DNA from: a virus
Virus record (IMG/VR): IMGVR_UViG_3300036832_001686
Location: 1-55,268 of that record
Direction: 5' to 3' (one strand)
Length of the DNA: 55,268 bases
In this document: positions 1 through 55,268 of the stretch, piece after piece
Layout of the letters: every line of letters begins with the position of its first letter
How positions within the stretch are numbered: the first letter of the stretch is position 1
Notes under the pieces: generated by a model
What the model was told of the DNA's origin: nothing
Database searches by the model: none
What the model saw: the letters and a program-made list of their open reading frames with translations, nothing else
Program-made: the position numbers and the translations under genes

Positions 1-127
1 CAGGCGCAAAAACGTAAAGATCAAAGCAGCTCAACCGATGAAGCGTTAAAACGGTTGCACAAAGAATCGCCGGAATTAGCCGATCTGGTTGTGGAGGAAC
101 GGATGAGCTTAGGCGAAGCCGAGGCGG
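1..127. repeat. 127-bp exact direct repeat, copy 1 (circle-closure overlap)
   Basis: These bases are identical to 43892-44018. Identity stops at base 128 (c here, g at 44019). The repeat lies inside the parB-like gene, and splicing 43891 to base 1 restores an open frame of 269 codons. An exact 127-bp overlap at a contig end is what a de Bruijn assembler with k = 127 leaves on a circular molecule, so I read it as an assembly overlap and not as a biological terminal repeat. Confidence 0.85.
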
Positions 128-375
128 CACTTGTCGAACGTAAAGCCGAACGCAAACGGCAAGTGGCTTTATCTACCCGGCTCTTTGGCGAGATGATTAA
201 TTATCTCGAGCCTCGTGCCATCACCGTAGAAGAACGGGTCGAAACTATTGTAAGCAATCTCGATCTTAATTCAGAATCTCTCGTTTTAATGATCGGCGGC
301 AAATTTACGCCAGCAAGACTGCGTAAATGCCTAGACGTACTACAGGAAACTTTTAGCCGGATCAAAACCATATGA
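1..375 (+). CDS. ParB/Srx-like nuclease-domain protein, C-terminal part
   Basis: This is the C-terminal 124 codons of the gene that starts at 43457; the frame is open from base 1 and the complete product is 269 aa when the circle is closed. The part here is charged and helical (repeated KESPELADLVVEERMS-type segments), continuing the helical DNA-binding half of a ParB-like protein. It ends TGA overlapping the ATG of the next gene (ATGA), which implies translational coupling. In phages such proteins act in partition, replication control or DNA nicking; the exact role here is unknown. Confidence 0.8.
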   Translation, partial: QAQKRKDQSSSTDEALKRLHKESPELADLVVEERMSLGEAEAALVERKAERKRQVALSTRLFGEMINYLEPRAITVEERVETIVSNLDLNSESLVLMIGGKFTPARLRKCLDVLQETFSRIKTI

Positions 376-821
376 ATGATGAGATTTGGCAAAAGCTTTT
401 AGATTTAGTTAAAAAACATACTGGATCTGACGGGCGTTTAGATTTGGCCAAAGTGGAAGCGGAATTAGCAGATTTCCTTTCGCATAATCGCGATTTGATG
501 GACCCGCACCTAACCGCGCAGAGTTATATCAAAAAACTCGACAATTCGCGTAAAGTTAAACCGCGGGGCAGTAAACAAACCGTTTTTGCTTTCGAGCCTG
601 ATGGTTGGTTAACCGTTGGCGATCAAGAGCGCGTCGAAATGCGCAAAGCCACTCGAGAAGACGCCGTTGCTCATATCGCAATCATCACCGCTAACCATGC
701 GGCGGTAACCGAGGCTTACGCCCAAGAAATGGCGTATTGGAATTCCCGCTTACAAGCTTGGAAAGCCAAATATAAAACGCTGCAACAAGTCGAAATAAAC
801 GAATTTGGTTCTCAACCTTGA
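372..821 (+). CDS. phage protein of unknown function in the replication operon
   Basis: 149 aa, starting in an ATGA overlap with the parB-like gene. I do not recognise the family. The N-terminal 45 residues are acidic and helical; the middle has a basic patch (KLDNSRKVKPRGSK); the C-terminal 50 residues are predicted helical (AVTEAYAQEMAYWNSRL). No membrane segment or signal peptide. Its position between a ParB-like protein and a DnaB-N-like protein suggests a replication accessory role, which is inference only. Confidence 0.65.
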   Translation: MNDEIWQKLLDLVKKHTGSDGRLDLAKVEAELADFLSHNRDLMDPHLTAQSYIKKLDNSRKVKPRGSKQTVFAFEPDGWLTVGDQERVEMRKATREDAVAHIAIITANHAAVTEAYAQEMAYWNSRLQAWKAKYKTLQQVEINEFGSQP

Positions 822-838
822 TTTGCGAGGACCGCCAG

Positions 839-1414
839 ATGAGCGATCAAGTGCCGGCTATTCTCTTTTTTGCGCCGGAAATAGAGATGGCCGTCATTTC
901 GTTGCTCTGGCATGAACCGGAGCGCTGCGCCCAATTCTTGCGCGAGTTCGATCCGGCCGTTGCTATCATTCAACCGTATTTACGGACCCTGCTCCAAGCA
1001 ATCAGCCTATCTTGGAGCGAAGCCAACGCCGCCGATTGGGCCAGTGTGGTCCAGGTGCTGCGCGAGCTCGGCCAACTGGAGGCTTGCGGCGGACTCCAAG
1101 CCTTAAACGAGGTTTATGTGCTCCAAGACTATGGCCAGAGGTTAGCTCAGCCTCACTTGGAGAACATTTGGCGCGCTTATTTGGCCATATTGCGCAATTG
1201 CATCGAAAACCGGGTGAGCGATCCACCGCGACCGCCGGATTTTTTCACCCGCGGCGAGCTCCGGCTTTACGCAACCGGCAAGCAGGCGCCTAAACCCTAC
1301 GCAATCGGCAAAGGCAAAATTGCCGGCAAGCTTTATCAAGCAAGCGCGTGGCTCGAAGCCGATCAATTCGGTCGCCAATTTTTAAAAATAAAATGTCAGA
1401 TCGAGAACCGCTAA
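839..1414 (+). CDS. DnaB N-terminal-domain-like protein
   Basis: 191 aa from the ATG at 839, chosen because GAGG at 827-830 sits eight bases upstream; a TTG at 818 in the same frame overlaps the previous stop. Residues about 8-105 follow the DnaB N-terminal pattern: APEIEMAVISLLW, a helix ending in LLQAI, then VVQVLRELGQLEACGGLQAL (compare leVGG..yL in DnaB). The RecA-type ATPase half is absent; the next gene supplies a separate ATPase. The C-terminal tail is basic. Likely a helicase-loading or primase-interacting protein, paired with the ATPase downstream. Confidence 0.65.
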   Translation: MSDQVPAILFFAPEIEMAVISLLWHEPERCAQFLREFDPAVAIIQPYLRTLLQAISLSWSEANAADWASVVQVLRELGQLEACGGLQALNEVYVLQDYGQRLAQPHLENIWRAYLAILRNCIENRVSDPPRPPDFFTRGELRLYATGKQAPKPYAIGKGKIAGKLYQASAWLEADQFGRQFLKIKCQIENR

Positions 1415-1417
1415 AAA

Positions 1418-2461
1418 ATGGATCACATCAATCCATTCGAGGATTTCTCCCCCTTGGGAAATGGCACGCAACTGCCGTTCCCAGAAATCACCAACGGACC
1501 TACCATCGGCAAGGTGCATTTGCCGTTCCCGCCGGCTGTCATCGAGGGGATGATTTGTCGCGGCGAAAAAGGCGAGTTAGCCGGGGGAAGCAAATCCTTC
1601 AAAACCTGGGCTCTGATCCAGCAGGGGCTTTGTATCGCGGCCGGCCTGCCTTGGTGGGGCTTTGAGACTCATTCCACCAATGTCCTTTTCCTTAACCTCG
1701 AGATTCCCCCAGCCTTTTTCGAATGGCGAGTCCGACTGGTGGCTAGTGCCCTCGCCATCCCGATCCCAGAAAATTTCTATGTCTGGCATTTACGCAATGA
1801 GAAACTCGGCGATCCCTCCCGCTGGGGACGTTTTCTGGACATACTCAAAAACAAATGCAGCCTGATCGCTCACCCCTTCCTAACCAGCGACCCGATCTAC
1901 AAACTCCTTGGCGGGCGCAATGAGAACGCCGCCGGCGACGTGCAATTGCTTCTGGGGCAACTAGACGAAATGATTGCCCTAGTCGATGGCGCGAATTTTT
2001 TCGGGCACCATTACTCCAAGGGCAACCAATCCAACAAGGAAGCAATCGACCGCGCTGCGGGAAGCGGCGTTTTCCAACGTGATCCCGATTCAATTTTGAC
2101 CATGACCACCCACGAAAAAGCGAATTGTTACACTCTCGAATTTATCCTGCGCAACCATCCGCCAGTTGAGCCGTGCGTGATCAAATGGACTTATCCGATT
2201 TTTATCCGGGAAGATGCCCTCGATCCCCAAGCACTTAAACAACCTCGCAAATCTGGGCCGACCAGCAAATTTCAACCAAAACAAATCGCCCAAATTCTTG
2301 GTAGCCAAGAAATGACCACCACTAACCTGAAAAAACTGGTGATGGATGAAACCGGAATGAGCAAAAGCCTTTTTTTTGAACTCTTAGCTACCGCTCAAGA
2401 ACAAAAATTGATTGCTAAAGATGGAATTACTAACACCTGGGAACGCGTTGCTAAATCTTAG
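1418..2461 (+). CDS. RepA-like AAA/RecA-fold replicative ATPase
   Basis: 347 aa, three bases after the previous stop. Near residue 50 is ELAGGSKSFKTW, the P-loop variant (GGSKSFKT) of the AAA_25/RepA-type helicases. VLFLNLEIP follows, then a Walker B-like TSDPIYKLL near residue 160 and FFGHHYSKG near 205, in the positions of RepA motif 3/H4. The C-terminal 60 residues look like a winged-helix or HTH tail (TTTNLKKLVMDETGMSKSLF). Likely the phage replicative helicase acting at the repeat-rich region just downstream. Walker B is degenerate compared with DnaB. Confidence 0.7.
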   Translation: MDHINPFEDFSPLGNGTQLPFPEITNGPTIGKVHLPFPPAVIEGMICRGEKGELAGGSKSFKTWALIQQGLCIAAGLPWWGFETHSTNVLFLNLEIPPAFFEWRVRLVASALAIPIPENFYVWHLRNEKLGDPSRWGRFLDILKNKCSLIAHPFLTSDPIYKLLGGRNENAAGDVQLLLGQLDEMIALVDGANFFGHHYSKGNQSNKEAIDRAAGSGVFQRDPDSILTMTTHEKANCYTLEFILRNHPPVEPCVIKWTYPIFIREDALDPQALKQPRKSGPTSKFQPKQIAQILGSQEMTTTNLKKLVMDETGMSKSLFFELLATAQEQKLIAKDGITNTWERVAKS

Positions 2462-2600
2462 TCCGAAGTCCAGAGTCTTGAGTAGTCCACAATTACAAGG
2501 TCTGGACTTCCGTAAGGTGGTCCAGACCAGATTTACCTAAAGGTAATAAATCTGGACCTGTAGAACGACCACCGAAGGGTTTGGTCCACAATCCTTAGAA
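2462..2600. repeat. inverted-repeat cluster, candidate replication origin
   Basis: Directly after the ATPase gene lie a 9-bp perfect inverted repeat, GGTCTGGAC (2499-2507) and GTCCAGACC (2520-2528) with a 12-base loop, and immediately beside it AGATTTA (2529-2535) with TAAATCT (2547-2553), enclosing ACCT/AGGT. TCTGGAC or its complement recurs (near 2468, 2501, 2521, 2551), and GTCCACAAT occurs at about 2485 and 2584. Iteron-like repeats beside a helicase gene fit an origin. A structured terminator region is the alternative; no clear T-run follows. Confidence 0.45.
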
Positions 2601-3131
2601 CCGCGGACTTAGTTGCATTCAGAACCCATTAACCCAATCAGCTTCAAAGAATTGATCTCCACCCTTTTTCCTGCCACAATCCTTTTGCCCTCCCCCGAGC
2701 CAAAGGCTATTCCGCAATTGAAGTGGTTTGGCATGCTTCTTCACTCATGGGCCATGGCTCGGGGCGAGCTAATCAACTCCCCACGCCAATGATCAATCCC
2801 ATCCCACCCTCCGATGAATTCGAATATTTTAATCAAGGCGGCATTGCAGGCTGGGTCCGAAAATCAGGCCACCGCCCAAAATCAAAACCTCACCATCCCA
2901 GCCGCACGGCGACCGCTGCCGCGCTCCAACTCTATGCACCTCATCCGCTACCTGCCATGACGCTAAAAACCTCGCTAGCGAGCGCTCAGCGCCTCCTATG
3001 GCCATCCTAGCCAATGGGTTCCCGGCTCTTAAACCTCACCTCGCCCATAACTCTGGGGTCCCTTTAACCCCATGGACAAAGCGGCTCTGAGGAGCCCGAA
3101 AAATTTGTGTTTGTGAAAAATTTTTATTCAG
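2601..3131. other. non-coding stretch before the head module
   Basis: No convincing gene. A 95-codon frame (2723-3010) has low-complexity Pro/His/Ser composition and no recognisable domain, so I do not call it. The last 60 bases are AT-rich (tttgtgaaaaatttttattc), consistent with a promoter for the endonuclease and terminase genes, but I cannot place -35/-10 boxes with confidence. Confidence 0.4.
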
Positions 3132-3749
3132 ATGCCTTTTTTACACTCTGCCGACAAAAAAGCATGGAGGCGCAAACACAGGATCTTAGGAAAAGAAAGA
3201 GAAGAACAACAAAGATTCTACTCCACGCATGGGCGCACTTGTACGAAATGCGGCAAATTTAAGGGACCAGGAAGTTTTCAGGAACGAAAGGATAAAGGTT
3301 GCCTTTATGAATCCTGCAAGAGGTGTCGGCGACAAATGCAGAGTAACCGGCCCGAATCGACAAGAGCTAACTTTCTGAAACGGGTCCATGGTCTAAGCAT
3401 TGACCAATTTGAAAAACTCAAAGAGCGACAACATAACCGCTGCGCGGTATGCGGGATGGAATTTCGGCCTGACTCAAGAATGACTCGACCCCATATTGAT
3501 CATTGCCATAAAACTAACGTTGTTAGGGGTCTGCTCTGTAGAGAATGCAATTTGGCTGAAGGATATTTAAAGAACGTCAAGAATGTTCGAGCTCTCTTGC
3601 GTTACATGGAAAAGAACGACTTGTTTTATAGCGGATGTATCCCAGGCGATGGAAAAAAATATCCTCTTAAAGCCAAACGGGAACGGACAAAACGGGGAAA
3701 CGTCGGCGGAACTCAAATGGCGCTTTTTACAGGAGCAACTTCGGGATAA
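3132..3749 (+). CDS. recombination endonuclease VII-like HNH endonuclease
   Basis: 205 aa. The centre carries the endonuclease VII signature: HGLSIDQFEKL, then CAVCGMEF, an IDHCHKT catalytic segment and VRGLLCRECN; the two CxxC pairs bind zinc. A further Cys pair (CTKCGKF) lies near the N terminus. T4 endonuclease VII resolves branched DNA before packaging; free-standing copies beside terminase genes are also common as HNH packaging cofactors or mobile endonucleases. The C-terminal end overlaps the start of the next gene in another frame by about 100 bases, suggesting insertion or fusion at the terminase border. Confidence 0.8.
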   Translation: MPFLHSADKKAWRRKHRILGKEREEQQRFYSTHGRTCTKCGKFKGPGSFQERKDKGCLYESCKRCRRQMQSNRPESTRANFLKRVHGLSIDQFEKLKERQHNRCAVCGMEFRPDSRMTRPHIDHCHKTNVVRGLLCRECNLAEGYLKNVKNVRALLRYMEKNDLFYSGCIPGDGKKYPLKAKRERTKRGNVGGTQMALFTGATSG

Positions 3750-3996
3750 AGCGGCAAGCGCGAACTTGAAGGAACTCAAAACGGCGGTCCTGCGCGGTGT
3801 GGTGCTAGACCGGTCGCTATTGCAACAGGCGTTAGAAACGGTGTTTGTGAGTATCGCGCAGATCATTCGAGCCAGTGATTTATCGGCCGACGAGAAGAAC
3901 GATTTACTGCGCTCGATCGCGGATCTGCCGTTAATCCTTGAGCATGTCAGCCAGAAGCAAGGGGTGCGCTTAGCCAAAGGTGAGGACGAAGAATAA
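3649..3996 (+). CDS. probable terminase small subunit (Nu1-like)
   Basis: 115 aa from the ATG at 3649; the frame is open back to 3583, but those codons overlap the endonuclease gene. The body is a long helix (LKWRFLQEQLRDKAASANLKELKTAVLRGVVLDRS) followed by LADLPLILEHVS-type helices, as in the C-terminal half of Nu1-type small subunits (lrGelvd..ev). No N-terminal HTH is seen. It overlaps the large subunit start by 17 bases, the usual TerS-TerL arrangement. The call rests on position and helix pattern, not on a diagnostic motif. Confidence 0.55.
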   Translation: MEKNILLKPNGNGQNGETSAELKWRFLQEQLRDKAASANLKELKTAVLRGVVLDRSLLQQALETVFVSIAQIIRASDLSADEKNDLLRSIADLPLILEHVSQKQGVRLAKGEDEE

Positions 3997-6037
3997 ACGG
4001 CGGCGAGCACCAGCAAAGCGGCGAACCACCACCGAGCCGATACGGATTAGTGACCCGGCAATATTAGCCTTCGTTAAGGAACTTTTAAGCAATTGCCGAG
4101 CAAAAGATTTAATCCTTCCCAGTGAATGGAATGAAGCGAACCGGATCCTGGCACCGGGGGTAAGTTATCGGATTGGGCGGTGGCGGAATTGGCCATTCCA
4201 GATTGAGCCCATGGACTGCGTTGTGCAGGAAGAGCTCAACACGCTGGTGCTAGATTGGGCGTCGCAACTACTGGGTAAAACGGCGCTCCTAGAATGCATC
4301 ATTGGGTGGCTAATCGCGGAGCAGCCTTGTCCGATCCAGATGTTGTTCCCGAAGAGCGAAGACGCGGAGAACTGGTCAAAGAAGAAGCTAGGGCCGTTGA
4401 TAGAATTTACGCCGAAATTGACGGCGTTAGTGGATACGCAAGTATCCCGGAAAGGGATCCGGACTGGGTACGGTCAGAACACCAAGACGTTAAAGAAATT
4501 TCCGGGTGGTACGCTACAACTCAAAGGGGTGGGCAGTGCGAGCAATCTGCGAGCGGATACGGCCCGAGTGTCGATTGCGGACGAGATTGACGGTTACGTC
4601 AAAAATGTGGAAGGGGAAGGCGACCCGCTCGAGTTGGGGGAACAACGCACCGAGGCGGCACCCAACAGTTTCACGATTCTGACCTCGACGCCGACCTTCC
4701 GGCACTTTAGCAGGATCGAAGCGGAACTAGCCCAAACTGATTTGCGCAAGTGGCACGTACCTTGTCCGAAATGTCACCAGCTCTTTGTGATTATGTGGGC
4801 AGACATCAAGTGGGACAAAGAGACTGATGGCCAAGGTAAGACGGTCACGCATTACCCGGAGACGGCTTATATCGAATGTCCGGTGTGCAAAGCGCATCTG
4901 AGCGAAAAGGATAGAAAAGCGATGGTGCGCAAAGGTCGCTGGATTGCGACCCAGCCCGGGATCAAGCATCGCCGGGGTTACTGGCTCAATGCGTTTGTTT
5001 GTCTCATCCCGACTAAGCGCGGCTATGTGTCTTGGTTACACCGCTGGGTGGACCGGTTTTTAAAAGCGCATCGGAGCGGGAACACCCAAGGGTTTCAGAA
5101 TTTAGTATTAGCGGAGAGCTACGAAGTTGCGACCGAGAAACCTTTACCGGCCGAGGTGCTTTATTCCCGTCGGGAAGTGTACGCAGAAGACGAGAAGGGC
5201 GGAGTGATATTACCGGAACGCGCGCTGTTACTAGTGAGCGGGTGCGACGTCCAAGGTGACCGGTTAGAAGCCGAGATTATGGCGGTGGGTCTGGATGGGG
5301 AACGCTGGGGAATCGCTTATCGGGTGTTCAGAGGCGATACCTCGTTGTCCGAAGTGTTCAACGAGTACGATGAATGGATCCAGAAATTTTATAAGCATCC
5401 CAGCGGGCACCTTTTAAAAGTTGAATGCGCGTGTGTGGACTCGAGCAATCGACCCACCCAGATTTATGCTTATAGCCAGCGTTGTAAACCGCGTCGGGTG
5501 TATGCGATAAAAGGCAAGCGGGGGAACAACGCACAATGGGTCTCGAGCTCGGCTCAGCAGAATCGGCGGCTATACACTGCGGAGGTGGATGTACCGAAAC
5601 AAGATTTGTATTCCTGGTTAAACCGGGTTGATCACGGACCCTATTTTCAGCATTGGCCGTTGAACCCACAATGTGGTTACGATCTGATGTATTTCAAACA
5701 GCTAACCAGCGAAGTGAAAAGGACCGGTTACTATCACGGGCGCAGCGTCTGGTATTTTGAGCCGCTCGATCCGCATGCGGCTAATGAAGCGTTGGATTGC
5801 CGGGTGTATGCGGAAGCCGCCCTGGTGTTATTGCGGCCAGATTACGAGCGGATTTTAAAAAATCTCGCGGCTAGTCCGGTTAACGATTGGCGTTCGGATC
5901 GACCGGTCCGGGAACCGCCGCCGCCACCGGATCCGACCGAGCCTTTGAAAAATCCGCAGGCCAAAGCCAGGCAGCAAGTCAAGCCGCTATCAATGCCGCT
6001 GAGGCCGCGCAAGAGCTGGTTCAATGCTTACGGATGA
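3980..6037 (+). CDS. terminase large subunit, lambda gpA family
   Basis: 685 aa, GTG start overlapping the small-subunit gene. Basic N terminus. The P-loop region is at about 94-101 (ASQLLGKT), followed by IQMLFPKSEDAENW. Walker B with the catalytic acid is at 197-204 (VSIADEID), then TILTSTPT as coupling motif. A zinc ribbon follows (CPKCHQLF ... CPVCKAHL). The nuclease half has GCDVQGDRLEAE and ACVDSSNRP. The product packages DNA through the portal; GpA-type terminases make cohesive ends, so this phage may use cos packaging. A Pro-rich C-terminal tail probably contacts the portal. Confidence 0.93.
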   Translation: MRTKNKRRRAPAKRRTTTEPIRISDPAILAFVKELLSNCRAKDLILPSEWNEANRILAPGVSYRIGRWRNWPFQIEPMDCVVQEELNTLVLDWASQLLGKTALLECIIGWLIAEQPCPIQMLFPKSEDAENWSKKKLGPLIEFTPKLTALVDTQVSRKGIRTGYGQNTKTLKKFPGGTLQLKGVGSASNLRADTARVSIADEIDGYVKNVEGEGDPLELGEQRTEAAPNSFTILTSTPTFRHFSRIEAELAQTDLRKWHVPCPKCHQLFVIMWADIKWDKETDGQGKTVTHYPETAYIECPVCKAHLSEKDRKAMVRKGRWIATQPGIKHRRGYWLNAFVCLIPTKRGYVSWLHRWVDRFLKAHRSGNTQGFQNLVLAESYEVATEKPLPAEVLYSRREVYAEDEKGGVILPERALLLVSGCDVQGDRLEAEIMAVGLDGERWGIAYRVFRGDTSLSEVFNEYDEWIQKFYKHPSGHLLKVECACVDSSNRPTQIYAYSQRCKPRRVYAIKGKRGNNAQWVSSSAQQNRRLYTAEVDVPKQDLYSWLNRVDHGPYFQHWPLNPQCGYDLMYFKQLTSEVKRTGYYHGRSVWYFEPLDPHAANEALDCRVYAEAALVLLRPDYERILKNLAASPVNDWRSDRPVREPPPPPDPTEPLKNPQAKARQQVKPLSMPLRPRKSWFNAYG

Positions 6038-6944
6038 TAGCGGGTTCAAATTCTTCAATGCTGAAAAGGTAAGCAGCTTGATGCTGGATTTTCAGCGGAC
6101 GGGGGATCACCGTCTGTTTGAGGGGATCCTCAAAGAGTCGACTCGGCTAATCAAAGCCAACATCGAAGAGAAGCGCACGACTTACTACGTGGCCAGCGAT
6201 GAATTGATTTCCCGAATCAATCTCAAGCTTTTCAAGAGTGTATCTCATTACGATCCGGGGCGCGGGAGCGCGTATAGCTTTGTCAATAAGGTCATTAAGA
6301 CCCAGCTTTGCAGTGCGGTCATGGAGCGCAAAGCGCAGTTGCGGAAGCAAGTGGACTGGGACAGCAGTTACGAGCAGAGCGTACCGGCCGCGCTGCGCGA
6401 TGGCGCCCTGATGGAAGATCTGATCTGGAAGATCCGGCAAATAAAGACCATCTGCACGGACGACTTTGAACTGGGTGCCCAACGTTGGATGGTGGACAGC
6501 TACATCGAGTGCGGCTTCAAATTGCGCCGGCATGAAGCGGCTGACGCCATGATGACAGTGTTTAATATTGGCCACGGTCGGGCGCGCCGGTTGCACGATC
6601 TGACGCTTCTAGAGATTCGGCGAGCGGTCTGGGAAGATCACCCTAACGGGAAAGAAATTGCGCCCGCGAGCTTAGCCGGCACCAGTTCGCGGCCGTTAAT
6701 TCCTTACGCCAGATATTTGTCGGTTGCAGATTTCACGAACTTAGTCTGTTTATTGGAAGGCTTAGCGCCGGCTCTGGTGATGTACATCAAGGCGCAGAAC
6801 ATCCGCGCCATCCGCAAAGGCAGCGCTAAAGCGCTCGCCGAGAATCTGCGCTTGATCATTAACGGCCACCCCCAAGCGCGGTTACTTTTTAAGCTGGAAG
6901 GCAAAGCTTATATCGAACATTTGTTAGCGAAGAGCTCGCAGTAA
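6024..6944 (+). CDS. sigma-70-like (region 2) protein within the head module
   Basis: 306 aa, overlapping the terminase gene by 14 bases. Residues about 20-105 match sigma region 2: a helix ending FEGILKEST, then VASDELISRINLKLFKSV (DLiqe..l.l.k.), the hallmark HYDPGRGSAYSFVNKVI (FDp.rG.fssy....i) and TQLCSAVMERKAQLRKQ. Around 170-210, MMTVFNIGHGRARRLHDLTLLEI resembles a region-4 HTH. The C-terminal 90 residues are helical and unassigned. It may direct host RNA polymerase to late promoters. An assembly role for a decayed sigma fold is the alternative. Confidence 0.6.
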   Translation: MLTDDSGFKFFNAEKVSSLMLDFQRTGDHRLFEGILKESTRLIKANIEEKRTTYYVASDELISRINLKLFKSVSHYDPGRGSAYSFVNKVIKTQLCSAVMERKAQLRKQVDWDSSYEQSVPAALRDGALMEDLIWKIRQIKTICTDDFELGAQRWMVDSYIECGFKLRRHEAADAMMTVFNIGHGRARRLHDLTLLEIRRAVWEDHPNGKEIAPASLAGTSSRPLIPYARYLSVADFTNLVCLLEGLAPALVMYIKAQNIRAIRKGSAKALAENLRLIINGHPQARLLFKLEGKAYIEHLLAKSSQ

Positions 6945-6974
6945 GTATGGAGAAGTGGACAAAAGTCGCATCAA

Positions 6975-7556
6975 ATGAGCGGATACTCTGGAATAGTTGG
7001 GGGAACCGTTCCGAACCAAGTCGTCTTCACTTCGCCGCTGGTGATTGGCGATACCTGGAGCTTTGCCATGGGTGCCGGTCAATACGGGGACGGCACTTGG
7101 ACCGCAACGGCGATTTTTTATGGGGGCACCTCGCGCTTGGAAGCCGATGCGGTCTTAGAGAGCAGCCAGTTTCAATGGAATATCCCGGGCAGTGAGACCA
7201 GCCAACTCTTAGCTCAGCCCTACAGCTTTTCGGTGCAGGTCAGTGATGGTACCGACCGTTACACGGTCCAGGCCGGTGTGGTCACGGTGTTAGCCGATCC
7301 GCTGACGTCGACCGGCGGCGGTGAGTTGACCATGTTGCAACAGCAGCTGGCCCAGCTTGATCAAACCATTCTGGCTATCGCGAGCAAGCAGGTGACCATG
7401 ATGGATTTTGGTACCAAGCAATACACGCTGCACAACCTCAAAGATCTGTACGCGATTAGGAACTCGCTGGCTATTCAGGTGCAAGCCGAGCAAGACAAGC
7501 TCTCTGGTCAACAGCGGAGCCGCCGCATTCTGCCGCGTTTCGTCAGGAATTACTAA
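6975..7556 (+). CDS. gpW-like head-tail joining protein with N-terminal beta domain
   Basis: 193 aa. Residues about 1-110 are beta-rich (GDTWSFAMGAGQYGDGTW, QPYSFSVQVSDGT), Ig- or jelly-roll-like. The C-terminal 75 residues match gpW: LTMLQQQLAQLDQ, then YTLHNLKDLYAIRNSLAIQ. Lambda W plugs the portal and joins head to tail, and it also lies between terminase and portal genes, as here. The stop is immediately followed by the portal ATG. The beta domain is an addition to the usual short (about 70 aa) gpW. Confidence 0.65.
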   Translation: MSGYSGIVGGTVPNQVVFTSPLVIGDTWSFAMGAGQYGDGTWTATAIFYGGTSRLEADAVLESSQFQWNIPGSETSQLLAQPYSFSVQVSDGTDRYTVQAGVVTVLADPLTSTGGGELTMLQQQLAQLDQTILAIASKQVTMMDFGTKQYTLHNLKDLYAIRNSLAIQVQAEQDKLSGQQRSRRILPRFVRNY

Positions 7557-9176
7557 ATGGCGCTCTTCGAAAAGCTGATCCAATTTCTCGAGGGTCCGAA
7601 AGTCAACGCGGCGCCGGTGCCGAAACGCCAGCAACCGGCACCGCGCCATCTCCAACTGGGTAAACGGGCTTATGATGCGGCGTTGCCCTCTGCGCTGACG
7701 GCGGACTGGGAAAACTGGACCACTAGCCAGAGTTACGAGACGCTGACCGCCTGGCGCAATGTCACCAATTACGCTCGCGACCTAGCGCGCAACAATTCGC
7801 ACGCGGTCTGTTTTTTGCGCGAACTCTGTATCTCGGTGCTGGGGTACAAAGGGATCCAATGCCATAGCAAACTGAAAAATAAGATCGGCAAAGGATTCAA
7901 TACCAAGGTCAACGCGACCGTGCATGCAGCCTGGCAAGAGTTCCGCCGGCAAGGCATTTATGAGGCCACCGAACAATGGAGCGGGTTAGAGACCGATAAG
8001 CTGATTTTAAAAGCCTTAGCGCGAGATGGCGGATGCATGATTCGCTTATTACGCAATCACTCGAACAAGTTCCGCTTCGCCATCCAAATTTTGGAGGTCG
8101 ATTCGTTGAACCTCTACTACACGGTAGAAAAAAACGAGTTCGGCAATCGGGTGACCACCGGCGTTGAGACTAACGAACTCGGTAAAGTCGTTGCCTATCA
8201 CCTGCAGAAATTTAATCAGCAGGATCTCTTTGCCAACAATTATGGGGCACCCACGCTGCGGGTGTTGGCGCGGGAGATGATCCATGTTTGGATGCCGGAT
8301 CGGATTACCGCCGTGCGCGGGATGAGCTGGTTTGCTCCGGTTATCCTGAAGCTGCGGATGTTGGGCGAATACGAGATGGCCATCAGCGTAGCCCAGCGCA
8401 TTGCCGCGAGCCGGATGGGATTTTTGACGCCTGGCAAAGATGCTGAAGGCACCTATGAAGGGGTCGGGCAAGACGCCCAAGGCAACACGATCCAGGAATT
8501 CAGTGCCGGCATGATTGAACAGTTACCGCCCGGTTATAACGTCACCGTCCCGGACCTGGGGCATACGCCGGAGAAATATTGCGATTACCGCAAGGCCATG
8601 CTCCGCACGATCTCTAGCGGCCTAGGGATCATGTATAACTCGATGGGCAACGATTTAGAAAGTACGAGCTACTCCAGTGCTCGCTTTGGCCGAGATCAGG
8701 AAGTGGAATTTTGGCGCGACATTCAGCGCTTTTATTCGCAACAGGTACTGAACCAGATTTTCAGCGCCTGGCTCGAGATGGCATTCCTATCCGGGAATTT
8801 GCCGGGAGTCACCATTGATCAGCTGGACCCGATCAACAGCGCGGTGCGTTGGAAAGGTCGCGGCTGGAGTTATGTTGATCCGGAAAAAGATGTCCAAGCC
8901 GCTCTGGGCGCCATTGATGGCGGACTCTCGACACACCGGCGCGAACTGGAGGAACAAGGCGAAGATATCGTGGAAGTCTACGACGAGCTCGAAGAAGAAA
9001 AACAGATGGCGGAAGAGCGCGGCCTAGTGTTCGTGAATCCCTATTCTCGACATCCGGAAATTATGTCGACCCAGGAAAATCCGGAAGAGACCGAAGCCGA
9101 AGCGGTCACTGCCGGCGGTGGTAAACCGAGCGGCAACGGCAAACCTAAGCCTAAGCCGGCGGTAAGTAATCAGTAA
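7557..9176 (+). CDS. portal protein, lambda gpB family
   Basis: 539 aa. Typical lambda-type portal: WENWTTSQSYETLTAWRNV near the N terminus, RDLARNNSHAVCFLRELCISVLG, WQEFRRQGIYEATEQWSGLE, then QILEVDSLN, IHVWMPDRITAVRGMSWFAP and GMIEQLPPGYNV in family order. It forms the dodecameric ring through which DNA is packaged and to which the gpW-like protein binds. The C-terminal tail is acidic, then Gly/Lys/Pro-rich. The following protease-capsid gene starts at the next base after the stop. Confidence 0.93.
   Translation: MALFEKLIQFLEGPKVNAAPVPKRQQPAPRHLQLGKRAYDAALPSALTADWENWTTSQSYETLTAWRNVTNYARDLARNNSHAVCFLRELCISVLGYKGIQCHSKLKNKIGKGFNTKVNATVHAAWQEFRRQGIYEATEQWSGLETDKLILKALARDGGCMIRLLRNHSNKFRFAIQILEVDSLNLYYTVEKNEFGNRVTTGVETNELGKVVAYHLQKFNQQDLFANNYGAPTLRVLAREMIHVWMPDRITAVRGMSWFAPVILKLRMLGEYEMAISVAQRIAASRMGFLTPGKDAEGTYEGVGQDAQGNTIQEFSAGMIEQLPPGYNVTVPDLGHTPEKYCDYRKAMLRTISSGLGIMYNSMGNDLESTSYSSARFGRDQEVEFWRDIQRFYSQQVLNQIFSAWLEMAFLSGNLPGVTIDQLDPINSAVRWKGRGWSYVDPEKDVQAALGAIDGGLSTHRRELEEQGEDIVEVYDELEEEKQMAEERGLVFVNPYSRHPEIMSTQENPEETEAEAVTAGGGKPSGNGKPKPKPAVSNQ
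9162..9168 (+). promoter_or_regulatory. GTAAGTA motif upstream of protease-capsid start
   Basis: Exact GTAAGTA, preceded by G, ending 8 bases before the ATG at 9177. It lies within the last codons of the portal gene. No GGAGG-type site is present. Confidence 0.5.
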
Positions 9177-11339
9177 ATGCCATTGCCAACGCCTCACGCC
9201 GGCGAAGAAGAATCCAAATTTATCGAGCGGTGCATGCACGCCATGGCCGAGACTGATCCGGACCGTCCCCAAGATCAGCGCTTGGCTATCTGCTATTCGC
9301 AATATAAAAAAGGCGATAAAGGACTAAATCCGGAAATGGTCCGCTATCGCGAGCTGGCGCTCCAGAAGAAATTTCTGGACCGGGAAAAGCGCTTGGTGCG
9401 TTTAAGCTTCAGTTCCGATCAACCGTATCTTCGCGAGAATGGCTATGAGATTCTGAGCCACGCGAAAGGAGCGCTGAACACCGATCGATTAAAATCGGGC
9501 TTGGCCTTGCTAGTCAATCATAACTGGGAAGACCAGCTTGGCGTGGTCACCGATTATAGCGTGGACGGGCACAAAGCTTTTGCCACGGTCAAGATCTCCC
9601 GTTCGGTCCGCGGCGAAGAACTCTTAAACGATATCGAGGACGGAATTAAACGCAGTGTCAGCGTCGGTTATTCGATCGATAAGATCCGGCAACTCAAAGA
9701 TGAGGAACTAGACAGCTACTTTGCCAAGGACAACGGCGAGATGCATCCCATGGAAAGCGAGATGGGCGGCGAAGATAGCGGCGAAGACGACGAGGACGAG
9801 GAGGACGAAGAGGACGAGGATGAAGCGGAGGAAGAGGACGATTATCGGGCATTAGCTAGAGCGCGTGGCGCCTATCTGGTGACCCGATTTACTCCATTGG
9901 AAATATCAGTGGTGAGCGTGCCGGCGGATATCAGTGTTGGCGTCGGCCGCTCCAAAGAAGTAGCCCCCGCGCCTGCGGTAAGTATAGAAAACCCCATCCG
10001 AGAATCTATGGCCGAGACTAATGTTGTCGAAATTACAAGCGAAACGCTGAACGAGGCGAGACGGTTAGAAGTCGCCCGCATTCGCGAATTAACCGGAATC
10101 GGCAAGCGTTTCGGCGCCGAGAAAGAAGCCGACGATTTCGTCAACCAAGATAAGACGGTAGCGGAATTCAACGCCTACATTCTCGAACATAAGATCAAAA
10201 CCCAGAACGTAATTCCGACGCCTCCGACCGGTGCAGTCCCAAATCGGGATATGGCCCGCTATGACCTCTGCAAAGCCATCATGGAAGGCGGCGAGCATCG
10301 CCTGAGTGGTCTGGAATTGGAAATTGATCAAGAGATGTCTCGGGTTAATCGCAAGAGCCGACCGGATAGTTTCTGGTTACCAGAGCAAGCTTTCGGGTAT
10401 GCGTTACGAAATACGCCATTGGGTCGGCTGGCGACCCGCGACGCCGTGGTCGGCACTCCTGGTCTTGGGGGAGATTTGGTGCAGACCACGGTGGTGCCCA
10501 GTCTGATCGAGCTATTACGACATAAGATGGTGCTCGGCAGAGCCGGGGCGACCATGATGTCAGGACTGCGCGATAACCTGGCGATTCCCGGCCAGATCAC
10601 GGCGGCAACCGCGACTTGGGCCACTGAAGTCCAGGCTTTGACCAACACCGATCGCACCTTCAACCAGGTGCCCTTAGAACCAATCCGTTTAGGCGCAGTG
10701 AGTAACTTTTCCAAGATGTTACTCGCCCAAAGTGTGCTCTCGATTCAAGCCATTATCGCCGAGGATCTTTTGACGGTGATTGCGTTGGCCGAGGATGAGG
10801 CCGGCCTTTTCGGGACCGCGCCGGCGCCAGTCGGGATTTTCAATTATCCGGCTAATACGCCGACCGGTAACGTCTATCAACAGACTGCGGCCAGCGTCAC
10901 TTTCCCGAGCGGTTATCCAACTTGGACAAATATCGTTGCTTTCGAGGGTAACGTCGGATTCTTAGACGTGAACCTGGATGACCCGAGCGCGCGTTACATC
11001 ATCAATCCAAAAACGATGGCGGCGTGGAAGACTTACGCCAGGACCGATCCGCGAGCGACGAACCAATTTTATCCCGCGTTCTTCATTGATCAGGACAACG
11101 AAGTCAATGGTTATCCTTACATCGCCAGCAACCAGATTGGACCCACAAACCAGGTGCTCTTTGGCGTATTTTCCAATGTCATTATTGGGCACTGGGGCGG
11201 TGGTGTGGAACTGTTTACAGATCCTTATACTCTGGCCCATCAGGCGGAGGTCAGGATCGTCATCAACCTCTTTACGGACATCGCGTTCAGGTATACGCAA
11301 GCCTTCGCTTATTCGACAAACAGCGGGATTACCAATTAA
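9177..11339 (+). CDS. prohead protease-major capsid protein fusion
   Basis: 720 aa. Residues 1-45 (MPLPTPHAGEEE ... QRLAICYSQ) are a conserved N-terminal tag. Residues about 60-175 form an HK97-type prohead protease: LLVNHNWED carries the catalytic His and IKRSVSVGYSI the Ser. A run of Asp/Glu near 195-225 looks like a delta or scaffold-like linker, followed by RFTPLEISVVSVPAD. From about 350 onwards is the HK97-fold capsid (MARYDLCKAIMEGG ... RAGATMMSGL ... HWGGGVELFTDPY). An in-frame ATG at 10008, downstream of an internal GTAAGTA, could give capsid alone (443 aa). Confidence 0.92.
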   Translation: MPLPTPHAGEEESKFIERCMHAMAETDPDRPQDQRLAICYSQYKKGDKGLNPEMVRYRELALQKKFLDREKRLVRLSFSSDQPYLRENGYEILSHAKGALNTDRLKSGLALLVNHNWEDQLGVVTDYSVDGHKAFATVKISRSVRGEELLNDIEDGIKRSVSVGYSIDKIRQLKDEELDSYFAKDNGEMHPMESEMGGEDSGEDDEDEEDEEDEDEAEEEDDYRALARARGAYLVTRFTPLEISVVSVPADISVGVGRSKEVAPAPAVSIENPIRESMAETNVVEITSETLNEARRLEVARIRELTGIGKRFGAEKEADDFVNQDKTVAEFNAYILEHKIKTQNVIPTPPTGAVPNRDMARYDLCKAIMEGGEHRLSGLELEIDQEMSRVNRKSRPDSFWLPEQAFGYALRNTPLGRLATRDAVVGTPGLGGDLVQTTVVPSLIELLRHKMVLGRAGATMMSGLRDNLAIPGQITAATATWATEVQALTNTDRTFNQVPLEPIRLGAVSNFSKMLLAQSVLSIQAIIAEDLLTVIALAEDEAGLFGTAPAPVGIFNYPANTPTGNVYQQTAASVTFPSGYPTWTNIVAFEGNVGFLDVNLDDPSARYIINPKTMAAWKTYARTDPRATNQFYPAFFIDQDNEVNGYPYIASNQIGPTNQVLFGVFSNVIIGHWGGGVELFTDPYTLAHQAEVRIVINLFTDIAFRYTQAFAYSTNSGITN
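9978..9984 (+). promoter_or_regulatory. internal GTAAGTA motif in the protease-capsid gene
   Basis: Exact motif between the protease and capsid halves, 23 bases before an in-frame ATG (10008, MAETNVVE). The gap is longer than at the other sites. It could support separate capsid expression. Confidence 0.3.
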
Positions 11340-11362
11340 TCGCCGTAAGGCGAAAATTCAGA

Positions 11363-11369
11363 GTAAGTA
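11363..11369 (+). promoter_or_regulatory. GTAAGTA motif upstream of the HPI-repeat gene
   Basis: Exact motif ending 9 bases before the ATG at 11379, in the 39-base gap after the capsid stop. Confidence 0.5.
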
Positions 11370-11378
11370 GTTACTGTT

Positions 11379-12008
11379 ATGCCGACTTCTGATGCCGTTA
11401 TTGTTGGTAAAATTACCATCCCCGAGGTTGGGGGTGGCCCCATCATTCCTCCTGCTGACGCGGTAGTCATGCCGCCGATTTATTTGCCGATCACGCCGCC
11501 AGGTCAGCCTGAACACCCGATCTACATTCCCGTTTATCCGGCTCATCCCATTGAGATTGTGCCGCCTACACCGGAACACCCGATCTATTTGCCTTCCGAT
11601 GGTAGCCCGACCCATCCGATCTATATCCCGGGCAAACCGACTCATCCGATCGCTCCCGGCGGTGGACCCGAGCATCCGATTTATTTCCCAGTATTTCCAT
11701 CACATCCCATCGAAATCGTGCCGCCTACGGCTGAACATCCGATCTATTTGCCGATCGGACCGGAGCATCCGATTTATTATCCCGTCGGGGCGGAACATCC
11801 GATTGTTTATCCACCGGAAGGAACACCGGAACACCCGATCTATTTGCCGGTCGCACCCGCCCATCCGATTGAATTGCCGGAGGCACCGTCAGAACCTGGC
11901 AACGGCTTAACGCCGGAACATCCGATTCTGTTACCCGGCGATACCATCACCCTTTACGTATCCCTGGGACCAGGAAAACCGATTCAGATCGCCATCCCCA
12001 AGAAATAG
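11379..12008 (+). CDS. Pro-rich HPI-repeat protein following the capsid gene
   Basis: 209 aa. Thirteen HPI tripeptides occur, mostly as EHPIYLP-like units with variants such as AHPIEIV and THPIAPG, spaced about 10-14 residues apart from residue 45 to 190. The motif is nearly devoid of helix formers and should be an extended, polyproline-like chain. Its place directly after the capsid suggests a head decoration or fibre-like surface protein; the family is familiar from other phages but has no function I can name. The N-terminal 45 residues are Val/Ile/Pro-rich. Confidence 0.75.
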   Translation: MPTSDAVIVGKITIPEVGGGPIIPPADAVVMPPIYLPITPPGQPEHPIYIPVYPAHPIEIVPPTPEHPIYLPSDGSPTHPIYIPGKPTHPIAPGGGPEHPIYFPVFPSHPIEIVPPTAEHPIYLPIGPEHPIYYPVGAEHPIVYPPEGTPEHPIYLPVAPAHPIELPEAPSEPGNGLTPEHPILLPGDTITLYVSLGPGKPIQIAIPKK

Positions 12009-12151
12009 TGGAACCGCCACTATCACCGAAAGACGAGAAATCGCTTGAACAGGAAATGGAAGAAACCGTTCAAGCGATTATCGCCGACGATCTCAAAAAG
12101 AGGGTAGTGATCCCAGAGGACGCGCTGAAAAAGCAGGAAGCAACCCGGTAA
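12008..12151 (+). CDS. small acidic/helical protein between HPI-repeat and connector genes
   Basis: 47 aa, GTG start sharing one base with the upstream TAG (TAGTG). The product is charged and helical (SLEQEMEETVQAIIADDL, then KKRVVIPEDALKKQEATR). It ends just before the ATG at 12158. The tight packing and amphipathic pattern make it a probable gene; function unknown. It holds the position of small head-completion proteins in lambda-like orders. Confidence 0.5.
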   Translation: MEPPLSPKDEKSLEQEMEETVQAIIADDLKKRVVIPEDALKKQEATR

Positions 12152-12157
12152 ATTTCA

Positions 12158-12523
12158 ATGAGCGTTCTGCCCGAAGTCCAGCAGACGTTTCTGGATGCTT
12201 TCGGCTACACCCAGGAGTTTGATGCTACCGTCTTAAGCCTGACTTTCTCAGACGGTAGCGTTGATGGCCGGATCACGCTGGACATCACCGGGCTCTTAAT
12301 CACCGACCAGTCCAGAGCGATTCACACCCATTCGCACGGACTGAACATTGTCGGGGAAATCGAGTCAGTCCTCTTCATGTTTTACGCGAGCCAGGTGCCC
12401 TCTGGAGCCCAGATCTATTCCAAGCAGATGATCGATATCAGCGGCACCAAATACAACCTGGAGACCGTCGTTTTAGAATATGGCCTCTACACGCTCACGA
12501 TGCGGCTTTTGGGGATGCATTGA
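12158..12523 (+). CDS. head-tail connector-like protein
   Basis: 121 aa, mostly beta strands (LSLTFSDGSVDGRITLDI, VVLEYGLYTLTMRLLGMH). It is in the position of lambda FII or a neck protein, after the head genes and directly before gpZ, and overlaps gpZ by four bases. No diagnostic motif, so the assignment is by gene order and fold impression. Confidence 0.5.
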   Translation: MSVLPEVQQTFLDAFGYTQEFDATVLSLTFSDGSVDGRITLDITGLLITDQSRAIHTHSHGLNIVGEIESVLFMFYASQVPSGAQIYSKQMIDISGTKYNLETVVLEYGLYTLTMRLLGMH

Positions 12524-13161
12524 TGATTAGACATAGCTTTACGTTGCAAAACATTCAGGAGACTTACCGCGTCTTTCGCGGCGTCCCTAAAGCAGCGGAG
12601 AAAGTCGTTTTAAAGACCATCAACGAATCCTTACCGCGTGGCCGGACTGTGGCCGTGGACAGTATCGTCAAGCGGCTACAGATCGGTAGAAACACCATTT
12701 CGAAAGACGTTAAAATTGATCGCGCTCGGCCAGGCCATCTCGTTGGGGCTATTCACGCCAAAGGCTTTCGTTTAGCGGTCGGGCTGTTCAGTCCGCGACT
12801 CGGCGCCAAGATGTTAACCAGGAGCAAAAACCAATGGAAATACCGGCGTGTACGACGCAAACCCGGCCAGATGGGACCATTCTATGGTGGGATCGAGTTC
12901 ACCGAGATCCGCGGGCGCACTTCGATTTTACAGCACGCTTTTTTCGCCGGCTTTAGCAGTGGCCACCAAGGAGTCTTTTCGCGTCGCCAAAAGGACGGCA
13001 GCTATTCCAAACGTTATCCTATCCACGAACAGGAAGGGACCAGTGTCGCTTCCCAGTTGAATAATCCTGACGTCCGCAAAGCGGTCAACAAAGCCACTCA
13101 GGAAAACGCTTTAGTCCATTGGCAACATTGGATGCGAACAGAATTGGAGGCGATTAAGTAG
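12520..13161 (+). CDS. minor tail protein Z-like
   Basis: 213 aa. The N-terminal AAEKVVLKTINESLPRGRTV followed by an RNTISKDVKIDRARPGHL segment matches the prophage minor tail protein Z family (lambda gpZ), which helps attach tails to heads. A basic middle part (KYRRVRRKPGQMG) and a helical C terminus follow. ATGA overlap with the previous gene. Confidence 0.75.
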   Translation: MMIRHSFTLQNIQETYRVFRGVPKAAEKVVLKTINESLPRGRTVAVDSIVKRLQIGRNTISKDVKIDRARPGHLVGAIHAKGFRLAVGLFSPRLGAKMLTRSKNQWKYRRVRRKPGQMGPFYGGIEFTEIRGRTSILQHAFFAGFSSGHQGVFSRRQKDGSYSKRYPIHEQEGTSVASQLNNPDVRKAVNKATQENALVHWQHWMRTELEAIK

Positions 13162-13228
13162 GCATGCTTTTCACCGTGATGGACCTGGAGCGGGCGCTAG
13201 TGGAGCGCGTGTCGCCTGGACGCAGTAC

Positions 13229-13765
13229 ATGCGCTTTAAGTCTCCAGAAGACGGCGGTGCAACGTCGGTGCCAGTCACCGTGGTGACCGGTCTAATCCCC
13301 TCTTATCAGGCCGGCACCCAGAACATGGACAAGGCGCCGGTCATTTCCGTGCGAGCCACGGCCGGCAGCTTTCATCGGGTCGGCGGCGAATGCACTATTC
13401 ACGTTTTTATTTTGACCTGGGACGACGATCAATCCCGAGACGGTTACCTGGACGTCCTCGATATAATCACCGCTATTTACAGCGGCCTCTATGAGGAAGG
13501 CGCTCTGGCTAACGCTTTCCTGCTCTTAGATCAGCCGGTGAAGTGGTCGATGATCGAGGACATCAGCCTGGACACGTTCGGCTATTACGTGGGCGGGATG
13601 CAGATCGAGTTCGGCATTATGACGCCAGGCATCAATCCCAATTACGGTGGCGGCGGTTGGGTGGAAGGCGACCTGCAATATAGCGGCGTCGGTGGGGAGA
13701 GCGCCGAAGTCTCTGAAACTCCCACCAACAATTTTTCTCCAGATAATCCCTACGCACCAGCGTAG
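13229..13765 (+). CDS. tail terminator-like protein; N terminus uncertain
   Basis: 178 aa from the ATG at 13229. Beta-alpha pattern with FILTWDDDQSRDGYLDVLDI and a C-terminal Gly/Pro tail, in the place of lambda gpU or a tail-completion protein. The frame is open further upstream without an ATG, and the neighbouring frame from an ATG at 13164 reads MLFTVMDLERALVERV, which looks like a natural N terminus for this family. A frameshift near 13200-13215, real or a sequencing error, would join the two. Confidence 0.6.
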   Translation: MRFKSPEDGGATSVPVTVVTGLIPSYQAGTQNMDKAPVISVRATAGSFHRVGGECTIHVFILTWDDDQSRDGYLDVLDIITAIYSGLYEEGALANAFLLLDQPVKWSMIEDISLDTFGYYVGGMQIEFGIMTPGINPNYGGGGWVEGDLQYSGVGGESAEVSETPTNNFSPDNPYAPA

Positions 13766-13786
13766 GAAGTTGATTCCGTTTGTCCG

Positions 13787-13793
13787 GTAAGTA
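13787..13793 (+). promoter_or_regulatory. GTAAGTA motif upstream of the 97-aa gene
   Basis: Exact motif (in CCGGTAAGTAAT) ending 9 bases before the GTG at 13803. Confidence 0.5.
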
Positions 13794-13802
13794 ATAGACA
13801 AG

Positions 13803-14096
13803 GTGAGCACCGAAGCAACTGGACCAACCACCGCCGCAACTCGGCCGCAGGTACTGATTTATGTGGGACCGAAAAACAAGGCGTTAGGACTTCGCGAGTT
13901 CCAACGATTTATCGGCGGTACGGCGGCATTCCCACCGGCGCTATTAGCCGCCTATAACAATTCACCGGCGTTCGCCAATCTGTTCGAAGATTTTCACGAG
14001 AAATTCATGAAACACCGCCCGCCGGGCGCGCCACCACTTCGTGGCGCCATTGCACCGGCGATTCGCAAAGGTCCGCCAATCCGAGTCAACCGCTAA
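13803..14096 (+). CDS. small protein before the tail sheath
   Basis: 97 aa, GTG start. Not recognised. The core (QVLIYVGPKNKALGLREFQR) is alpha/beta, and the C terminus is Pro/Arg-rich and basic. Many contractile phages carry one small unassigned gene here between the terminator and the sheath. Confidence 0.6.
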   Translation: MSTEATGPTTAATRPQVLIYVGPKNKALGLREFQRFIGGTAAFPPALLAAYNNSPAFANLFEDFHEKFMKHRPPGAPPLRGAIAPAIRKGPPIRVNR

Positions 14097-14102
14097 AAGC
14101 TT

Positions 14103-15692
14103 ATGGCCCTTCCACAACCCGGCGTAATTTCTGTTGATGTCCCTACCGCATTGCGGGCGGTTATTCAGGCCAACTGCGCGGCTTTCTTCAATACGGGCGT
14201 TTATCCGGTTCACTCGCTATCGAACAATCCGGATGGCAGTCCGATCGTCTGGACCCAACCGGGGAGCGGGGTCAGTCCTTACGCGCAGGTAGTCAATAAG
14301 CCCATTCTTTGCACGATCGCTGCCGATTTTACGACCCAGCTCGGGGAATCCGATGACTGGATCTCCTTTCCGCCGATGCAGGTCTATCAGGCCGGCTTCA
14401 TTGATGCTTTTCCCCAACCGGTCAGCCCGCAAATCCATAACAACGTCTGGGATCCGTGGTTAGCGAAGAATCATACCCAGGTCAGCGCCCTAAACGCTCC
14501 GCTGGTCAATGGACTCGTCACGATTGACGCCGAAGTCATTCTTCCTTCCCTAGTGGTTAAAGGCACTGCGGGGCGTGTCTACGTCAACGGCACCGACTTC
14601 CAATTTGCCTATGACGATAACACGCTCAAATCGGCAACCCTGACCGTGTTCGCCGCCTCGCCCATGTTCGCGGAAACTTCGGTTTCGCTGACTTATTGTA
14701 CTCCGATCGTCTCCGGAATTACCGAGGACGACATTGCTGGCGGTACTGATGTAAACGGCAATAATCTGGGGCTGGAAGTGATCGAGGACGTTTATCAGCA
14801 CACCGATATCACTGCGGCCATTGTTTTTTGCCCGGGTTGGACCAGTAACGATGTCGTGTACGCGGCCGGCAATGCCCGGGTCCAGTCGATCAATAATGGC
14901 CGTTTCCGCGCCATTTACTTATACAGCGTCGATCCGGAAGCGGTGCAATTTTATAACGGGATCCTGGAGTGGAAAAATAGCCAGAACATGGTCAGCGCGT
15001 TCTCGATCGGCAGCTGGCCGCACGGCGGTCTAGGCACACCAGGCCCTTACGGCAAATACGTCTATGAAGCGGCCACCATCGAAGCGGTGACCTTAGCATC
15101 AACCGATGCCAGCTACGGGCTTGTTCCTTATGTCAGTCCGGACAACAAGGGGTTGGCGATCGATCGCACCTATGTCGGCACCTTTGGCACTCCCAGCTTC
15201 AAGCAGGTCCGGGTTAATTGGACTTGGGCCGACCAAATAGAAGAGTGGGGAGTCAGCACTTTTGTCAACGATAACGGCTGGAAATCTTACGGCGGATTAA
15301 CTCCCTACTACCCAGGCGGCTCGGATCCGATTTTTATGTGGATCAATGTCCGCCGGTATTTCTGCTGGTTCGGCTCAACCATGAGCTTGACGCTTCAGCA
15401 GTTCAAAGGCTTACCCGGTAACCAGCGATCGCTCTCCGCGATTCAAGCGACCATTTCCCAGTTTGGCAATGCCCAGGTTCAAATTCAGGCGCTGAACAGT
15501 TTTCACTGTTACTTTCTCCCAGAGGAAAATCCGGCTGAGAACGTCATCAATGGCGAGTACACCTACCATATTGATATGGTTGTCCCGATCGAGATCCGGA
15601 CCATTCAATTGATGCTGCAATTCTCCATTCCTGATCTTACCGCGTGGATTAGTCAGGTCTCCCAAACCATCAACGCTGGGACTGGAACCTAG
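14103..15692 (+). CDS. contractile tail sheath protein
   Basis: 529 aa. The N terminus MALPQPGVISVDVPT is typical of sheath proteins. The C-terminal third has the conserved sheath pattern: VNVRRYFCWFG-type strand, then an FKGLPGNQRSL segment, and the terminal NGEYTYHIDMVVPIEIRTI followed by an amphipathic strand. Residues about 140-240 form an inserted domain. The sheath contracts around the tube to drive injection; its presence makes this a myovirus. It is followed by the tube gene as in P2 (FI-FII). Confidence 0.85.
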   Translation: MALPQPGVISVDVPTALRAVIQANCAAFFNTGVYPVHSLSNNPDGSPIVWTQPGSGVSPYAQVVNKPILCTIAADFTTQLGESDDWISFPPMQVYQAGFIDAFPQPVSPQIHNNVWDPWLAKNHTQVSALNAPLVNGLVTIDAEVILPSLVVKGTAGRVYVNGTDFQFAYDDNTLKSATLTVFAASPMFAETSVSLTYCTPIVSGITEDDIAGGTDVNGNNLGLEVIEDVYQHTDITAAIVFCPGWTSNDVVYAAGNARVQSINNGRFRAIYLYSVDPEAVQFYNGILEWKNSQNMVSAFSIGSWPHGGLGTPGPYGKYVYEAATIEAVTLASTDASYGLVPYVSPDNKGLAIDRTYVGTFGTPSFKQVRVNWTWADQIEEWGVSTFVNDNGWKSYGGLTPYYPGGSDPIFMWINVRRYFCWFGSTMSLTLQQFKGLPGNQRSLSAIQATISQFGNAQVQIQALNSFHCYFLPEENPAENVINGEYTYHIDMVVPIEIRTIQLMLQFSIPDLTAWISQVSQTINAGTGT

Positions 15693-15698
15693 TAAGTA
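15692..15698 (+). promoter_or_regulatory. GTAAGTA motif upstream of the tube gene
   Basis: Exact motif overlapping the sheath stop (tag), ending 7 bases before the ATG at 15706. Confidence 0.5.
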
Positions 15699-15705
15699 CT
15701 GACAT

Positions 15706-16224
15706 ATGGCGATCTCCTACCCTTTCAGTCTGAAACAGTACAACGTGTACCCCAATGCAGGGGGCGCTTTAATCGGCGTCGCGGATGTGGTCATGCCGAA
15801 GCTGATGTTCGTCAAGGATACGATCAGCGGTGCTGGAATCGCGGGCAGTTTAAGCGTGCCGGTGATGGGCAACGTCCAACCCATGCAGTGTACAATCAAT
15901 TGGCATGTCAATAGCGTTCCAGCTTTCGCGCTCTTTCAGGGCAACGGTCAGCAAGTGCGGATCATGAGTGACGTGTATAATTTCAACAATGCGAGCGGGC
16001 TCTTTTCCGATGTGGCCGAAGAGGTGGTAATGACGCTGTTTTCCTCTGAGCATGACCTGGGTAAACGCGAAGCCAGCGTCAAAGCGATTGTCAGCCAGGT
16101 CTATGATGTCACCTTTCTGCTAGTGGTTTTCCAAGGAAAGACGATGTGGCAGATTGATCCGATGTCTGACGTCTGTGTATTGAACGGCGTCGATGTGAAC
16201 GTGGGTGCACGCGCAAATACTTGA
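15706..16224 (+). CDS. tail tube protein (P2 FII-like)
   Basis: 172 aa, the usual tube size. The order and strands fit P2 FII: a short N terminus naming the fold (NVYPNAGGALIGVADVVMPK), GNVQPMQCTINWHV in the middle and a terminal MWQIDPMSDVCVLNGVDV. P2-type tube proteins end in a similar i..iDv....v.dG.d. segment. Multiple rings stack on the tape measure to form the conduit. Confidence 0.8.
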   Translation: MAISYPFSLKQYNVYPNAGGALIGVADVVMPKLMFVKDTISGAGIAGSLSVPVMGNVQPMQCTINWHVNSVPAFALFQGNGQQVRIMSDVYNFNNASGLFSDVAEEVVMTLFSSEHDLGKREASVKAIVSQVYDVTFLLVVFQGKTMWQIDPMSDVCVLNGVDVNVGARANT

Positions 16225-16226
16225 GC

Positions 16227-16245
16227 CCGGTAAGTAGCTTACCGG
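16227..16245 (+). promoter_or_regulatory. GTAAGTA motif within a perfect hairpin before gene E
   Basis: CCGGTAAG (16227-16234) pairs with CTTACCGG (16238-16245) around a three-base loop. The GTAAGTA motif (16230-16236) forms its left arm and loop, and the ATG at 16247 follows the right arm by one base. This is the only motif copy seen in a perfect hairpin. Confidence 0.5.
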
Positions 16246-16246
16246 A

Positions 16247-16612
16247 ATGAGTGAGCTGCAAGTCGTAGAAGAGAATAGTGCCCCTGAAGAACTGAAACCC
16301 GAGGACGATCCTCGGTATTTCATGCTGTCCAAGCCGATTCGGGCCGGCACGCGGACCCTGGATAAATTGCTGATCGATGCGAGCACCCTCGATGGCGTGA
16401 CGTACTTTCAGCTGGTCGAAGAGTGGAACCGGCGCTGGCCTGGCGCGGTGCGCAGGTTCCCCGTCAAATCGCAGGACGACAATTGGTTGATGCTGGTGAT
16501 TGCCAAGCTCAACGATATTCCTCCCGAGGATCTCGCTAAGCTGAATTTCACCGATCTCAATACTCTGTTTCCTCGAAGCTTAGCTTTTCAATTTTCCCAG
16601 AGTCAGAAGTAA
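16247..16612 (+). CDS. tail assembly chaperone (P2 gpE-like), zero-frame product
   Basis: 121 aa. It matches the tail assembly chaperone family: RYFMLSKPIRAGTRTLDKLLI (leL..Pi..g...v..L.lr.P), then EEWNRRWPGAV and a terminal LPRSLAFQF-like stretch. The zero-frame product ends at 16612, but a -1 frame continues and encodes the E' half (see next entry). Chaperones of this pair coat the tape measure before tube polymerisation; the tape measure gene follows directly. Confidence 0.75.
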   Translation: MSELQVVEENSAPEELKPEDDPRYFMLSKPIRAGTRTLDKLLIDASTLDGVTYFQLVEEWNRRWPGAVRRFPVKSQDDNWLMLVIAKLNDIPPEDLAKLNFTDLNTLFPRSLAFQFSQSQK

Positions 16613-16761
16613 AGGACGAAGCTGACACCGATCTGATGAGGAAAGCGTATCTCTTTATGGGGTACCGCTGTCCGCCGCTGAGCTATTGGATGAAAATGCC
16701 CATACGCGATTTTTTTGATTGGTTAACTGTGGCCGGCGAATTCTTTAAAGACGCGATGTGA
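16247..16761 (+). CDS. gpE+E'-type fusion by predicted -1 ribosomal frameshift
   Basis: The -1 frame is open across the end of the chaperone gene and runs to TGA at 16759-16761. It encodes EVKDEADTDLMRKAYLF followed by CPPLSYWMKMPIRDFFDWL, which has the P2 E' pattern (f..pp.el..M.l.el..W). It has no start of its own. Homopyrimidine slips are available in the overlap: GCTTTTC at about 16584-16590 (TTT re-pairs in -1) and ATTTTCCC at about 16591-16598. The exact slip site is not certain. Confidence 0.65.
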
Positions 16762-16762
16762 A

Positions 16763-19129
16763 ATGACTAGAGACCTCCAAGAACTCAAACTCCTGATAAC
16801 CGGGCATACGGACGCCTCGGTCGGCGCGGCCAGCGCTAAAGTCGTCGGTGAAGTCAAAAAGCTGGCAGACAGTTTGGACCGGTTGGCGGGCATCGAAAAA
16901 CAGATTGGTCAGGTCAACATTACTGTTGCCGAGGGATTCAAGAAGATGGGGACCGGCGCCAGGCAAGCCAAAGAAGAATTGACCGGCTTTGAGGCTAGCT
17001 TGAAACGAGTCAAGGAAATTGCGGCCGGCGTTTTCAGCGGCGAAGCGCTCTGGGAAGGATTCAAGACCGGGATTGAAGCGGTCAAAGAAGGCATCGGTGA
17101 AGTCGTTACCCAACTGCAAGAAGCCTCGAAAGCGGCCAGTGATTTCGAGATGGTGCAGAAAGGGATCGGGAACCTGTTACGCGATCAAGCGTATGCCAAC
17201 GCCATGATTGGCCGATTCCAAGAAGTGGCCGTCGGATCTCCCTTCCAAGCGCAAACCCTTTTGGAGACCGCCCGCTCGCTCACCGGTCGCGGCATGCAAA
17301 AGGAAATGCTCGAATCTCGGACCGAAGAGCTCGGGGATATCGTGGCGGGGCTCGGCGGCGGTCCGGATTTAATGGGCCGATTGACGCTTGCCTACGGTGA
17401 GGCTTTCAGTCAGCACCTTGTCGATAAGCGGATCATCAACCAATTCAGCAAGGCTGGTGTCAACATCATGTCCGAGCTGATGAAAGCCTACGGGCTCGAT
17501 CCGAAGTCCGACGCTGACACACAGCGCATGTATAAGATGATCCACGATAAACAGATCACCTTTACCGATATCGACAAAGCGATCTACGAGCTCACGCACA
17601 ACATGGGGCTCTATGCGGACGGTATGAAGAAGCACGCCGACACTGCTCAAGGTGTCTGGACCGGGTTCCTCGATCGGATGCTCTATATCCAGCAGGATCT
17701 CGGCGCCATCGTTAACGATATTTCCATGACGCTCTTAAGCTTGCTGGAGAAAAGCGGATTTTTGAAAGCGTTCGATACCTGGCTAAAAGGTATAAAGAGC
17801 ATGGCGGACAGTATGACCGAGCATTTCAAGCTGTTCGATGGGGGGAAGATTATCTCGTTTTTTCAGACCGTCGGAGATGGCATCCAGCAATTCATGGTGA
17901 AGCTGGGTTTGATCTCGAAAAGCGCAGAATCGAAATATCTCACTAGCGACATTTACGCCTTTGCCGGTCAACGACCGGAGACCTTCGGCAAGCAACATCC
18001 GCAACTAGGCATGGTAACGCCGGCGTGGAAACTCGGAGGGGACTTCGAATCGGCGGGGATCTTACCAGCTGCCGCAAGTCCCGCAGACAAACTGACTACC
18101 TGGTTAGATCAGCTCTCCAATATTCTGGGCAGCATTCAGACGGAGCAGGTCACAAATTTTTTAGAATGTTTGCTGACGATATCTACCGAGATCAAAACCG
18201 ATTACATCGAACCGATCTTTAAATTCTTCAAAGCTGTTGGCGATTTCGGAGATTGGTGCGCCGGACCCGGCCACGATCAAGTCATTGGTTTCTTCAACAC
18301 CATCAAAGATTTCTGGGACAAAATTGTGGGGAAACCAACGCCGATCTCGGCAGCCCGCAGCACTGTGGATATCGACCGGGAGATGGTTAACCAACGGCAA
18401 AGGGAATTGAACGATAAAATTTCAATGGGCTTGCAGAACCAAATCGAGCCCGCCAAAGCCGCTTTAACTCTTGCCCAAGACAAACTCAAAGTTGATACCG
18501 CTTTGCTGACAGTGACAGACTCACTCACAAAAGCTTTCGAAGGTCATAGCCCGGGTCTGATCCCAGCAACCGAGACTGCGACCGCTGCGCTGGATGCATT
18601 TACCCAAACGCTGCTCTCGATGCCGCTGGGTGCCGCGGCGGGCGGCTTTGGTGGTGCGGCTGGCGGCGGTGCTGGCGTCACCGAGTACGGTCCGTCGATC
18701 GATCCGCCAGGGTCTCCTAATTACGATTACAACTCCTATCACCGCATTGGGGCGTGGCCCGGAGTGACTGGTCCGCTTCAGCCCGGCGATGTCGCGCTTG
18801 GCTACGGCGCCCAAGCTCATTACGGGGTGCAGCCAGGGCAATGGTTCACTGACGATCAAGGGCGCCACGTTCGGTTCGCCGATCGCAGCGGAAGCAAGAA
18901 TCCGATGAATGAGGACATCTTCCGGCTTGCGGCTGGCGGCATCGTGCGTCGACCGACGACTGCGCTGATCGGCGAATCCGGACCGGAAGCGGTGGTCCCG
19001 CTGCGTGGTGCCGGCGCCATCGGTCACACCATCAACGTGACGGTCAACGGCTATGGGGATGGCGAACAGATCGCGGAGATGGTCCGCCGCGTTTTGGAAG
19101 AGGAAACGGAACGAACCGGTTCAGTCTGA
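16763..19129 (+). CDS. tail tape measure protein, copy 1
   Basis: 788 aa, starting one base after the E' stop. The N-terminal 120 residues are coiled coil (VVGEVKKLADSLDRLAGIEK, GASLKRVKEIAAGVF-like), followed by a conserved middle (GIGNLLRDQAYAN ... ARSLTGRGMQKEML ... DIDKAIYELT), hydrophobic segments (DISMTLLSLLEKSGFLKAF) and a Gly-rich hinge. The C-terminal 40 residues hold AAGGIVRRPTTALIGESGPE, a common tape measure C-terminal motif. It sets tail length and is ejected with DNA. Copy 2 at 49499-51946 is very similar, most of all in the last 200 residues. Confidence 0.9.
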   Translation: MTRDLQELKLLITGHTDASVGAASAKVVGEVKKLADSLDRLAGIEKQIGQVNITVAEGFKKMGTGARQAKEELTGFEASLKRVKEIAAGVFSGEALWEGFKTGIEAVKEGIGEVVTQLQEASKAASDFEMVQKGIGNLLRDQAYANAMIGRFQEVAVGSPFQAQTLLETARSLTGRGMQKEMLESRTEELGDIVAGLGGGPDLMGRLTLAYGEAFSQHLVDKRIINQFSKAGVNIMSELMKAYGLDPKSDADTQRMYKMIHDKQITFTDIDKAIYELTHNMGLYADGMKKHADTAQGVWTGFLDRMLYIQQDLGAIVNDISMTLLSLLEKSGFLKAFDTWLKGIKSMADSMTEHFKLFDGGKIISFFQTVGDGIQQFMVKLGLISKSAESKYLTSDIYAFAGQRPETFGKQHPQLGMVTPAWKLGGDFESAGILPAAASPADKLTTWLDQLSNILGSIQTEQVTNFLECLLTISTEIKTDYIEPIFKFFKAVGDFGDWCAGPGHDQVIGFFNTIKDFWDKIVGKPTPISAARSTVDIDREMVNQRQRELNDKISMGLQNQIEPAKAALTLAQDKLKVDTALLTVTDSLTKAFEGHSPGLIPATETATAALDAFTQTLLSMPLGAAAGGFGGAAGGGAGVTEYGPSIDPPGSPNYDYNSYHRIGAWPGVTGPLQPGDVALGYGAQAHYGVQPGQWFTDDQGRHVRFADRSGSKNPMNEDIFRLAAGGIVRRPTTALIGESGPEAVVPLRGAGAIGHTINVTVNGYGDGEQIAEMVRRVLEEETERTGSV

Positions 19130-19134
19130 AAGCC

Positions 19135-19755
19135 GTGATGAGTTTGCCGTGCATTGCTTTATCCGAGATCGCGCAAGGCCGGCCTTACCCAATGGGCCCG
19201 GCTTTTAGGTGGGTTTACGAAGATGGCGGACTATCTCGGGAGCAACTCGATATCCTCCTAACCGTGGCCATGCTCCGTCAGCCGGAAACGATTTTAGAGG
19301 TCGGGACTTTCATGGGTCAGACCACCTACGCTTTGGCCGTTGCTTTACCAAAGGCTCATATCTTTACGGTCGATCTGCCTTTAGGGGCGACCGTAGAAGA
19401 TGCTCCCGGCCAGGATAAGCACCTCGTTGAGCGGCGGGATGTCGGGCGGGCGTTTCGCGGGAGTGGATGCGCGGAGCGTATTACCCAATATTTAGAGGAT
19501 ACTCTAACTTGGAATTTTAAGGGGATCGGCTCACCGGATTTTTTCTTTATCGACGGAGCGCATACTTATGAAGCTTGCCGGAACGATTCCGAAAAATCTT
19601 TAGCCCGGGCCACGCCTGGCTCGGTTTTTATTTGGCACGATTACGACGAGCGCCACCCGGGCGTGGTTAGGGTATTAAATGAGTGGCGACAACGGTTAAA
19701 CCGGAACGTGCGGCAATTAGCCGGGACGCCGTTTGCCTATTGGGTCTACTCCTAA
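19135..19755 (+). CDS. class I SAM-dependent methyltransferase (cargo gene)
   Basis: 206 aa; GTG at 19135 or ATG at 19138. Motif I is ILEVGTFMGQTTYALA, then HIFTVDLP (motif II acid), a post-motif region, FFFIDGAHTYEACRNDSEKS and FIWHDYDE, the pattern of the Methyltransf_24 group that often modifies sugars or small molecules. It interrupts the P2-type order between tape measure and gene X, next to two glycosyltransferases on the opposite strand, so surface-glycan modification is a reasonable inference. Confidence 0.8.
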   Translation: MMSLPCIALSEIAQGRPYPMGPAFRWVYEDGGLSREQLDILLTVAMLRQPETILEVGTFMGQTTYALAVALPKAHIFTVDLPLGATVEDAPGQDKHLVERRDVGRAFRGSGCAERITQYLEDTLTWNFKGIGSPDFFFIDGAHTYEACRNDSEKSLARATPGSVFIWHDYDERHPGVVRVLNEWRQRLNRNVRQLAGTPFAYWVYS

Positions 19756-19762
19756 TCGTCAT

Positions 19763-20458
19763 TCATATCGGCAGGACGGGCGCATAGCCGTAATTAGCGG
19801 GCGCGTGAAACTTCTGCAGAGTGCAACTCAATTCTGGTCGGAAAATTAGTTTGCCGCCGGCTTTCTTGAACGCCCAGCAATAGTGCGGATCTTCGCCCCG
19901 AATATCTGGATAGGGAACATTCAAACAGAAGCCAGGCCAATTAATGATGTGCTGGTTACCGGATAAATAAAGGTCACGCGCCCAGCGAGGCGAAGCCCAG
20001 GACTCATACGGCACGCAGAACGGGTGACCGTCAGTCTGGAAGCAACAAACATCGTACCAGCGTTTACCGTCGCTATTGAATGTTCGCCCGCTTAAGAGCA
20101 CGGGTCCCTGGTAACGGATCAATTCGAGTTGCTCAAAAAAATCGTCCGCTGGCAGTGCATCTTCGTCGCCGAACCAAATCCACTCTGGATACGGCGGCAA
20201 CTGATTCTGGATATAAAGCTGGATGGCGCATCGCAGTCGTTCGCGGTTCCGGCCGGTTGCATCATGCGAATCCGGACCTTCCCAAGAATTGATATGAACT
20301 AGCTTGGGCGAACGAATGAAAAAGTTTGCGTGCAAATACCGATTCCGGGGAGTCAATATCCAGACCTTGGTCACTTGAGGAGCCAAAACAATCTTAGTGA
20401 CTACCCGTTCCGACATCGCGGTCAAACCGGTGCCGGCGAGAATGGCGACGTAGATCAT
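19763..20458 (-). CDS. glycosyltransferase-like protein (GT-A fold), cargo gene
   Basis: 231 aa from the ATG at 20458; a TTG at 20488 would add ten residues, but it lies in an inverted repeat. N-terminal KVWILTPRNRYLHANFF and the acidic metal-binding-type WIWFGDEDALP (DxD position) followed by YQGPVLLSGRTF support a GT-A glycosyltransferase, with EDPHYCWAFKKAGG downstream as in family 2-like enzymes. Opposite in strand to the tail genes, so probably separately expressed. Confidence 0.65.
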   Translation of the reverse strand: MIYVAILAGTGLTAMSERVVTKIVLAPQVTKVWILTPRNRYLHANFFIRSPKLVHINSWEGPDSHDATGRNRERLRCAIQLYIQNQLPPYPEWIWFGDEDALPADDFFEQLELIRYQGPVLLSGRTFNSDGKRWYDVCCFQTDGHPFCVPYESWASPRWARDLYLSGNQHIINWPGFCLNVPYPDIRGEDPHYCWAFKKAGGKLIFRPELSCTLQKFHAPANYGYAPVLPI

Positions 20459-20463
20459 AATAG

Positions 20464-20489
20464 TTTGAAAAACATCTTGCGTTTTCAAA
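20464..20489. promoter_or_regulatory. inverted repeat between divergent cargo genes
   Basis: TTTGAAAA (20464-20471) and TTTTCAAA (20482-20489), a perfect 8-bp inverted repeat with a 10-base spacer, between the leftward glycosyltransferase and the rightward secreted-protein gene. Operator-like; no known regulator assigned. Confidence 0.35.
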
Positions 20490-20503
20490 TAAGGATTGTA
20501 TAC

Positions 20504-20875
20504 ATGCGAATGAGAAAAATACTATTGGTTCTATCGAGCATGGCTGGTCTAACGATGGCGGCTCATGCTCAAAACTACGTTACCGGTAGCGGTAACGATT
20601 GGTGGAAACATCTAGAGGATCCAACGCCCGCTCCTGTACAAGTCCAAGGTTACTCCGACGCTGAAAAGGCTTTCAATGCCAATTGGATGAAAATTGCCAA
20701 AGCAAAAGGTTGGATCAGCAAAAATGATCACTGGAGTGATGTCAGCCAAGAACAACGCGAACGAGTGCATGCTTGGTTTTTGGAAGCGCAAGCCCACAAG
20801 CAAGACGCTTTGGACAGCTACAACCGCTTCAACCACACGCACTACAAAAGCTTGGACGAAATTCCTGAGGAATAA
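20504..20875 (+). CDS. secreted small protein with signal peptide
   Basis: 123 aa from the ATG at 20504. Residues 1-24 (MRMRKILLVLSSMAGLTMAA, then HAQ) are a Sec signal peptide with a cleavage site after HAQ or just before. The mature part is helical with Trp/His-rich segments (NDWWKHLEDP, NDHWSDVSQEQRERVHAWFL). No family recognised. A secreted product between tail genes suggests a lysogenic-conversion (moron) function. Confidence 0.65.
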   Translation: MRMRKILLVLSSMAGLTMAAHAQNYVTGSGNDWWKHLEDPTPAPVQVQGYSDAEKAFNANWMKIAKAKGWISKNDHWSDVSQEQRERVHAWFLEAQAHKQDALDSYNRFNHTHYKSLDEIPEE

Positions 20876-20877
20876 AA

Positions 20878-21150
20878 ATGGGTGAACCAAAGCCACGAGG
20901 TGGCCACCGTGCAGGTAGTGGCCGCAAACGGCTAGGGCACGTAGCGTTGACGTTGTATCTGCTACCTGAAGTGGTGGCGGATATTCGCCAAGCTGCGGCG
21001 GAAGCTGGGGTTAGCCCTAGTAAGCTGATTGAGGCGATTTGGAATGCGCGGAGTAGGACTGTCATATTAATAGCAGCCAGTGGTGGAGCTTCGGATAATC
21101 AAACCATCCTGGAATATAAAGCCGAGCGTATCGGTGGTAATACAATTTAG
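20878..21150 (+). CDS. ribbon-helix-helix-like small protein
   Basis: 90 aa, following the secreted protein by two bases. N-terminal basic tail (PRGGHRAGSGRKR) then HVALTLYLLPEVVADIRQAAAEAGVSPSKLIEAI, the strand plus two helices of a CopG/RHH DNA-binding domain. The last 30 codons overlap, tail to tail, the glycosyltransferase gene on the other strand. It could regulate the neighbouring cargo genes. Confidence 0.55.
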   Translation: MGEPKPRGGHRAGSGRKRLGHVALTLYLLPEVVADIRQAAAEAGVSPSKLIEAIWNARSRTVILIAASGGASDNQTILEYKAERIGGNTI

Positions 21151-21739
21151 CGGTGATGCCGCCGATGCTCTCGATCAGATGATAAAAGCAGCTGTCTATG
21201 CAATGGATCTCTTCCATTTGGCGCAATAACGAAACAAAGCCGAGAATGGAACCACCGCGCTCCACCGGACGATAAATCGCTTTGTCCTCGATCCCTTGAT
21301 TAATGAGAAAGCCTCTAGCCGGATCATCATGCACGAAGACTTCGCATTCGATCTTGAGTTGCGGGATAAGCTCGGCCGCTTTTTCCAAAGGAGAGACTAA
21401 CCAGCGCACCGTGTAGGGAATGCCCAGTTGCCGGTAGAACACTACCGGAAACGAAATGTCACTGTGGACTTGGGGATCCGCATAAAAGCCGGTGCGCAAG
21501 ATCGGTCCGTCCACCGATCTGACTAGCTCGCTTTCCGGCGGGATCCCATAGCTATGAGTTCCACGTGGAACAGGGACGACGTAAACACCGGGATACCCGA
21601 CGAAAAAAGAGCGTACACTGGTCTCGTGATGGGCATAGCAGAAGATCCGGACACTGCCGAATTCTTGGGCCAACGTGACGATTGCTCCTGAGAGCAAGAT
21701 TAAGTCGCCTAACCCAATGTGAGAGAAGAGCGTGACCAT
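21062..21739 (-). CDS. GT-B-like glycosyltransferase, short (cargo gene)
   Basis: 225 aa. MVTLFSHIGLGDLILLSGAI resembles the N-terminal glycine loop of heptosyltransferase/GT9-like enzymes (gigD.i...p), and SLLRQMEEIHCIDSCFYHLIESIGG resembles their C-terminal sugar-nucleotide motif (ga.l.i..DSg..Hla.a.g). It is about half the length of the 420-aa enzyme at 33044-34306. It overlaps the RHH gene tail to tail by 89 bases. Confidence 0.6.
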   Translation of the reverse strand: MVTLFSHIGLGDLILLSGAIVTLAQEFGSVRIFCYAHHETSVRSFFVGYPGVYVVPVPRGTHSYGIPPESELVRSVDGPILRTGFYADPQVHSDISFPVVFYRQLGIPYTVRWLVSPLEKAAELIPQLKIECEVFVHDDPARGFLINQGIEDKAIYRPVERGGSILGFVSLLRQMEEIHCIDSCFYHLIESIGGITAKLYYHRYARLYIPGWFDYPKLHHWLLLI

Positions 21740-21750
21740 TGAATCTCCCG

Positions 21751-21757
21751 GTAAGTA
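21751..21757 (+). promoter_or_regulatory. GTAAGTA motif upstream of gene X
   Basis: Exact motif (CCCGGTAAGTAAAT) ending 7 bases before the GTG at 21765, where the tail operon resumes after the cargo patch. Confidence 0.5.
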
Positions 21758-21764
21758 AATCGGA

Positions 21765-21986
21765 GTGTCATTTTTTACTTACCAGAGTGTTGGCGGTGAG
21801 ATGTGGGATCAGATCGCGCTCAAGATCTACGGCTCGGAACGTTATACGAACGTCTTAATGCGAGCCAACCCGACCTTAGCCAGTGTGATCACCTTCGATG
21901 CCGGGATCCCTTTAATCGTGCCGGTGGTCAATGTGAGCTCCAATATCTCGGTCACACCCTGGACCCAAATCCTTTCCGCCGGATGA
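21765..21986 (+). CDS. tail protein X (LysM-like, P2 gpX)
   Basis: 73 aa, GTG start. GGEMWDQIALKIYGSERYTNVLMRANP is the LysM-like gpX pattern (gd.wD.iA...yG.......l...N), followed by FDAGIPLIVPVV. P2 gpX is needed for tail assembly near the hub. ATGA overlap with gene D. Confidence 0.85.
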   Translation: MSFFTYQSVGGEMWDQIALKIYGSERYTNVLMRANPTLASVITFDAGIPLIVPVVNVSSNISVTPWTQILSAG

Positions 21987-22924
21987 ATATTCTCGGTCCA
22001 GCTTTGCAAGGTCTCGTCTCCGAGACGCGCTATGTCTATATCGCTTTCAATGTGCAAGGCATGGACGCCACCGTGGATTTTAATGCTTCGCTGGTCTCTT
22101 TCACCTACCGCGAAGGGATCGAAGTGGGTAAAGAGCCGGCCAATACCGCCGCTGTCGTTTTAGCAGATCCGGAGAGCTTAATCCGCACAAAGTACCGGAT
22201 GGCGGCTGGGCAAACCGTCGGCATCACCTTGAACTCCTTCAATTGGAATTATCCTGGCGAAAAGCTGTCCCGGCCGCTCGGTTACATGGAAATCAAGACC
22301 TACGGGGTCCGCCAGGACAAGCAATCCGGGACCGTCGTCGAGTTTTCCTTAACCACAATTCCCACCACTAGCGACGTACGCTTGACCAAAGCGTCCAAGG
22401 CTTACGAGAACACCACTCTCAAAGCGATCGCCCAGGACGTCGCGAACACGAACCATCTGAAGCTCCAGTTTATGGCGCCGGACCAACCGGAATCGCGCGC
22501 CGACGAGCACAACCATTCCGACATGAAACTGCTTCAGAAGCTGGGCACCCAGCACGATTACCTGGTCCGGACCGAGAACGGCACGCTTTATGTCCAATCC
22601 TATTCGCAACTGGAACAGTCCGCCCCCCAACACACTCTCGTATGTCCTACTCCTGGTAATGTTGGCGGCATCGATAATAAAGGCGGCGTCACTCACTGGG
22701 CATTCAAAGAAGCCTTGGAAGACGCTTATTCGCAGTCCCAGGTCGCGATCAAAGATAACCGGACCGGTAAGACGGTCGCGGCCACCGCTAAGAAAGCCGC
22801 GAGCGCGACTACTAATCCCGGCACTGGGCCAAAGCTGATCTTGAATTCCGGCTACACGGATCCGGACTTTGCTGTTCAGCCATTCAACGTCAGTACCCAA
22901 CTCACGCTCACCCCTGGACAATGA
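21983..22924 (+). CDS. baseplate hub/late control protein D-like, N-terminal portion
   Basis: 313 aa from the ATG at 21983, which overlaps the gpX stop; the frame is open further upstream but inside gpX. FTYREGIEVGKEPANTAAVVLAD and the middle LKAIAQDVANTNHLKLQF and LLQKLGTQHDYLVRTENGTLY follow the P2 gpD / gp27-like hub. The gene ends before the usual last beta domain, which is supplied by the next ORF. Confidence 0.8.
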   Translation: MNILGPALQGLVSETRYVYIAFNVQGMDATVDFNASLVSFTYREGIEVGKEPANTAAVVLADPESLIRTKYRMAAGQTVGITLNSFNWNYPGEKLSRPLGYMEIKTYGVRQDKQSGTVVEFSLTTIPTTSDVRLTKASKAYENTTLKAIAQDVANTNHLKLQFMAPDQPESRADEHNHSDMKLLQKLGTQHDYLVRTENGTLYVQSYSQLEQSAPQHTLVCPTPGNVGGIDNKGGVTHWAFKEALEDAYSQSQVAIKDNRTGKTVAATAKKAASATTNPGTGPKLILNSGYTDPDFAVQPFNVSTQLTLTPGQ

Positions 22925-23523
22925 ACGGCGGAACTCCTGGACTTCCTGATGTCAGTTTATCAGCACCTGGCTTGCCGAATGTGGAGCATTTCGACGCCAC
23001 CAAAGCCAGTGATCTCTCGATCAAGCCGATTGTTCCCGAAACCCATCAAGTGCTCCCGCTTAAACCGAAGGTCACCCCACAGAATAAGCAGGAAACCAAG
23101 CAAGCTCGCCAGGCTAAGGCGCAAGCCACCGCCATTAATAAGCTCCAACAGAAAAACCGCAAATCGCACACCTTCACGATTGTGATTCCTTTTAATCCAG
23201 TGGTGCAGGCCGGTGTCGTTTACAAGCTGACCGGCTTTACCCCAGACGCGGACACAGACACCTGGTTGCTCTACGACGTCGCTCACCGGGTACAAGGTAA
23301 GAGCGGCAGCATCACCACCATGCAATTTCACCATGCTGCCTCCAACGTGGCCACGCCAGGACCGGCCACCTTGCCGGTTAACCGCAAACCGATCACGCCG
23401 GCAACCAGTGCACCGGCGCCAAGTGCTCCCTATGAGCTCCCGCCTATCTCGGTCACACCGATTGCCGGCAGTGTCCCGGTCGGTTCCGGTTCCGGCGGTT
23501 TAACGCTTACCCCATTAACCTAA
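22921..23523 (+). CDS. hub protein D-like, C-terminal portion as a separate ORF
   Basis: 200 aa with ATGA overlap to the previous gene. After a low-complexity Pro/Lys/Gln linker (residues about 40-80), residues 80-145 read FTIVIPFNPVVQAGVVYKLTGF and GKSGSITTMQFH, the terminal beta domain of gpD family proteins. So the hub gene is split into two coupled ORFs, each with an added linker. The C terminus is Ala/Pro/Ser-rich. Confidence 0.65.
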   Translation: MNGGTPGLPDVSLSAPGLPNVEHFDATKASDLSIKPIVPETHQVLPLKPKVTPQNKQETKQARQAKAQATAINKLQQKNRKSHTFTIVIPFNPVVQAGVVYKLTGFTPDADTDTWLLYDVAHRVQGKSGSITTMQFHHAASNVATPGPATLPVNRKPITPATSAPAPSAPYELPPISVTPIAGSVPVGSGSGGLTLTPLT

Positions 23524-24212
23524 TGCAGCAATACACCGATTACGGCTCCCACGGATTCGATGTCACGGCCGAGAATCTGATCCGGTGCGGCACCATCAGC
23601 GATCGCCGGATGACCTCTTACGGTCCAGAAGTCCGCGTTGATTACGATGATCGTGGTGTCACCAGCGCCTGGCTCCCAGTGGCTCAACACGGTTCCAGCG
23701 GGACAAGCATGCACTGGTGTCCGCGTGTTGGCGACAATGTGACTGTCTTGCATTACCCGACCAGGATTGAGCAAGGCGTCGTTCTCTGTTCAACCGCCAC
23801 CGAGAACAACCCGGCATTCTGTCCGCGCTCAATCAACGCCGTGGCCTGTCAGCATTCGGACGGTTCCTACATGGAATATGACCCGGATGCCCAATGCTTT
23901 TCCATGTTAGGCGTTGGCAGCATTTATCTGCACGCCAACGGCGACTACACCATGTATGCCGGCGGTAACGTGATTAAATCCATCGGCGGTAAGCTCACCA
24001 TTACCACGGGAGGAAAGATCGACATTACTGCGGGTGGCCAGATCACGGTCAAAGGTGATCCGATGATTCAGCTCAACGGGGTACAGATCAACACCAACGG
24101 TGACGTATTGATTCCAGGCAAGCTGACGGTCGACGGTCAAACCCTGTTGCAAGGCGGCGGCACGGCCACACCTAGCCTTAAAAACAGCGACGGATCGGGA
24201 GGTGGAAGCTGA
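23523..24212 (+). CDS. baseplate spike protein V (gp5/VgrG-like OB plus beta-helix)
   Basis: 229 aa. The N-terminal GTISDRRMTSYGPEVRVDYDDRG and WCPRVGDNVTVLHYP are the gpV OB domain; the C-terminal half has the repeated strand pattern of the triple beta-helix spike (GGKLTITTGGKIDITAGGQITVKG). It is the membrane-piercing needle, starting on the last base of the D-C gene. No C-terminal iron-binding HxH tip is evident; the tail ends in Gly/Ser. Confidence 0.85.
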   Translation: MQQYTDYGSHGFDVTAENLIRCGTISDRRMTSYGPEVRVDYDDRGVTSAWLPVAQHGSSGTSMHWCPRVGDNVTVLHYPTRIEQGVVLCSTATENNPAFCPRSINAVACQHSDGSYMEYDPDAQCFSMLGVGSIYLHANGDYTMYAGGNVIKSIGGKLTITTGGKIDITAGGQITVKGDPMIQLNGVQINTNGDVLIPGKLTVDGQTLLQGGGTATPSLKNSDGSGGGS

Positions 24213-24832
24213 TGATGGTCGGAATCTACGGCGCTATTCCTTTTGTGGGCGGATTCGGTACCGCAACACCGGTCCAGGAGATCAGCAAGAAACGCAGTGA
24301 AACCTACGCCAGGCATCAGCTGATCAACGGTCTGGATCTGATCGAATCGACCGGCTCGAAACCCATCGAGCTGGATTTCAAAATGCATTTCTGCGCTCCC
24401 TTCACCCTGGATCCGGCGGTGAGTATCTCGATGATTGAAGGCGCGCAAGCCGCTAAAATTCCAATGCCGTTGATGTTCAATGATTGCCCGGTCGGGCGCG
24501 GTCTTCTAACCATGTTTGTAATCGAGGAAGTCGGTTCACAGATGACCAAATGGACCTTCGGCAATCTGGCGGTTTGCTCGATCAATATCCGCTTACTGGA
24601 GTACTCCAACCCGCTAGCCATTGCCGGTCCGTTAAACGCGCTCTTAGGCGCTGGCGCAAACTTTATCAGTGGCCTAGGGGCTGGCATCGCCTCCGGTATC
24701 ACGAGCGCCGTGGGCGGGCTACCTGGGCCCTTCGGCAGTGCCGTAGCCAACGGGATTATTGGCATCACGGCCGCGGCACCGGCCACCATTGCCTCCGCTC
24801 AAAGTGCCGCCTTAGCTCTTACCGGACGTTAG
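24212..24832 (+). CDS. tail protein U-like (P2 gpU)
   Basis: 206 aa. IESTGSKPIELDFKMHFCAPF and ISMIEGAQAAKIPMPLMF, with FVIEEVGSQMTKWTF, follow the P2 gpU family (small tail-completion protein). The C-terminal 80 residues add a Gly/Ala-rich hydrophobic segment (GLGAGIASGITSAVGGLPGP), longer than typical gpU. Confidence 0.65.
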   Translation: MMVGIYGAIPFVGGFGTATPVQEISKKRSETYARHQLINGLDLIESTGSKPIELDFKMHFCAPFTLDPAVSISMIEGAQAAKIPMPLMFNDCPVGRGLLTMFVIEEVGSQMTKWTFGNLAVCSINIRLLEYSNPLAIAGPLNALLGAGANFISGLGAGIASGITSAVGGLPGPFGSAVANGIIGITAAAPATIASAQSAALALTGR

Positions 24833-25308
24833 TGTTCTCCAGGTTGGGAGTGGTAAAAAGGAATGTTTTTGCGTCTGTTTTGAGTTTGGGTCTTTTTATC
24901 AGCCCATCGAATATTCCAGGGGTAATAGCCTTCCCAAGGATTGATTCTATCTAGGGTCATTCCTTTAGGGCGATTGCCTATAAGATTTAAGACTCCCCGT
25001 ATAAAAATTTCTCCTTTACGCCATGATTCCCATATGGTGACAGGCGGATTTAGCCCGCCATACTCTGTATAACTTTTCGCCTTAGGATTGCAGCATCGTT
25101 GCGTCATGGCGTCCCAAAGCAAGTACAAAGGATGAAAACTCAAACCGTGTTTGTAACCGTACTTATGACCTTTCCCAAGCTGATTGCCTTTCGGAAATGG
25201 ATTATAAACGCGACCCATTCTACGTGGATTATTGAGCGGTTCACGTTTTCTTGCGGCACTCAAACTCGCACAGATTTCTGGTGTTCGGACGTAAACTCCT
25301 GAGGGCAT
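24829..25308 (-). CDS. HNH/AP2-like homing endonuclease, antisense in tail module
   Basis: 159 aa from the ATG at 25308; a longer start at 25341 would overlap gene W and the GTAAGTA site. LSFHPLYLLWDAMTQRCCNP, YTEYGGLNPPVTIWESW, GNRPKGMTLDRINPWEGYYP and NIRWADKKTQTQNRR form the free-standing HNH endonuclease with AP2-like DNA-binding pattern common in phage homing endonucleases. Sits antisense between U and W, and overlaps U's end by four bases, as expected for a mobile insert. Confidence 0.85.
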   Translation of the reverse strand: MPSGVYVRTPEICASLSAARKREPLNNPRRMGRVYNPFPKGNQLGKGHKYGYKHGLSFHPLYLLWDAMTQRCCNPKAKSYTEYGGLNPPVTIWESWRKGEIFIRGVLNLIGNRPKGMTLDRINPWEGYYPWNIRWADKKTQTQNRRKNIPFYHSQPGEH

Positions 25309-25317
25309 ATATTTGCG

Positions 25318-25324
25318 GTAAGTA
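25318..25324 (+). promoter_or_regulatory. GTAAGTA motif upstream of gene W
   Basis: Exact motif (TGCGGTAAGTAACT) ending 10 bases before the ATG at 25335. It marks a tail-operon restart after the antisense endonuclease. Confidence 0.5.
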
Positions 25325-25334
25325 ACTATCAGAA

Positions 25335-25814
25335 ATGCCAAAGACCTATTCTGATATTCGGCTTCTGGTAAACAATGTAAAATTTTTTGTAGATGGCAAT
25401 TTTCAATTCAATATGTCAGCGCCAGCGAACTCGGTCGAATCCGTTGTACAGAATGTACTTAATATTCTGGATACGAAACTCGGCACCCAACCGCTCCAGC
25501 GCAGTTTCGGCCTGGATCAATCCTGGATCGGTTTACCCGGCAATTTAGGCACCTTGCAAGCCCAAGTCGCCATGGTGCTAGCCATCTCCATTTGGGAACC
25601 GCGCTTTTCGGCGACGAAGATCCAGTTCAGCCTGAACACCTCCGACATTCTCCAAGGCGTTTACTCCGTTTTTATCGAGGGGGTGGTCAACCTCGATCTG
25701 ATGATTACCCAACAGCTCTTTAGTGGTCCAGCTAACGCGCCGGTCTGGGTACTGGATGCGCCCTTCGACGGCACGAGCATCCCAACCGCGCAACAGGAGA
25801 CACTCACGCTCTAG
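25335..25814 (+). CDS. baseplate wedge protein W (gp25-like)
   Basis: 159 aa. VVQNVLNILDTKLGTQPLQRSF matches the gp25/gpW family core (v...i..iL.T..Ger...p.fG), followed by AISIWEPRFSATKIQFSL and ILQGVYSVFIEG. It joins J to the hub-tube assembly. Confidence 0.8.
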   Translation: MPKTYSDIRLLVNNVKFFVDGNFQFNMSAPANSVESVVQNVLNILDTKLGTQPLQRSFGLDQSWIGLPGNLGTLQAQVAMVLAISIWEPRFSATKIQFSLNTSDILQGVYSVFIEGVVNLDLMITQQLFSGPANAPVWVLDAPFDGTSIPTAQQETLTL

Positions 25815-25820
25815 TAAGTA
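25814..25820 (+). promoter_or_regulatory. GTAAGTA motif upstream of gene J
   Basis: Exact motif overlapping the W stop (tag), ending 6 bases before the ATG at 25827, the shortest gap seen. Confidence 0.5.
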
Positions 25821-25826
25821 CAAACG

Positions 25827-27020
25827 ATGGCTGTCCCAAATCCATTCGCTGCGTTGCCGCCCATCAGTTTCACGAACACCGATGTGGCCGCTTTGCAACA
25901 GGCTGTCATCACTGGGTTTCAGCAAGCCTGGAAATTGTCCACCGGCGAGACGCTCGTTCTTTATCCGTCCGATCGCCGCTACAATTTCCTGATGTCATTG
26001 GTCGATTATCTGATCAATGAACGGGAGCTGATCAATCAAAGTGCCCTCCAAAATCTGCTTCCTTACGCCACCGGCGGTTTTTTAGATAACCTCGCCATTC
26101 TATTTAATACCTTGCGCCTGCCGGCCGCTGCGGCGGTGACCACGCTAGAATTTACCTTACCGCAGACCTATCCGACCAGTCAGACGATTCCCGCCGGCAG
26201 CCAGTGTCAATCCAGTTCAACGAATGTGGTGTTCGCGAGCGATAATGATTTGATTATCCCAGCTGGCTATATCAGCGGCCTGGTTACCGCGACCTGTACG
26301 ACCGCCGCTAACGGCGTGGCTAACGGGATTCCGATCGGCGACATCACGACTCTGCTCAACTGGACGAGCTCCGTCTTTACTCCCACAGTTACTAATACCC
26401 AGGTACCGACCGGTGACGCGCCAGTAGAAACTGACGACGTTTTCCGGGTGCGCCTCCTGACCGCTACCGACAGCTATTCGCCGGCTGGGCCAAAAAACAG
26501 ATACAAATTTTACGCTGAGAAAGTCAGTTCTGCGATCTCGGACGTCAGCGTCATGGGACCAGAAGACGGCCTGGCTCCCGGTAATGTGCTGGTCACCATC
26601 CTCCTTCAGAACGGCGTTTATCCGACACCCACCTTTCTCTCCGAGGTCTCGAGCGCGCTTAACCCTGATGATGTCCGCGATCTCTGCGCGAACGTGAGCG
26701 TCTTCGCGCCCACCGGCGTTCCCTTCAGTGTGACCGTTAATTATTACGTCGATGAATCCCAGGCTAACAACGTTGTCAATATTCAGAAGAGCGTCCAAAC
26801 GGCGGTTACCAATTGGATCTATGGGAACCAGACCGCATTAGGCGGCGCCATTACGCCGACCTCTTTAATCTCGGCCGTTTACGGCGCCGGCGCTTCTTAC
26901 GTCGATCCTGCCTCACTCTTACCGGCAAGCCGGATCGCGCTGAACCTGAACCAAATTGGGATCTTGGTGGATGACCCGATAGTTAACTATTTGGGCTTAG
27001 AAATGGACTCTCAGATTTGA
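25827..27020 (+). CDS. baseplate wedge protein J-like
   Basis: 397 aa. N-terminal LVDYLINERELINQSALQNLLPYATGGFLDNLA is the gpJ hallmark (D.la...g..R), followed by the middle beta region with TIPAGSQCQSSSTNVVF and TDDVFRVRLLTATDSYSPAGP, and VTILLQNGVYPTPTFLSEV in the C-terminal part. gpJ/gp6-like proteins form the wedge ring. Confidence 0.87.
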   Translation: MAVPNPFAALPPISFTNTDVAALQQAVITGFQQAWKLSTGETLVLYPSDRRYNFLMSLVDYLINERELINQSALQNLLPYATGGFLDNLAILFNTLRLPAAAAVTTLEFTLPQTYPTSQTIPAGSQCQSSSTNVVFASDNDLIIPAGYISGLVTATCTTAANGVANGIPIGDITTLLNWTSSVFTPTVTNTQVPTGDAPVETDDVFRVRLLTATDSYSPAGPKNRYKFYAEKVSSAISDVSVMGPEDGLAPGNVLVTILLQNGVYPTPTFLSEVSSALNPDDVRDLCANVSVFAPTGVPFSVTVNYYVDESQANNVVNIQKSVQTAVTNWIYGNQTALGGAITPTSLISAVYGAGASYVDPASLLPASRIALNLNQIGILVDDPIVNYLGLEMDSQI

Positions 27021-27028
27021 TCTAACCC

Positions 27029-27859
27029 ATGGACGTTCTCTCCCCAGCACCGGTTCTGCCTTCAGGTCCATATCTCGGACATTTCCCGGATGAGGCATCG
27101 CTACCGGCTAACCCGGTCGCTATGGAATGGGTGCTGGTCGGTCCAGGGAACGAGATCTTTATTGCGAATTGGCATGGGGCTTTTGTGAGCACCACTCAGA
27201 ATTTCGGCGGCTCCTTCCTATTGTATCTTTCGCCGGCAGTTGAACAGGACCAATTCTTTAACGCTTCGGCGAACACGCTCGATCCGCTCTTAGCCGATGT
27301 CCGATCTTTAATCCCGGTGAATCAGGTAATCGGTAACCTGCCGAATATCGCTAACTTCTTAAGTGAACAGCAAGCCGAAGTAACGCTCGATTTTCTCGCC
27401 GTCTACCATTTCGACCTCGACACGTATTACATCTACAATCCGGCCGATTCGACCGCCCAACGGATCGCTCGGAAACTGCAATTCGTGCTAGCGGCTATCA
27501 CGAGCAAGATCCGCAAAGGCACTCCTTCCATGGTCAAGGCGGCAATGAATAACGCCTTTTCGTACGCGGAGTTGATTGAATGGTTTACCGATTTACCGCC
27601 CATCTCACCGTGGCAGAATCAACCAACGGCCACACCGACCAGCCGAGGTGCGCCTAGCACTTTCAGAATCCAGATCGCTGATCCGCTTACTGACCCGAAT
27701 AAGGTTAGCCAGATGGTTTCCACCATTCTGAAAGTTAAAAACGCTCGCTCTTATTTCTCGGGGATCTCCTCATTCGAGACCTGCACCGGCGCCGAATACA
27801 TCGGGCTCGCGATCGCTTGTTATGACTACCTGATCGTCCGTCTACCCGTCACCACCTAG
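27029..27859 (+). CDS. tail protein I-like baseplate wedge component
   Basis: 276 aa. Residues about 85-200 (LADVRSLIPVNQVIGNLPNI, LDFLAVYHFDLDTYYI and KIRKGTPSMVKAAMNNAF) match P2 gpI, which links J to the fibre. Residues about 10-60 (GPYLGHFPDEASLPANPVAM ... NEIFIANW) are an extra N-terminal domain typical of carbohydrate-interacting tail proteins. C-terminal FRIQIADPL is the usual beta end. Confidence 0.7.
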   Translation: MDVLSPAPVLPSGPYLGHFPDEASLPANPVAMEWVLVGPGNEIFIANWHGAFVSTTQNFGGSFLLYLSPAVEQDQFFNASANTLDPLLADVRSLIPVNQVIGNLPNIANFLSEQQAEVTLDFLAVYHFDLDTYYIYNPADSTAQRIARKLQFVLAAITSKIRKGTPSMVKAAMNNAFSYAELIEWFTDLPPISPWQNQPTATPTSRGAPSTFRIQIADPLTDPNKVSQMVSTILKVKNARSYFSGISSFETCTGAEYIGLAIACYDYLIVRLPVTT

Positions 27860-27864
27860 AGCTT

Positions 27865-29799
27865 ATGGCATTCACCGCTTTTTATCTCACGCAAAACGGC
27901 CAGCAGCTGATTACGCAGGCTATCGCCAGTAGCGGTCTCATCAATTATACGCGGGTAGAATACGGGAGCGGTTATCCGGCTAGCGGCGATTCCCCGTCCA
28001 ATTTCACCCAGCTGAAAAATTATGTGATGGATGGGACCATCACCGGCGTCAATGCCGAGGTTCTCTATCAGGTCACGATCCGCTCTAATGTCCAGAGTAA
28101 GAACGCGCCATTTACTTTTCAGGTGAACGAAGTGGGCGTCTTTGCCACACTGAATAACGGCCCGCAAACGCTGGTCGCCTACATCACAACCGGCGCGCCC
28201 AACGGCGATACTATCAACCCGACGCCGGCCGCGAGTAACATCGTCAAAGATTACGCCTGGCTCTTGCCGTTTAGCCAAGCGCCCAATACCACCGCCACCG
28301 TTACCCTGGCCCAAGAAGTGGGTTTACACGCTCCCAGCCACCTCGGACAAGGTGCCGCTGTCGCCGGCGTCGATCCGATCCCGAACGTTAGCCAGGCTAA
28401 TACTGGGCTTGTTCCTTTTATCCCGACACCGGATCCCGGTTCGCTTTCCTTGTTCACAGACGGCACCGGCAACGCTTTCTGGTCGAGCGCCCAACTGTTG
28501 CTCAGTAGCAATCTGACCCTTTACGTTAAGACCGTGGCCAACGGCGGCAACGATGCGACCGCGCAACCCAACGATTTGACCCATCCCTGGGCTACCCTGC
28601 AAGGGGCCTGGAATTATCTGCGCAAATATGTGTTCGCTCCAGGGATCGCTGCCACTATCAGCATGGGTGACGGCGTTTATGCCACCGCCTCTCCTGGTCT
28701 CTCGCTCGATCACGTAAACGGTTCCCAGATCCAAATTATTCCCACTACTGCGCCCACTCCGATTGACATGAGTTTTACGAATGCCGCGGTGGTTGGCGGA
28801 AGCGCTTATCTGTGGAGCGTACAACTGACCGGCCTGAGTTCGACCGCTCCGCTGGTAGTCGGTAATTATCTGACGGTCTGGCAAGCCTCTGGCGGCACTA
28901 ATTCGAGCGGCGTTCTGCTAACTGGTTGTTTTAAAATCACCGCGAAAACTGCCAGCACGGTGACCATTACTGTACCCTATCGCACCACCATTCCTGCACT
29001 GACTGGTGCCAGCGGCTCACTAACTCCGCACAATGTCGTTCTACCTTTAGCTGCTAACCAGGCAATAACAATCGGTCAGCATGGCGTTAACACGTTTCAA
29101 GGAATCGCAGTAGTGGCGGGGGTGGCACCTTCGGCCGGTGCGGCATTTCCTTTGCTCTCAGTCCTAGGCAGTATCAACATTTATCGTTGTGGTTTTTCTG
29201 GCAATCTTCCCTCTGCCGGCTATGCCGGGGCTGGCGAATATTTTGGCTGTTACTTGAGCGGCGGTGCCGGGATTATTTATAAATGTGGTGCCACCGGAAA
29301 TATGATTGGCTTTACAGTCGTCGGTCGCGGCACCTATAATTTTATTTGGTGCGCCGGTAGCAATAATTCCGGTTACGGCCTCTCGTTAGATAACGGTACC
29401 GCCTATAGTCTTCCTGACAATGTGAGCAGTCCCACCAGCGGAAGCGCTCTGTTTTATAATTGCGGTAATGGTTCGCACGGCCTGTTCACGGCCAATAATT
29501 CTACCCTAGGTTGCGAAGGAGCTTGGCAGACTATTAGCGGTACGCTGACCGCCGTGGGTGGCAGTTTCCTAAATTATTACAATGGGGGGTGGGGCACCGA
29601 TATGCTCCAAAGCATCACCGCTGCCACCTTCAGCTACGGGAGCGGCCAACCGAATTGTACTTATATCAATTCTAATTATAACGCTTCCGGCGATTTAGCG
29701 GTTTCTAGTCTGGCTGTAGCCAATGCTCCCAATATCGGAGGGCAAGTATTCAACCAGGCCCGCGGCACCCTCACCGCTAATGGGGTTATCAACGGCTAA
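27865..29799 (+). CDS. tail fibre/tailspike protein with P2 H-type anchor
   Basis: 644 aa. The N-terminal 160 residues are the P2/DUF3751-type fibre anchor (MAFTAFYLTQNGQQLITQAI, NEVGVFATLNNGPQTLVAYI). From about 220 on, LYVKTVANGGNDATAQPNDL and HPWATLQGAWNYLRKYVF open a right-handed beta-helix as in pectate-lyase-like tailspikes, with many short GG-ended coils to the C terminus. It is the probable primary receptor-binding or depolymerase spike. No catalytic set can be fixed from sequence alone. Confidence 0.8.
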   Translation: MAFTAFYLTQNGQQLITQAIASSGLINYTRVEYGSGYPASGDSPSNFTQLKNYVMDGTITGVNAEVLYQVTIRSNVQSKNAPFTFQVNEVGVFATLNNGPQTLVAYITTGAPNGDTINPTPAASNIVKDYAWLLPFSQAPNTTATVTLAQEVGLHAPSHLGQGAAVAGVDPIPNVSQANTGLVPFIPTPDPGSLSLFTDGTGNAFWSSAQLLLSSNLTLYVKTVANGGNDATAQPNDLTHPWATLQGAWNYLRKYVFAPGIAATISMGDGVYATASPGLSLDHVNGSQIQIIPTTAPTPIDMSFTNAAVVGGSAYLWSVQLTGLSSTAPLVVGNYLTVWQASGGTNSSGVLLTGCFKITAKTASTVTITVPYRTTIPALTGASGSLTPHNVVLPLAANQAITIGQHGVNTFQGIAVVAGVAPSAGAAFPLLSVLGSINIYRCGFSGNLPSAGYAGAGEYFGCYLSGGAGIIYKCGATGNMIGFTVVGRGTYNFIWCAGSNNSGYGLSLDNGTAYSLPDNVSSPTSGSALFYNCGNGSHGLFTANNSTLGCEGAWQTISGTLTAVGGSFLNYYNGGWGTDMLQSITAATFSYGSGQPNCTYINSNYNASGDLAVSSLAVANAPNIGGQVFNQARGTLTANGVING

Positions 29800-29802
29800 T
29801 TT

Positions 29803-30189
29803 ATGGCAGTCACCTATAACATCACCGTAAGAGCCGACCGCGATTATTATCTGCCGATCACGGTACAGACCGACTTAAATAATCCGGCCGGGCTAACGGG
29901 TTATATCTGTGTGATGACCGTCAAACGCACGGTGAATGATCCCGACGCTGCCGCCTTATTTAAAGGCCAACCTTTTTCGAGTAACTTGGGACTAGGCCGA
30001 TTCACCTTTCATATCCCGAGAGCCATCAACAATACTTGGTGGGTATCACCGCCAAGCGGCAGCGGTCCAGTCAGTACGTCGATCGCCTATGATGTCTCGG
30101 TCCAAGACAGTGCGCCTAGTCCTAACTGGGTGACCTTACTCGAGGGCAGCGTCACTGTCATTGCTCCCCTAACCCGGACGATTCCCTAA
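29803..30189 (+). CDS. beta-sandwich tail accessory protein
   Basis: 128 aa. All-beta composition (YNITVRADRDYYLPITVQTD, YICVMTVKRTV, IAYDVSVQDS) resembling the adaptor-type proteins of baseplate and fibre networks (BppU N-terminal-like). It is three bases downstream of the spike and three bases upstream of the collagen-like adhesin, so it probably connects them. Confidence 0.6.
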   Translation: MAVTYNITVRADRDYYLPITVQTDLNNPAGLTGYICVMTVKRTVNDPDAAALFKGQPFSSNLGLGRFTFHIPRAINNTWWVSPPSGSGPVSTSIAYDVSVQDSAPSPNWVTLLEGSVTVIAPLTRTIP

Positions 30190-30191
30190 CC

Positions 30192-31445
30192 ATGCCGGCT
30201 ACTTTTCCACCCTCGGACGGTTCGGTTATTATTACGGTTGACGAACAGCTCAACGCTACCGGGTTAACTATCGACACCACCGAGTTAGTTATTCCGGATC
30301 CGCAGCCTCAAAAGATCGTACTCGCACTAGAAGAATCCATGGGGGCACCTGGGTCAAACGGCTCGCAAGGTCCACCCGGTGAAATTGGCCCACCCGGCCA
30401 ACCTGGGGTTGCTGGCCCGCCTGGTCAACCCGGAGCAACGGGGCCGGCGGGACCGATCGGAAGCACCGGACAAGGTTACAGTTGGCGGGGGGCGTGGAAT
30501 AGTGCCACCACCTATAATCCGTACGACAACGTTTCCTATAACGGTTCAAGTTATACTTGCATCGCCGCGAACACGAACCAGGTACCGACTAACACGGCAT
30601 ACTGGAACCTGATTGCCCAGATCGGGGCGACGGGCGCGACCGGGAGCCAAGGGCCGCAAGGGCCGCAAGGGCCAGGTTCGGGCGATATGCTCAAAAGCGT
30701 TTACGATACCAACAATAATGGTGTTGTGGACACCTGCGATTCGCTAGCCTATAGCAAGTTGACCGGAGTTCCGGCGACTCCCACCGTCAGCACGGCGTTG
30801 AATGTCGGGACAGCAACTGGAACGGGTGGCTTTGTTTCTGGCACCTACACAACGCCCGCCGGGGTGAAATGGCTTGAAATTCGAGCTGTTGGCGGTGGTG
30901 GTGGATCAGCGGGTTCAGGAGTAAGTGGTGCAACTAATGGTACGGCAGGAGGCCCAACGATCTTTGGTACATCGCTAATTACCTGTAATGGCGGCGGTGC
31001 TCCAGGTGCAGCGGGACCCTCAGTAGGAGGAGCAGGCGGCACAGCATCAATAGGTTCAGGTGCCGCCGGAACTGCCGTAACGGGCGGCGGCGGTTGTGGA
31101 TCTATGGCAAACGCCGCCTCGGTAGGGTATCCCCATGCTGGTCCTGGCGGCTCATCTTTCCTTGGTGGTGGCGGTTATGGCGGTGGTCCAAATAGTTCAG
31201 GGGGTGCTGGTACACCGAATAGCGGCGGCGGCGGCGGTGGCCCTGGAGCTAATAATGTTGCTAATTCGTCATCAGGTGCCTCCGGTGGCGCAGGCGGTGG
31301 CGTCATCGCGATTATTAGTGTTCCGCTAGCTACTTATACATATTCAATAGGTACTCCTGGTGGCGGAGGAGCCGCGGGTGCTAACGGTGCAGGTGGTTCT
31401 AACGGCGGTTCCGGCGGCATCTGGGTCATTGAACATTATTCCTAA
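30192..31445 (+). CDS. collagen-like adhesin with carbohydrate-binding and polyglycine tip domains
   Basis: 417 aa. An N-terminal beta part is followed by Gly-X-Y collagen repeats (about residues 52-93: GPPGEIGPPGQPGVAGPPGQ and more), then YSWRGAWNSATTYNPYDNVS, a CBM5/12-like sugar-binding segment, a second short collagen stretch, and from about 225 a Gly-rich domain with GGGGG runs (polyglycine sandwich type, as in the S16/T2 gp38 tip). The array reads as shaft, binding domain and receptor tip. Confidence 0.75.
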   Translation: MPATFPPSDGSVIITVDEQLNATGLTIDTTELVIPDPQPQKIVLALEESMGAPGSNGSQGPPGEIGPPGQPGVAGPPGQPGATGPAGPIGSTGQGYSWRGAWNSATTYNPYDNVSYNGSSYTCIAANTNQVPTNTAYWNLIAQIGATGATGSQGPQGPQGPGSGDMLKSVYDTNNNGVVDTCDSLAYSKLTGVPATPTVSTALNVGTATGTGGFVSGTYTTPAGVKWLEIRAVGGGGGSAGSGVSGATNGTAGGPTIFGTSLITCNGGGAPGAAGPSVGGAGGTASIGSGAAGTAVTGGGGCGSMANAASVGYPHAGPGGSSFLGGGGYGGGPNSSGGAGTPNSGGGGGGPGANNVANSSSGASGGAGGGVIAIISVPLATYTYSIGTPGGGGAAGANGAGGSNGGSGGIWVIEHYS

Positions 31446-32318
31446 ATGAGTCAGCCATTCAATAGCGGCATTTATGATCCGGACCAGTTGATGGCCAGCC
31501 TGACCAGTTTCACGATCGAAGCTAACTTTGCCAGCTGGTCACCTTGGGATAATTCCAGTGTCACTTCCTGGTTAGCCACCGTTGCCAGCCGCAACCGGTC
31601 GCCGCTCCTCACCATCCAATGTTATGCCGGCAGCGGCTTGTCCGCTAACATCGTCGGGGATATCACCGCAGGCGCTTATGACGCGACCCTGAATCAGATC
31701 TGCGCCACCCTAAATGCCGGCACCTATGCCACCAAGGCTGTCCCCATCGTGCGAATCCTGCACAATATGGAAATGGTGTCACCGACGTTCCCGTGGGCGT
31801 CACCGGATACCGCCGCTTCAATTGCTGCCTTCCGCTACATTGTCCATTACATGCAAGCCCAACTGACCGTCGGCATTCACTTCATGTGGAGTCCGGTCGG
31901 CGATGATCAGCGCGTCCCCAGTTATTGGCCGGGTCGAGACGTCGTCGATCTGGTGGGCTCTTCCCTTTACATCTGGAGCCAATACGAGCTGGACTATCAA
32001 AACCCGCCCCTGATTCGATCCTTTGCCGATCAAATGGCCGCTAAATACGGAATTTTGAGTCCGTTCAATAAACCGATCATGGTCGCCGAGTGCGGCATCT
32101 CTTACACCGGTGCCGGCTCGGGCTTCGGCTACAAAGGCGCTAAACGCAAATGGCTCTTTGACGCGTTCAACGCGATTAAAAGCGGTACCTGGCCACTCTT
32201 GACGACACTGGTCTATAGCAATTTCACCGATAACACCGGCGCCTGGTCGCGCTGGGAAAGTCAAAACCCGGATTTCCACGTGAGTTTCAGCGTGTTCACC
32301 AGTTGGTTTGGGAACTAA
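31446..32318 (+). CDS. GH26-like glycoside hydrolase (virion-associated depolymerase)
   Basis: 290 aa, starting at the base after the adhesin stop. Fold pattern of a GH26-type (beta/alpha)8 enzyme: VPIVRILHNMEM (acid-base position near the NME), FRYIVHYMQ, FMWSPVGDDQRVPSYWPGRD, VDLVGSSLYIW and KPIMVAECGISYTG with the nucleophile Glu near the C terminus. No signal peptide, as expected for a virion component. It may cleave host mannan-like or capsular glycans. Confidence 0.7.
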   Translation: MSQPFNSGIYDPDQLMASLTSFTIEANFASWSPWDNSSVTSWLATVASRNRSPLLTIQCYAGSGLSANIVGDITAGAYDATLNQICATLNAGTYATKAVPIVRILHNMEMVSPTFPWASPDTAASIAAFRYIVHYMQAQLTVGIHFMWSPVGDDQRVPSYWPGRDVVDLVGSSLYIWSQYELDYQNPPLIRSFADQMAAKYGILSPFNKPIMVAECGISYTGAGSGFGYKGAKRKWLFDAFNAIKSGTWPLLTTLVYSNFTDNTGAWSRWESQNPDFHVSFSVFTSWFGN

Positions 32319-32323
32319 ATTTT

Positions 32324-32653
32324 ATGCCGGTCGATCCTTTCAACACCGTCGCCCAGATATTCCGAAACCGGCAATGGATCCAAACGATCACTAGCCCCAA
32401 TGATCTGACCGGCAGCGAGCTTGCACTAGTGGTGATCTCGCCGGTAACCACGGTGTTAGTTAATACGGCACCCTCTATCGTTGCCAATAGCGCTACCTTC
32501 GTCTTTCTCGATTCTGACACCGCGCAGTTAACCGCTGGTGGCCCTTATCGCTGGCAAGCCTTGTCTCGGACTGGCTCCGGTTCTGGGGCCGGTTCCACCG
32601 TGATCGTTGCTGGGCCATTGGTGGTATTCGAATCACCACCCTGGCCGCTATAA
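32324..32653 (+). CDS. small beta-rich tail-associated protein
   Basis: 109 aa from the ATG at 32324. Short strands (ELALVVISPVTTVLVNTAPS, NSATFVFLDSDTAQL) resemble the lysine-poor phage proteins placed at the end of fibre modules. No named family. The Gly/Ser hinge (TGSGSGAGSTV) separates a terminal strand. Confidence 0.5.
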   Translation: MPVDPFNTVAQIFRNRQWIQTITSPNDLTGSELALVVISPVTTVLVNTAPSIVANSATFVFLDSDTAQLTAGGPYRWQALSRTGSGSGAGSTVIVAGPLVVFESPPWPL

Positions 32654-32663
32654 AGGAAATCCT

Positions 32664-32855
32664 ATGATCCCATTACTAATTCACCTCTTAATCGTTATCG
32701 TGGTTCTGGGCTTAATCTTCTGGGTGGTTTGGTGGGCGCTCAATTATCTGCCCTTACCGCAACCCTTTGCTCAGATCGTGCGATTTATCGTCGTACTGAT
32801 CTTTGCTTTGATCCTGATCTATCTGCTCTTGCCTTTACTCAACGCCCATTTCTGA
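32664..32855 (+). CDS. small two-helix membrane protein, holin candidate
   Basis: 63 aa from the ATG at 32664, with AGGA seven bases upstream. Two membrane segments: residues 2-25 (IPLLIHLLIVIVVLGLIF) and 39-60 (IVRFIVVLIFALILIYLLLP), separated by a Pro-rich loop (YLPLPQPFAQ). Short double-spanning proteins of this type are common phage holin-like proteins. No endolysin is recognised next to it, so the lysis assignment is inferential. Confidence 0.6.
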   Translation: MIPLLIHLLIVIVVLGLIFWVVWWALNYLPLPQPFAQIVRFIVVLIFALILIYLLLPLLNAHF

Positions 32856-33038
32856 ATGACAAAACAGGACGTTAATCACATCTACGAAGAATCGGTTTAC
32901 CAGATCCGCTTAAGGGTGGCGATCAACCTCCTAGCGGTGCCGGGAATAAGCCACAACGATGCTTTGGCAGAAGCAGACAAATTCGTTGAGCGACTACAGG
33001 ATGAAGATGCCAGCTGGTTACTAAGCCGATACAAATAA
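32856..33038 (+). CDS. small helical protein of unknown function
   Basis: 60 aa, starting at the base after the membrane protein stop. Entirely helical, amphipathic (VYQIRLRVAINLLAVPGI, DALAEADKFVERLQDED). Co-expressed with the holin candidate, so a lysis-related or spanin-like partner is possible, but it lacks a signal or lipobox. Confidence 0.5.
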   Translation: MTKQDVNHIYEESVYQIRLRVAINLLAVPGISHNDALAEADKFVERLQDEDASWLLSRYK

Positions 33039-33043
33039 ACTCG

Positions 33044-34306
33044 ATGAAGATCATCACCTTCGGCCGCAAAGTTACTGTCATTACCCGCAACGGAGCGCAC
33101 AACTCAGAAGTCAGCGCTAACCCTGGCGAACGCTTGATTTTCGATAACGAGAACGCGCTGACCATCCAGCAGAACCCGGACAGTGCCCGGTATATTTATG
33201 AGATTACTGATCTGAATCCCTTGCTCGCGGAACTGCCGGCACCGAAATCCTGGACGAAAATGAAGGTACTTTTTTTTAGAAATCGCGGGATCGGTGACCA
33301 ACTAATCGCTTCGGCCGGCTCCCGCTATTTCCGGGAAACTCTCGGCGCCGATTCCCATCAACTCTGTGACCGGGTCCACGAACCGCTTTGGGCGTATAAT
33401 CCCTACATCGGCGGATCGGCTTTAATACCGCCCTTGCATCTGGATGCGGTCTGGCGAGCCAAGAAAATGCACCCGTTTTTCGATAAAGCTTTTTTTATCG
33501 AATCACTCACCGAATGGGACAACGACTCCGAACAACCCAACGTTTATGACCGGCTTTTTGCTATGCTCGGTATTCGGCCCGAGACGGTTAGCCCAAAATT
33601 CAAACGACCAACCTTTGCCCTCCAACAGGAAGATATCGAGACCCGGATTAATTGGTTGCGCCAGGTAGCAGCGGCCACGGACAAATCCTTTGAGAATGGC
33701 TATGTTTTTGTCCAGCTCCGCGCCACCAATAAACCGCGCTCCTTGCCTCAATCGGTCATTGAGAAGGTGCTGTATGCCGCGAACGAATTCGCCGCTCCGC
33801 GGCAGCTCCCGGTCCTGGTCACCGATGATCAACCGCTGGAGCCAGCCATCGCCAAGCTCGTCCTCCAGACGCCCAGCGCCATCAATGTGGCCACCGCCAT
33901 AAACAGTGTCCGTTTGCTCGGTTCCTTGATTGCCGGCGCGTCGCTTATCATCGGTCCGGATTCTAGCTCGATCCATTTCGCCGCCGCTTTCGAGACGCCC
34001 ACTATCGGCATCTGGGGTCCATTCGATCCGGCTTGCCGCACGGCCTATTACCCAAACCAGATCCATCTCTGGCACCGCCAGCTTTGCAAGCATAGCCCCT
34101 GCTATAATTATCTGCCCGAGCTCCCCATTCAGAAATGTCCGCGTGGCCAAGCCCAGACCACTTGTGAAGTGTTCGCCGGCGTCACCGTGGAAGAAATAGA
34201 GACCGCGATCGCTCAACTCGTCCACTGGAAAAAGCCAGCCAGTAAAATCCGCGAAGTTGATTTCTCGGTCACGTCTGTCGCGAACTCTGGCCCGGCTACC
34301 GCTTAA
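33044..34306 (+). CDS. GT9 (heptosyltransferase)-like glycosyltransferase
   Basis: 420 aa. N-terminal MKVLFFRNRGIGDQLIASAG is the GT9 glycine motif; C-terminal LLGSLIAGASLIIGPDSSSI and HFAAAFETPTIGIWGPFDPA is the donor-binding motif (a...i..DSg..HlA.a...P.i.lfGp). A Cys-rich tail (CKHSPCYNYLPELPIQKCPR) follows. The N-terminal 80 residues are an extra small domain. Cargo that could alter the host envelope glycan after lysogeny or infection. Confidence 0.75.
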   Translation: MKIITFGRKVTVITRNGAHNSEVSANPGERLIFDNENALTIQQNPDSARYIYEITDLNPLLAELPAPKSWTKMKVLFFRNRGIGDQLIASAGSRYFRETLGADSHQLCDRVHEPLWAYNPYIGGSALIPPLHLDAVWRAKKMHPFFDKAFFIESLTEWDNDSEQPNVYDRLFAMLGIRPETVSPKFKRPTFALQQEDIETRINWLRQVAAATDKSFENGYVFVQLRATNKPRSLPQSVIEKVLYAANEFAAPRQLPVLVTDDQPLEPAIAKLVLQTPSAINVATAINSVRLLGSLIAGASLIIGPDSSSIHFAAAFETPTIGIWGPFDPACRTAYYPNQIHLWHRQLCKHSPCYNYLPELPIQKCPRGQAQTTCEVFAGVTVEEIETAIAQLVHWKKPASKIREVDFSVTSVANSGPATA

Positions 34307-34567
34307 AAATAAAACTGCTTGGTGAAACGGTCATGCGCTCCCGACAGATACTCGTCATCGGATTTACGGGCTTGTCTTCGGGCTATGATTATGGGTTTGG
34401 TCCGATGTCCAGTCCCCTGCGTTCCACCAAACAGCGAAAAGAACAAACGACGTTCGTAATTATTTACAAGACATTCCTCGGTCCTGAGAAATGGCGCGGC
34501 GTGAAGTTTTGAAGCTCCCATGGACATGTCCAGTGACCCAGAAGGTCAACGCCGCGTTTAAAACATT
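34307..34567. other. stretch without a confident gene
   Basis: A 74-codon leftward frame exists (34303-34527) but its product (MSMGASKLHAAPFLRTEE...) has no recognisable family or clean start signal. I leave it uncalled. Confidence 0.35.
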
Positions 34568-34765
34568 ATGAGCATTACCGTCGTCTGCCCTCGGGTCAAA
34601 TCCCATCCCATGCCCGAGGTGGATTCGACTTTCCGCCGATGCGATATCTGTAATCAGATGATCTGGATGCCGCTCGCCGTTAAAGCCCCTGATCACCTAG
34701 TCTGCGTCGAATGTTTTACCGAGGAAAATACCTTGGCTAAACTCTTTTCCGCCCGCATTCGTTAG
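34568..34765 (+). CDS. small zinc-ribbon protein
   Basis: 65 aa. CDICNQMIW followed by CVECF form two CxxC knuckles, so a single zinc site. Tail-to-tail four-base overlap with the RHH gene. Function unknown; similar small zinc proteins often modulate host enzymes. Confidence 0.55.
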   Translation: MSITVVCPRVKSHPMPEVDSTFRRCDICNQMIWMPLAVKAPDHLVCVECFTEENTLAKLFSARIR

Positions 34766-34944
34766 CGCTTTTTTGCGGTTCCGAATACGCCGAATAGCAA
34801 CCGCTCGATTAGCTCCCCCTTCGAACACCCGGCTTTGGCCGCTGCACGGGTAAGCGCGGCGAATCCTTCGGGGCTTATCTTCACCGTCAAGTGTACTCTG
34901 CCGGTGGACGGGCGCCCTGCCTTTTTCCGTGGCGGTTGACTCAT
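34762..34944 (-). CDS. ribbon-helix-helix regulator
   Basis: 60 aa from the ATG at 34944; a TTG further upstream (34980) would put the operator repeats inside the gene. Basic arm PPRKKAGRPSTG, then RVHLTVKISPEGFAALTRAA and KAGCSKGELIERLLFGVF: strand, helix, helix of an RHH domain. Divergent from the secreted-protein gene with TTTCGTG operator-like repeats between, so it probably represses both. Confidence 0.65.
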   Translation of the reverse strand: MSQPPRKKAGRPSTGRVHLTVKISPEGFAALTRAAAKAGCSKGELIERLLFGVFGTAKKR

Positions 34945-34969
34945 CACTGGGAAGGTAACCGCCGGGGAG

Positions 34970-35055
34970 TTTCGTGACAACGTAATTTAATTTCGTGATA
35001 ACGAAATGGCTTGCACCTTATTGGGAATGTGCATAATTTCGTGCTCATGAAATTC
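34970..35055. promoter_or_regulatory. TTTCGTG operator cluster between divergent genes
   Basis: TTTCGTG occurs at 34970-34976, 34991-34997 and 35037-35043. The second is half of TTTCGT-GATA-ACGAAA (34991-35006) and the third of AATTTC-(8)-GAAATT (35036-35055), which overlaps the ATG at 35047. Dyad sites of this size suit an RHH dimer of dimers. Confidence 0.5.
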
Positions 35056-35583
35056 AAACATAAAATTTCACTAAAAGTCGTTGCGGCCGGTATCCTGGCC
35101 GCTTTTACCGTTCTGCTCACTTGCCAGGCTCGGGCCGATCTGGGCGATACTTACGCCCAATCTTGCCGCCGGTACGGGTGCCGTGGCACTGTTTCTGGCA
35201 ATGAAATGCGATGGGCGATCGAAGGTAACAACCTCATCGTTCAAGAGGTCTTTTATCGCAATCAATGCGTAGCGATCCAATATACGCCATCTCATGGCAG
35301 GCACCTCATCGAGAGTGCGATCTGGGGATTACTCCAGAGGAATGTGCGCTCAGGGGACCATTGGCACACCTATGACAATGACAGCTACGGCCAGCCGGAA
35401 TACACCAATGATGGCAACGATATTCTTGGCAAACTCCTCACTAGCGATAGTGGCCAATTGCGTATCGCTTACAGGAGCTGGTTGAATCGGCATGGAATGA
35501 TGAATGAAAGCCCAAGTAATGGCGGTGGTGACGATGGCGGTAGCTATGGTCGCGCACCCGTTGATGAAAGTGGGGCTGTCTAA
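35047..35583 (+). CDS. secreted protein of unknown function
   Basis: 178 aa from the ATG at 35047. Residues 1-30 (MKFKHKISLKVVAAGILAAF, then TVLLTCQARA) are a signal peptide with cleavage after ARA. The mature part has Cys residues (SCRRYGCRGT, RNQCVAI) and WAIEGNNLIVQEVFY; the C terminus is Ser/Gly/Asp-rich. Likely a lysogen-expressed cargo protein under the TTTCGTG operators. Confidence 0.65.
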   Translation: MKFKHKISLKVVAAGILAAFTVLLTCQARADLGDTYAQSCRRYGCRGTVSGNEMRWAIEGNNLIVQEVFYRNQCVAIQYTPSHGRHLIESAIWGLLQRNVRSGDHWHTYDNDSYGQPEYTNDGNDILGKLLTSDSGQLRIAYRSWLNRHGMMNESPSNGGGDDGGSYGRAPVDESGAV

Positions 35584-35584
35584 G

Positions 35585-35821
35585 ATGAAACTACTCCTAA
35601 TCACGCTTGGAGCCGTCGCCCTTGCTATCGGGGTTGGTGTAACCATCAACGCGTTCAGATACTCGCGGCCGTCAGTCACTACCGTTGAGGGCGCAAAGGT
35701 CGGGCTCGAGAAGCGGCTCTCAGTAATACTAGGGGACCATGACGAGCTGACAATTCCAGCGATCCCAGGCGATTACACTGGCGCAGATGTCCTAGGTCTG
35801 AACAGGAAATATTTAATATGA
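35585..35821 (+). CDS. small N-terminally anchored protein
   Basis: 78 aa from the ATG at 35585. One hydrophobic segment at 2-24 (KLLLITLGAVALAIGVGVTI) followed by a soluble 50-residue tail. Overlaps the next gene by four bases. Co-expressed with the secreted protein upstream. Confidence 0.5.
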   Translation: MKLLLITLGAVALAIGVGVTINAFRYSRPSVTTVEGAKVGLEKRLSVILGDHDELTIPAIPGDYTGADVLGLNRKYLI

Positions 35822-36000
35822 ACCTAGTTAAAGCTCTCGGCGCTTGCGCGACCCTGGCACCCTCCAGAGTGTTCCGGGTGAAGTATTCAACCGGCGGCGA
35901 AGCCATCGAGCTCACCATCTACGCTGAATCGATAGCGGACGCCAAAGCCGGTATTGAATCAATAACCGGTGCTACCGTGATCCACGTGGCACCTAAATAA
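35818..36000 (+). CDS. small beta-alpha-beta protein
   Basis: 60 aa. SRVFRVKYSTGGEAIELTIY and ESIADAKAGIESITGATVIHV give a strand-helix-strand pattern. No family assigned. Last gene before the terminator at 36031. Confidence 0.5.
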   Translation: MNLVKALGACATLAPSRVFRVKYSTGGEAIELTIYAESIADAKAGIESITGATVIHVAPK

Positions 36001-36030
36001 AAGCGCCTTTTCTTCAATCAGCGAGCCAAA

Positions 36031-36061
36031 GGCATCGGCCTAAAAAGCCGGTGCCTTTTTT
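36031..36061 (+). terminator. rho-independent terminator
   Basis: GGCATCGGC (36031-36039) pairs with GCCGGTGCC (36047-36055), nine pairs with one T-G, loop of seven, then six T. It ends the rightward accessory operon, with the leftward PAS gene just beyond. Confidence 0.85.
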
Positions 36062-36067
36062 GTTTTC

Positions 36068-36592
36068 CTAGCCGATGTAAATCCGAACCGGGTTGAACGC
36101 TTTCAATAGGTGTTGCCGGGTCTCTTCGTCGCCATTCATCACGAATTGCATTTCCTCATCAATGTCGGCCACAAGCCCACGGGAATCTGTCGTTCCCTCA
36201 ATCGAAACAATGATGTCGATGACCCAACGAAAGATTCCATCAAAGCGTCGGGCTCGATAAATCCGGATAATCGGTTTGTTCGGTTCAATAAACGAAAGCT
36301 CCTTGAGTTCGGTGACACTGCTCGCATCAATGAATTTTGTCCAACCCTCGCCTAAATGTTCAGCAAATGGCCGGCCTGTAAAATCGCACCAACCTTGGCT
36401 GACCCAAATACAACCCTTCTCAGGATTGGCCCGGTAAAGCATGCTCCCGAAGGTTTTCGAATGCTCAGTGTCGAGCTCGGACACGTATGTTTCCCAATAG
36501 GTCAGCGCTTTCCCCAGCGCCTTTTGCGGTTTCTTCCGATACATTTTGCCATAAAATACCCGTACGACTTTAGCCAGAGTTTCTGAATTCAT
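36068..36592 (-). CDS. PAS-domain sensor-like protein
   Basis: 174 aa. The centre is a PAS fold of the PAS_3 kind: GCIWVSQGWCDFTGRPFAEH, LGEGWTKFIDASSV, then IIRIYRARRFDGIFRWVIDI (compare eyRlrr.DG.yRWvld) and ADIDEE at the end. The N-terminal 45 residues are basic and helical. No HTH, kinase or cyclase domain is attached, so it must act through a partner. It lies next to the HTH regulator in the lysogeny region. PAS proteins are unusual in phages. Confidence 0.75.
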   Translation of the reverse strand: MNSETLAKVVRVFYGKMYRKKPQKALGKALTYWETYVSELDTEHSKTFGSMLYRANPEKGCIWVSQGWCDFTGRPFAEHLGEGWTKFIDASSVTELKELSFIEPNKPIIRIYRARRFDGIFRWVIDIIVSIEGTTDSRGLVADIDEEMQFVMNGDEETRQHLLKAFNPVRIYIG

Positions 36593-36694
36593 TAACTTCC
36601 TTGTAATGATAAGCAGAGATGATAAGTCGCCGATATTGCCTACTCAAGCCGATAATGACCGTTAAGTGACCCTTTGATGACCGGTAAATGGCGT

Positions 36695-37126
36695 TTATCC
36701 TGGCGGATTCGCTTTCAGCACGTTGGCGTCTAAAAACTTGGCGATCTTGGCCGAGGTTTTACGGCTGGGACCACCTTTGCCGGCCCGCCACAAGGTAATG
36801 GTGGCCCGGTTTAAACCCAATTCGCGCCCAATCTCGGTCGCGCCTTTGCCGCTTGTTTCCATGTAGCGGATCAACCGGTCTAAGATAGCCTTGCGATCCC
36901 ATGGCTTGATGCTCTCGGGTGCATGGACAAATTCATTCCGCAAAATTGTCAGGGTCTCACAGTACAATTCTAAAGCTTCAGAAAGCGCGGTTTCTGGGCT
37001 TGGCATCTCCTGACCGGCATACATCAGTGCCGCCAGCGTTGCCAGTTGTTTCGGTGTGAGCCGTTTTGGATTTAGTTCGCTTTCGTCCGTCACGTTACGA
37101 CAACTCTCCCGATTATCGTACATCAT
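36695..37126 (-). CDS. HTH (XRE-like) lysogeny regulator
   Basis: 143 aa. The C-terminal 55 residues read LIRYMETSGKGATEIGRELG and LNRATITLWRAGKGGPSRKT, a Cro/C1-type helix-turn-helix. The N-terminal 85 residues are helical and unassigned. Leftward, facing the integrase promoter across attP; phased CATTA repeats sit just upstream of its start. The probable repressor or antirepressor of the lysogeny switch. Confidence 0.7.
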   Translation of the reverse strand: MMYDNRESCRNVTDESELNPKRLTPKQLATLAALMYAGQEMPSPETALSEALELYCETLTILRNEFVHAPESIKPWDRKAILDRLIRYMETSGKGATEIGRELGLNRATITLWRAGKGGPSRKTSAKIAKFLDANVLKANPPG

Positions 37127-37130
37127 CGTG

Positions 37131-37155
37131 CATTATTCTACATTAGACTACATTA
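37131..37155. promoter_or_regulatory. phased CATTA operator repeats
   Basis: CATTA at 37131, 37141 and 37151, exactly 10 bp apart, two of them inside CTACATTA (37138-37145, 37148-37155). They begin five bases before the regulator start codon (37126, leftward), as expected for autoregulation. Confidence 0.45.
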
Positions 37156-37240
37156 ACGCCCTATATTCGTAGCATGGTAACGTTATGGACTTAGGGAGCA
37201 ACACTTTTGGTGATGTAAAAAAGCCCAGGTTTTACATTCG

Positions 37241-37258
37241 GTGTACCTAAAGTGTACC
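37241..37258. repeat. GTGTACC direct repeat near attP
   Basis: GTGTACC at 37241-37247 and 37252-37258, 11 bp apart (one helical turn). Possible integrase arm site or regulator site. Confidence 0.35.
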
Positions 37259-37314
37259 TTGCATCCCATTCCGCCGTTTAGATTTTCATTCGTAAGTCGT
37301 TGGGGATCAAGGCT

Positions 37315-37358
37315 TGCACCGTGCCGGAGTCGAACCGGCAACCTAATGATTAAGAGTC
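37315..37358 (-). other. attP core: 3' half of a tRNA-Lys(CUU)-like sequence
   Basis: On the minus strand the sequence reads from the anticodon loop (CTCTTAA, anticodon CTT) through the variable region, a perfect T arm (GCCGG-TTCGACT-CCGGC) and the acceptor strand ACGGTGCA. No 5' half can pair: the bases upstream do not form the anticodon stem, D arm or acceptor. A tRNA 3' end 425 bp from a tyrosine integrase gene is the standard attP arrangement. Insertion into the host tRNA-Lys gene would be restored by this copy. Confidence 0.75.
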
Positions 37359-37470
37359 TCAAAATTACCCTCTGCCTATCCGGGACGATATGTGCCTTTA
37401 AATGTCGCTAAATGCCGCTCAATTGGCTTAAATAGAGGGAAAGCCAAGCGAACAGATAGTGATTTATCGG

Positions 37471-37499
37471 TTGACATCGGCCCAAATCGGACCTAATAG
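37471..37499 (+). promoter_or_regulatory. sigma-70-type promoter for lar-int
   Basis: TTGACA (37471-37476), 17-base spacer, TAATAG (37494-37499). It reads into the Lar-like and integrase genes. GGTGCAC is repeated at 37521-37527 and 37534-37540, just after the expected start of transcription, and may be a regulator site. Confidence 0.65.
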
Positions 37500-37574
37500 G
37501 ACGACATAGGCGAGACGAAAGGTGCACTAGGTAGGTGCACTTTGACGCTTCTAGCCAAAACCGACAAAACACCC

Positions 37575-37787
37575 ATGACTGACAACGAGATTATTGCAAC
37601 TTTAAAGCCCTGTCCGTTCTGCGGCTGTTCAGAGATTCAATGGGTAACGCATTATTTCAATAAGTGTTGCGCTGATCCGAACGTGCCAACGGTAGAGATC
37701 ATTTCTTGTACTAATCCAGCTTGCGGTGCGCAGATACGCCGGATCGAGATTGAGCAGGCGGTGAAGGTCTGGAACTACAGGCAATGA
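37575..37787 (+). CDS. Lar-like (restriction alleviation) zinc-ribbon protein
   Basis: 70 aa from the ATG at 37575. LKPCPFCGCSEIQ at the N terminus, then CTNPACGAQIRR and a terminal EQAVKVWNYRQ match the Lar family pattern (lkPCPFCG ... v.C..CGa ... ai..WN.R). Lar of Rac reduces type I restriction by stimulating modification. Overlaps the integrase start by four bases. Confidence 0.7.
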   Translation: MTDNEIIATLKPCPFCGCSEIQWVTHYFNKCCADPNVPTVEIISCTNPACGAQIRRIEIEQAVKVWNYRQ

Positions 37788-39100
37788 AACAGCATTCCAA
37801 AACCACGGCGGAATATTGGCTCAGTCGCGTCTACTTCCACAACCAGGGGGGCAAAGTCGAAGCCGACTATTCGGTTTTGATTCAACACGACAAGCGCCGG
37901 GAACGTTTCCCGTTGCATACGTCCAACAAGCGCCAAGCTTCCGAGCTCGCCCGCGAGATTTACCGAACCCTGCAAAATGGCGGTTGGGATCTGACCATCG
38001 CCGTTTACAAGAAAGGCCAGACTATCGATGGTGACCTCACGGTCGGTCAATACCTCGATGCCGTGGCCCGAGTCTGGACTAAGCACGAAGCAACTCTGCA
38101 CAATTACACGCGCAGTTTGCGCATGATCGTGACGGAGCTTTTTAATCTGGATCCGGACAACCAACGCTTTAACTACAAGCATGCCGGCTCGGCCGCTTGG
38201 CGGGCGCGGACCGATGCCGTTTACTTGAGCGACATCACCACCGACCGGGTCAACACTTGGGCGCTCGGCTATGCCGGCCGAAACATCAAAACTCGCGGGC
38301 CTGGCGCAGCACCCGAGACCAATCACGTCGCGCTTAACCGGCGTCGCATTTCGGCGAATTCCTATCTGCGGACCGCTAAAAGCCTTTTCTCGCCCAAATT
38401 ATTGAAGCGTACCGGATTCAAGCTCGCGTCGATCCCGTTTAAGGATGTCGAGTTTTTCGGCGGCACCGATAGCCGCTACTTTAGCGATTTCGATATCCGG
38501 AAAGTTTTGACTGCGGCCCAAGCCGAGCTCGCGCCTTTTGACGCTGACGCTTATTCGGTGATTCTTTTGTCTGCTGTTGCCGGGTTACGCCGGGGCGAAA
38601 TTGATTTGCTGGAATGGCCCAGCATTGATTTCAAGCATGGCGCCATCCAATTACGGGTGACCGAATACTACCGACCGAAAACGCCGGATTCGTTGCGCCA
38701 GGTTCCTTTCAAAGCGCCTTGGGTTCTGGATTGGTTTAAGGCCAGGCGGACCGCCCAAGGCGAGCAGGCGCGCTTTGTGGTGGCGCCAGCCGCGCAGTAT
38801 CAGCCCGACCAGAAAACCGATTACTACCGCTGCGCTGATCTCTTGAGCAAAGTTTCGGCTTGGTTACGTGCCCGAGGCGTCAAAGCAATCCGGCCGTTGC
38901 ATACGTTACGCAAAGAAGCGGGCGCCGATATCGTGCGCCGGATGGGCTTGGTTGCGGGTGCGGCGTTCTTGCGTCACAAGACAACCGCAGTGACCGCAGC
39001 TCACTACACCGATTGGACAATTACAGAAACGCCAAGTTTCGTCGATGTCGGTCAAGAAGAAAAAAATATTATTAAATTTGCAGAAACCGACTTGACATGA
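37784..39100 (+). CDS. tyrosine recombinase/integrase of the phage
   Basis: 438 aa. N-terminal arm-type domain, then a core-binding domain with LTVGQYLDAVARVWTKHEAT. Catalytic region: Arg in AVAGLRRGEIDLLEW (about residue 265), HxxR in LHTLRKEAGADI (about 375), and the C-terminal RHKTTAVTAAHYTD with H/K and the nucleophilic Tyr. Pairs with the tRNA-Lys attP at 37315. Transcribed from the promoter at 37471, so it is outside the repressed early operon. Confidence 0.9.
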   Translation: MKQHSKTTAEYWLSRVYFHNQGGKVEADYSVLIQHDKRRERFPLHTSNKRQASELAREIYRTLQNGGWDLTIAVYKKGQTIDGDLTVGQYLDAVARVWTKHEATLHNYTRSLRMIVTELFNLDPDNQRFNYKHAGSAAWRARTDAVYLSDITTDRVNTWALGYAGRNIKTRGPGAAPETNHVALNRRRISANSYLRTAKSLFSPKLLKRTGFKLASIPFKDVEFFGGTDSRYFSDFDIRKVLTAAQAELAPFDADAYSVILLSAVAGLRRGEIDLLEWPSIDFKHGAIQLRVTEYYRPKTPDSLRQVPFKAPWVLDWFKARRTAQGEQARFVVAPAAQYQPDQKTDYYRCADLLSKVSAWLRARGVKAIRPLHTLRKEAGADIVRRMGLVAGAAFLRHKTTAVTAAHYTDWTITETPSFVDVGQEEKNIIKFAETDLT

Positions 39101-39115
39101 CCGTCGGCATTTAGC

Positions 39116-39135
39116 GGCGCTTATCGGCGCTTATC
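39116..39135. repeat. tandem decamer after int
   Basis: GGCGCTTATC occurs twice in tandem (39116-39125, 39126-39135), followed by the related GACGCACATC. Ten-base phasing suggests a protein-binding site upstream of the early operon. Confidence 0.4.
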
Positions 39136-39249
39136 GACGCACATCCGCCATAAAAGGGCGACGGTTTACCTAGCGGCAACGCAGCACGTAACTGCATTAA
39201 AAATGCAAAAAACGCGCAAATTGCCCGATGTGGTAGAAGTAGAGTCGTT

Positions 39250-39528
39250 ATGCAAAACGACGCGGTTGTCATGGCCGATCTCCCCCCACCGCCAAGGCAT
39301 TTTTTAGCAAAAGAATTGGCGCATCGTTGGCGAATTAACCTCCGCCGTATCAAGAAGTTACGACAAGAGAAACGCTTGCCCTCTGTTCAATTCGGGCCAC
39401 GGGATTTTCGCTTCCCGGTTGACGAAATTCTCAAACTGGAAGAGCGCGGAGAGTTTTTCCAGCATATCGATCCGCCTCCCGTCAAACCGGCCGTCAAGGC
39501 GCGTCGCAATACGTCAAAAAAACGTTAA
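39250..39528 (+). CDS. excisionase/AlpA-like DNA-binding protein
   Basis: 92 aa. FLAKELAHRWRINLRRIKKL followed by RLPSVQFGPRDFRFPVDEIL is the winged-helix pattern of MerR/AlpA-like excisionases (ltt.evA..l.v...tl.rw...g..p....g...rf...ev). C-terminal tail is basic. First gene of the early operon; probably controls int/attP. Confidence 0.65.
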   Translation: MQNDAVVMADLPPPPRHFLAKELAHRWRINLRRIKKLRQEKRLPSVQFGPRDFRFPVDEILKLEERGEFFQHIDPPPVKPAVKARRNTSKKR

Positions 39529-39580
39529 TGCATTTTGCGCGATTTTTCGCGCCAACTCCTCACCCCCCCAGGAGACAACT

Positions 39581-40000
39581 ATGGGCATAACTGGTCCCTT
39601 GCCGCCCAATGTGACCGACAAGATCGATCCCGCTCAACGCCAGGCCGGCGGTCCGAGATTGCAGACTAACGAGGAAGCCGGCCAGAAAGCGGCCGAGCGC
39701 TCGGAACGTAAAGAACAGAAACTATTTGCCGGCATTTTGCGCCAGCGCAAAGAACGCGGCGAGCTCCAGTACCGTTGGACCGCAACGCACAAGCCCAATA
39801 CCGATATGCCGGGTGTCGCCGATTTCTGGATTGGTGCAAACGGCCGGCTCTTACAACTCGAATTCAAAGCCTATCCAGGCGCCAGATTATCGTCCGAGCA
39901 AAAGACCGAGAAAGAGTGCGCCACTGCGGCGGGCAACGATTATCGGATTGTTTATTCCGCTGACGAAGCGGTCAGCATACTAAGGAAATGGCTAGGATGA
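39581..40000 (+). CDS. VRR-NUC domain nuclease
   Basis: 139 aa from the ATG at 39581, with CAGGAGA eight bases upstream. C-terminal half: MPGVADFWIGANGRLLQLEF (pG..D......g....iEvK) and ARLSSEQKTEKECATAAGND, then YRIVYSADEAVSILRKWL, the VRR-NUC nuclease fold found in Holliday-junction-type nucleases of phages. The N-terminal 60 residues are charged. Likely acts in recombination or replication with the RecT-like and exonuclease genes. Confidence 0.8.
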   Translation: MGITGPLPPNVTDKIDPAQRQAGGPRLQTNEEAGQKAAERSERKEQKLFAGILRQRKERGELQYRWTATHKPNTDMPGVADFWIGANGRLLQLEFKAYPGARLSSEQKTEKECATAAGNDYRIVYSADEAVSILRKWLG

Positions 40001-40074
40001 CCATCGAACAATCACTGCCGGTGTTAGTAACAATTTCCCTAGTGAGTCTTGCCTGGATTTGGTTAATAAAATGA
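39997..40074 (+). CDS. 25-aa single-helix membrane micro-protein
   Basis: ATG in an ATGA overlap with the VRR-NUC stop; TGA in an ATGA overlap with the next ATG. The peptide is MTIEQSLPVLVTISLVSLAW and a short IWLIK tail, one transmembrane helix. The two coupling overlaps make it a likely gene despite its size. Confidence 0.5.
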   Translation: MTIEQSLPVLVTISLVSLAWIWLIK

Positions 40075-40256
40075 ACACTTTCGAAGACTTTGGAACTGCG
40101 GCCCTTATTACCAGCGCAGTTCTTTTATTAGTCGCAATGGCCTTACTGATTTGGGTGGCGGTTCTGGCCACTAAACTAGATGCGTCGCTGCGAAGATTAG
40201 AGCGCCCATTTCGGCAGCGCGACGGAAACGGCCGTCCACTTAGAGAACGACTATGA
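40071..40256 (+). CDS. small membrane protein
   Basis: 61 aa from the ATG at 40071. One hydrophobic segment (about 9-34: AALITSAVLLLVAMALLIWV) and a basic C-terminal tail (KLDASLRRLERPFRQRDG). Positive-inside topology predicts an outside N terminus. Four-base overlap with the next gene. Confidence 0.6.
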   Translation: MNTFEDFGTAALITSAVLLLVAMALLIWVAVLATKLDASLRRLERPFRQRDGNGRPLRERL

Positions 40257-40459
40257 AAGGCAAATTCTACAAACAGCCAACCAGCCGAACCAATTTTGAA
40301 ATGTTTTGGACTCGTTTCGACCCGGACAAGCGATTGGGTCAGGCCACCAAAGCGTTTGTAAAACATCTTTTTGCGGTGGTGCAACAATCTAACCTAGCTA
40401 GCCAGGTTAAGTCCTATGAAACAAGTAAATCGAACCGGGGGGATCTAAACAATGAGTGA
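40253..40459 (+). CDS. small basic protein of unknown function
   Basis: 68 aa, ATGA overlap at its start. Basic, helical (RLGQATKAFVKHLFAVVQQS). No family recognised. Confidence 0.5.
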   Translation: MKGKFYKQPTSRTNFEMFWTRFDPDKRLGQATKAFVKHLFAVVQQSNLASQVKSYETSKSNRGDLNNE

Positions 40460-41429
40460 AGAAGAAACTAACAAAGCAATTACTACCCGCCAATCGATCA
40501 GCTTTGGCGAGCGCGGACTACGGTTTCTAGATATGGATCAGATGTTCCGTTTTTCCAAAGCGGTGGCTGGGAGCCAGTTTTGTCCAAAAGGCTGGAGTGA
40601 GATCGACTGTTTTGTGGCGTTACAGAAAGGCGCCGAAACCGGGATGACGCCGATGCAATCGCTTGAATCGATCTATGTCGTTAATAACCGGGCAACGCTT
40701 TTCGGTGATGCGCCCAAAGCTTTAGTCGAGGCATCCGGCTTGATGACCGACTATAAACAGCAATACGAAGGGCAGGAAGGAACAGACGATTACCGTTGCG
40801 TGGTGACCTCGACCCGTAAAGGCCGGGAACCGATGACTGAAACCTATTCTGTGAGGGACGCGAAAACTGCCGAGCTTTGGAATAAACCGGGAGCGTGGAA
40901 ACTACACCCGCGCCGAATGCTGCTTTTCCGCGCCAGGGGATTTAATTTGCGCGACAATTTTGGCGATGTCCTCAAAGGTTTCCAGATCGGCGAGCTTGTC
41001 GACGAGGATGGGGTTGCCGGCTTCGAACACGCCAGAAATGCCAGTGCAAAGGTGGTTGAACCGCGCTTTGACTCCCAAGAAGAGCGCCCGGCAACTAAGG
41101 CACCGGAACAGAGCTCCGAGCTGCCGAAACGCCCGCGGGGGCGTCCACCCAAAAACCCGGAACCAACCGATTATGGGCCCAATGCAGTGCCAGAAATGAA
41201 GGCCACGCAACAGAGTTTTGCTACCGAGCCGACCGAATCCACTTTAGCCGCTGAGATAAAACGTCGCCTTGAAGTCGCCAATTTAGCGCCTGACAAATTT
41301 CTCGCTCTTATGCGGAGTTACGAATTTATCGGGCCGGAAGTGACCACTATCGAGCAATGTCGGCCGGATGATTTGAAACTGGCCCTTGGACACTGGACGG
41401 ACGTCCTAACTGAATTAGAGAAAGTATGA
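40452..41429 (+). CDS. RecT-like single-strand annealing protein
   Basis: 325 aa. Core pattern of the phage RecT-like family: FSKAVAGSQFCPKGWSEID, CFVALQKGAETGMTPMQSLE, SIYVVNNRATLFGDAPKALV, then a TETYSVRDAKTAELW segment and KLHPRRMLLFRARGFNLRDN. After about 215 there is a Pro/Arg linker containing an AT-hook-like KRPRGRPPKNP, and a small C-terminal helical domain. Works with the adjacent exonuclease in recombination or end processing. Confidence 0.75.
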   Translation: MSEEETNKAITTRQSISFGERGLRFLDMDQMFRFSKAVAGSQFCPKGWSEIDCFVALQKGAETGMTPMQSLESIYVVNNRATLFGDAPKALVEASGLMTDYKQQYEGQEGTDDYRCVVTSTRKGREPMTETYSVRDAKTAELWNKPGAWKLHPRRMLLFRARGFNLRDNFGDVLKGFQIGELVDEDGVAGFEHARNASAKVVEPRFDSQEERPATKAPEQSSELPKRPRGRPPKNPEPTDYGPNAVPEMKATQQSFATEPTESTLAAEIKRRLEVANLAPDKFLALMRSYEFIGPEVTTIEQCRPDDLKLALGHWTDVLTELEKV

Positions 41430-42577
41430 GCGACCCACGCAAAGGTTTGCCTAGCGCCTCGGCCATGTATCGACTGTCGGAATGTCCCGGCAGTTTGACC
41501 CTGACTAATTTATTGCGCGAGCGCGGCCAACTTTACCAGTTACGCGACCGCGCGGTAAGCTCAGGAAATAGAATCCACGCTTGGCTAGCTCAAGAAGCTT
41601 TAGCGAATGATCCGCTGGTAGCGCTAGACCAGGACGAAGAGCAGATAGCTAAAATGTGCGCCAGTTTGCGCGACGAACGCCGCGAGCAATGGCTCGCTCC
41701 TACCCTGGAACAAGAAGTCTTTGTAGAACAACGATTCTGGTATCGGTCCGGTTTTTTGCCGCGTTTTAGCGGTCAACCTGATTACCTGGTGATCGACCAA
41801 GACGCTAAGTGCGCTTGGGTAGCAGACTACAAAACCGGCCGGCGCGAAGCCCAAGAGGCGGCAGATAATTTGCAACTGCGCGCCGAGGTGGTGCTCCTAA
41901 AACATAACTTCCCGGAACTCGAGCAAATCAGCGCTAGTATTATCGAGCCATTAGTTAGCTGGGATAATGTCAGCGTGGTCTATGAAGGCGCCGATTTAGT
42001 GAGTGCTGAAGCTAACATTCTGGAAATTGTGGCTCGGACCGAGTTTGAACGCGAACACCGCGTGGCCGGCCCCTTTTGCGTTTATTGCCCGGCTAAAGCC
42101 CATTGTCGTGAAGCGTTCGCTTATGCCCAGAGTGTGCCAAGCGTGGCGCCGGAAAAAGCGATTGCCGAATTGCCCCGCGGCGTGAACGGCGTCCGCTTAT
42201 GGGAACGTGCCAAAGTCGCCAAAAAGCTCATCGAAACAATCGAGGAAGCGTACACCCAGATTTTGGAGACTGAACCGGAAGCCTTGCCTGGTTACATCTT
42301 GCCCAAAGAAGGACGCACCCGGCGCTTTGTGCCGTACCCGGCTAAGTTCAAAGCGGCCTTAGCCGATTATTTAACCGGCGAGGAAATCGACGGGTGCGCC
42401 AACTACCATTTGTCCAGAATCGAAGAACTCTTTGGCCTGAAAACAAAACTTAGCGGTAAAGAGTTACAGTCAACTTTTAAGGCCGTCGTTAACGATACGG
42501 TTTCGACGACTCGGGATGCGCCTTTTATCCGGGCGAAAACCAAACGGGAGCGAGAGGAGGCGCCGCAACTAAAATGA
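41426..42577 (+). CDS. PD-(D/E)XK exonuclease (RecB/AddB-type), RecT partner
   Basis: 383 aa. The nuclease signature is LPRFSGQPDYLVIDQDAKCA and WVADYKTGRREAQEAADNLQ (GxxD ... DyKtg ... q). CVYCPAKAHCREAF near 220 has three Cys in the Fe-S/metal pattern of such nucleases. N-terminal PSASAMYRLSECPGSLTLTN (S.l.....Cp.s) is typical of the family. Four-base overlaps on both sides. Confidence 0.8.
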   Translation: MSDPRKGLPSASAMYRLSECPGSLTLTNLLRERGQLYQLRDRAVSSGNRIHAWLAQEALANDPLVALDQDEEQIAKMCASLRDERREQWLAPTLEQEVFVEQRFWYRSGFLPRFSGQPDYLVIDQDAKCAWVADYKTGRREAQEAADNLQLRAEVVLLKHNFPELEQISASIIEPLVSWDNVSVVYEGADLVSAEANILEIVARTEFEREHRVAGPFCVYCPAKAHCREAFAYAQSVPSVAPEKAIAELPRGVNGVRLWERAKVAKKLIETIEEAYTQILETEPEALPGYILPKEGRTRRFVPYPAKFKAALADYLTGEEIDGCANYHLSRIEELFGLKTKLSGKELQSTFKAVVNDTVSTTRDAPFIRAKTKREREEAPQLK

Positions 42578-43392
42578 GCGACCTACATATAATTTCTTTA
42601 GGGGCTGGGGTGCAGAGTTCCACTATGGCGCTTATGGCTGCCGCTGGAGAAATTACTCCCATGCCGCAGGCTGCGATATTCGCCGATACTGGCGCTGAGC
42701 CTGGGAGCGTCTACCGGTGGTTAGACTGGCTTGAAAAACAACTTCCGTTTCCAGTTCACCGAGTCATGCAAGGCGAAGGGCTCGCAAAAGATGCGCTACG
42801 AATTAGGCAGAGGAAAGATGGCAAAGGGTCTTGGGTTCCGAGCGGTATTCCTCACTTCTCAGAGAATAGCGATGGAACATTCGGTCAGGGCCCGCGGCAA
42901 TGTACGCAGGATTTTAAACTCGCTCCCTTAATGCGTGAGGCTAAAAAGTTGATGAAGGAAAATGGTGCTAATCACCTCATCCAATGGATCGGGATTTCAC
43001 TGGATGAGGCGCACCGGATGAAACCGAGCCGGGTTAATTACGCCACGTCGATTTGGCCGTTAATAAAGCTGCGCATGAAGCGCTGGGATTGCTTGCGTTG
43101 GATGCAGAAGCATGGCTTTCCTAAGCCGCCTAGGAGTGCCTGCGTCTTCTGTCCCTATCATTCCGACACAGAATGGAAAAGGCTTAAGATTGAAGAACCT
43201 GAGGAATTCGCGAAAGCAGTAGATTTTGAGCGTGCTTACCAAGACGCAAAGCGCCTCACGTTCGGAAAAGGTTTTACTCCCTTCCTTCACGCGTCTCGAA
43301 CGCCCCTAGATCAAGTCGACTTTTCAACCGACGAAGACCACGGCCAGCAAATCATGTTCGGCAACGAATGCGAAGGGATATGCGGCGTATGA
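42574..43392 (+). CDS. PAPS reductase-like adenine nucleotide alpha-hydrolase fold protein
   Basis: 272 aa. PP-loop SLGAGVQSSTMALMAAAGEI, then AIFADTGAEPGSVYRWLDWL, the PAPS reductase-like fold of many phages. Cys pairs RSACVFCPYHSDTEW suggest an Fe-S or zinc site. Comparable proteins have been linked to DNA modification and defence evasion or sulfur chemistry, but their reaction is mostly unproven. Confidence 0.75.
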   Translation: MSDLHIISLGAGVQSSTMALMAAAGEITPMPQAAIFADTGAEPGSVYRWLDWLEKQLPFPVHRVMQGEGLAKDALRIRQRKDGKGSWVPSGIPHFSENSDGTFGQGPRQCTQDFKLAPLMREAKKLMKENGANHLIQWIGISLDEAHRMKPSRVNYATSIWPLIKLRMKRWDCLRWMQKHGFPKPPRSACVFCPYHSDTEWKRLKIEEPEEFAKAVDFERAYQDAKRLTFGKGFTPFLHASRTPLDQVDFSTDEDHGQQIMFGNECEGICGV

Positions 43393-43460
43393 TCTGGTTT
43401 TTACTGATCTGGATCGGGCTCACGCTCTTAATGCTGCGATTCTTGCAATTCACCAAATGA
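43389..43460 (+). CDS. 23-aa single-helix membrane micro-protein
   Basis: ATG inside the end of the PAPS-like gene (overlap of four) and TGA overlapping the parB-like ATG (ATGA). Product MIWFLLIWIGLTLLMLRFLQ plus FTK, a single hydrophobic helix with a basic end. Same layout as the 25-aa peptide at 39997. Confidence 0.5.
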   Translation: MIWFLLIWIGLTLLMLRFLQFTK

Positions 43461-44018
43461 AAATTCATCCGGTAGCAGACCTCTTTCCTATGATGTCGGA
43501 TGACGAACTCACCGAGCTCGCCACCGACATTAAAGCTAATGGGCAAATCCATCCCATTATTATCGATAACGATATTATTATTGATGGTCGGAACCGGCTC
43601 GAGGCTTGCAATCGGGCTGGAATACAACCGACTTTTGCCGAGCTGAACGGCCAAGATCCGGTCGCGTTTATTCTCTCAGCCAATATTGCAAGGCGCCATC
43701 TTTCCAAGGGCCAACAAGCCATGGCGGTAGCGAAAGCGTTATTACTAAGTAATAAAACGCAAACTCAGGCGGCAAAACAGACGCAAGTAAGTCAAACCCG
43801 GATCGCACAAGCTTCGATCGTTCTGCAATACGCACCCGATCTAGCCGATGGCGTACTATCGGGCGCGCTCGCGCTCAACGTCGCCTATGAACAGGCGCAA
43901 AAACGTAAAGATCAAAGCAGCTCAACCGATGAAGCGTTAAAACGGTTGCACAAAGAATCGCCGGAATTAGCCGATCTGGTTGTGGAGGAACGGATGAGCT
44001 TAGGCGAAGCCGAGGCGG
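43457..44018 (+). CDS. ParB/Srx-like domain protein, N-terminal part
   Basis: ParB-like N terminus: KIHPVADLFPMMSDDELTEL, IHPIIIDNDIIIDGRNRLEA (the box II-like DGrnR), then ILSANIARRHLSKGQQAMAV and an HTH (KTQTQAAKQTQVSQTRIAQA). Continues at base 1 to the stop at 375 (269 aa total). In this linear reading the frame runs past 44018 into unrelated sequence and ends at 44110, which is an artefact of the junction. Confidence 0.85.
43892..44018. repeat. 127-bp exact direct repeat, copy 2 / junction
   Basis: Identical to 1-127. Bases from 44019 depart abruptly to a leftward gene that lacks its natural end. Marks the boundary between the phage circle and the second element. Confidence 0.85.
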
Positions 44019-44255
44019 GATGCCCGCCCCGCCGAGTCCTTTTTCGGTCAGCACTAAATGCCGATCGAGAAAGAGTTCTCGCAGTGCCATACGGAAGAAT
44101 GAGAAATTAGTTTCATCCTTGCCGTAAGGCCCGGCTAATTGCTGTAGATCTTTCATTTTATAGAAAGCGCCATGACTAATCGGACCGAGCTCTTTCTCAA
44201 TCCGGTCCATGATTTGCAGCATGAACTCGTTTCGAGTTAGCAGTTCCTCGCTCAT
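44019..44255 (-). pseudogene. C-terminally cut gene of the second element
   Basis: About 79 residues from the ATG at 44255: MSEELLTRNEFMLQIMDRIE and FFRMALRELFLDRHLVLTEK, helical, no family recognised. The frame reads across 44019 into antisense parB, so the true end is missing. Coupled by ATGA to the upstream gene. Confidence 0.6.
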
Positions 44256-44866
44256 GGTAAGACCTCCACTTCAAAACGCCCGTAGCGCGGCCGCCAATCG
44301 CATAGTCCGATATAAAACCCAGCATCGATAGCCGATTTAAGTAGAGCGTCCCCGTTCACCACGTTCGCATCGAATTTCAGTAAAAACTCGAGCACCCACG
44401 GAACGGGGAAAATTGGTCGGGTCCGCACAATTCGGCTTTGATTAACCCGAACTAACTTCGTGAAAACGAAGTTGCTGTTACCATCTGCCCACATTTTTTC
44501 CTTGGTCCGCGGGCCTTGGTAATCGAGCCGGATCACGCCCGCGTCACCGGTTTTACCATCACCCTCCACAAAAACGGCCAATCCGACCTCTTTTCCATAT
44601 TTGGACTTTTTAGCCCCGGCGGTGATGGTAGCTAATATATTATCGGTTGGGACCACTGGCCCAAATTTTTCATCCCAATATAAACTTCCTTGCCACTCCG
44701 CCTTAGCTAAATCGACCAAATCTTCATCGGTCTTTTTTCTTTTGGAGCTCAGCGCCTTGATGCGCCTAGCTGCTGGGTTCAGTGGATTAGCTAAAGTACC
44801 TTGGTGATGGATTAGATCACTGACTCCGGTAAACCGGAGCCGCATCGTTTCTAAACTAGATTTCAT
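44252..44866 (-). CDS. conserved mobile-element protein ending in WRPRYGRFEVE
   Basis: 204 aa. LRFTGVSDLIHHQGTLANPL, LYWDEKFGPVVPTDNILATI, TAGAKKSKYGKEVGLAVFVE, RIVRTRPIFPVPWVLEFLLK and the terminal GLCDWRPRYGRFEVEVLP form a pattern I associate with a conserved phage early protein of unknown function. Last complete gene of the leftward operon. The strong C-terminal motif implies an ordered core, and a nucleic-acid-binding role would be inference. Confidence 0.6.
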   Translation of the reverse strand: MKSSLETMRLRFTGVSDLIHHQGTLANPLNPAARRIKALSSKRKKTDEDLVDLAKAEWQGSLYWDEKFGPVVPTDNILATITAGAKKSKYGKEVGLAVFVEGDGKTGDAGVIRLDYQGPRTKEKMWADGNSNFVFTKLVRVNQSRIVRTRPIFPVPWVLEFLLKFDANVVNGDALLKSAIDAGFYIGLCDWRPRYGRFEVEVLP

Positions 44867-44869
44867 TTT

Positions 44870-44891
44870 CTATCTTTCTTTCTTTCTTTCT
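44870..44891. repeat. TTTC tetranucleotide tract
   Basis: A run of CTTT units just upstream of the 44866 start (minus strand AAAG), purine-rich on the transcript, so it could work as a ribosome site. Confidence 0.45.
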
Positions 44892-44914
44892 GTTCGAGCC
44901 TCACGAGCTCGCTA

Positions 44915-45040
44915 CTGCCGACTAACAATTCTGTTAGCCGGCAGTGTGCGAACTAAATCGCCCATGCCTTGCCTTGCCGCGCCGTGCCTGGCCCTGCCTC
45001 GCCTTGCCTCGCCGCGCCTTGCCCTACCAAGCCGCGCCAA
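44915..45040. repeat. hairpin plus GCCNN array, module 1
   Basis: Inverted repeat CTGCCGACTAACA (44915-44927) with TGTTAGCCGGCAG (44932-44944), one mismatch, then a short spacer ending CGCCCAT, and 16 pentamers (44961-45040) of form GCCNN with the last two bases variable; one unit begins C and one begins A. It ends GCCAA-AATCC. The minus-strand frame over it (Gly/Ala/Arg-rich) is a by-product of the repeat. Confidence 0.7.
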
Positions 45041-45071
45041 AATCCTAGAGTCTGCTTTCAGCAGCTCGCTA

Positions 45072-45204
45072 CTACCGTTAGCAGTTGCCAACGGCAGTAT
45101 GCGAACCGTTATGGTTTCGCCCATGCCTTGCCCCGCCAGGCCTCGCCTCGCCCTGCCGTGCCAAGCCTCGCCGCGCCCTGCCAAACCCGGCCTCGCCAGG
45201 CCAA
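45072..45204. repeat. hairpin plus GCCNN array, module 2
   Basis: Same design: CTACCGTTAGCA (45072-45083) with TGCCAACGGCAG (45086-45097), two mismatches; a spacer ending CGCCCAT; 17 pentamers (45120-45204); same GCCAA-AATCC end. Stem sequences differ from module 1 while pairing is kept, and in both arrays one unit near the right end begins with A. Confidence 0.7.
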
Positions 45205-45263
45205 AATCCAAATTTTTAACTGACCTTTTTTCGTAAGCTTTTTTTAGGTCCGTGCGTTATTTA

Positions 45264-45473
45264 TTAGGGATCAAGCTCATTGGCTGTTAGCTCTGCCAAG
45301 CGGTCGATCAACTCTAAGGCCCCGGCCAAAGTCTCGAGATCCAAGCTCGAATCGAAGAACACCCGGTCGCGGCACCCGGCAACAAACGCGCGGCCAGTGA
45401 GTCCCCTGGCTTTGGCGCGCTCGATTCCCGCCTCGAGCAGCGCGACTAATTCGTTTTGTTTGGGAGTCATCAT
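45264..45473 (-). CDS. small helical protein, second element early operon
   Basis: 69 aa. Entirely helical (NELVALLEAGIERAKARGLT, LAGALELIDRLAELTANELD). No family. Follows the 78-aa gene by 20 bases on the minus strand. Confidence 0.5.
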   Translation of the reverse strand: MMTPKQNELVALLEAGIERAKARGLTGRAFVAGCRDRVFFDSSLDLETLAGALELIDRLAELTANELDP

Positions 45474-45493
45474 GTTAGTTACTGCTTAGTTTT

Positions 45494-45730
45494 TTAATTG
45501 CTCTCGAACCGATCAGCTTCGAGCCCGCGCTGACCAACCTGGAGGAACTCCACCAGCTCGGAGACATCGCCTTTGGTGCTCACGAAATAGTCGAAAATCA
45601 TGTAACCAATCTTTTTTTCGACCGTGTCCCACTCTTCGCTTCCCAGCCAATCTAGGGCCAGAGCTTCGAAGGCCTGCCGTTGTTTCAACCGGGCTTCTTC
45701 TATAGGGTCCATATTCTTAGGAGTCTGCAT
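45494..45730 (-). CDS. small acidic protein, second element early operon
   Basis: 78 aa. EEARLKQRQAFEALALDWLG and EKKIGYMIFDYFVSTKGDVS, acidic and helical. No family recognised. Confidence 0.5.
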   Translation of the reverse strand: MQTPKNMDPIEEARLKQRQAFEALALDWLGSEEWDTVEKKIGYMIFDYFVSTKGDVSELVEFLQVGQRGLEADRFESN

Positions 45731-45857
45731 TGATAGCTAGTCGGCTATTTTGGTTAGTTGCGGGCGGCCCGGCCAAATGCAGAAATGCGCGTCCGTCCGC
45801 TGCGCAGGTTTTTCCGACAAGCATGGTCACTCTGCGCTTGACCGTGTCCGCCTACTC

Positions 45858-46184
45858 TCACTTCCCGCCGGCGGCTGGCGGGTAAGCTTTTACTTTCGCC
45901 AGTTTATCTAAAATTCGATCCAGCGTAGCTTCCAGCTCTTCCAGGTCGGTCCCATCGAGAACGATAGACACCAGTTTATCGACGATGTTAGTTGTCTGGT
46001 TCTCTAATGCTTCCAGATCACTGGGGGTGTTTTCCTCAATGTATTTTAGGTTCCCGGTGATATTATTTGTCTGTTCGTTTAATGCTTCCAGATCACCAGG
46101 AGTATTTTCTTCGATGTACCGCAGGCCAACGGCGATATTACCTGTCTGTTTGTTTAGTTCGTCGAGATGCTGCCGCTCATTCAT
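45858..46184 (-). CDS. coiled-coil protein with three 25-aa repeats
   Basis: 108 aa. LNKQTGNIAVGLRYIEENTP-GDLEA, LNEQTNNITGNLKYIEENTP-SDLEA and a degenerate third unit. Heptad-like hydrophobic spacing suggests a rigid helical bundle. Overlaps the next upstream gene by eight bases. Unknown function. Confidence 0.6.
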   Translation of the reverse strand: MNERQHLDELNKQTGNIAVGLRYIEENTPGDLEALNEQTNNITGNLKYIEENTPSDLEALENQTTNIVDKLVSIVLDGTDLEELEATLDRILDKLAKVKAYPPAAGGK

Positions 46185-46554
46185 TTGTACTCTCCGCCGT
46201 TATGCGAAGTTCCCGCCGAGGGGCATCATCGACGATCCCAACAAATTCGCAGTGAGTGTCACGCAGACAATCCTGCCCGTTGTCGCCACCCTCAAAAATA
46301 ATTGCCCAAACCTCTGAAAATCCGTGTTCGAGCTGACATCGCCGGATTTGGTCTGGACTCCACGAATGCGGGACCGTGATGTCGATATCCAACTTGCACC
46401 GGAAACGCGCGACCTTGGTTACGACGACGCAATCGCGAGCGTGCGGAGTACCCACTAACTGCTCGCAATAAAAACACGCATCCGACGGTCCGGCTGGCCG
46501 GATACCGTCGTCTTGTGGATCCACTAAAGGCCAATTCGAATCGCCTGTGCTCAT
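46177..46554 (-). CDS. Cys/His-rich small protein, possibly metal-binding
   Basis: 125 aa. SDACFYCEQLVGTPHARDC holds C-x2-C and H-x3-C, a zinc-knuckle-like set; the rest is beta-rich (DIDITVPHSWSPDQIRRCQL). Four-base overlap with the gene upstream. Confidence 0.5.
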   Translation of the reverse strand: MSTGDSNWPLVDPQDDGIRPAGPSDACFYCEQLVGTPHARDCVVVTKVARFRCKLDIDITVPHSWSPDQIRRCQLEHGFSEVWAIIFEGGDNGQDCLRDTHCEFVGIVDDAPRRELRITAESTNE

Positions 46555-46796
46555 TGCGCTTTGGCCAGTTGAGCCCTCTGAAACCGAGCACCCCCAGGCA
46601 GGAACGAATGGATAAAATCGTCGAGCGACTTTTTGTTAATCAACCGAACGCCTTTGCGTTTCCCGGGCTTAACAATATGGACGCTCAAGACCTCTTCGGT
46701 CATGCATTGCCGATAGATCTCCGAAATGGATAGCCCGGTCCTGGCGCTCGCGTCTTGGAGCTTCTCCCAGTCGGGTTCGACGAATTTTCTGCTCAT
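46551..46796 (-). CDS. excisionase-like HTH protein of the second element
   Basis: 81 aa from the ATG at 46796; an earlier start at 46814 adds six residues. RTGLSISEIYRQCMTEEVLS and KPGKRKGVRLINKKSLDDFI are the helix-turn-helix plus wing of AlpA/excisionase-like proteins. Fits control of the integrase at 47490. Confidence 0.55.
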   Translation of the reverse strand: MSRKFVEPDWEKLQDASARTGLSISEIYRQCMTEEVLSVHIVKPGKRKGVRLINKKSLDDFIHSFLPGGARFQRAQLAKAQ

Positions 46797-46914
46797 GAAC
46801 AATATTGAGCACAAATTCGCAATCCGAAATAGTCGGCCTCAGAAAGATTTTTTAAGAGCACCTATTTCGCCTGAAATTGGTGGCCTTGAAGAAAAAGCTA
46901 GAGGCCCACTATTT

Positions 46915-47475
46915 TTAACGCTTGGTCGGTCTGCCAGCTCGAGCCGGCTTAAGCGCGCCTAAGCCCGCTTTTCGAAGAATTCGGGTCCAAGCGTGTTTTT
47001 TCGGAACAGCTTTTCCGGCCGCTTTTAAAATCTCTTCGGCTCTGGCTCTCACTTCGCGTTTGGTCGGCCAGTCATTCTTAGATTCACCGATAAAGAGAGC
47101 GTCAAAGACTTGAAGCGCCGCCCGGATCCCGTGCATTTCCGGTTCGGGCCAACTATCGTAATCCATGACTTTGAGAAGATTTTCAAAGTAAGCGCGGTCA
47201 CCGTCGAAAGCGGCTTTTAGAAGCCGGGCCTTGAATTTTTCGATATCTGCGGCGCCGCTTTCCAAAACCTGGCGATAGAATGGGGAATCGGCAGAGAACT
47301 TTTCGAGTAACCCAGGATATCCTTTTTCATAGTCGCGCCAATCTTCGAGCTGTTCCCAAATATCGGCAGGACTGTCCAGCGGCTGCTCAAAGTTAAGATT
47401 GTCGATATTGTACTTTTGGTACGCATCGAGATAGCCAGGCGGATATTCTATCTTCTTGTACTTTTCGTCTTCCAT
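46915..47475 (-). CDS. 186-aa protein downstream of the second integrase
   Basis: Helical, acidic N terminus (DAYQKYNIDNLNFEQPLDSP) and a basic C terminus (AWTRILRKAGLGALKPARAG) that could bind DNA. KREVRARAEEILKAAGKAVP is predicted as a separate helix. Not recognised. Begins 14 bases after the integrase stop. Confidence 0.55.
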   Translation of the reverse strand: MEDEKYKKIEYPPGYLDAYQKYNIDNLNFEQPLDSPADIWEQLEDWRDYEKGYPGLLEKFSADSPFYRQVLESGAADIEKFKARLLKAAFDGDRAYFENLLKVMDYDSWPEPEMHGIRAALQVFDALFIGESKNDWPTKREVRARAEEILKAAGKAVPKKHAWTRILRKAGLGALKPARAGRPTKR

Positions 47476-47489
47476 GGAACCGCGAACCC

Positions 47490-48674
47490 CTATTGGGCTT
47501 TGGGCAACCGCGGGATGAGTTGAGTGGCGGCTTTGATTGCGTCCAGATCCTCGTGGATATAGCGGTCGACTACGCCCCCGGCGGCGTGATTGGTGACCCG
47601 GCGGGTGATCTCCCGAAGGGCCGCCCCGTTGAATACATTGCTGGCCGCGGTGTGCCGGAAACTGTGAAACGAGAGCGCCCTGACCGAACGGCCTTTGCCT
47701 GCGTTGCCTTGACGCAAGAACCGCTTTTCAATACCCGCCTTGTCGAGTAACGCAACGAACGTATTCGAAAGCCCGTGCTCGCCATTCAACGCCTTGTCGG
47801 CCAACGTGGGGAATACCGGTGCGTCAGCGGCCTCCTCGGGTGTGGGCCGAACCGCTAGCCAATCAAGAAAGTCAGAGTGCAACCCAAGCACCGCCTGGGC
47901 CTTGGTCTTGCGCTCACGAAAAACGACGATCCCGTTCGCAACATCGAGGTTCGACCATTTAAGGCTCTTGCAATCACCGAGTCGGGCCCCGGTCCCGTAC
48001 GCGAACAGGATCACCCCTTGCCAATCAGAATCAGCGACCGCGAGCAGAGCGGCGATTTGGTCGCCCGTAAAGGTCTCTTTACTGAGCGACTCGCTCCTTT
48101 CGGGCGCGGTCGCCATGACCGGGTTGAAGCGGATCTTGCCGACCTTGCGGGCCTTCTCGAATGGGGCTGACAAATATTTGCGGATCAGCTTATTGATCGT
48201 CGCCGGGGATCGGCCCTCTTTGCGTAGGAGCCGGATAAATCCTTCAATATCGGCTGTGGTAATGGAATCCAGACGCCGGGTTTGGGCGCCACGTCCGCCC
48301 AGGTAGGCTAAAAATTCCTCAACAGCCTGGGCATAGGCTTTATAGGTTGAAACTTCAATCTGGCCCTCTTTAGAGCCGAGCCATTCACCCAACCAGCTTC
48401 CGACACTAACGAAGTCGATTCCTGAGGAGCCGATCCGTTCGAGGGTTTCATTTAAGATTTCTAAGACCCGGGATTGGGAAAGCCGCCCCTCTGCTGCCGC
48501 ATCTTCGGCACTCTGCCAGGCCTCGGCGATAACCTTCGCCTTGGGCTTATCCCGGGTCTTAGTCGAACGCCAGACCCGGCGTCCGTCGCCGAGAGTGAGA
48601 ACTGCGTACCAGGTGCCTTTGGGGGATCGAGTGTTGCGGTGAACCGAAGCCATAGACTCACTAACACGATTCAC
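47490..48674 (-). CDS. tyrosine integrase of the second element
   Basis: 394 aa; M8 at 48653 (MASVHRNTRSPKGTWYAVLT) is the likelier start. SAM-like N-terminal domain with LGEWLGSKEGQIEVSTYKAY. Catalytic Arg in FAYGTGARLGDCKSLKWSNL (about 220), HxxR in LSFHSFRHTAASNVF (about 345), and NHAAGGVVDRYIHEDL with His and the nucleophilic Tyr. Its own tRNA-derived attachment fragment lies at 48758, just outside the start codon. Clearly different from the first phage's integrase. Confidence 0.88.
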   Translation of the reverse strand: MNRVSESMASVHRNTRSPKGTWYAVLTLGDGRRVWRSTKTRDKPKAKVIAEAWQSAEDAAAEGRLSQSRVLEILNETLERIGSSGIDFVSVGSWLGEWLGSKEGQIEVSTYKAYAQAVEEFLAYLGGRGAQTRRLDSITTADIEGFIRLLRKEGRSPATINKLIRKYLSAPFEKARKVGKIRFNPVMATAPERSESLSKETFTGDQIAALLAVADSDWQGVILFAYGTGARLGDCKSLKWSNLDVANGIVVFRERKTKAQAVLGLHSDFLDWLAVRPTPEEAADAPVFPTLADKALNGEHGLSNTFVALLDKAGIEKRFLRQGNAGKGRSVRALSFHSFRHTAASNVFNGAALREITRRVTNHAAGGVVDRYIHEDLDAIKAATQLIPRLPKAQ

Positions 48675-48727
48675 TACCGAGCAACTTAATTCCAGAACAT
48701 TCTAGAACATTCTTCTCTCTCGGAATC

Positions 48728-48808
48728 AGGCACTTACAGAGGGGTGAATAAGGTACCGAGGGTTCGAATCCCTCCCCATCCGTAGGTGCTTAGAATGAGG
48801 CACTTACA
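48728..48808 (+). other. attachment region: tRNA-Ser-like 3' end flanked by AGGCACTTACA repeats
   Basis: At 48758-48782: T arm GAGGG-TTCGAAT-CCCTC, acceptor strand CCCATCC and discriminator G, without a CCA or any 5' half. The acceptor implies a GGATGGG 5' strand, as in tRNA-Ser. AGGCACTTACA occurs at 48728-48738 and 48798-48808, and a related inverted copy (TAGGTGCTTAG) at 48783-48793, as integrase arm-type sites would. The expected partner end is not in the window. Confidence 0.65.
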
Positions 48809-48895
48809 ACAAATCAGAGCCAGAAAATCGCCAATTCGCTAACAGATTCACTAACAGGCGTTTTGAAATCGGCTTGAACTAACTTGAAATCCCTC

Positions 48896-48922
48896 CTGCC
48901 CTGCCGAAGTTTACCAGGCCGG
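48896..48922 (+). repeat. 27-bp direct repeat, left of hicAB
   Basis: Matches 49405-49431 at 25 of 27 bases (CTGCCCTGCCGAAGTT then YACCAGGYCGG). Only these two copies are seen, one on each side of hicAB. Confidence 0.7.
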
Positions 48923-48969
48923 CCAAGCTCGGCTAGTCTGTCGCTGTGCCAACGCTTTGCCAATGAAAG

Positions 48970-49179
48970 ATGCCTCGCAAGATCCGAGACCTGATCAAGG
49001 ATTTAAAGTCGGCTGGTTGGTCACAGGTTGCCGGGGGCAAGGGCTCCCACCGGAAATTCAAGCACGACAAATTCCCTGGGGCGGTGCTGATTCCGGGTCA
49101 CGATAACGACGACTCTAAACCCTACCTAGAAAAGCAAGTTAAGAACGCGGTTAAAGGCCGAATGGTACGCAAGCCATGA
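48970..49179 (+). CDS. hicA: HicA-family toxin (mRNA interferase)
   Basis: 69 aa. KIRDLIKDLKSAGWSQVAGG is the HicA start (k.....l...Gw....g), then KGSHRKFKHDKFPGAVLIPG with the catalytic His in GSHRKF, and KQVKNAVKGR at the end. dsRBD-like fold; cleaves mRNA and stalls growth. Four-base overlap (ATGA) with hicB. Typical for stabilising an integrated element. Confidence 0.85.
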   Translation: MPRKIRDLIKDLKSAGWSQVAGGKGSHRKFKHDKFPGAVLIPGHDNDDSKPYLEKQVKNAVKGRMVRKP

Positions 49180-49400
49180 GCGAAACCAAAAAAATCACCA
49201 TGTGGGTTCAATGGAGTGATGAAGACGGTGCCTTTCTTGGCTACTGCCCGCAGTTCTTCCCTTACGGCGCGGTCTGTGACGGTCACACCCAAGCCAAGGC
49301 CGTAACCAAACTTGCTCGACTAGTCCGGGAAGAATTGGAAGAACGCGGACAACTCCCTAAACCGCTTACGAAAGGGCGAAAGGCCCGAGTCGCACACTAA
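49176..49400 (+). CDS. hicB: HicB-family antitoxin, short form
   Basis: 74 aa. WVQWSDEDGAFLGYCPQFFP (HicB strand: ....edggy.a..p.lpg) followed by YGAVCDGHTQAKAVTKLARL and LVREELEERG. The RHH/HTH tail present in long HicB is absent, so autoregulation may differ. Confidence 0.8.
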   Translation: MSETKKITMWVQWSDEDGAFLGYCPQFFPYGAVCDGHTQAKAVTKLARLVREELEERGQLPKPLTKGRKARVAH

Positions 49401-49404
49401 GCTT

Positions 49405-49431
49405 CTGCCCTGCCGAAGTTCACCAGGTCGG
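49405..49431 (+). repeat. 27-bp direct repeat, right of hicAB
   Basis: Second copy of 48896-48922. Its last base is the first base of GTAAGTA (49431-49437). Confidence 0.7.
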
Positions 49432-49437
49432 TAAGTA
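49431..49437 (+). promoter_or_regulatory. GTAAGTA motif upstream of the copy-2 tape measure
   Basis: Exact motif ending 9 bases before an ATG at 49447 that opens a 15-codon frame (MTENLNKGARWNEAG). The same motif and spacing as in the phage's structural genes. Confidence 0.5.
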
Positions 49438-49446
49438 AGCTTTGAA

Positions 49447-49494
49447 ATGACCGAGAATTTAAACAAGGGGGCCCGCTGGAACGAGGCGGGATAG
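49447..49494 (+). CDS. 15-codon leader ORF before the copy-2 tape measure
   Basis: ATG (after GTAAGTA) to TAG at 49492-49494, just ahead of the tape-measure frame. It may be a leader that lets ribosomes restart on the tape measure, or a remnant of the chaperone gene that normally precedes it. Confidence 0.3.
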   Translation: MTENLNKGARWNEAG

Positions 49495-49498
49495 AGTC

Positions 49499-51946
49499 AT
49501 CACTCGCGATCTACAAGAGTTAAAGATCCTAATTTCGGGGCATACGGACGCCTCGGTCGGTGCCGCCAGCGCTAAAGTGGTCGGCGAAGTCAAAAAGCTG
49601 GCAGACAGTCTAGACCGGTTGGCGGTAATCGAAAAACAGATTGGCCAGGTCAACAACGCGGTCGCGGAGGGATTCAAGAAAATGGGGAGTGGCGCTCGCC
49701 AAGCCGAAGCTGAACTGACCGGCTTTGAGGCTAGCCTGAAACGAGTTAAAGAAATTGCAGCCGGCGTCTTTAGCGGCGAAGCGCTCTGGGAAGGATTTAA
49801 GGGCGGCGTCGAGATGGTCAAGGAAGGTATCGGGGATGTCGTGGAACTGCTGCAGAACGCATCGAAAGCAGCCTCTGACTTTGAGATGACGCAGAAGGGA
49901 ATTGGTAATCTGCTGCGCGATCAGCCCTATGCCAACATGCTGATCAAGAACTTGCGGGAAACCGCTGTCGGCAGTCCTTTTGCGCCCGAGACGCTGTACG
50001 GCGCCGCTCGAGCGCTGACAGGGCGCGGCATGGACAAGAGTCTGCTCGAGTCGCGCACGAATGAGCTGGGCGACATCGTGAGCGGTATTGGCGGTGGGCA
50101 AGAGATGATGGAACGGCTGACGCTCGCATACGGCGAGGCGTTCAGCGAGCACCTCGTCAACAAGCGAATTCTCAACCAGTTCGCCCAGGCTGGCGTCAAC
50201 ATCACGTCCGAGATCATGAAGGCTTATGGCATGGACCCCACGGATGCCAACGTGCAGAAATTCCAAAAGATGGTGCATGATAAACAGATCACCTTCACCG
50301 ATGTCGATAAAGCACTCTACACTTTGACGCACGGCATGGGGATTTATGCGGACGCGATGCAGAAACACGCGGAGACAGCGCAAGGTATCTGGACGGGATT
50401 CATCGCGAGGCTGAACTTCATCGAAGTCGATCTCGGCGGCATCGTTAACGACATCTCGATGACGTTGCTGAACCTGCTCGAAAAGAGCGGCTTTCTGAAA
50501 GCATTCGACACCTGGCTGCAAGGGATCCGCACCATAGCGGACAGCATGACCGAGTATTTCAAGCTGTTTAACGGCGAAAAGATTATCCATTTTTTCCAGA
50601 CCGTCGGAGACGGCATCCAGCAGTTCATGGTGAAGCTGGGTTTAATCTCCAAAAGTACAGAATCAAAATATCTCACTAGCGATATCTACGCCTTTGCCGG
50701 TCAGCGTCCCGAGACCTTTGGTAAACAACGGCCGCAACTGGGCCGGGTAACGCCAGCCTGGAAACTGGGCGGAGAATTCGAATCCGAGACAATCCTGCCG
50801 GCCGCACCGACACCGACGGTGGCGGATAAATTGACCAAATGGTTAGACGATCTCTCTAACACTCTGGCCAGCATTCATACGGAGCAGGTCGAAGATTTCC
50901 TGCAAGGTTTGGTGACGGTATCGACCGCAATCGGCGGAGTCAGTATGGATTTCTTTGGTGAAATTGCTGATTTCTTCAAGGACATGTACACCTTCGGGCA
51001 ATGGTGCGGCGGACCCGGCCACGATATGGTGGTTGGGTTTTTCAACGCCATCAAAGATTTCTGGAACAACATTGTTCAATGGATCTCGGATCACATCCCG
51101 CCCTTTCTGAAATTGACGGCGCCCTCGGATCAAGAGAAACGAATGAACGAAGCGGCGGATAAAGCCCGCAGCACCGTCGATATCGACCAGGAGACAGTCA
51201 ACCAGCGGCAAAGCGACCTGGACAATAAGATGTTGTTGGGCACCCAAGACCAAATTGATCACGCTAAATCCGCTTTAACCCTGGCCCAGGACAAGTTGAA
51301 AGTTGATACCGCGCTCGCCGCGGCGGCAGAGTCACTCACCAAAGCGTTCGAAGGTCATAGCCCCGGGCTGATCCCGGCAACCGAGACTGCGACCGCGGCG
51401 CTAGATGCATTTGCCCAGGCCATGCTCTCTATGCCCCTTGGAGCAGCCACGGGGGGCTTTGGTGGTGCGGTCGCTGGCGGTGGTGCTGGCGTCACTGAAT
51501 ACGGGCCGAGCATCGATCCGCCCGGGTCTGCTGACTACGATTATAACTCGTATCACCGTATCGGTGCGTGGCCTGGAAAGACAGGGCCCTTGAGTCCTGG
51601 TGATGTCGCGCTTGGCTACGGCGCGCAAGCTCATTACGGGGTGCAGCCCGGGCAATGGTTCACTGACGATCAAGGGCGCCACGTTCGCTTCGCCGATCGC
51701 AGCGGGAGCAAGAATCCGATGAACGAGGACATTTTTCGCCTCGCTGCTGGCGGCATTGTGCGACGTCCGACGACTGCGCTAATTGGCGAGTCTGGGCCCG
51801 AAGCGGTGGTGCCCTTACGCGGTGCCGGCGGTATCGGTCACACTTTCAATGTGACGGTTAACACTGTCGCCGGTGACGGCTACGCAATCGCAGAGATGGT
51901 GATGAATGCACTGCAGGAGCTCACGGAGCGAACCGGCTCCGTGTAA
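49499..51946 (+). CDS. tail tape measure protein, copy 2 (start codon altered)
   Basis: The frame is open from 49463; similarity to copy 1 begins with ITRDLQELKILISGHTDAS at 49499, where copy 1 has an ATG, so the natural start codon reads ATC here. A GTG at 49577 gives 789 aa; translation from 49499 would give 815. The middle and the last 200 residues are close to copy 1 (AAGGIVRRPTTALIGESGPE identical), with an extra segment (WISDHIPPFLKLTAPSDQEK) near residue 515. Full-length and open, so still under selection or recent. Confidence 0.85.
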   Translation: MTRDLQELKILISGHTDASVGAASAKVVGEVKKLADSLDRLAVIEKQIGQVNNAVAEGFKKMGSGARQAEAELTGFEASLKRVKEIAAGVFSGEALWEGFKGGVEMVKEGIGDVVELLQNASKAASDFEMTQKGIGNLLRDQPYANMLIKNLRETAVGSPFAPETLYGAARALTGRGMDKSLLESRTNELGDIVSGIGGGQEMMERLTLAYGEAFSEHLVNKRILNQFAQAGVNITSEIMKAYGMDPTDANVQKFQKMVHDKQITFTDVDKALYTLTHGMGIYADAMQKHAETAQGIWTGFIARLNFIEVDLGGIVNDISMTLLNLLEKSGFLKAFDTWLQGIRTIADSMTEYFKLFNGEKIIHFFQTVGDGIQQFMVKLGLISKSTESKYLTSDIYAFAGQRPETFGKQRPQLGRVTPAWKLGGEFESETILPAAPTPTVADKLTKWLDDLSNTLASIHTEQVEDFLQGLVTVSTAIGGVSMDFFGEIADFFKDMYTFGQWCGGPGHDMVVGFFNAIKDFWNNIVQWISDHIPPFLKLTAPSDQEKRMNEAADKARSTVDIDQETVNQRQSDLDNKMLLGTQDQIDHAKSALTLAQDKLKVDTALAAAAESLTKAFEGHSPGLIPATETATAALDAFAQAMLSMPLGAATGGFGGAVAGGGAGVTEYGPSIDPPGSADYDYNSYHRIGAWPGKTGPLSPGDVALGYGAQAHYGVQPGQWFTDDQGRHVRFADRSGSKNPMNEDIFRLAAGGIVRRPTTALIGESGPEAVVPLRGAGGIGHTFNVTVNTVAGDGYAIAEMVMNALQELTERTGSV

Positions 51947-51953
51947 TTGATAC

Positions 51954-51975
51954 AACTAACCGACGTCGGTTAGTT
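51954..51975. terminator. 22-bp perfect palindrome between convergent genes
   Basis: AACTAACCGAC joined to its own complement GTCGGTTAGTT, no loop, followed by TT. It lies 7 bases after the tape measure stop and 4 bases before the end of the leftward 57-aa gene; a bidirectional terminator or a protein site. Confidence 0.6.
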
Positions 51976-51979
51976 TCCA

Positions 51980-52153
51980 TCACGGTCGACGTATCCCGAA
52001 AGTCTGCTCGGGTGCTTGGCGGCTCAGAGGGCTAAAGCGAAAGTTAGTAATGATAGGCGCTTTAACTTGAGCAGGCTTTTCCTCCTGCGCCCAGGAGGCC
52101 AGCAGTTCCTCTGCACGTTTTCGCAGCAAACGGTTAGAAAGTTTCCGAGACAT
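51980..52153 (-). CDS. small basic protein downstream of the lone capsid gene
   Basis: 57 aa. MSRKLSNRLLRKRAEELLAS helix, then a basic tail (FRFSPLSRQAPEQTFGIRRP). Begins nine bases after the capsid stop, same strand, so co-transcribed. Unknown; a capsid-associated or connector role would be inference. Confidence 0.5.
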   Translation of the reverse strand: MSRKLSNRLLRKRAEELLASWAQEEKPAQVKAPIITNFRFSPLSRQAPEQTFGIRRP

Positions 52154-52162
52154 AACTTGTTA

Positions 52163-53320
52163 TTAATTGCTCACGCCCGAATTTGTCGAGATCGCCCAGG
52201 CTTGCGTGTGCCGGAACTTAACATCTACCCAGCTGTCCAAAATAAAGCGAACGCGCCCGCTGGTACTTTGGCTATACGGATCCACAAAAACTTCAGTGCC
52301 GCCCCAGTGGGCAAAAATCGCATTCGAGAAATCTCCAAAGAGCACTTGGTTAGTGGCTCCGATCTGGTTAGTTCCGATAAAATCCCAGCCAGCGATACCT
52401 GCGTCATTCGCGTAAAAGTTTGGATAATAGGTGGTCGCGCCTCGTGCATCCTGACGTGCGTATCCCTTCCACGCGGCTAATGTGCTCGGCGAACAAACGA
52501 ACCGGGTGGTTGCAGGGTCTAGATCCACATCGCACGCGCCGGCGACATTCGCCTCGAATTGCAAGACTGCGGCCCACGTCGGCGGCCCGCCTGTTGCGAA
52601 CGTCACCGAGGGGGCTAGCTCGCCATAAACGCTCGTCCCGGGCGCGGAACTCGGGATGGTAAACAATCCCACAGGCTGGTTGTTAGCCGGCCCAGTGCCC
52701 CATAACCCTGCGTAATCTTCAGCCACTGCGATGCTCCTCAACAAATCGTTGGCGACGAACTGTTGGGCGCTCAAAGCGCTTTGAGTTAACAATTGTCGAC
52801 TGACCACCGCAACCGAGTTCAATCTCTTGGGGGACAAAACAATTTGTGCGAAAGTTCGGTCCGAACTGGTCGCGGGGCTGATCTCGGGAAGCCACGCCGA
52901 AGTGGAGGCCGAGGTCTGACCTGCAATCGCCAAATCACCCTGAAGATTGTCGAGAAAAACGGCCCCGGCTCGACCAAAGACCATCTTTTTTCTGAGCAGG
53001 TCGATCAGTCGCGGCGACACATCCGTCTGGATAAGCGAACCACCGGCGCCAGGCGTACCTGCCACGGCGTCGCGCATCACCGCTCGCCCGATCGGTGTGT
53101 CTCTTAACGAAAAGCAGAGACACGAATCGGGGAGCCAAATTGCGTTCGGATTTTTTTTCTGGCGCCCTTCAGATAGAGCAACGTCAACCGCTTTTTCCAG
53201 GCCGCTCAATCGCTGATCGCCCGCCTCGCGCAGAGCTTTGCACAAATCGTAACGCTGCAGTTCCTTTGCGGGGATCGACGGGAACGGAGCCAGAGTCAGG
53301 GGCTTGGTTTGATAGTCCAT
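52163..53320 (-). CDS. stand-alone HK97-fold major capsid protein
   Basis: 385 aa from the ATG at 53320; the frame opens at 53389. Matches the capsid half of the phage fusion protein: RYDLCKALREAGDQRLSGLE, DAVAGTPGAGGSLIQTDVSP, LLRKKMVFGRAGAVFLDN and the C-terminal FAHWGGTEVFVDPYSQSTSG. Estimated by eye at roughly half identical. No protease domain and no acidic linker, so maturation would need a protease in trans. Adjacent genes contain no portal or terminase. Confidence 0.85.
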   Translation of the reverse strand: MDYQTKPLTLAPFPSIPAKELQRYDLCKALREAGDQRLSGLEKAVDVALSEGRQKKNPNAIWLPDSCLCFSLRDTPIGRAVMRDAVAGTPGAGGSLIQTDVSPRLIDLLRKKMVFGRAGAVFLDNLQGDLAIAGQTSASTSAWLPEISPATSSDRTFAQIVLSPKRLNSVAVVSRQLLTQSALSAQQFVANDLLRSIAVAEDYAGLWGTGPANNQPVGLFTIPSSAPGTSVYGELAPSVTFATGGPPTWAAVLQFEANVAGACDVDLDPATTRFVCSPSTLAAWKGYARQDARGATTYYPNFYANDAGIAGWDFIGTNQIGATNQVLFGDFSNAIFAHWGGTEVFVDPYSQSTSGRVRFILDSWVDVKFRHTQAWAISTNSGVSN

Positions 53321-53436
53321 TTTTGGTGACTTTGTTAGGTCGATTTGACCGCCTAAACCGTACACCCTGGACCACGGGCTTGACAGCACAAAAGATGTCG
53401 CTTGTCCAGAGCTGCGCCGTCTCTGATACTAACGCC

Positions 53437-53802
53437 ATGTTTTCCTGGCGCAGAGCTTTTGCGGCCCTCTTGCCGCCGCATAAAAAAACTGGCGAGCAGG
53501 TGACGCGACCGCCGTTGATGTTGTCACCGCTCTTCTCCTCGCCGTACAGGAGCGAACCAGTTGGTTGGTTTACCCATGTTGCAGGCCTCGATGTCACCGG
53601 CAGCAACACCAACTCCGGACTGTTCAACCGTCGCCCTCGTTCGTGGGAGACTCAGCAACAAGTCCCGAATTGGGTAGGAGCGGGACAGCACTCACCGCCA
53701 GCGCCGCTTTTGCTGGACGCGAATCAAGCCCCAGGATTCTATCGGCCTCGCATTTCGGTTTTCACAACGCCGGCTAAGCTCGGCCGTCTCTGGAAATGGT
53801 AA
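53437..53802 (+). CDS. possible 121-aa protein, unrecognised
   Basis: MFSWRRAFAALLPPHKKTGE with a Pro/Arg/Ser-rich remainder, ending two bases before the next frame. A leftward frame overlaps it. Composition is not strongly coding, so the call is weak. Divergent from the capsid gene. Confidence 0.25.
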   Translation: MFSWRRAFAALLPPHKKTGEQVTRPPLMLSPLFSSPYRSEPVGWFTHVAGLDVTGSNTNSGLFNRRPRSWETQQQVPNWVGAGQHSPPAPLLLDANQAPGFYRPRISVFTTPAKLGRLWKW

Positions 53803-54036
53803 TTGCAAGACTCAACCCGACGAACACTGCTGTGCAGCGCTGCTGAGGGCGATGTCTATTTCGCTCGGGCCGAGCCGTGGCGAGGCTGCTGGTTTGAACT
53901 GCGCTCGAACACGCCTCCAGGAGTATGCTTGGCCACCTATTGTTTGCCGGGAACACAGCCGGCGTGGTTAGGAGACCGTCCGCCTGCGCCCGAGACGTGG
54001 GTGCAGGTTGCCCGTGAGCGGCGACTGATCCCTTGA
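53803..54036 (+). CDS. possible 77-aa protein
   Basis: TTG start immediately after the previous stop. GDVYFARAEPWRGCWFELRS and a C-terminal PAPETWVQVAR. Its end resembles that of the next ORF (LAPPAWVQKIP), hinting at a duplicated small family. Confidence 0.3.
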   Translation: MQDSTRRTLLCSAAEGDVYFARAEPWRGCWFELRSNTPPGVCLATYCLPGTQPAWLGDRPPAPETWVQVARERRLIP

Positions 54037-54076
54037 CAGCGCGACTCCTCGGGGATTACACAATTGCTTCTGCGGT

Positions 54077-54319
54077 ATGGATGCTCCCCCTCATCTCTGC
54101 ACCCTCATCTCGCGAACGCATTTTCTGACCGTCAAGGACCGCCACGGCTGGCAATGGTTTGCCTACTTTTGCACATCTGAAATCACACAAGAACGCTGGA
54201 TTGAACTCAAGGGCAGCGAGGACCGACAAGGCTGCACCAAGCGCTATTGGTTGCCCGATGACCAGCACGAGCTCGCGCCCCCGGCGTGGGTGCAAAAGAT
54301 TCCGCGCCAACTGCTCTAG
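54077..54319 (+). CDS. possible 80-aa protein
   Basis: ISRTHFLTVKDRHGWQWFAY and CTKRYWLPDDQHELAPPAWV, aromatic-rich. ATG start. Similar in layout to the preceding ORF. Not recognised. Confidence 0.35.
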   Translation: MDAPPHLCTLISRTHFLTVKDRHGWQWFAYFCTSEITQERWIELKGSEDRQGCTKRYWLPDDQHELAPPAWVQKIPRQLL

Positions 54320-54609
54320 ACGATGATCGGCAGCGTCTGCGGCAGTAATTGATAGAGCGTGCTCGCTAAAGAAAAAAGGCTAGTTAATCGTCCACTAGCA
54401 CACACTAGTTTCCGACCAACTAGCCCAAAAACCCAAATATCTAGAACCAGATACTTCTTCTTGAGCCTACTACAACAACGCACCGCAGACAAAGGAATAC
54501 CGGCAGCGAGAGAACGCCCAGATAACGTCAACAACGGTGCTCACTCCTGGCCGTCATTTTCTGTGTGCCGTGCAGCGGGTACCGTTTGCCAGAAATTTAA
54601 AAGTGCTAC
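54320..54609. other. stretch with no convincing gene
   Basis: An 84-codon frame (54359-54613) has low-complexity composition and I do not call it. CTAGT recurs (around 54371, 54392, 54406 and 54418, including its complement), without a clear unit. Confidence 0.4.
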
Positions 54610-54807
54610 ATGAAATTTGATCAATCGAATACGGTCTATATCGGTGATGCCGTTTACGCGACTTTTGATGGTTGCGGCATCGAATTACGACTTAACAGCC
54701 ACAAGAGCGAATGCCTCATCTATCTTGAGCCTGAGGTGATGGCAACCCTGGTCGAATTCTGGCGGAACGCGAGCGAGGTCGAAAATTCGAAAGTTCTATT
54801 CAAATAG
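54610..54807 (+). CDS. conserved small phage/mobile-element protein (YLEPEV motif)
   Basis: 65 aa. VYIGDAVYATFDGCGIELRL and CLIYLEPEVMATLVEFWRNA match a common short phage protein with a GDAVYa.fdG....L ... iyLEPEV pattern. Function unknown. Confidence 0.65.
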   Translation: MKFDQSNTVYIGDAVYATFDGCGIELRLNSHKSECLIYLEPEVMATLVEFWRNASEVENSKVLFK

Positions 54808-54872
54808 CAGTTGTTCAGCAAAAGTTGCTGGAAGTTGAAAACCTCGCGCCAAAACGAAGTTTTGCACTGCCT

Positions 54873-55130
54873 TCACTTTTCACGCAGACTTTTGAGCAAA
54901 TCGTCGGTCGATTCGAACACCGGCAAATTTCCACTCTCGGCTTCTTCGAGCGCCAGGTGAAGCCGCTCTTCATTTGCATTTGATCCCAAAAGATAAGCAG
55001 TTTCGGCATCGCTATTTGTTTTGTGTGAAACATTCTTAGCCGGCAGCTCGAATTTTTCTCTTAGCTTCTTAAAAAATAGCGGCGCAGCTTTCGGCCGTCC
55101 GTTTTTGCGCTGACTTTTTGGGCGCTTCAT
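54873..55130 (-). CDS. probable type II antitoxin (Phd/YefM or RelB-like)
   Basis: 85 aa. The C-terminal AYLLGSNANEERLHLALEEA followed by ESGNLPVFESTDDLLKSL is typical of antitoxins. Basic N-terminal half (KRPKSQRKNGRPKAAPLFFK). No toxin gene is visible downstream on the same strand before 54610; the region upstream of 55131 is cut by the window end. Confidence 0.45.
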   Translation of the reverse strand: MKRPKSQRKNGRPKAAPLFFKKLREKFELPAKNVSHKTNSDAETAYLLGSNANEERLHLALEEAESGNLPVFESTDDLLKSLREK

Positions 55131-55268
55131 TTCTTACCGCTTAGATAATTCGCACAAAATATCGCGGTCTTCGTGCATGATCTCCGAGGGTCCCTATTTT
55201 GGCCGCCGGCAAGTTTTGCACTCACTCAAAAAATCTCACATTCGCAAAAAATTCGTGGTCCTCAGACC

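Follow-up and report, generated by a model that had tools for sequence, protein, structure and literature searches.

A candidate integrative phage satellite with a stand-alone capsid gene and a tape measure gene

Satellites with capsid or tape measure genes

The PLEs of V. cholerae carry a tape measure of their own that is built into chimeric tails (March 2026; PMC12987554, Nature 2026), and putative tmp genes are present in some capsid-forming PICIs (PMC12987554, Extended Data Fig. 10). Satellites are also known to interfere with tail assembly (PMC11364771, PMC12987554). The capsid-forming PICIs (cf-PICIs) have a whole head and packaging module comprising capsid, protease, portal, connectors, TerL, TerS and HNH (PMC10690885). 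The Streptomyces satellites MulchRoom and MiniFlayer likewise have capsid genes, together with genes for TerL, portal, scaffold and adapter, and the tail of the long-tailed one of the two is thought to come from its helper (PMC10690885). Classical PICIs/SaPIs and P4 reshape the helper capsid by means of scaffolding or redirecting proteins, and the capsid subunit itself is not replaced.

The window analysed here, the whole 55,268-nt stretch of virus record IMGVR_UViG_3300036832_001686, contains a phage and a fragment of a second element that has both a capsid gene (MCP2) and a tape measure gene (TMP2; Table 1). The element resembles the PLEs in its integrative satellite plan, in a tape measure homologous to that of a phage and in its contractile-tail setting (PMC12987554). 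The PLEs, which we compare by description, also carry a tail chaperone and in some cases a baseplate hub, whereas neither is found in the part of the element seen; the neighbors of TMP2 are HicAB and MCP2, and no gene matching the phage chaperone lies beside it. The PLE11 tape measure is ∼20% identical to that of its helper, whereas TMP2 is 75% identical to that of the phage, and PLE11 particles are made with helper capsid proteins, whereas the element has its own capsid gene. The original prediction held that a capsid-forming satellite with a tape measure as well would be new; a tape measure in a satellite already has a precedent in the PLEs (PMC12987554).

With the cf-PICIs the element shares a capsid gene of its own, found both here and in a complete relative described below (G001), and a tape measure is putatively present in some cf-PICI members (PMC10690885, PMC12987554). 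However, the relative matches the cf-PICI module only in its capsid, TerS-like and HNH-like genes, and protease, portal, connectors and TerL were found in neither the relative nor the fragment. The same comparison separates it from MulchRoom and MiniFlayer. Classical PICIs/SaPIs and P4 are similar in having an integrase and a small size (∼1/3 of the helper genome), and the TerS-like gene of the relative recalls that of some SaPIs. In each comparison with the cf-PICIs and the PLEs, at least one tested feature of the family is lacking, and the element fits neither in full. Either gene alone is already known in satellites; it is the pared-down set of capsid plus tape measure, in a new lineage, that looks new. 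What would set it apart, judging from the genes, is a capsid domain with no protease, accompanied by no TerL or portal (as seen in the relative), and a tape measure with no chaperone.

Table 1. Features of the window and the evidence for each
Feature	Position	Strand	Evidence
Contractile-tailed temperate phage, full genome; donor or candidate helper	1..43891	.	Circle closure; PHROGs matches to TerL, portal, sheath, baseplate, integrase
Phage TerS-like gene, homologue of G001 element gene 50405-50998	3583..3996	+	Homology
Phage protease-capsid fusion, 720 aa, homologue of MCP2	9177..11339	+	PHROGs and alignment
Phage tail assembly chaperone; no element counterpart found (44019-55268, tblastn)	16247..16612	+	PF10109, E=1.2e-5
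Phage tape measure TMP1, 788 aa	16763..19129	+	PHROGs and alignment with TMP2
Assembly k-mer overlap, exact copy of contig start, where the contig leaves the phage circle	43892..44018	.	Repeat; broken genes on both sides
Satellite-like element fragment, 11,250 bp, excised form	44019..55268	.	Synteny with G001 element
Early gene, phrog_4652 family, shared with G001 element	44252..44866	-	phrog_4652, E=1.9e-50; G001 counterpart, E=1.9e-11
GCC-rich repeat tract, candidate replication origin	44938..45213	.	G001 counterpart at same relative place; function inferred
Small conserved early protein, possibly a DNA-binding excision or regulatory protein	46551..46814	-	44% identical to G001 counterpart; no match in family searches
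Conserved early protein adjoining integrase	46915..47475	-	34% identical to G001 counterpart
Tyrosine integrase	47490..48674	-	PF00589, E=1.3e-14; 80% identical to G001 integrase
attP, tRNA-Ser 3'-end core plus arms	48753..48816	+	Flanks compared with G001 attL/attR
HicA-type toxin, cargo	48970..49179	+	PF07927, E=3e-14
HicB-like antitoxin partner, overlapping ORF	49176..49400	+	Position and appearance only
Tape measure TMP2, 815 codons from ATC 49499 (789 aa from GTG 49577)	49499..51946	+	75% identity to TMP1 over full length; phrog tape-measure families
Palindrome, 22 nt, self-complementary, between convergent TMP2 and MCP2; terminator-like position	51954..51975	.	Self-match
Stand-alone HK97-type major capsid MCP2, 385 aa, lacking protease/N-terminal part of phage fusion	52163..53320	-	PF05065, E=1.5e-31; TIGR01554 above cut-off; phrog_617; tree

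Two molecules in one record and an excised element

Bases 1-127 of the window recur exactly at 43892-44018, with no further extension, and 127 is a common assembly k-mer length. A ParB-like ORF of ∼270 aa reads unbroken across the junction from 43891 to 1; past 44018, the ParB-like gene (43457, + strand) is broken and so is a gene on the opposite strand (44255, - strand). From the exact repeat and the reading of the ParB-like gene through the closure, it follows that 1-43891 closes as a circle and that 44019-55268 comes from a different molecule. The record is an assembler's join of the two, and the phage and the element are not one genome physically. An integrated satellite within a phage contig was also considered and is ruled out, because the 127-nt overlap and the two broken genes place the junction at a site other than att. 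The translation here had raised the suspicion of an Illumina adapter, but none was found. Tetranucleotide profiles of the phage part and the fragment differ weakly and do not tie the element to the phage of the window; by composition, the hosts of the two are neither clearly linked nor separated. The phage has genes for TerL, portal, protease-capsid fusion, sheath, chaperone, tape measure, baseplate and integrase. Rfam, PADLOC and phage-collection DNA searches of the window gave no match.

A scan with the integrase returned one record, IMGVR_UViG_3300047160_035982 (G001, 64,318 bp), which is the only complete relative found (n=1); alignments of the integrase and the capsid gave no match to genome contigs. 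DNA comparison with the window pointed to two att places in G001, and by exact search the core CCGTGGGTTCGAATCCCACCCCTTCC is present there in two identical 26-nt copies, at 47395 and 63489, that bound an integrated element of 16.1 kb, with the integrase at the right (attR) end and a lone capsid gene (383 aa, PF05065, E=1.4e-32) near the left end, just inside attL. Its early part resembles that of the window in the two conserved proteins, the phrog_4652 gene and a similar GCC-rich tract. The integrases of the two elements differ with a dN/dS of 0.045, at a near-saturated dS. The G001 element also has genes for an AAA helicase, a ParB-like protein and an HNH-like protein, and a sigma-70-region-2-like gene that is 62% identical to a gene adjoining TerL in another phage, L018. 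Its TerS-like gene is recognized by homology to genes of four phages that lie at TerL or immediately before it (best E=4e-17); HMM searches with it found no match, its AlphaFold model is weak (61), and the part of the window that would correspond to it is missing. Recovery of a complete element with both att sites, and of islands with the same gene set, had been proposed as checks. Both are answered in part by G001, which is complete and shares the integrase and a lone capsid but contains no tape measure, whereas the window's own element is cut at both ends and, judged against the 16.1 kb of its relative, probably lacks ∼5 kb.

The att core of the window resembles a tRNA 3' end, with GGGTTCGAATCCC at 48760. 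The 120 bases to its right align with the element side of G001 attL with a score of 48, compared with -25.6 ± 9.2 for shuffled sequences (z=8.1, 0/500), and the 90 bases to its left align with the element side of attR with a score of 40, compared with -22.0 ± 8.7 (z=7.2, 0/500). Matches between the window and the chromosomal sides of G001 end about where the shared core ends. Since both flanks correspond to the inner flanks of the G001 element, the window holds an attP, as read from these alignments; the element is in its excised state, and integrase, HicAB, TMP2 and MCP2 form one unit. We had at first favored an attR with chromosomal genes to its right, which would make the tape measure and capsid genes part of the host chromosome and not of the element, because the integrase lies to the left of the core as it does at G001 attR. 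The flank comparison argues strongly against this arrangement, as to the right of the core the window follows the inner side of attL and, past the core, departs from the chromosomal side. The capsid gene of G001 likewise lies just inside attL, and we regard the attR reading as most improbable.

The integrase with attP in the window, and the two cores 16.1 kb apart in G001, describe a discrete integrative element, a feature of satellites. The integrase and the tRNA-Ser-like att core of the original prediction are real. Its HicAB pair holds for the toxin, but the HicB-like ORF has no HMM support.

Capsid and tape measure genes

The stand-alone capsid gene has proved genuine. MCP2 aligns with the C-terminal 385 residues of the phage's 720-aa fusion at 48% identity, and its reading frame has no stop in 385 codons. 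It is too diverged from its relatives for an estimate of dS, and the differences fall mostly at third codon positions. An AlphaFold model of MCP2 had too low a confidence for use (pLDDT 36). All five full phages of the family in which the gene is whole have a capsid-protease fusion (720, 738, 754, 760 and 780 aa), whereas both elements have lone capsids of 383-385 aa. In the capsid tree, MCP2 is sister to the capsid of the window's phage with support of 100/100, and the G001 capsid branches elsewhere, on a long branch whose placement is uncertain. A tree in which the two lone capsids were constrained together was rejected (AU p = 0.0009), so the capsid domain alone was probably captured independently by the two related elements. 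MCP2 and TMP2 are both sister to genes of the window's phage. TMP2 is the nearer of the two (75% versus 48% identity), which suggests that the genes were probably acquired at different times. Single-sequence scans found no close relatives of MCP2 or TMP2, nor did a scan with a tape measure alignment.

The end-to-end similarity of TMP2 to the phage tape measure is as originally described. The two genes differ with a dN/dS of 0.14 and a dS of 1.07 over 787 codons with no stops, a pairwise value that takes both lineages together; for the branch of the element, constraint is indicated by the open frame. In simulations with 10% unconstrained change, 0/300 copies of TMP2 remained open. From this evidence we conclude that TMP2 is intact and under purifying selection. 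In place of the ATG of the phage gene, TMP2 has ATC as its first codon. Codons 2-26 differ from those of the phage by 10 synonymous and 2 non-synonymous changes, and because these codons are constrained as well, translation from 49499 is likely, or else the start was lost recently. The ATC may be an assembly error, may mark a start lost recently or may mean that TMP2 is translated weakly.

The altered start codon would suit TMP2 and MCP2 as passive passengers of recombination whose expression has been lost, as would the capture of a different capsid by G001. However, the dN/dS of TMP2, frames of 815 and 385 codons with no stops and the acquisition of a lone capsid on separate occasions in two related elements all argue against this, and we consider it improbable. 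An effect of TMP2 on the length of tails had also been proposed, but TMP2 exceeds TMP1 by only 27 residues and a large change in tail length is not expected.

The original prediction that the element lacks terminase, portal, sheath and baseplate genes is true of the 11.25 kb present, although that fragment is incomplete and the whole element is not covered. Searches of it by tblastn with phage proteins found no remnants of terminase, portal, protease, tube, sheath, baseplate or chaperone genes, and other structural genes could lie in the missing ∼5 kb. This bears on whether the fragment comes from a complete or partly decayed temperate phage of unusual gene order, with its remaining head and tail genes in the missing part. 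Both ends are cut, and integrases and toxin-antitoxin cargo occur in temperate phages too. However, in place of the head and tail modules of an ordinary prophage, the fragment has only isolated TMP and MCP genes, single and convergent, with no module neighbors, and MCP2 is without the protease domain that the phages have fused to their capsid. In the complete 16.1-kb relative such genes were likewise not found; tblastn with all phage proteins detected no TerL, portal, protease or tail gene anywhere in it. A head or tail module in relatives had been named as the result that would overturn a satellite origin, and none was detected in G001. We therefore view a temperate phage as unlikely, and a decayed prophage, formerly the main alternative, is disfavored by the lack of other structural-gene remnants.

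Proposed helper dependence and its implications

We favor, with moderate confidence, the interpretation that 44019-55268 is part of an integrative phage satellite, in excised form, that supplies chimeric particles with a capsid protein and a tape measure. The sequences themselves show the integrase and att architecture, the attP state, the intact and constrained genes and, in G001, a complete element of like plan that has a TerS-like gene in addition. Against this interpretation count the missing ∼5 kb, the single complete relative with no tape measure, the ATC at the start of TMP2, the lack of a chaperone gene beside it and a tetranucleotide composition that does not tie the element to the phage. 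The first proposal, of a satellite-like element that has capsid and tape measure genes of its own, is supported by the attP, the intact constrained genes and the relative with the same integrase and a lone capsid, although the element at hand is incomplete. Helper dependence, the use of TMP2 and MCP2 in particles, smaller heads and the identity of the helper are what we infer from these observations.

In our model, the element would use its tyrosine integrase to insert at the 3' end of a tRNA-Ser gene, would excise when a helper phage grows and would spread in chimeric particles. Its contribution would be the capsid subunit, as a domain alone with neither protease nor N-terminal part, and the tape measure. 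Portal, protease, large terminase, tail tube, sheath, baseplate and tail chaperone would come from a helper related to the phage of the window. With a lone capsid, a tape measure and (in the relative) a TerS-like gene, but no portal, TerL, protease or tail tube, the element would be unable to build a particle alone. The sister relations of both genes suggest that the window's phage itself could be the helper. TMP2 is close to TMP1 and no chaperone was found in the fragment, which suggests that the helper's chaperone serves TMP2.

The G001 element, at 16.1 kb, is 0.37 of the size of the 43.9-kb phage, and satellites are typically about one-third of the size of the helper genome (PMC10803314). 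This ratio would suit smaller heads. The benefit of an own tape measure is more likely to lie in compatibility, timing or escape from interference than in tail length; the tape measure of PLE11 evades a tail-blocking protein (PMC12987554).

The two proteins could also act in defense, by co-assembling with helper components and poisoning the helper's particles instead of forming transducing ones. TMP2 and MCP2 are sister to genes of the would-be target phage family, and tail assembly is disturbed by known satellites (PMC11364771, PMC12987554). However, purifying selection along the whole of TMP2, including its conserved C-terminal part, suits a working structural protein, and a poison would usually be shortened, whereas MCP2 is a full capsid domain. 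We think such a role quite unlikely and return to the chimeric-particle model.

More tentatively, the element may represent a satellite family, distinct from those known, that swaps two geometry-setting parts into the helper virion, a capsid subunit lacking the protease and N-terminal part and a tape measure fitting the helper chaperone and hub, with the capsid captured independently in different members. If this is true, capsid- and tail-modifying satellites would extend to a lineage without known members, and the family would stand midway between P4 and SaPI, which only reshape the helper's capsid, and the cf-PICIs with their complete head module. MCP2 would provide a clean test of whether a capsid subunit without protease and N-terminal part assembles with that of the helper or replaces it, and the TMP1/TMP2 pair would allow one to ask why a satellite keeps a tape measure of nearly phage length.

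Serine tRNA locus and possible helper–satellite links

In G001 (IMGVR_UViG_3300047160_035982; L012), which carries the complete integrated relative of the window's element, the order across positions 46001–47420 is prophage integrase, 3′ half of a tRNA-Ser, satellite; this looks like two elements in a tandem stack at a single tRNA gene. L021, a phage of the window phage's capsid family, comes from the same metagenome (3300047160) as this satellite and is a candidate helper. A sigma-70-region-2-like gene directly follows TerL in the window phage's family and is also present in the G001 element, and it is possible that it is a late-gene regulator common to helper and satellite. The gene 3′ of the window phage's capsid gene contains proline-rich tandem repeats (HPIYxP units, 11487–11900).

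Sigma-70-region-2-like genes and GCC-rich repeat tracts
Feature	Location	Coordinates	Adjoining gene
Sigma-70-region-2-like gene	Window phage	6024–6944	
Sigma-70-region-2-like gene	L018 (phage, same family)	2368–3303	
Sigma-70-region-2-like gene	L012	5109–5954	
GCC-rich repeat tract	Window's element	44938–45213	phrog_4652
GCC-rich repeat tract	G001 element (L012)	about 58041–58506	phrog_4652

Repeats in the elements and a possible tape measure start

The GCC-rich tract of both elements is a candidate replication origin. The HicAB pair of the window is bordered by 30-nt repeats (48893–48922 and 49402–49431, 90% identical), arranged as if in a mobile cassette; the relative in G001 has no copy. 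The element's tape measure gene, TMP2, has ATC at 49499 where the phage copy has ATG. This ATC is possibly a weak, non-standard start, and the G-rich stretch upstream could be a ribosome-binding site.

Structure of the record

Positions 1–127 are repeated exactly at 43892–44018, which indicates that the phage is a closed circle of 43,891 bp and the remainder of the record an assembly join. Results that treat the final 11 kb as part of the phage's own genome need re-examination.
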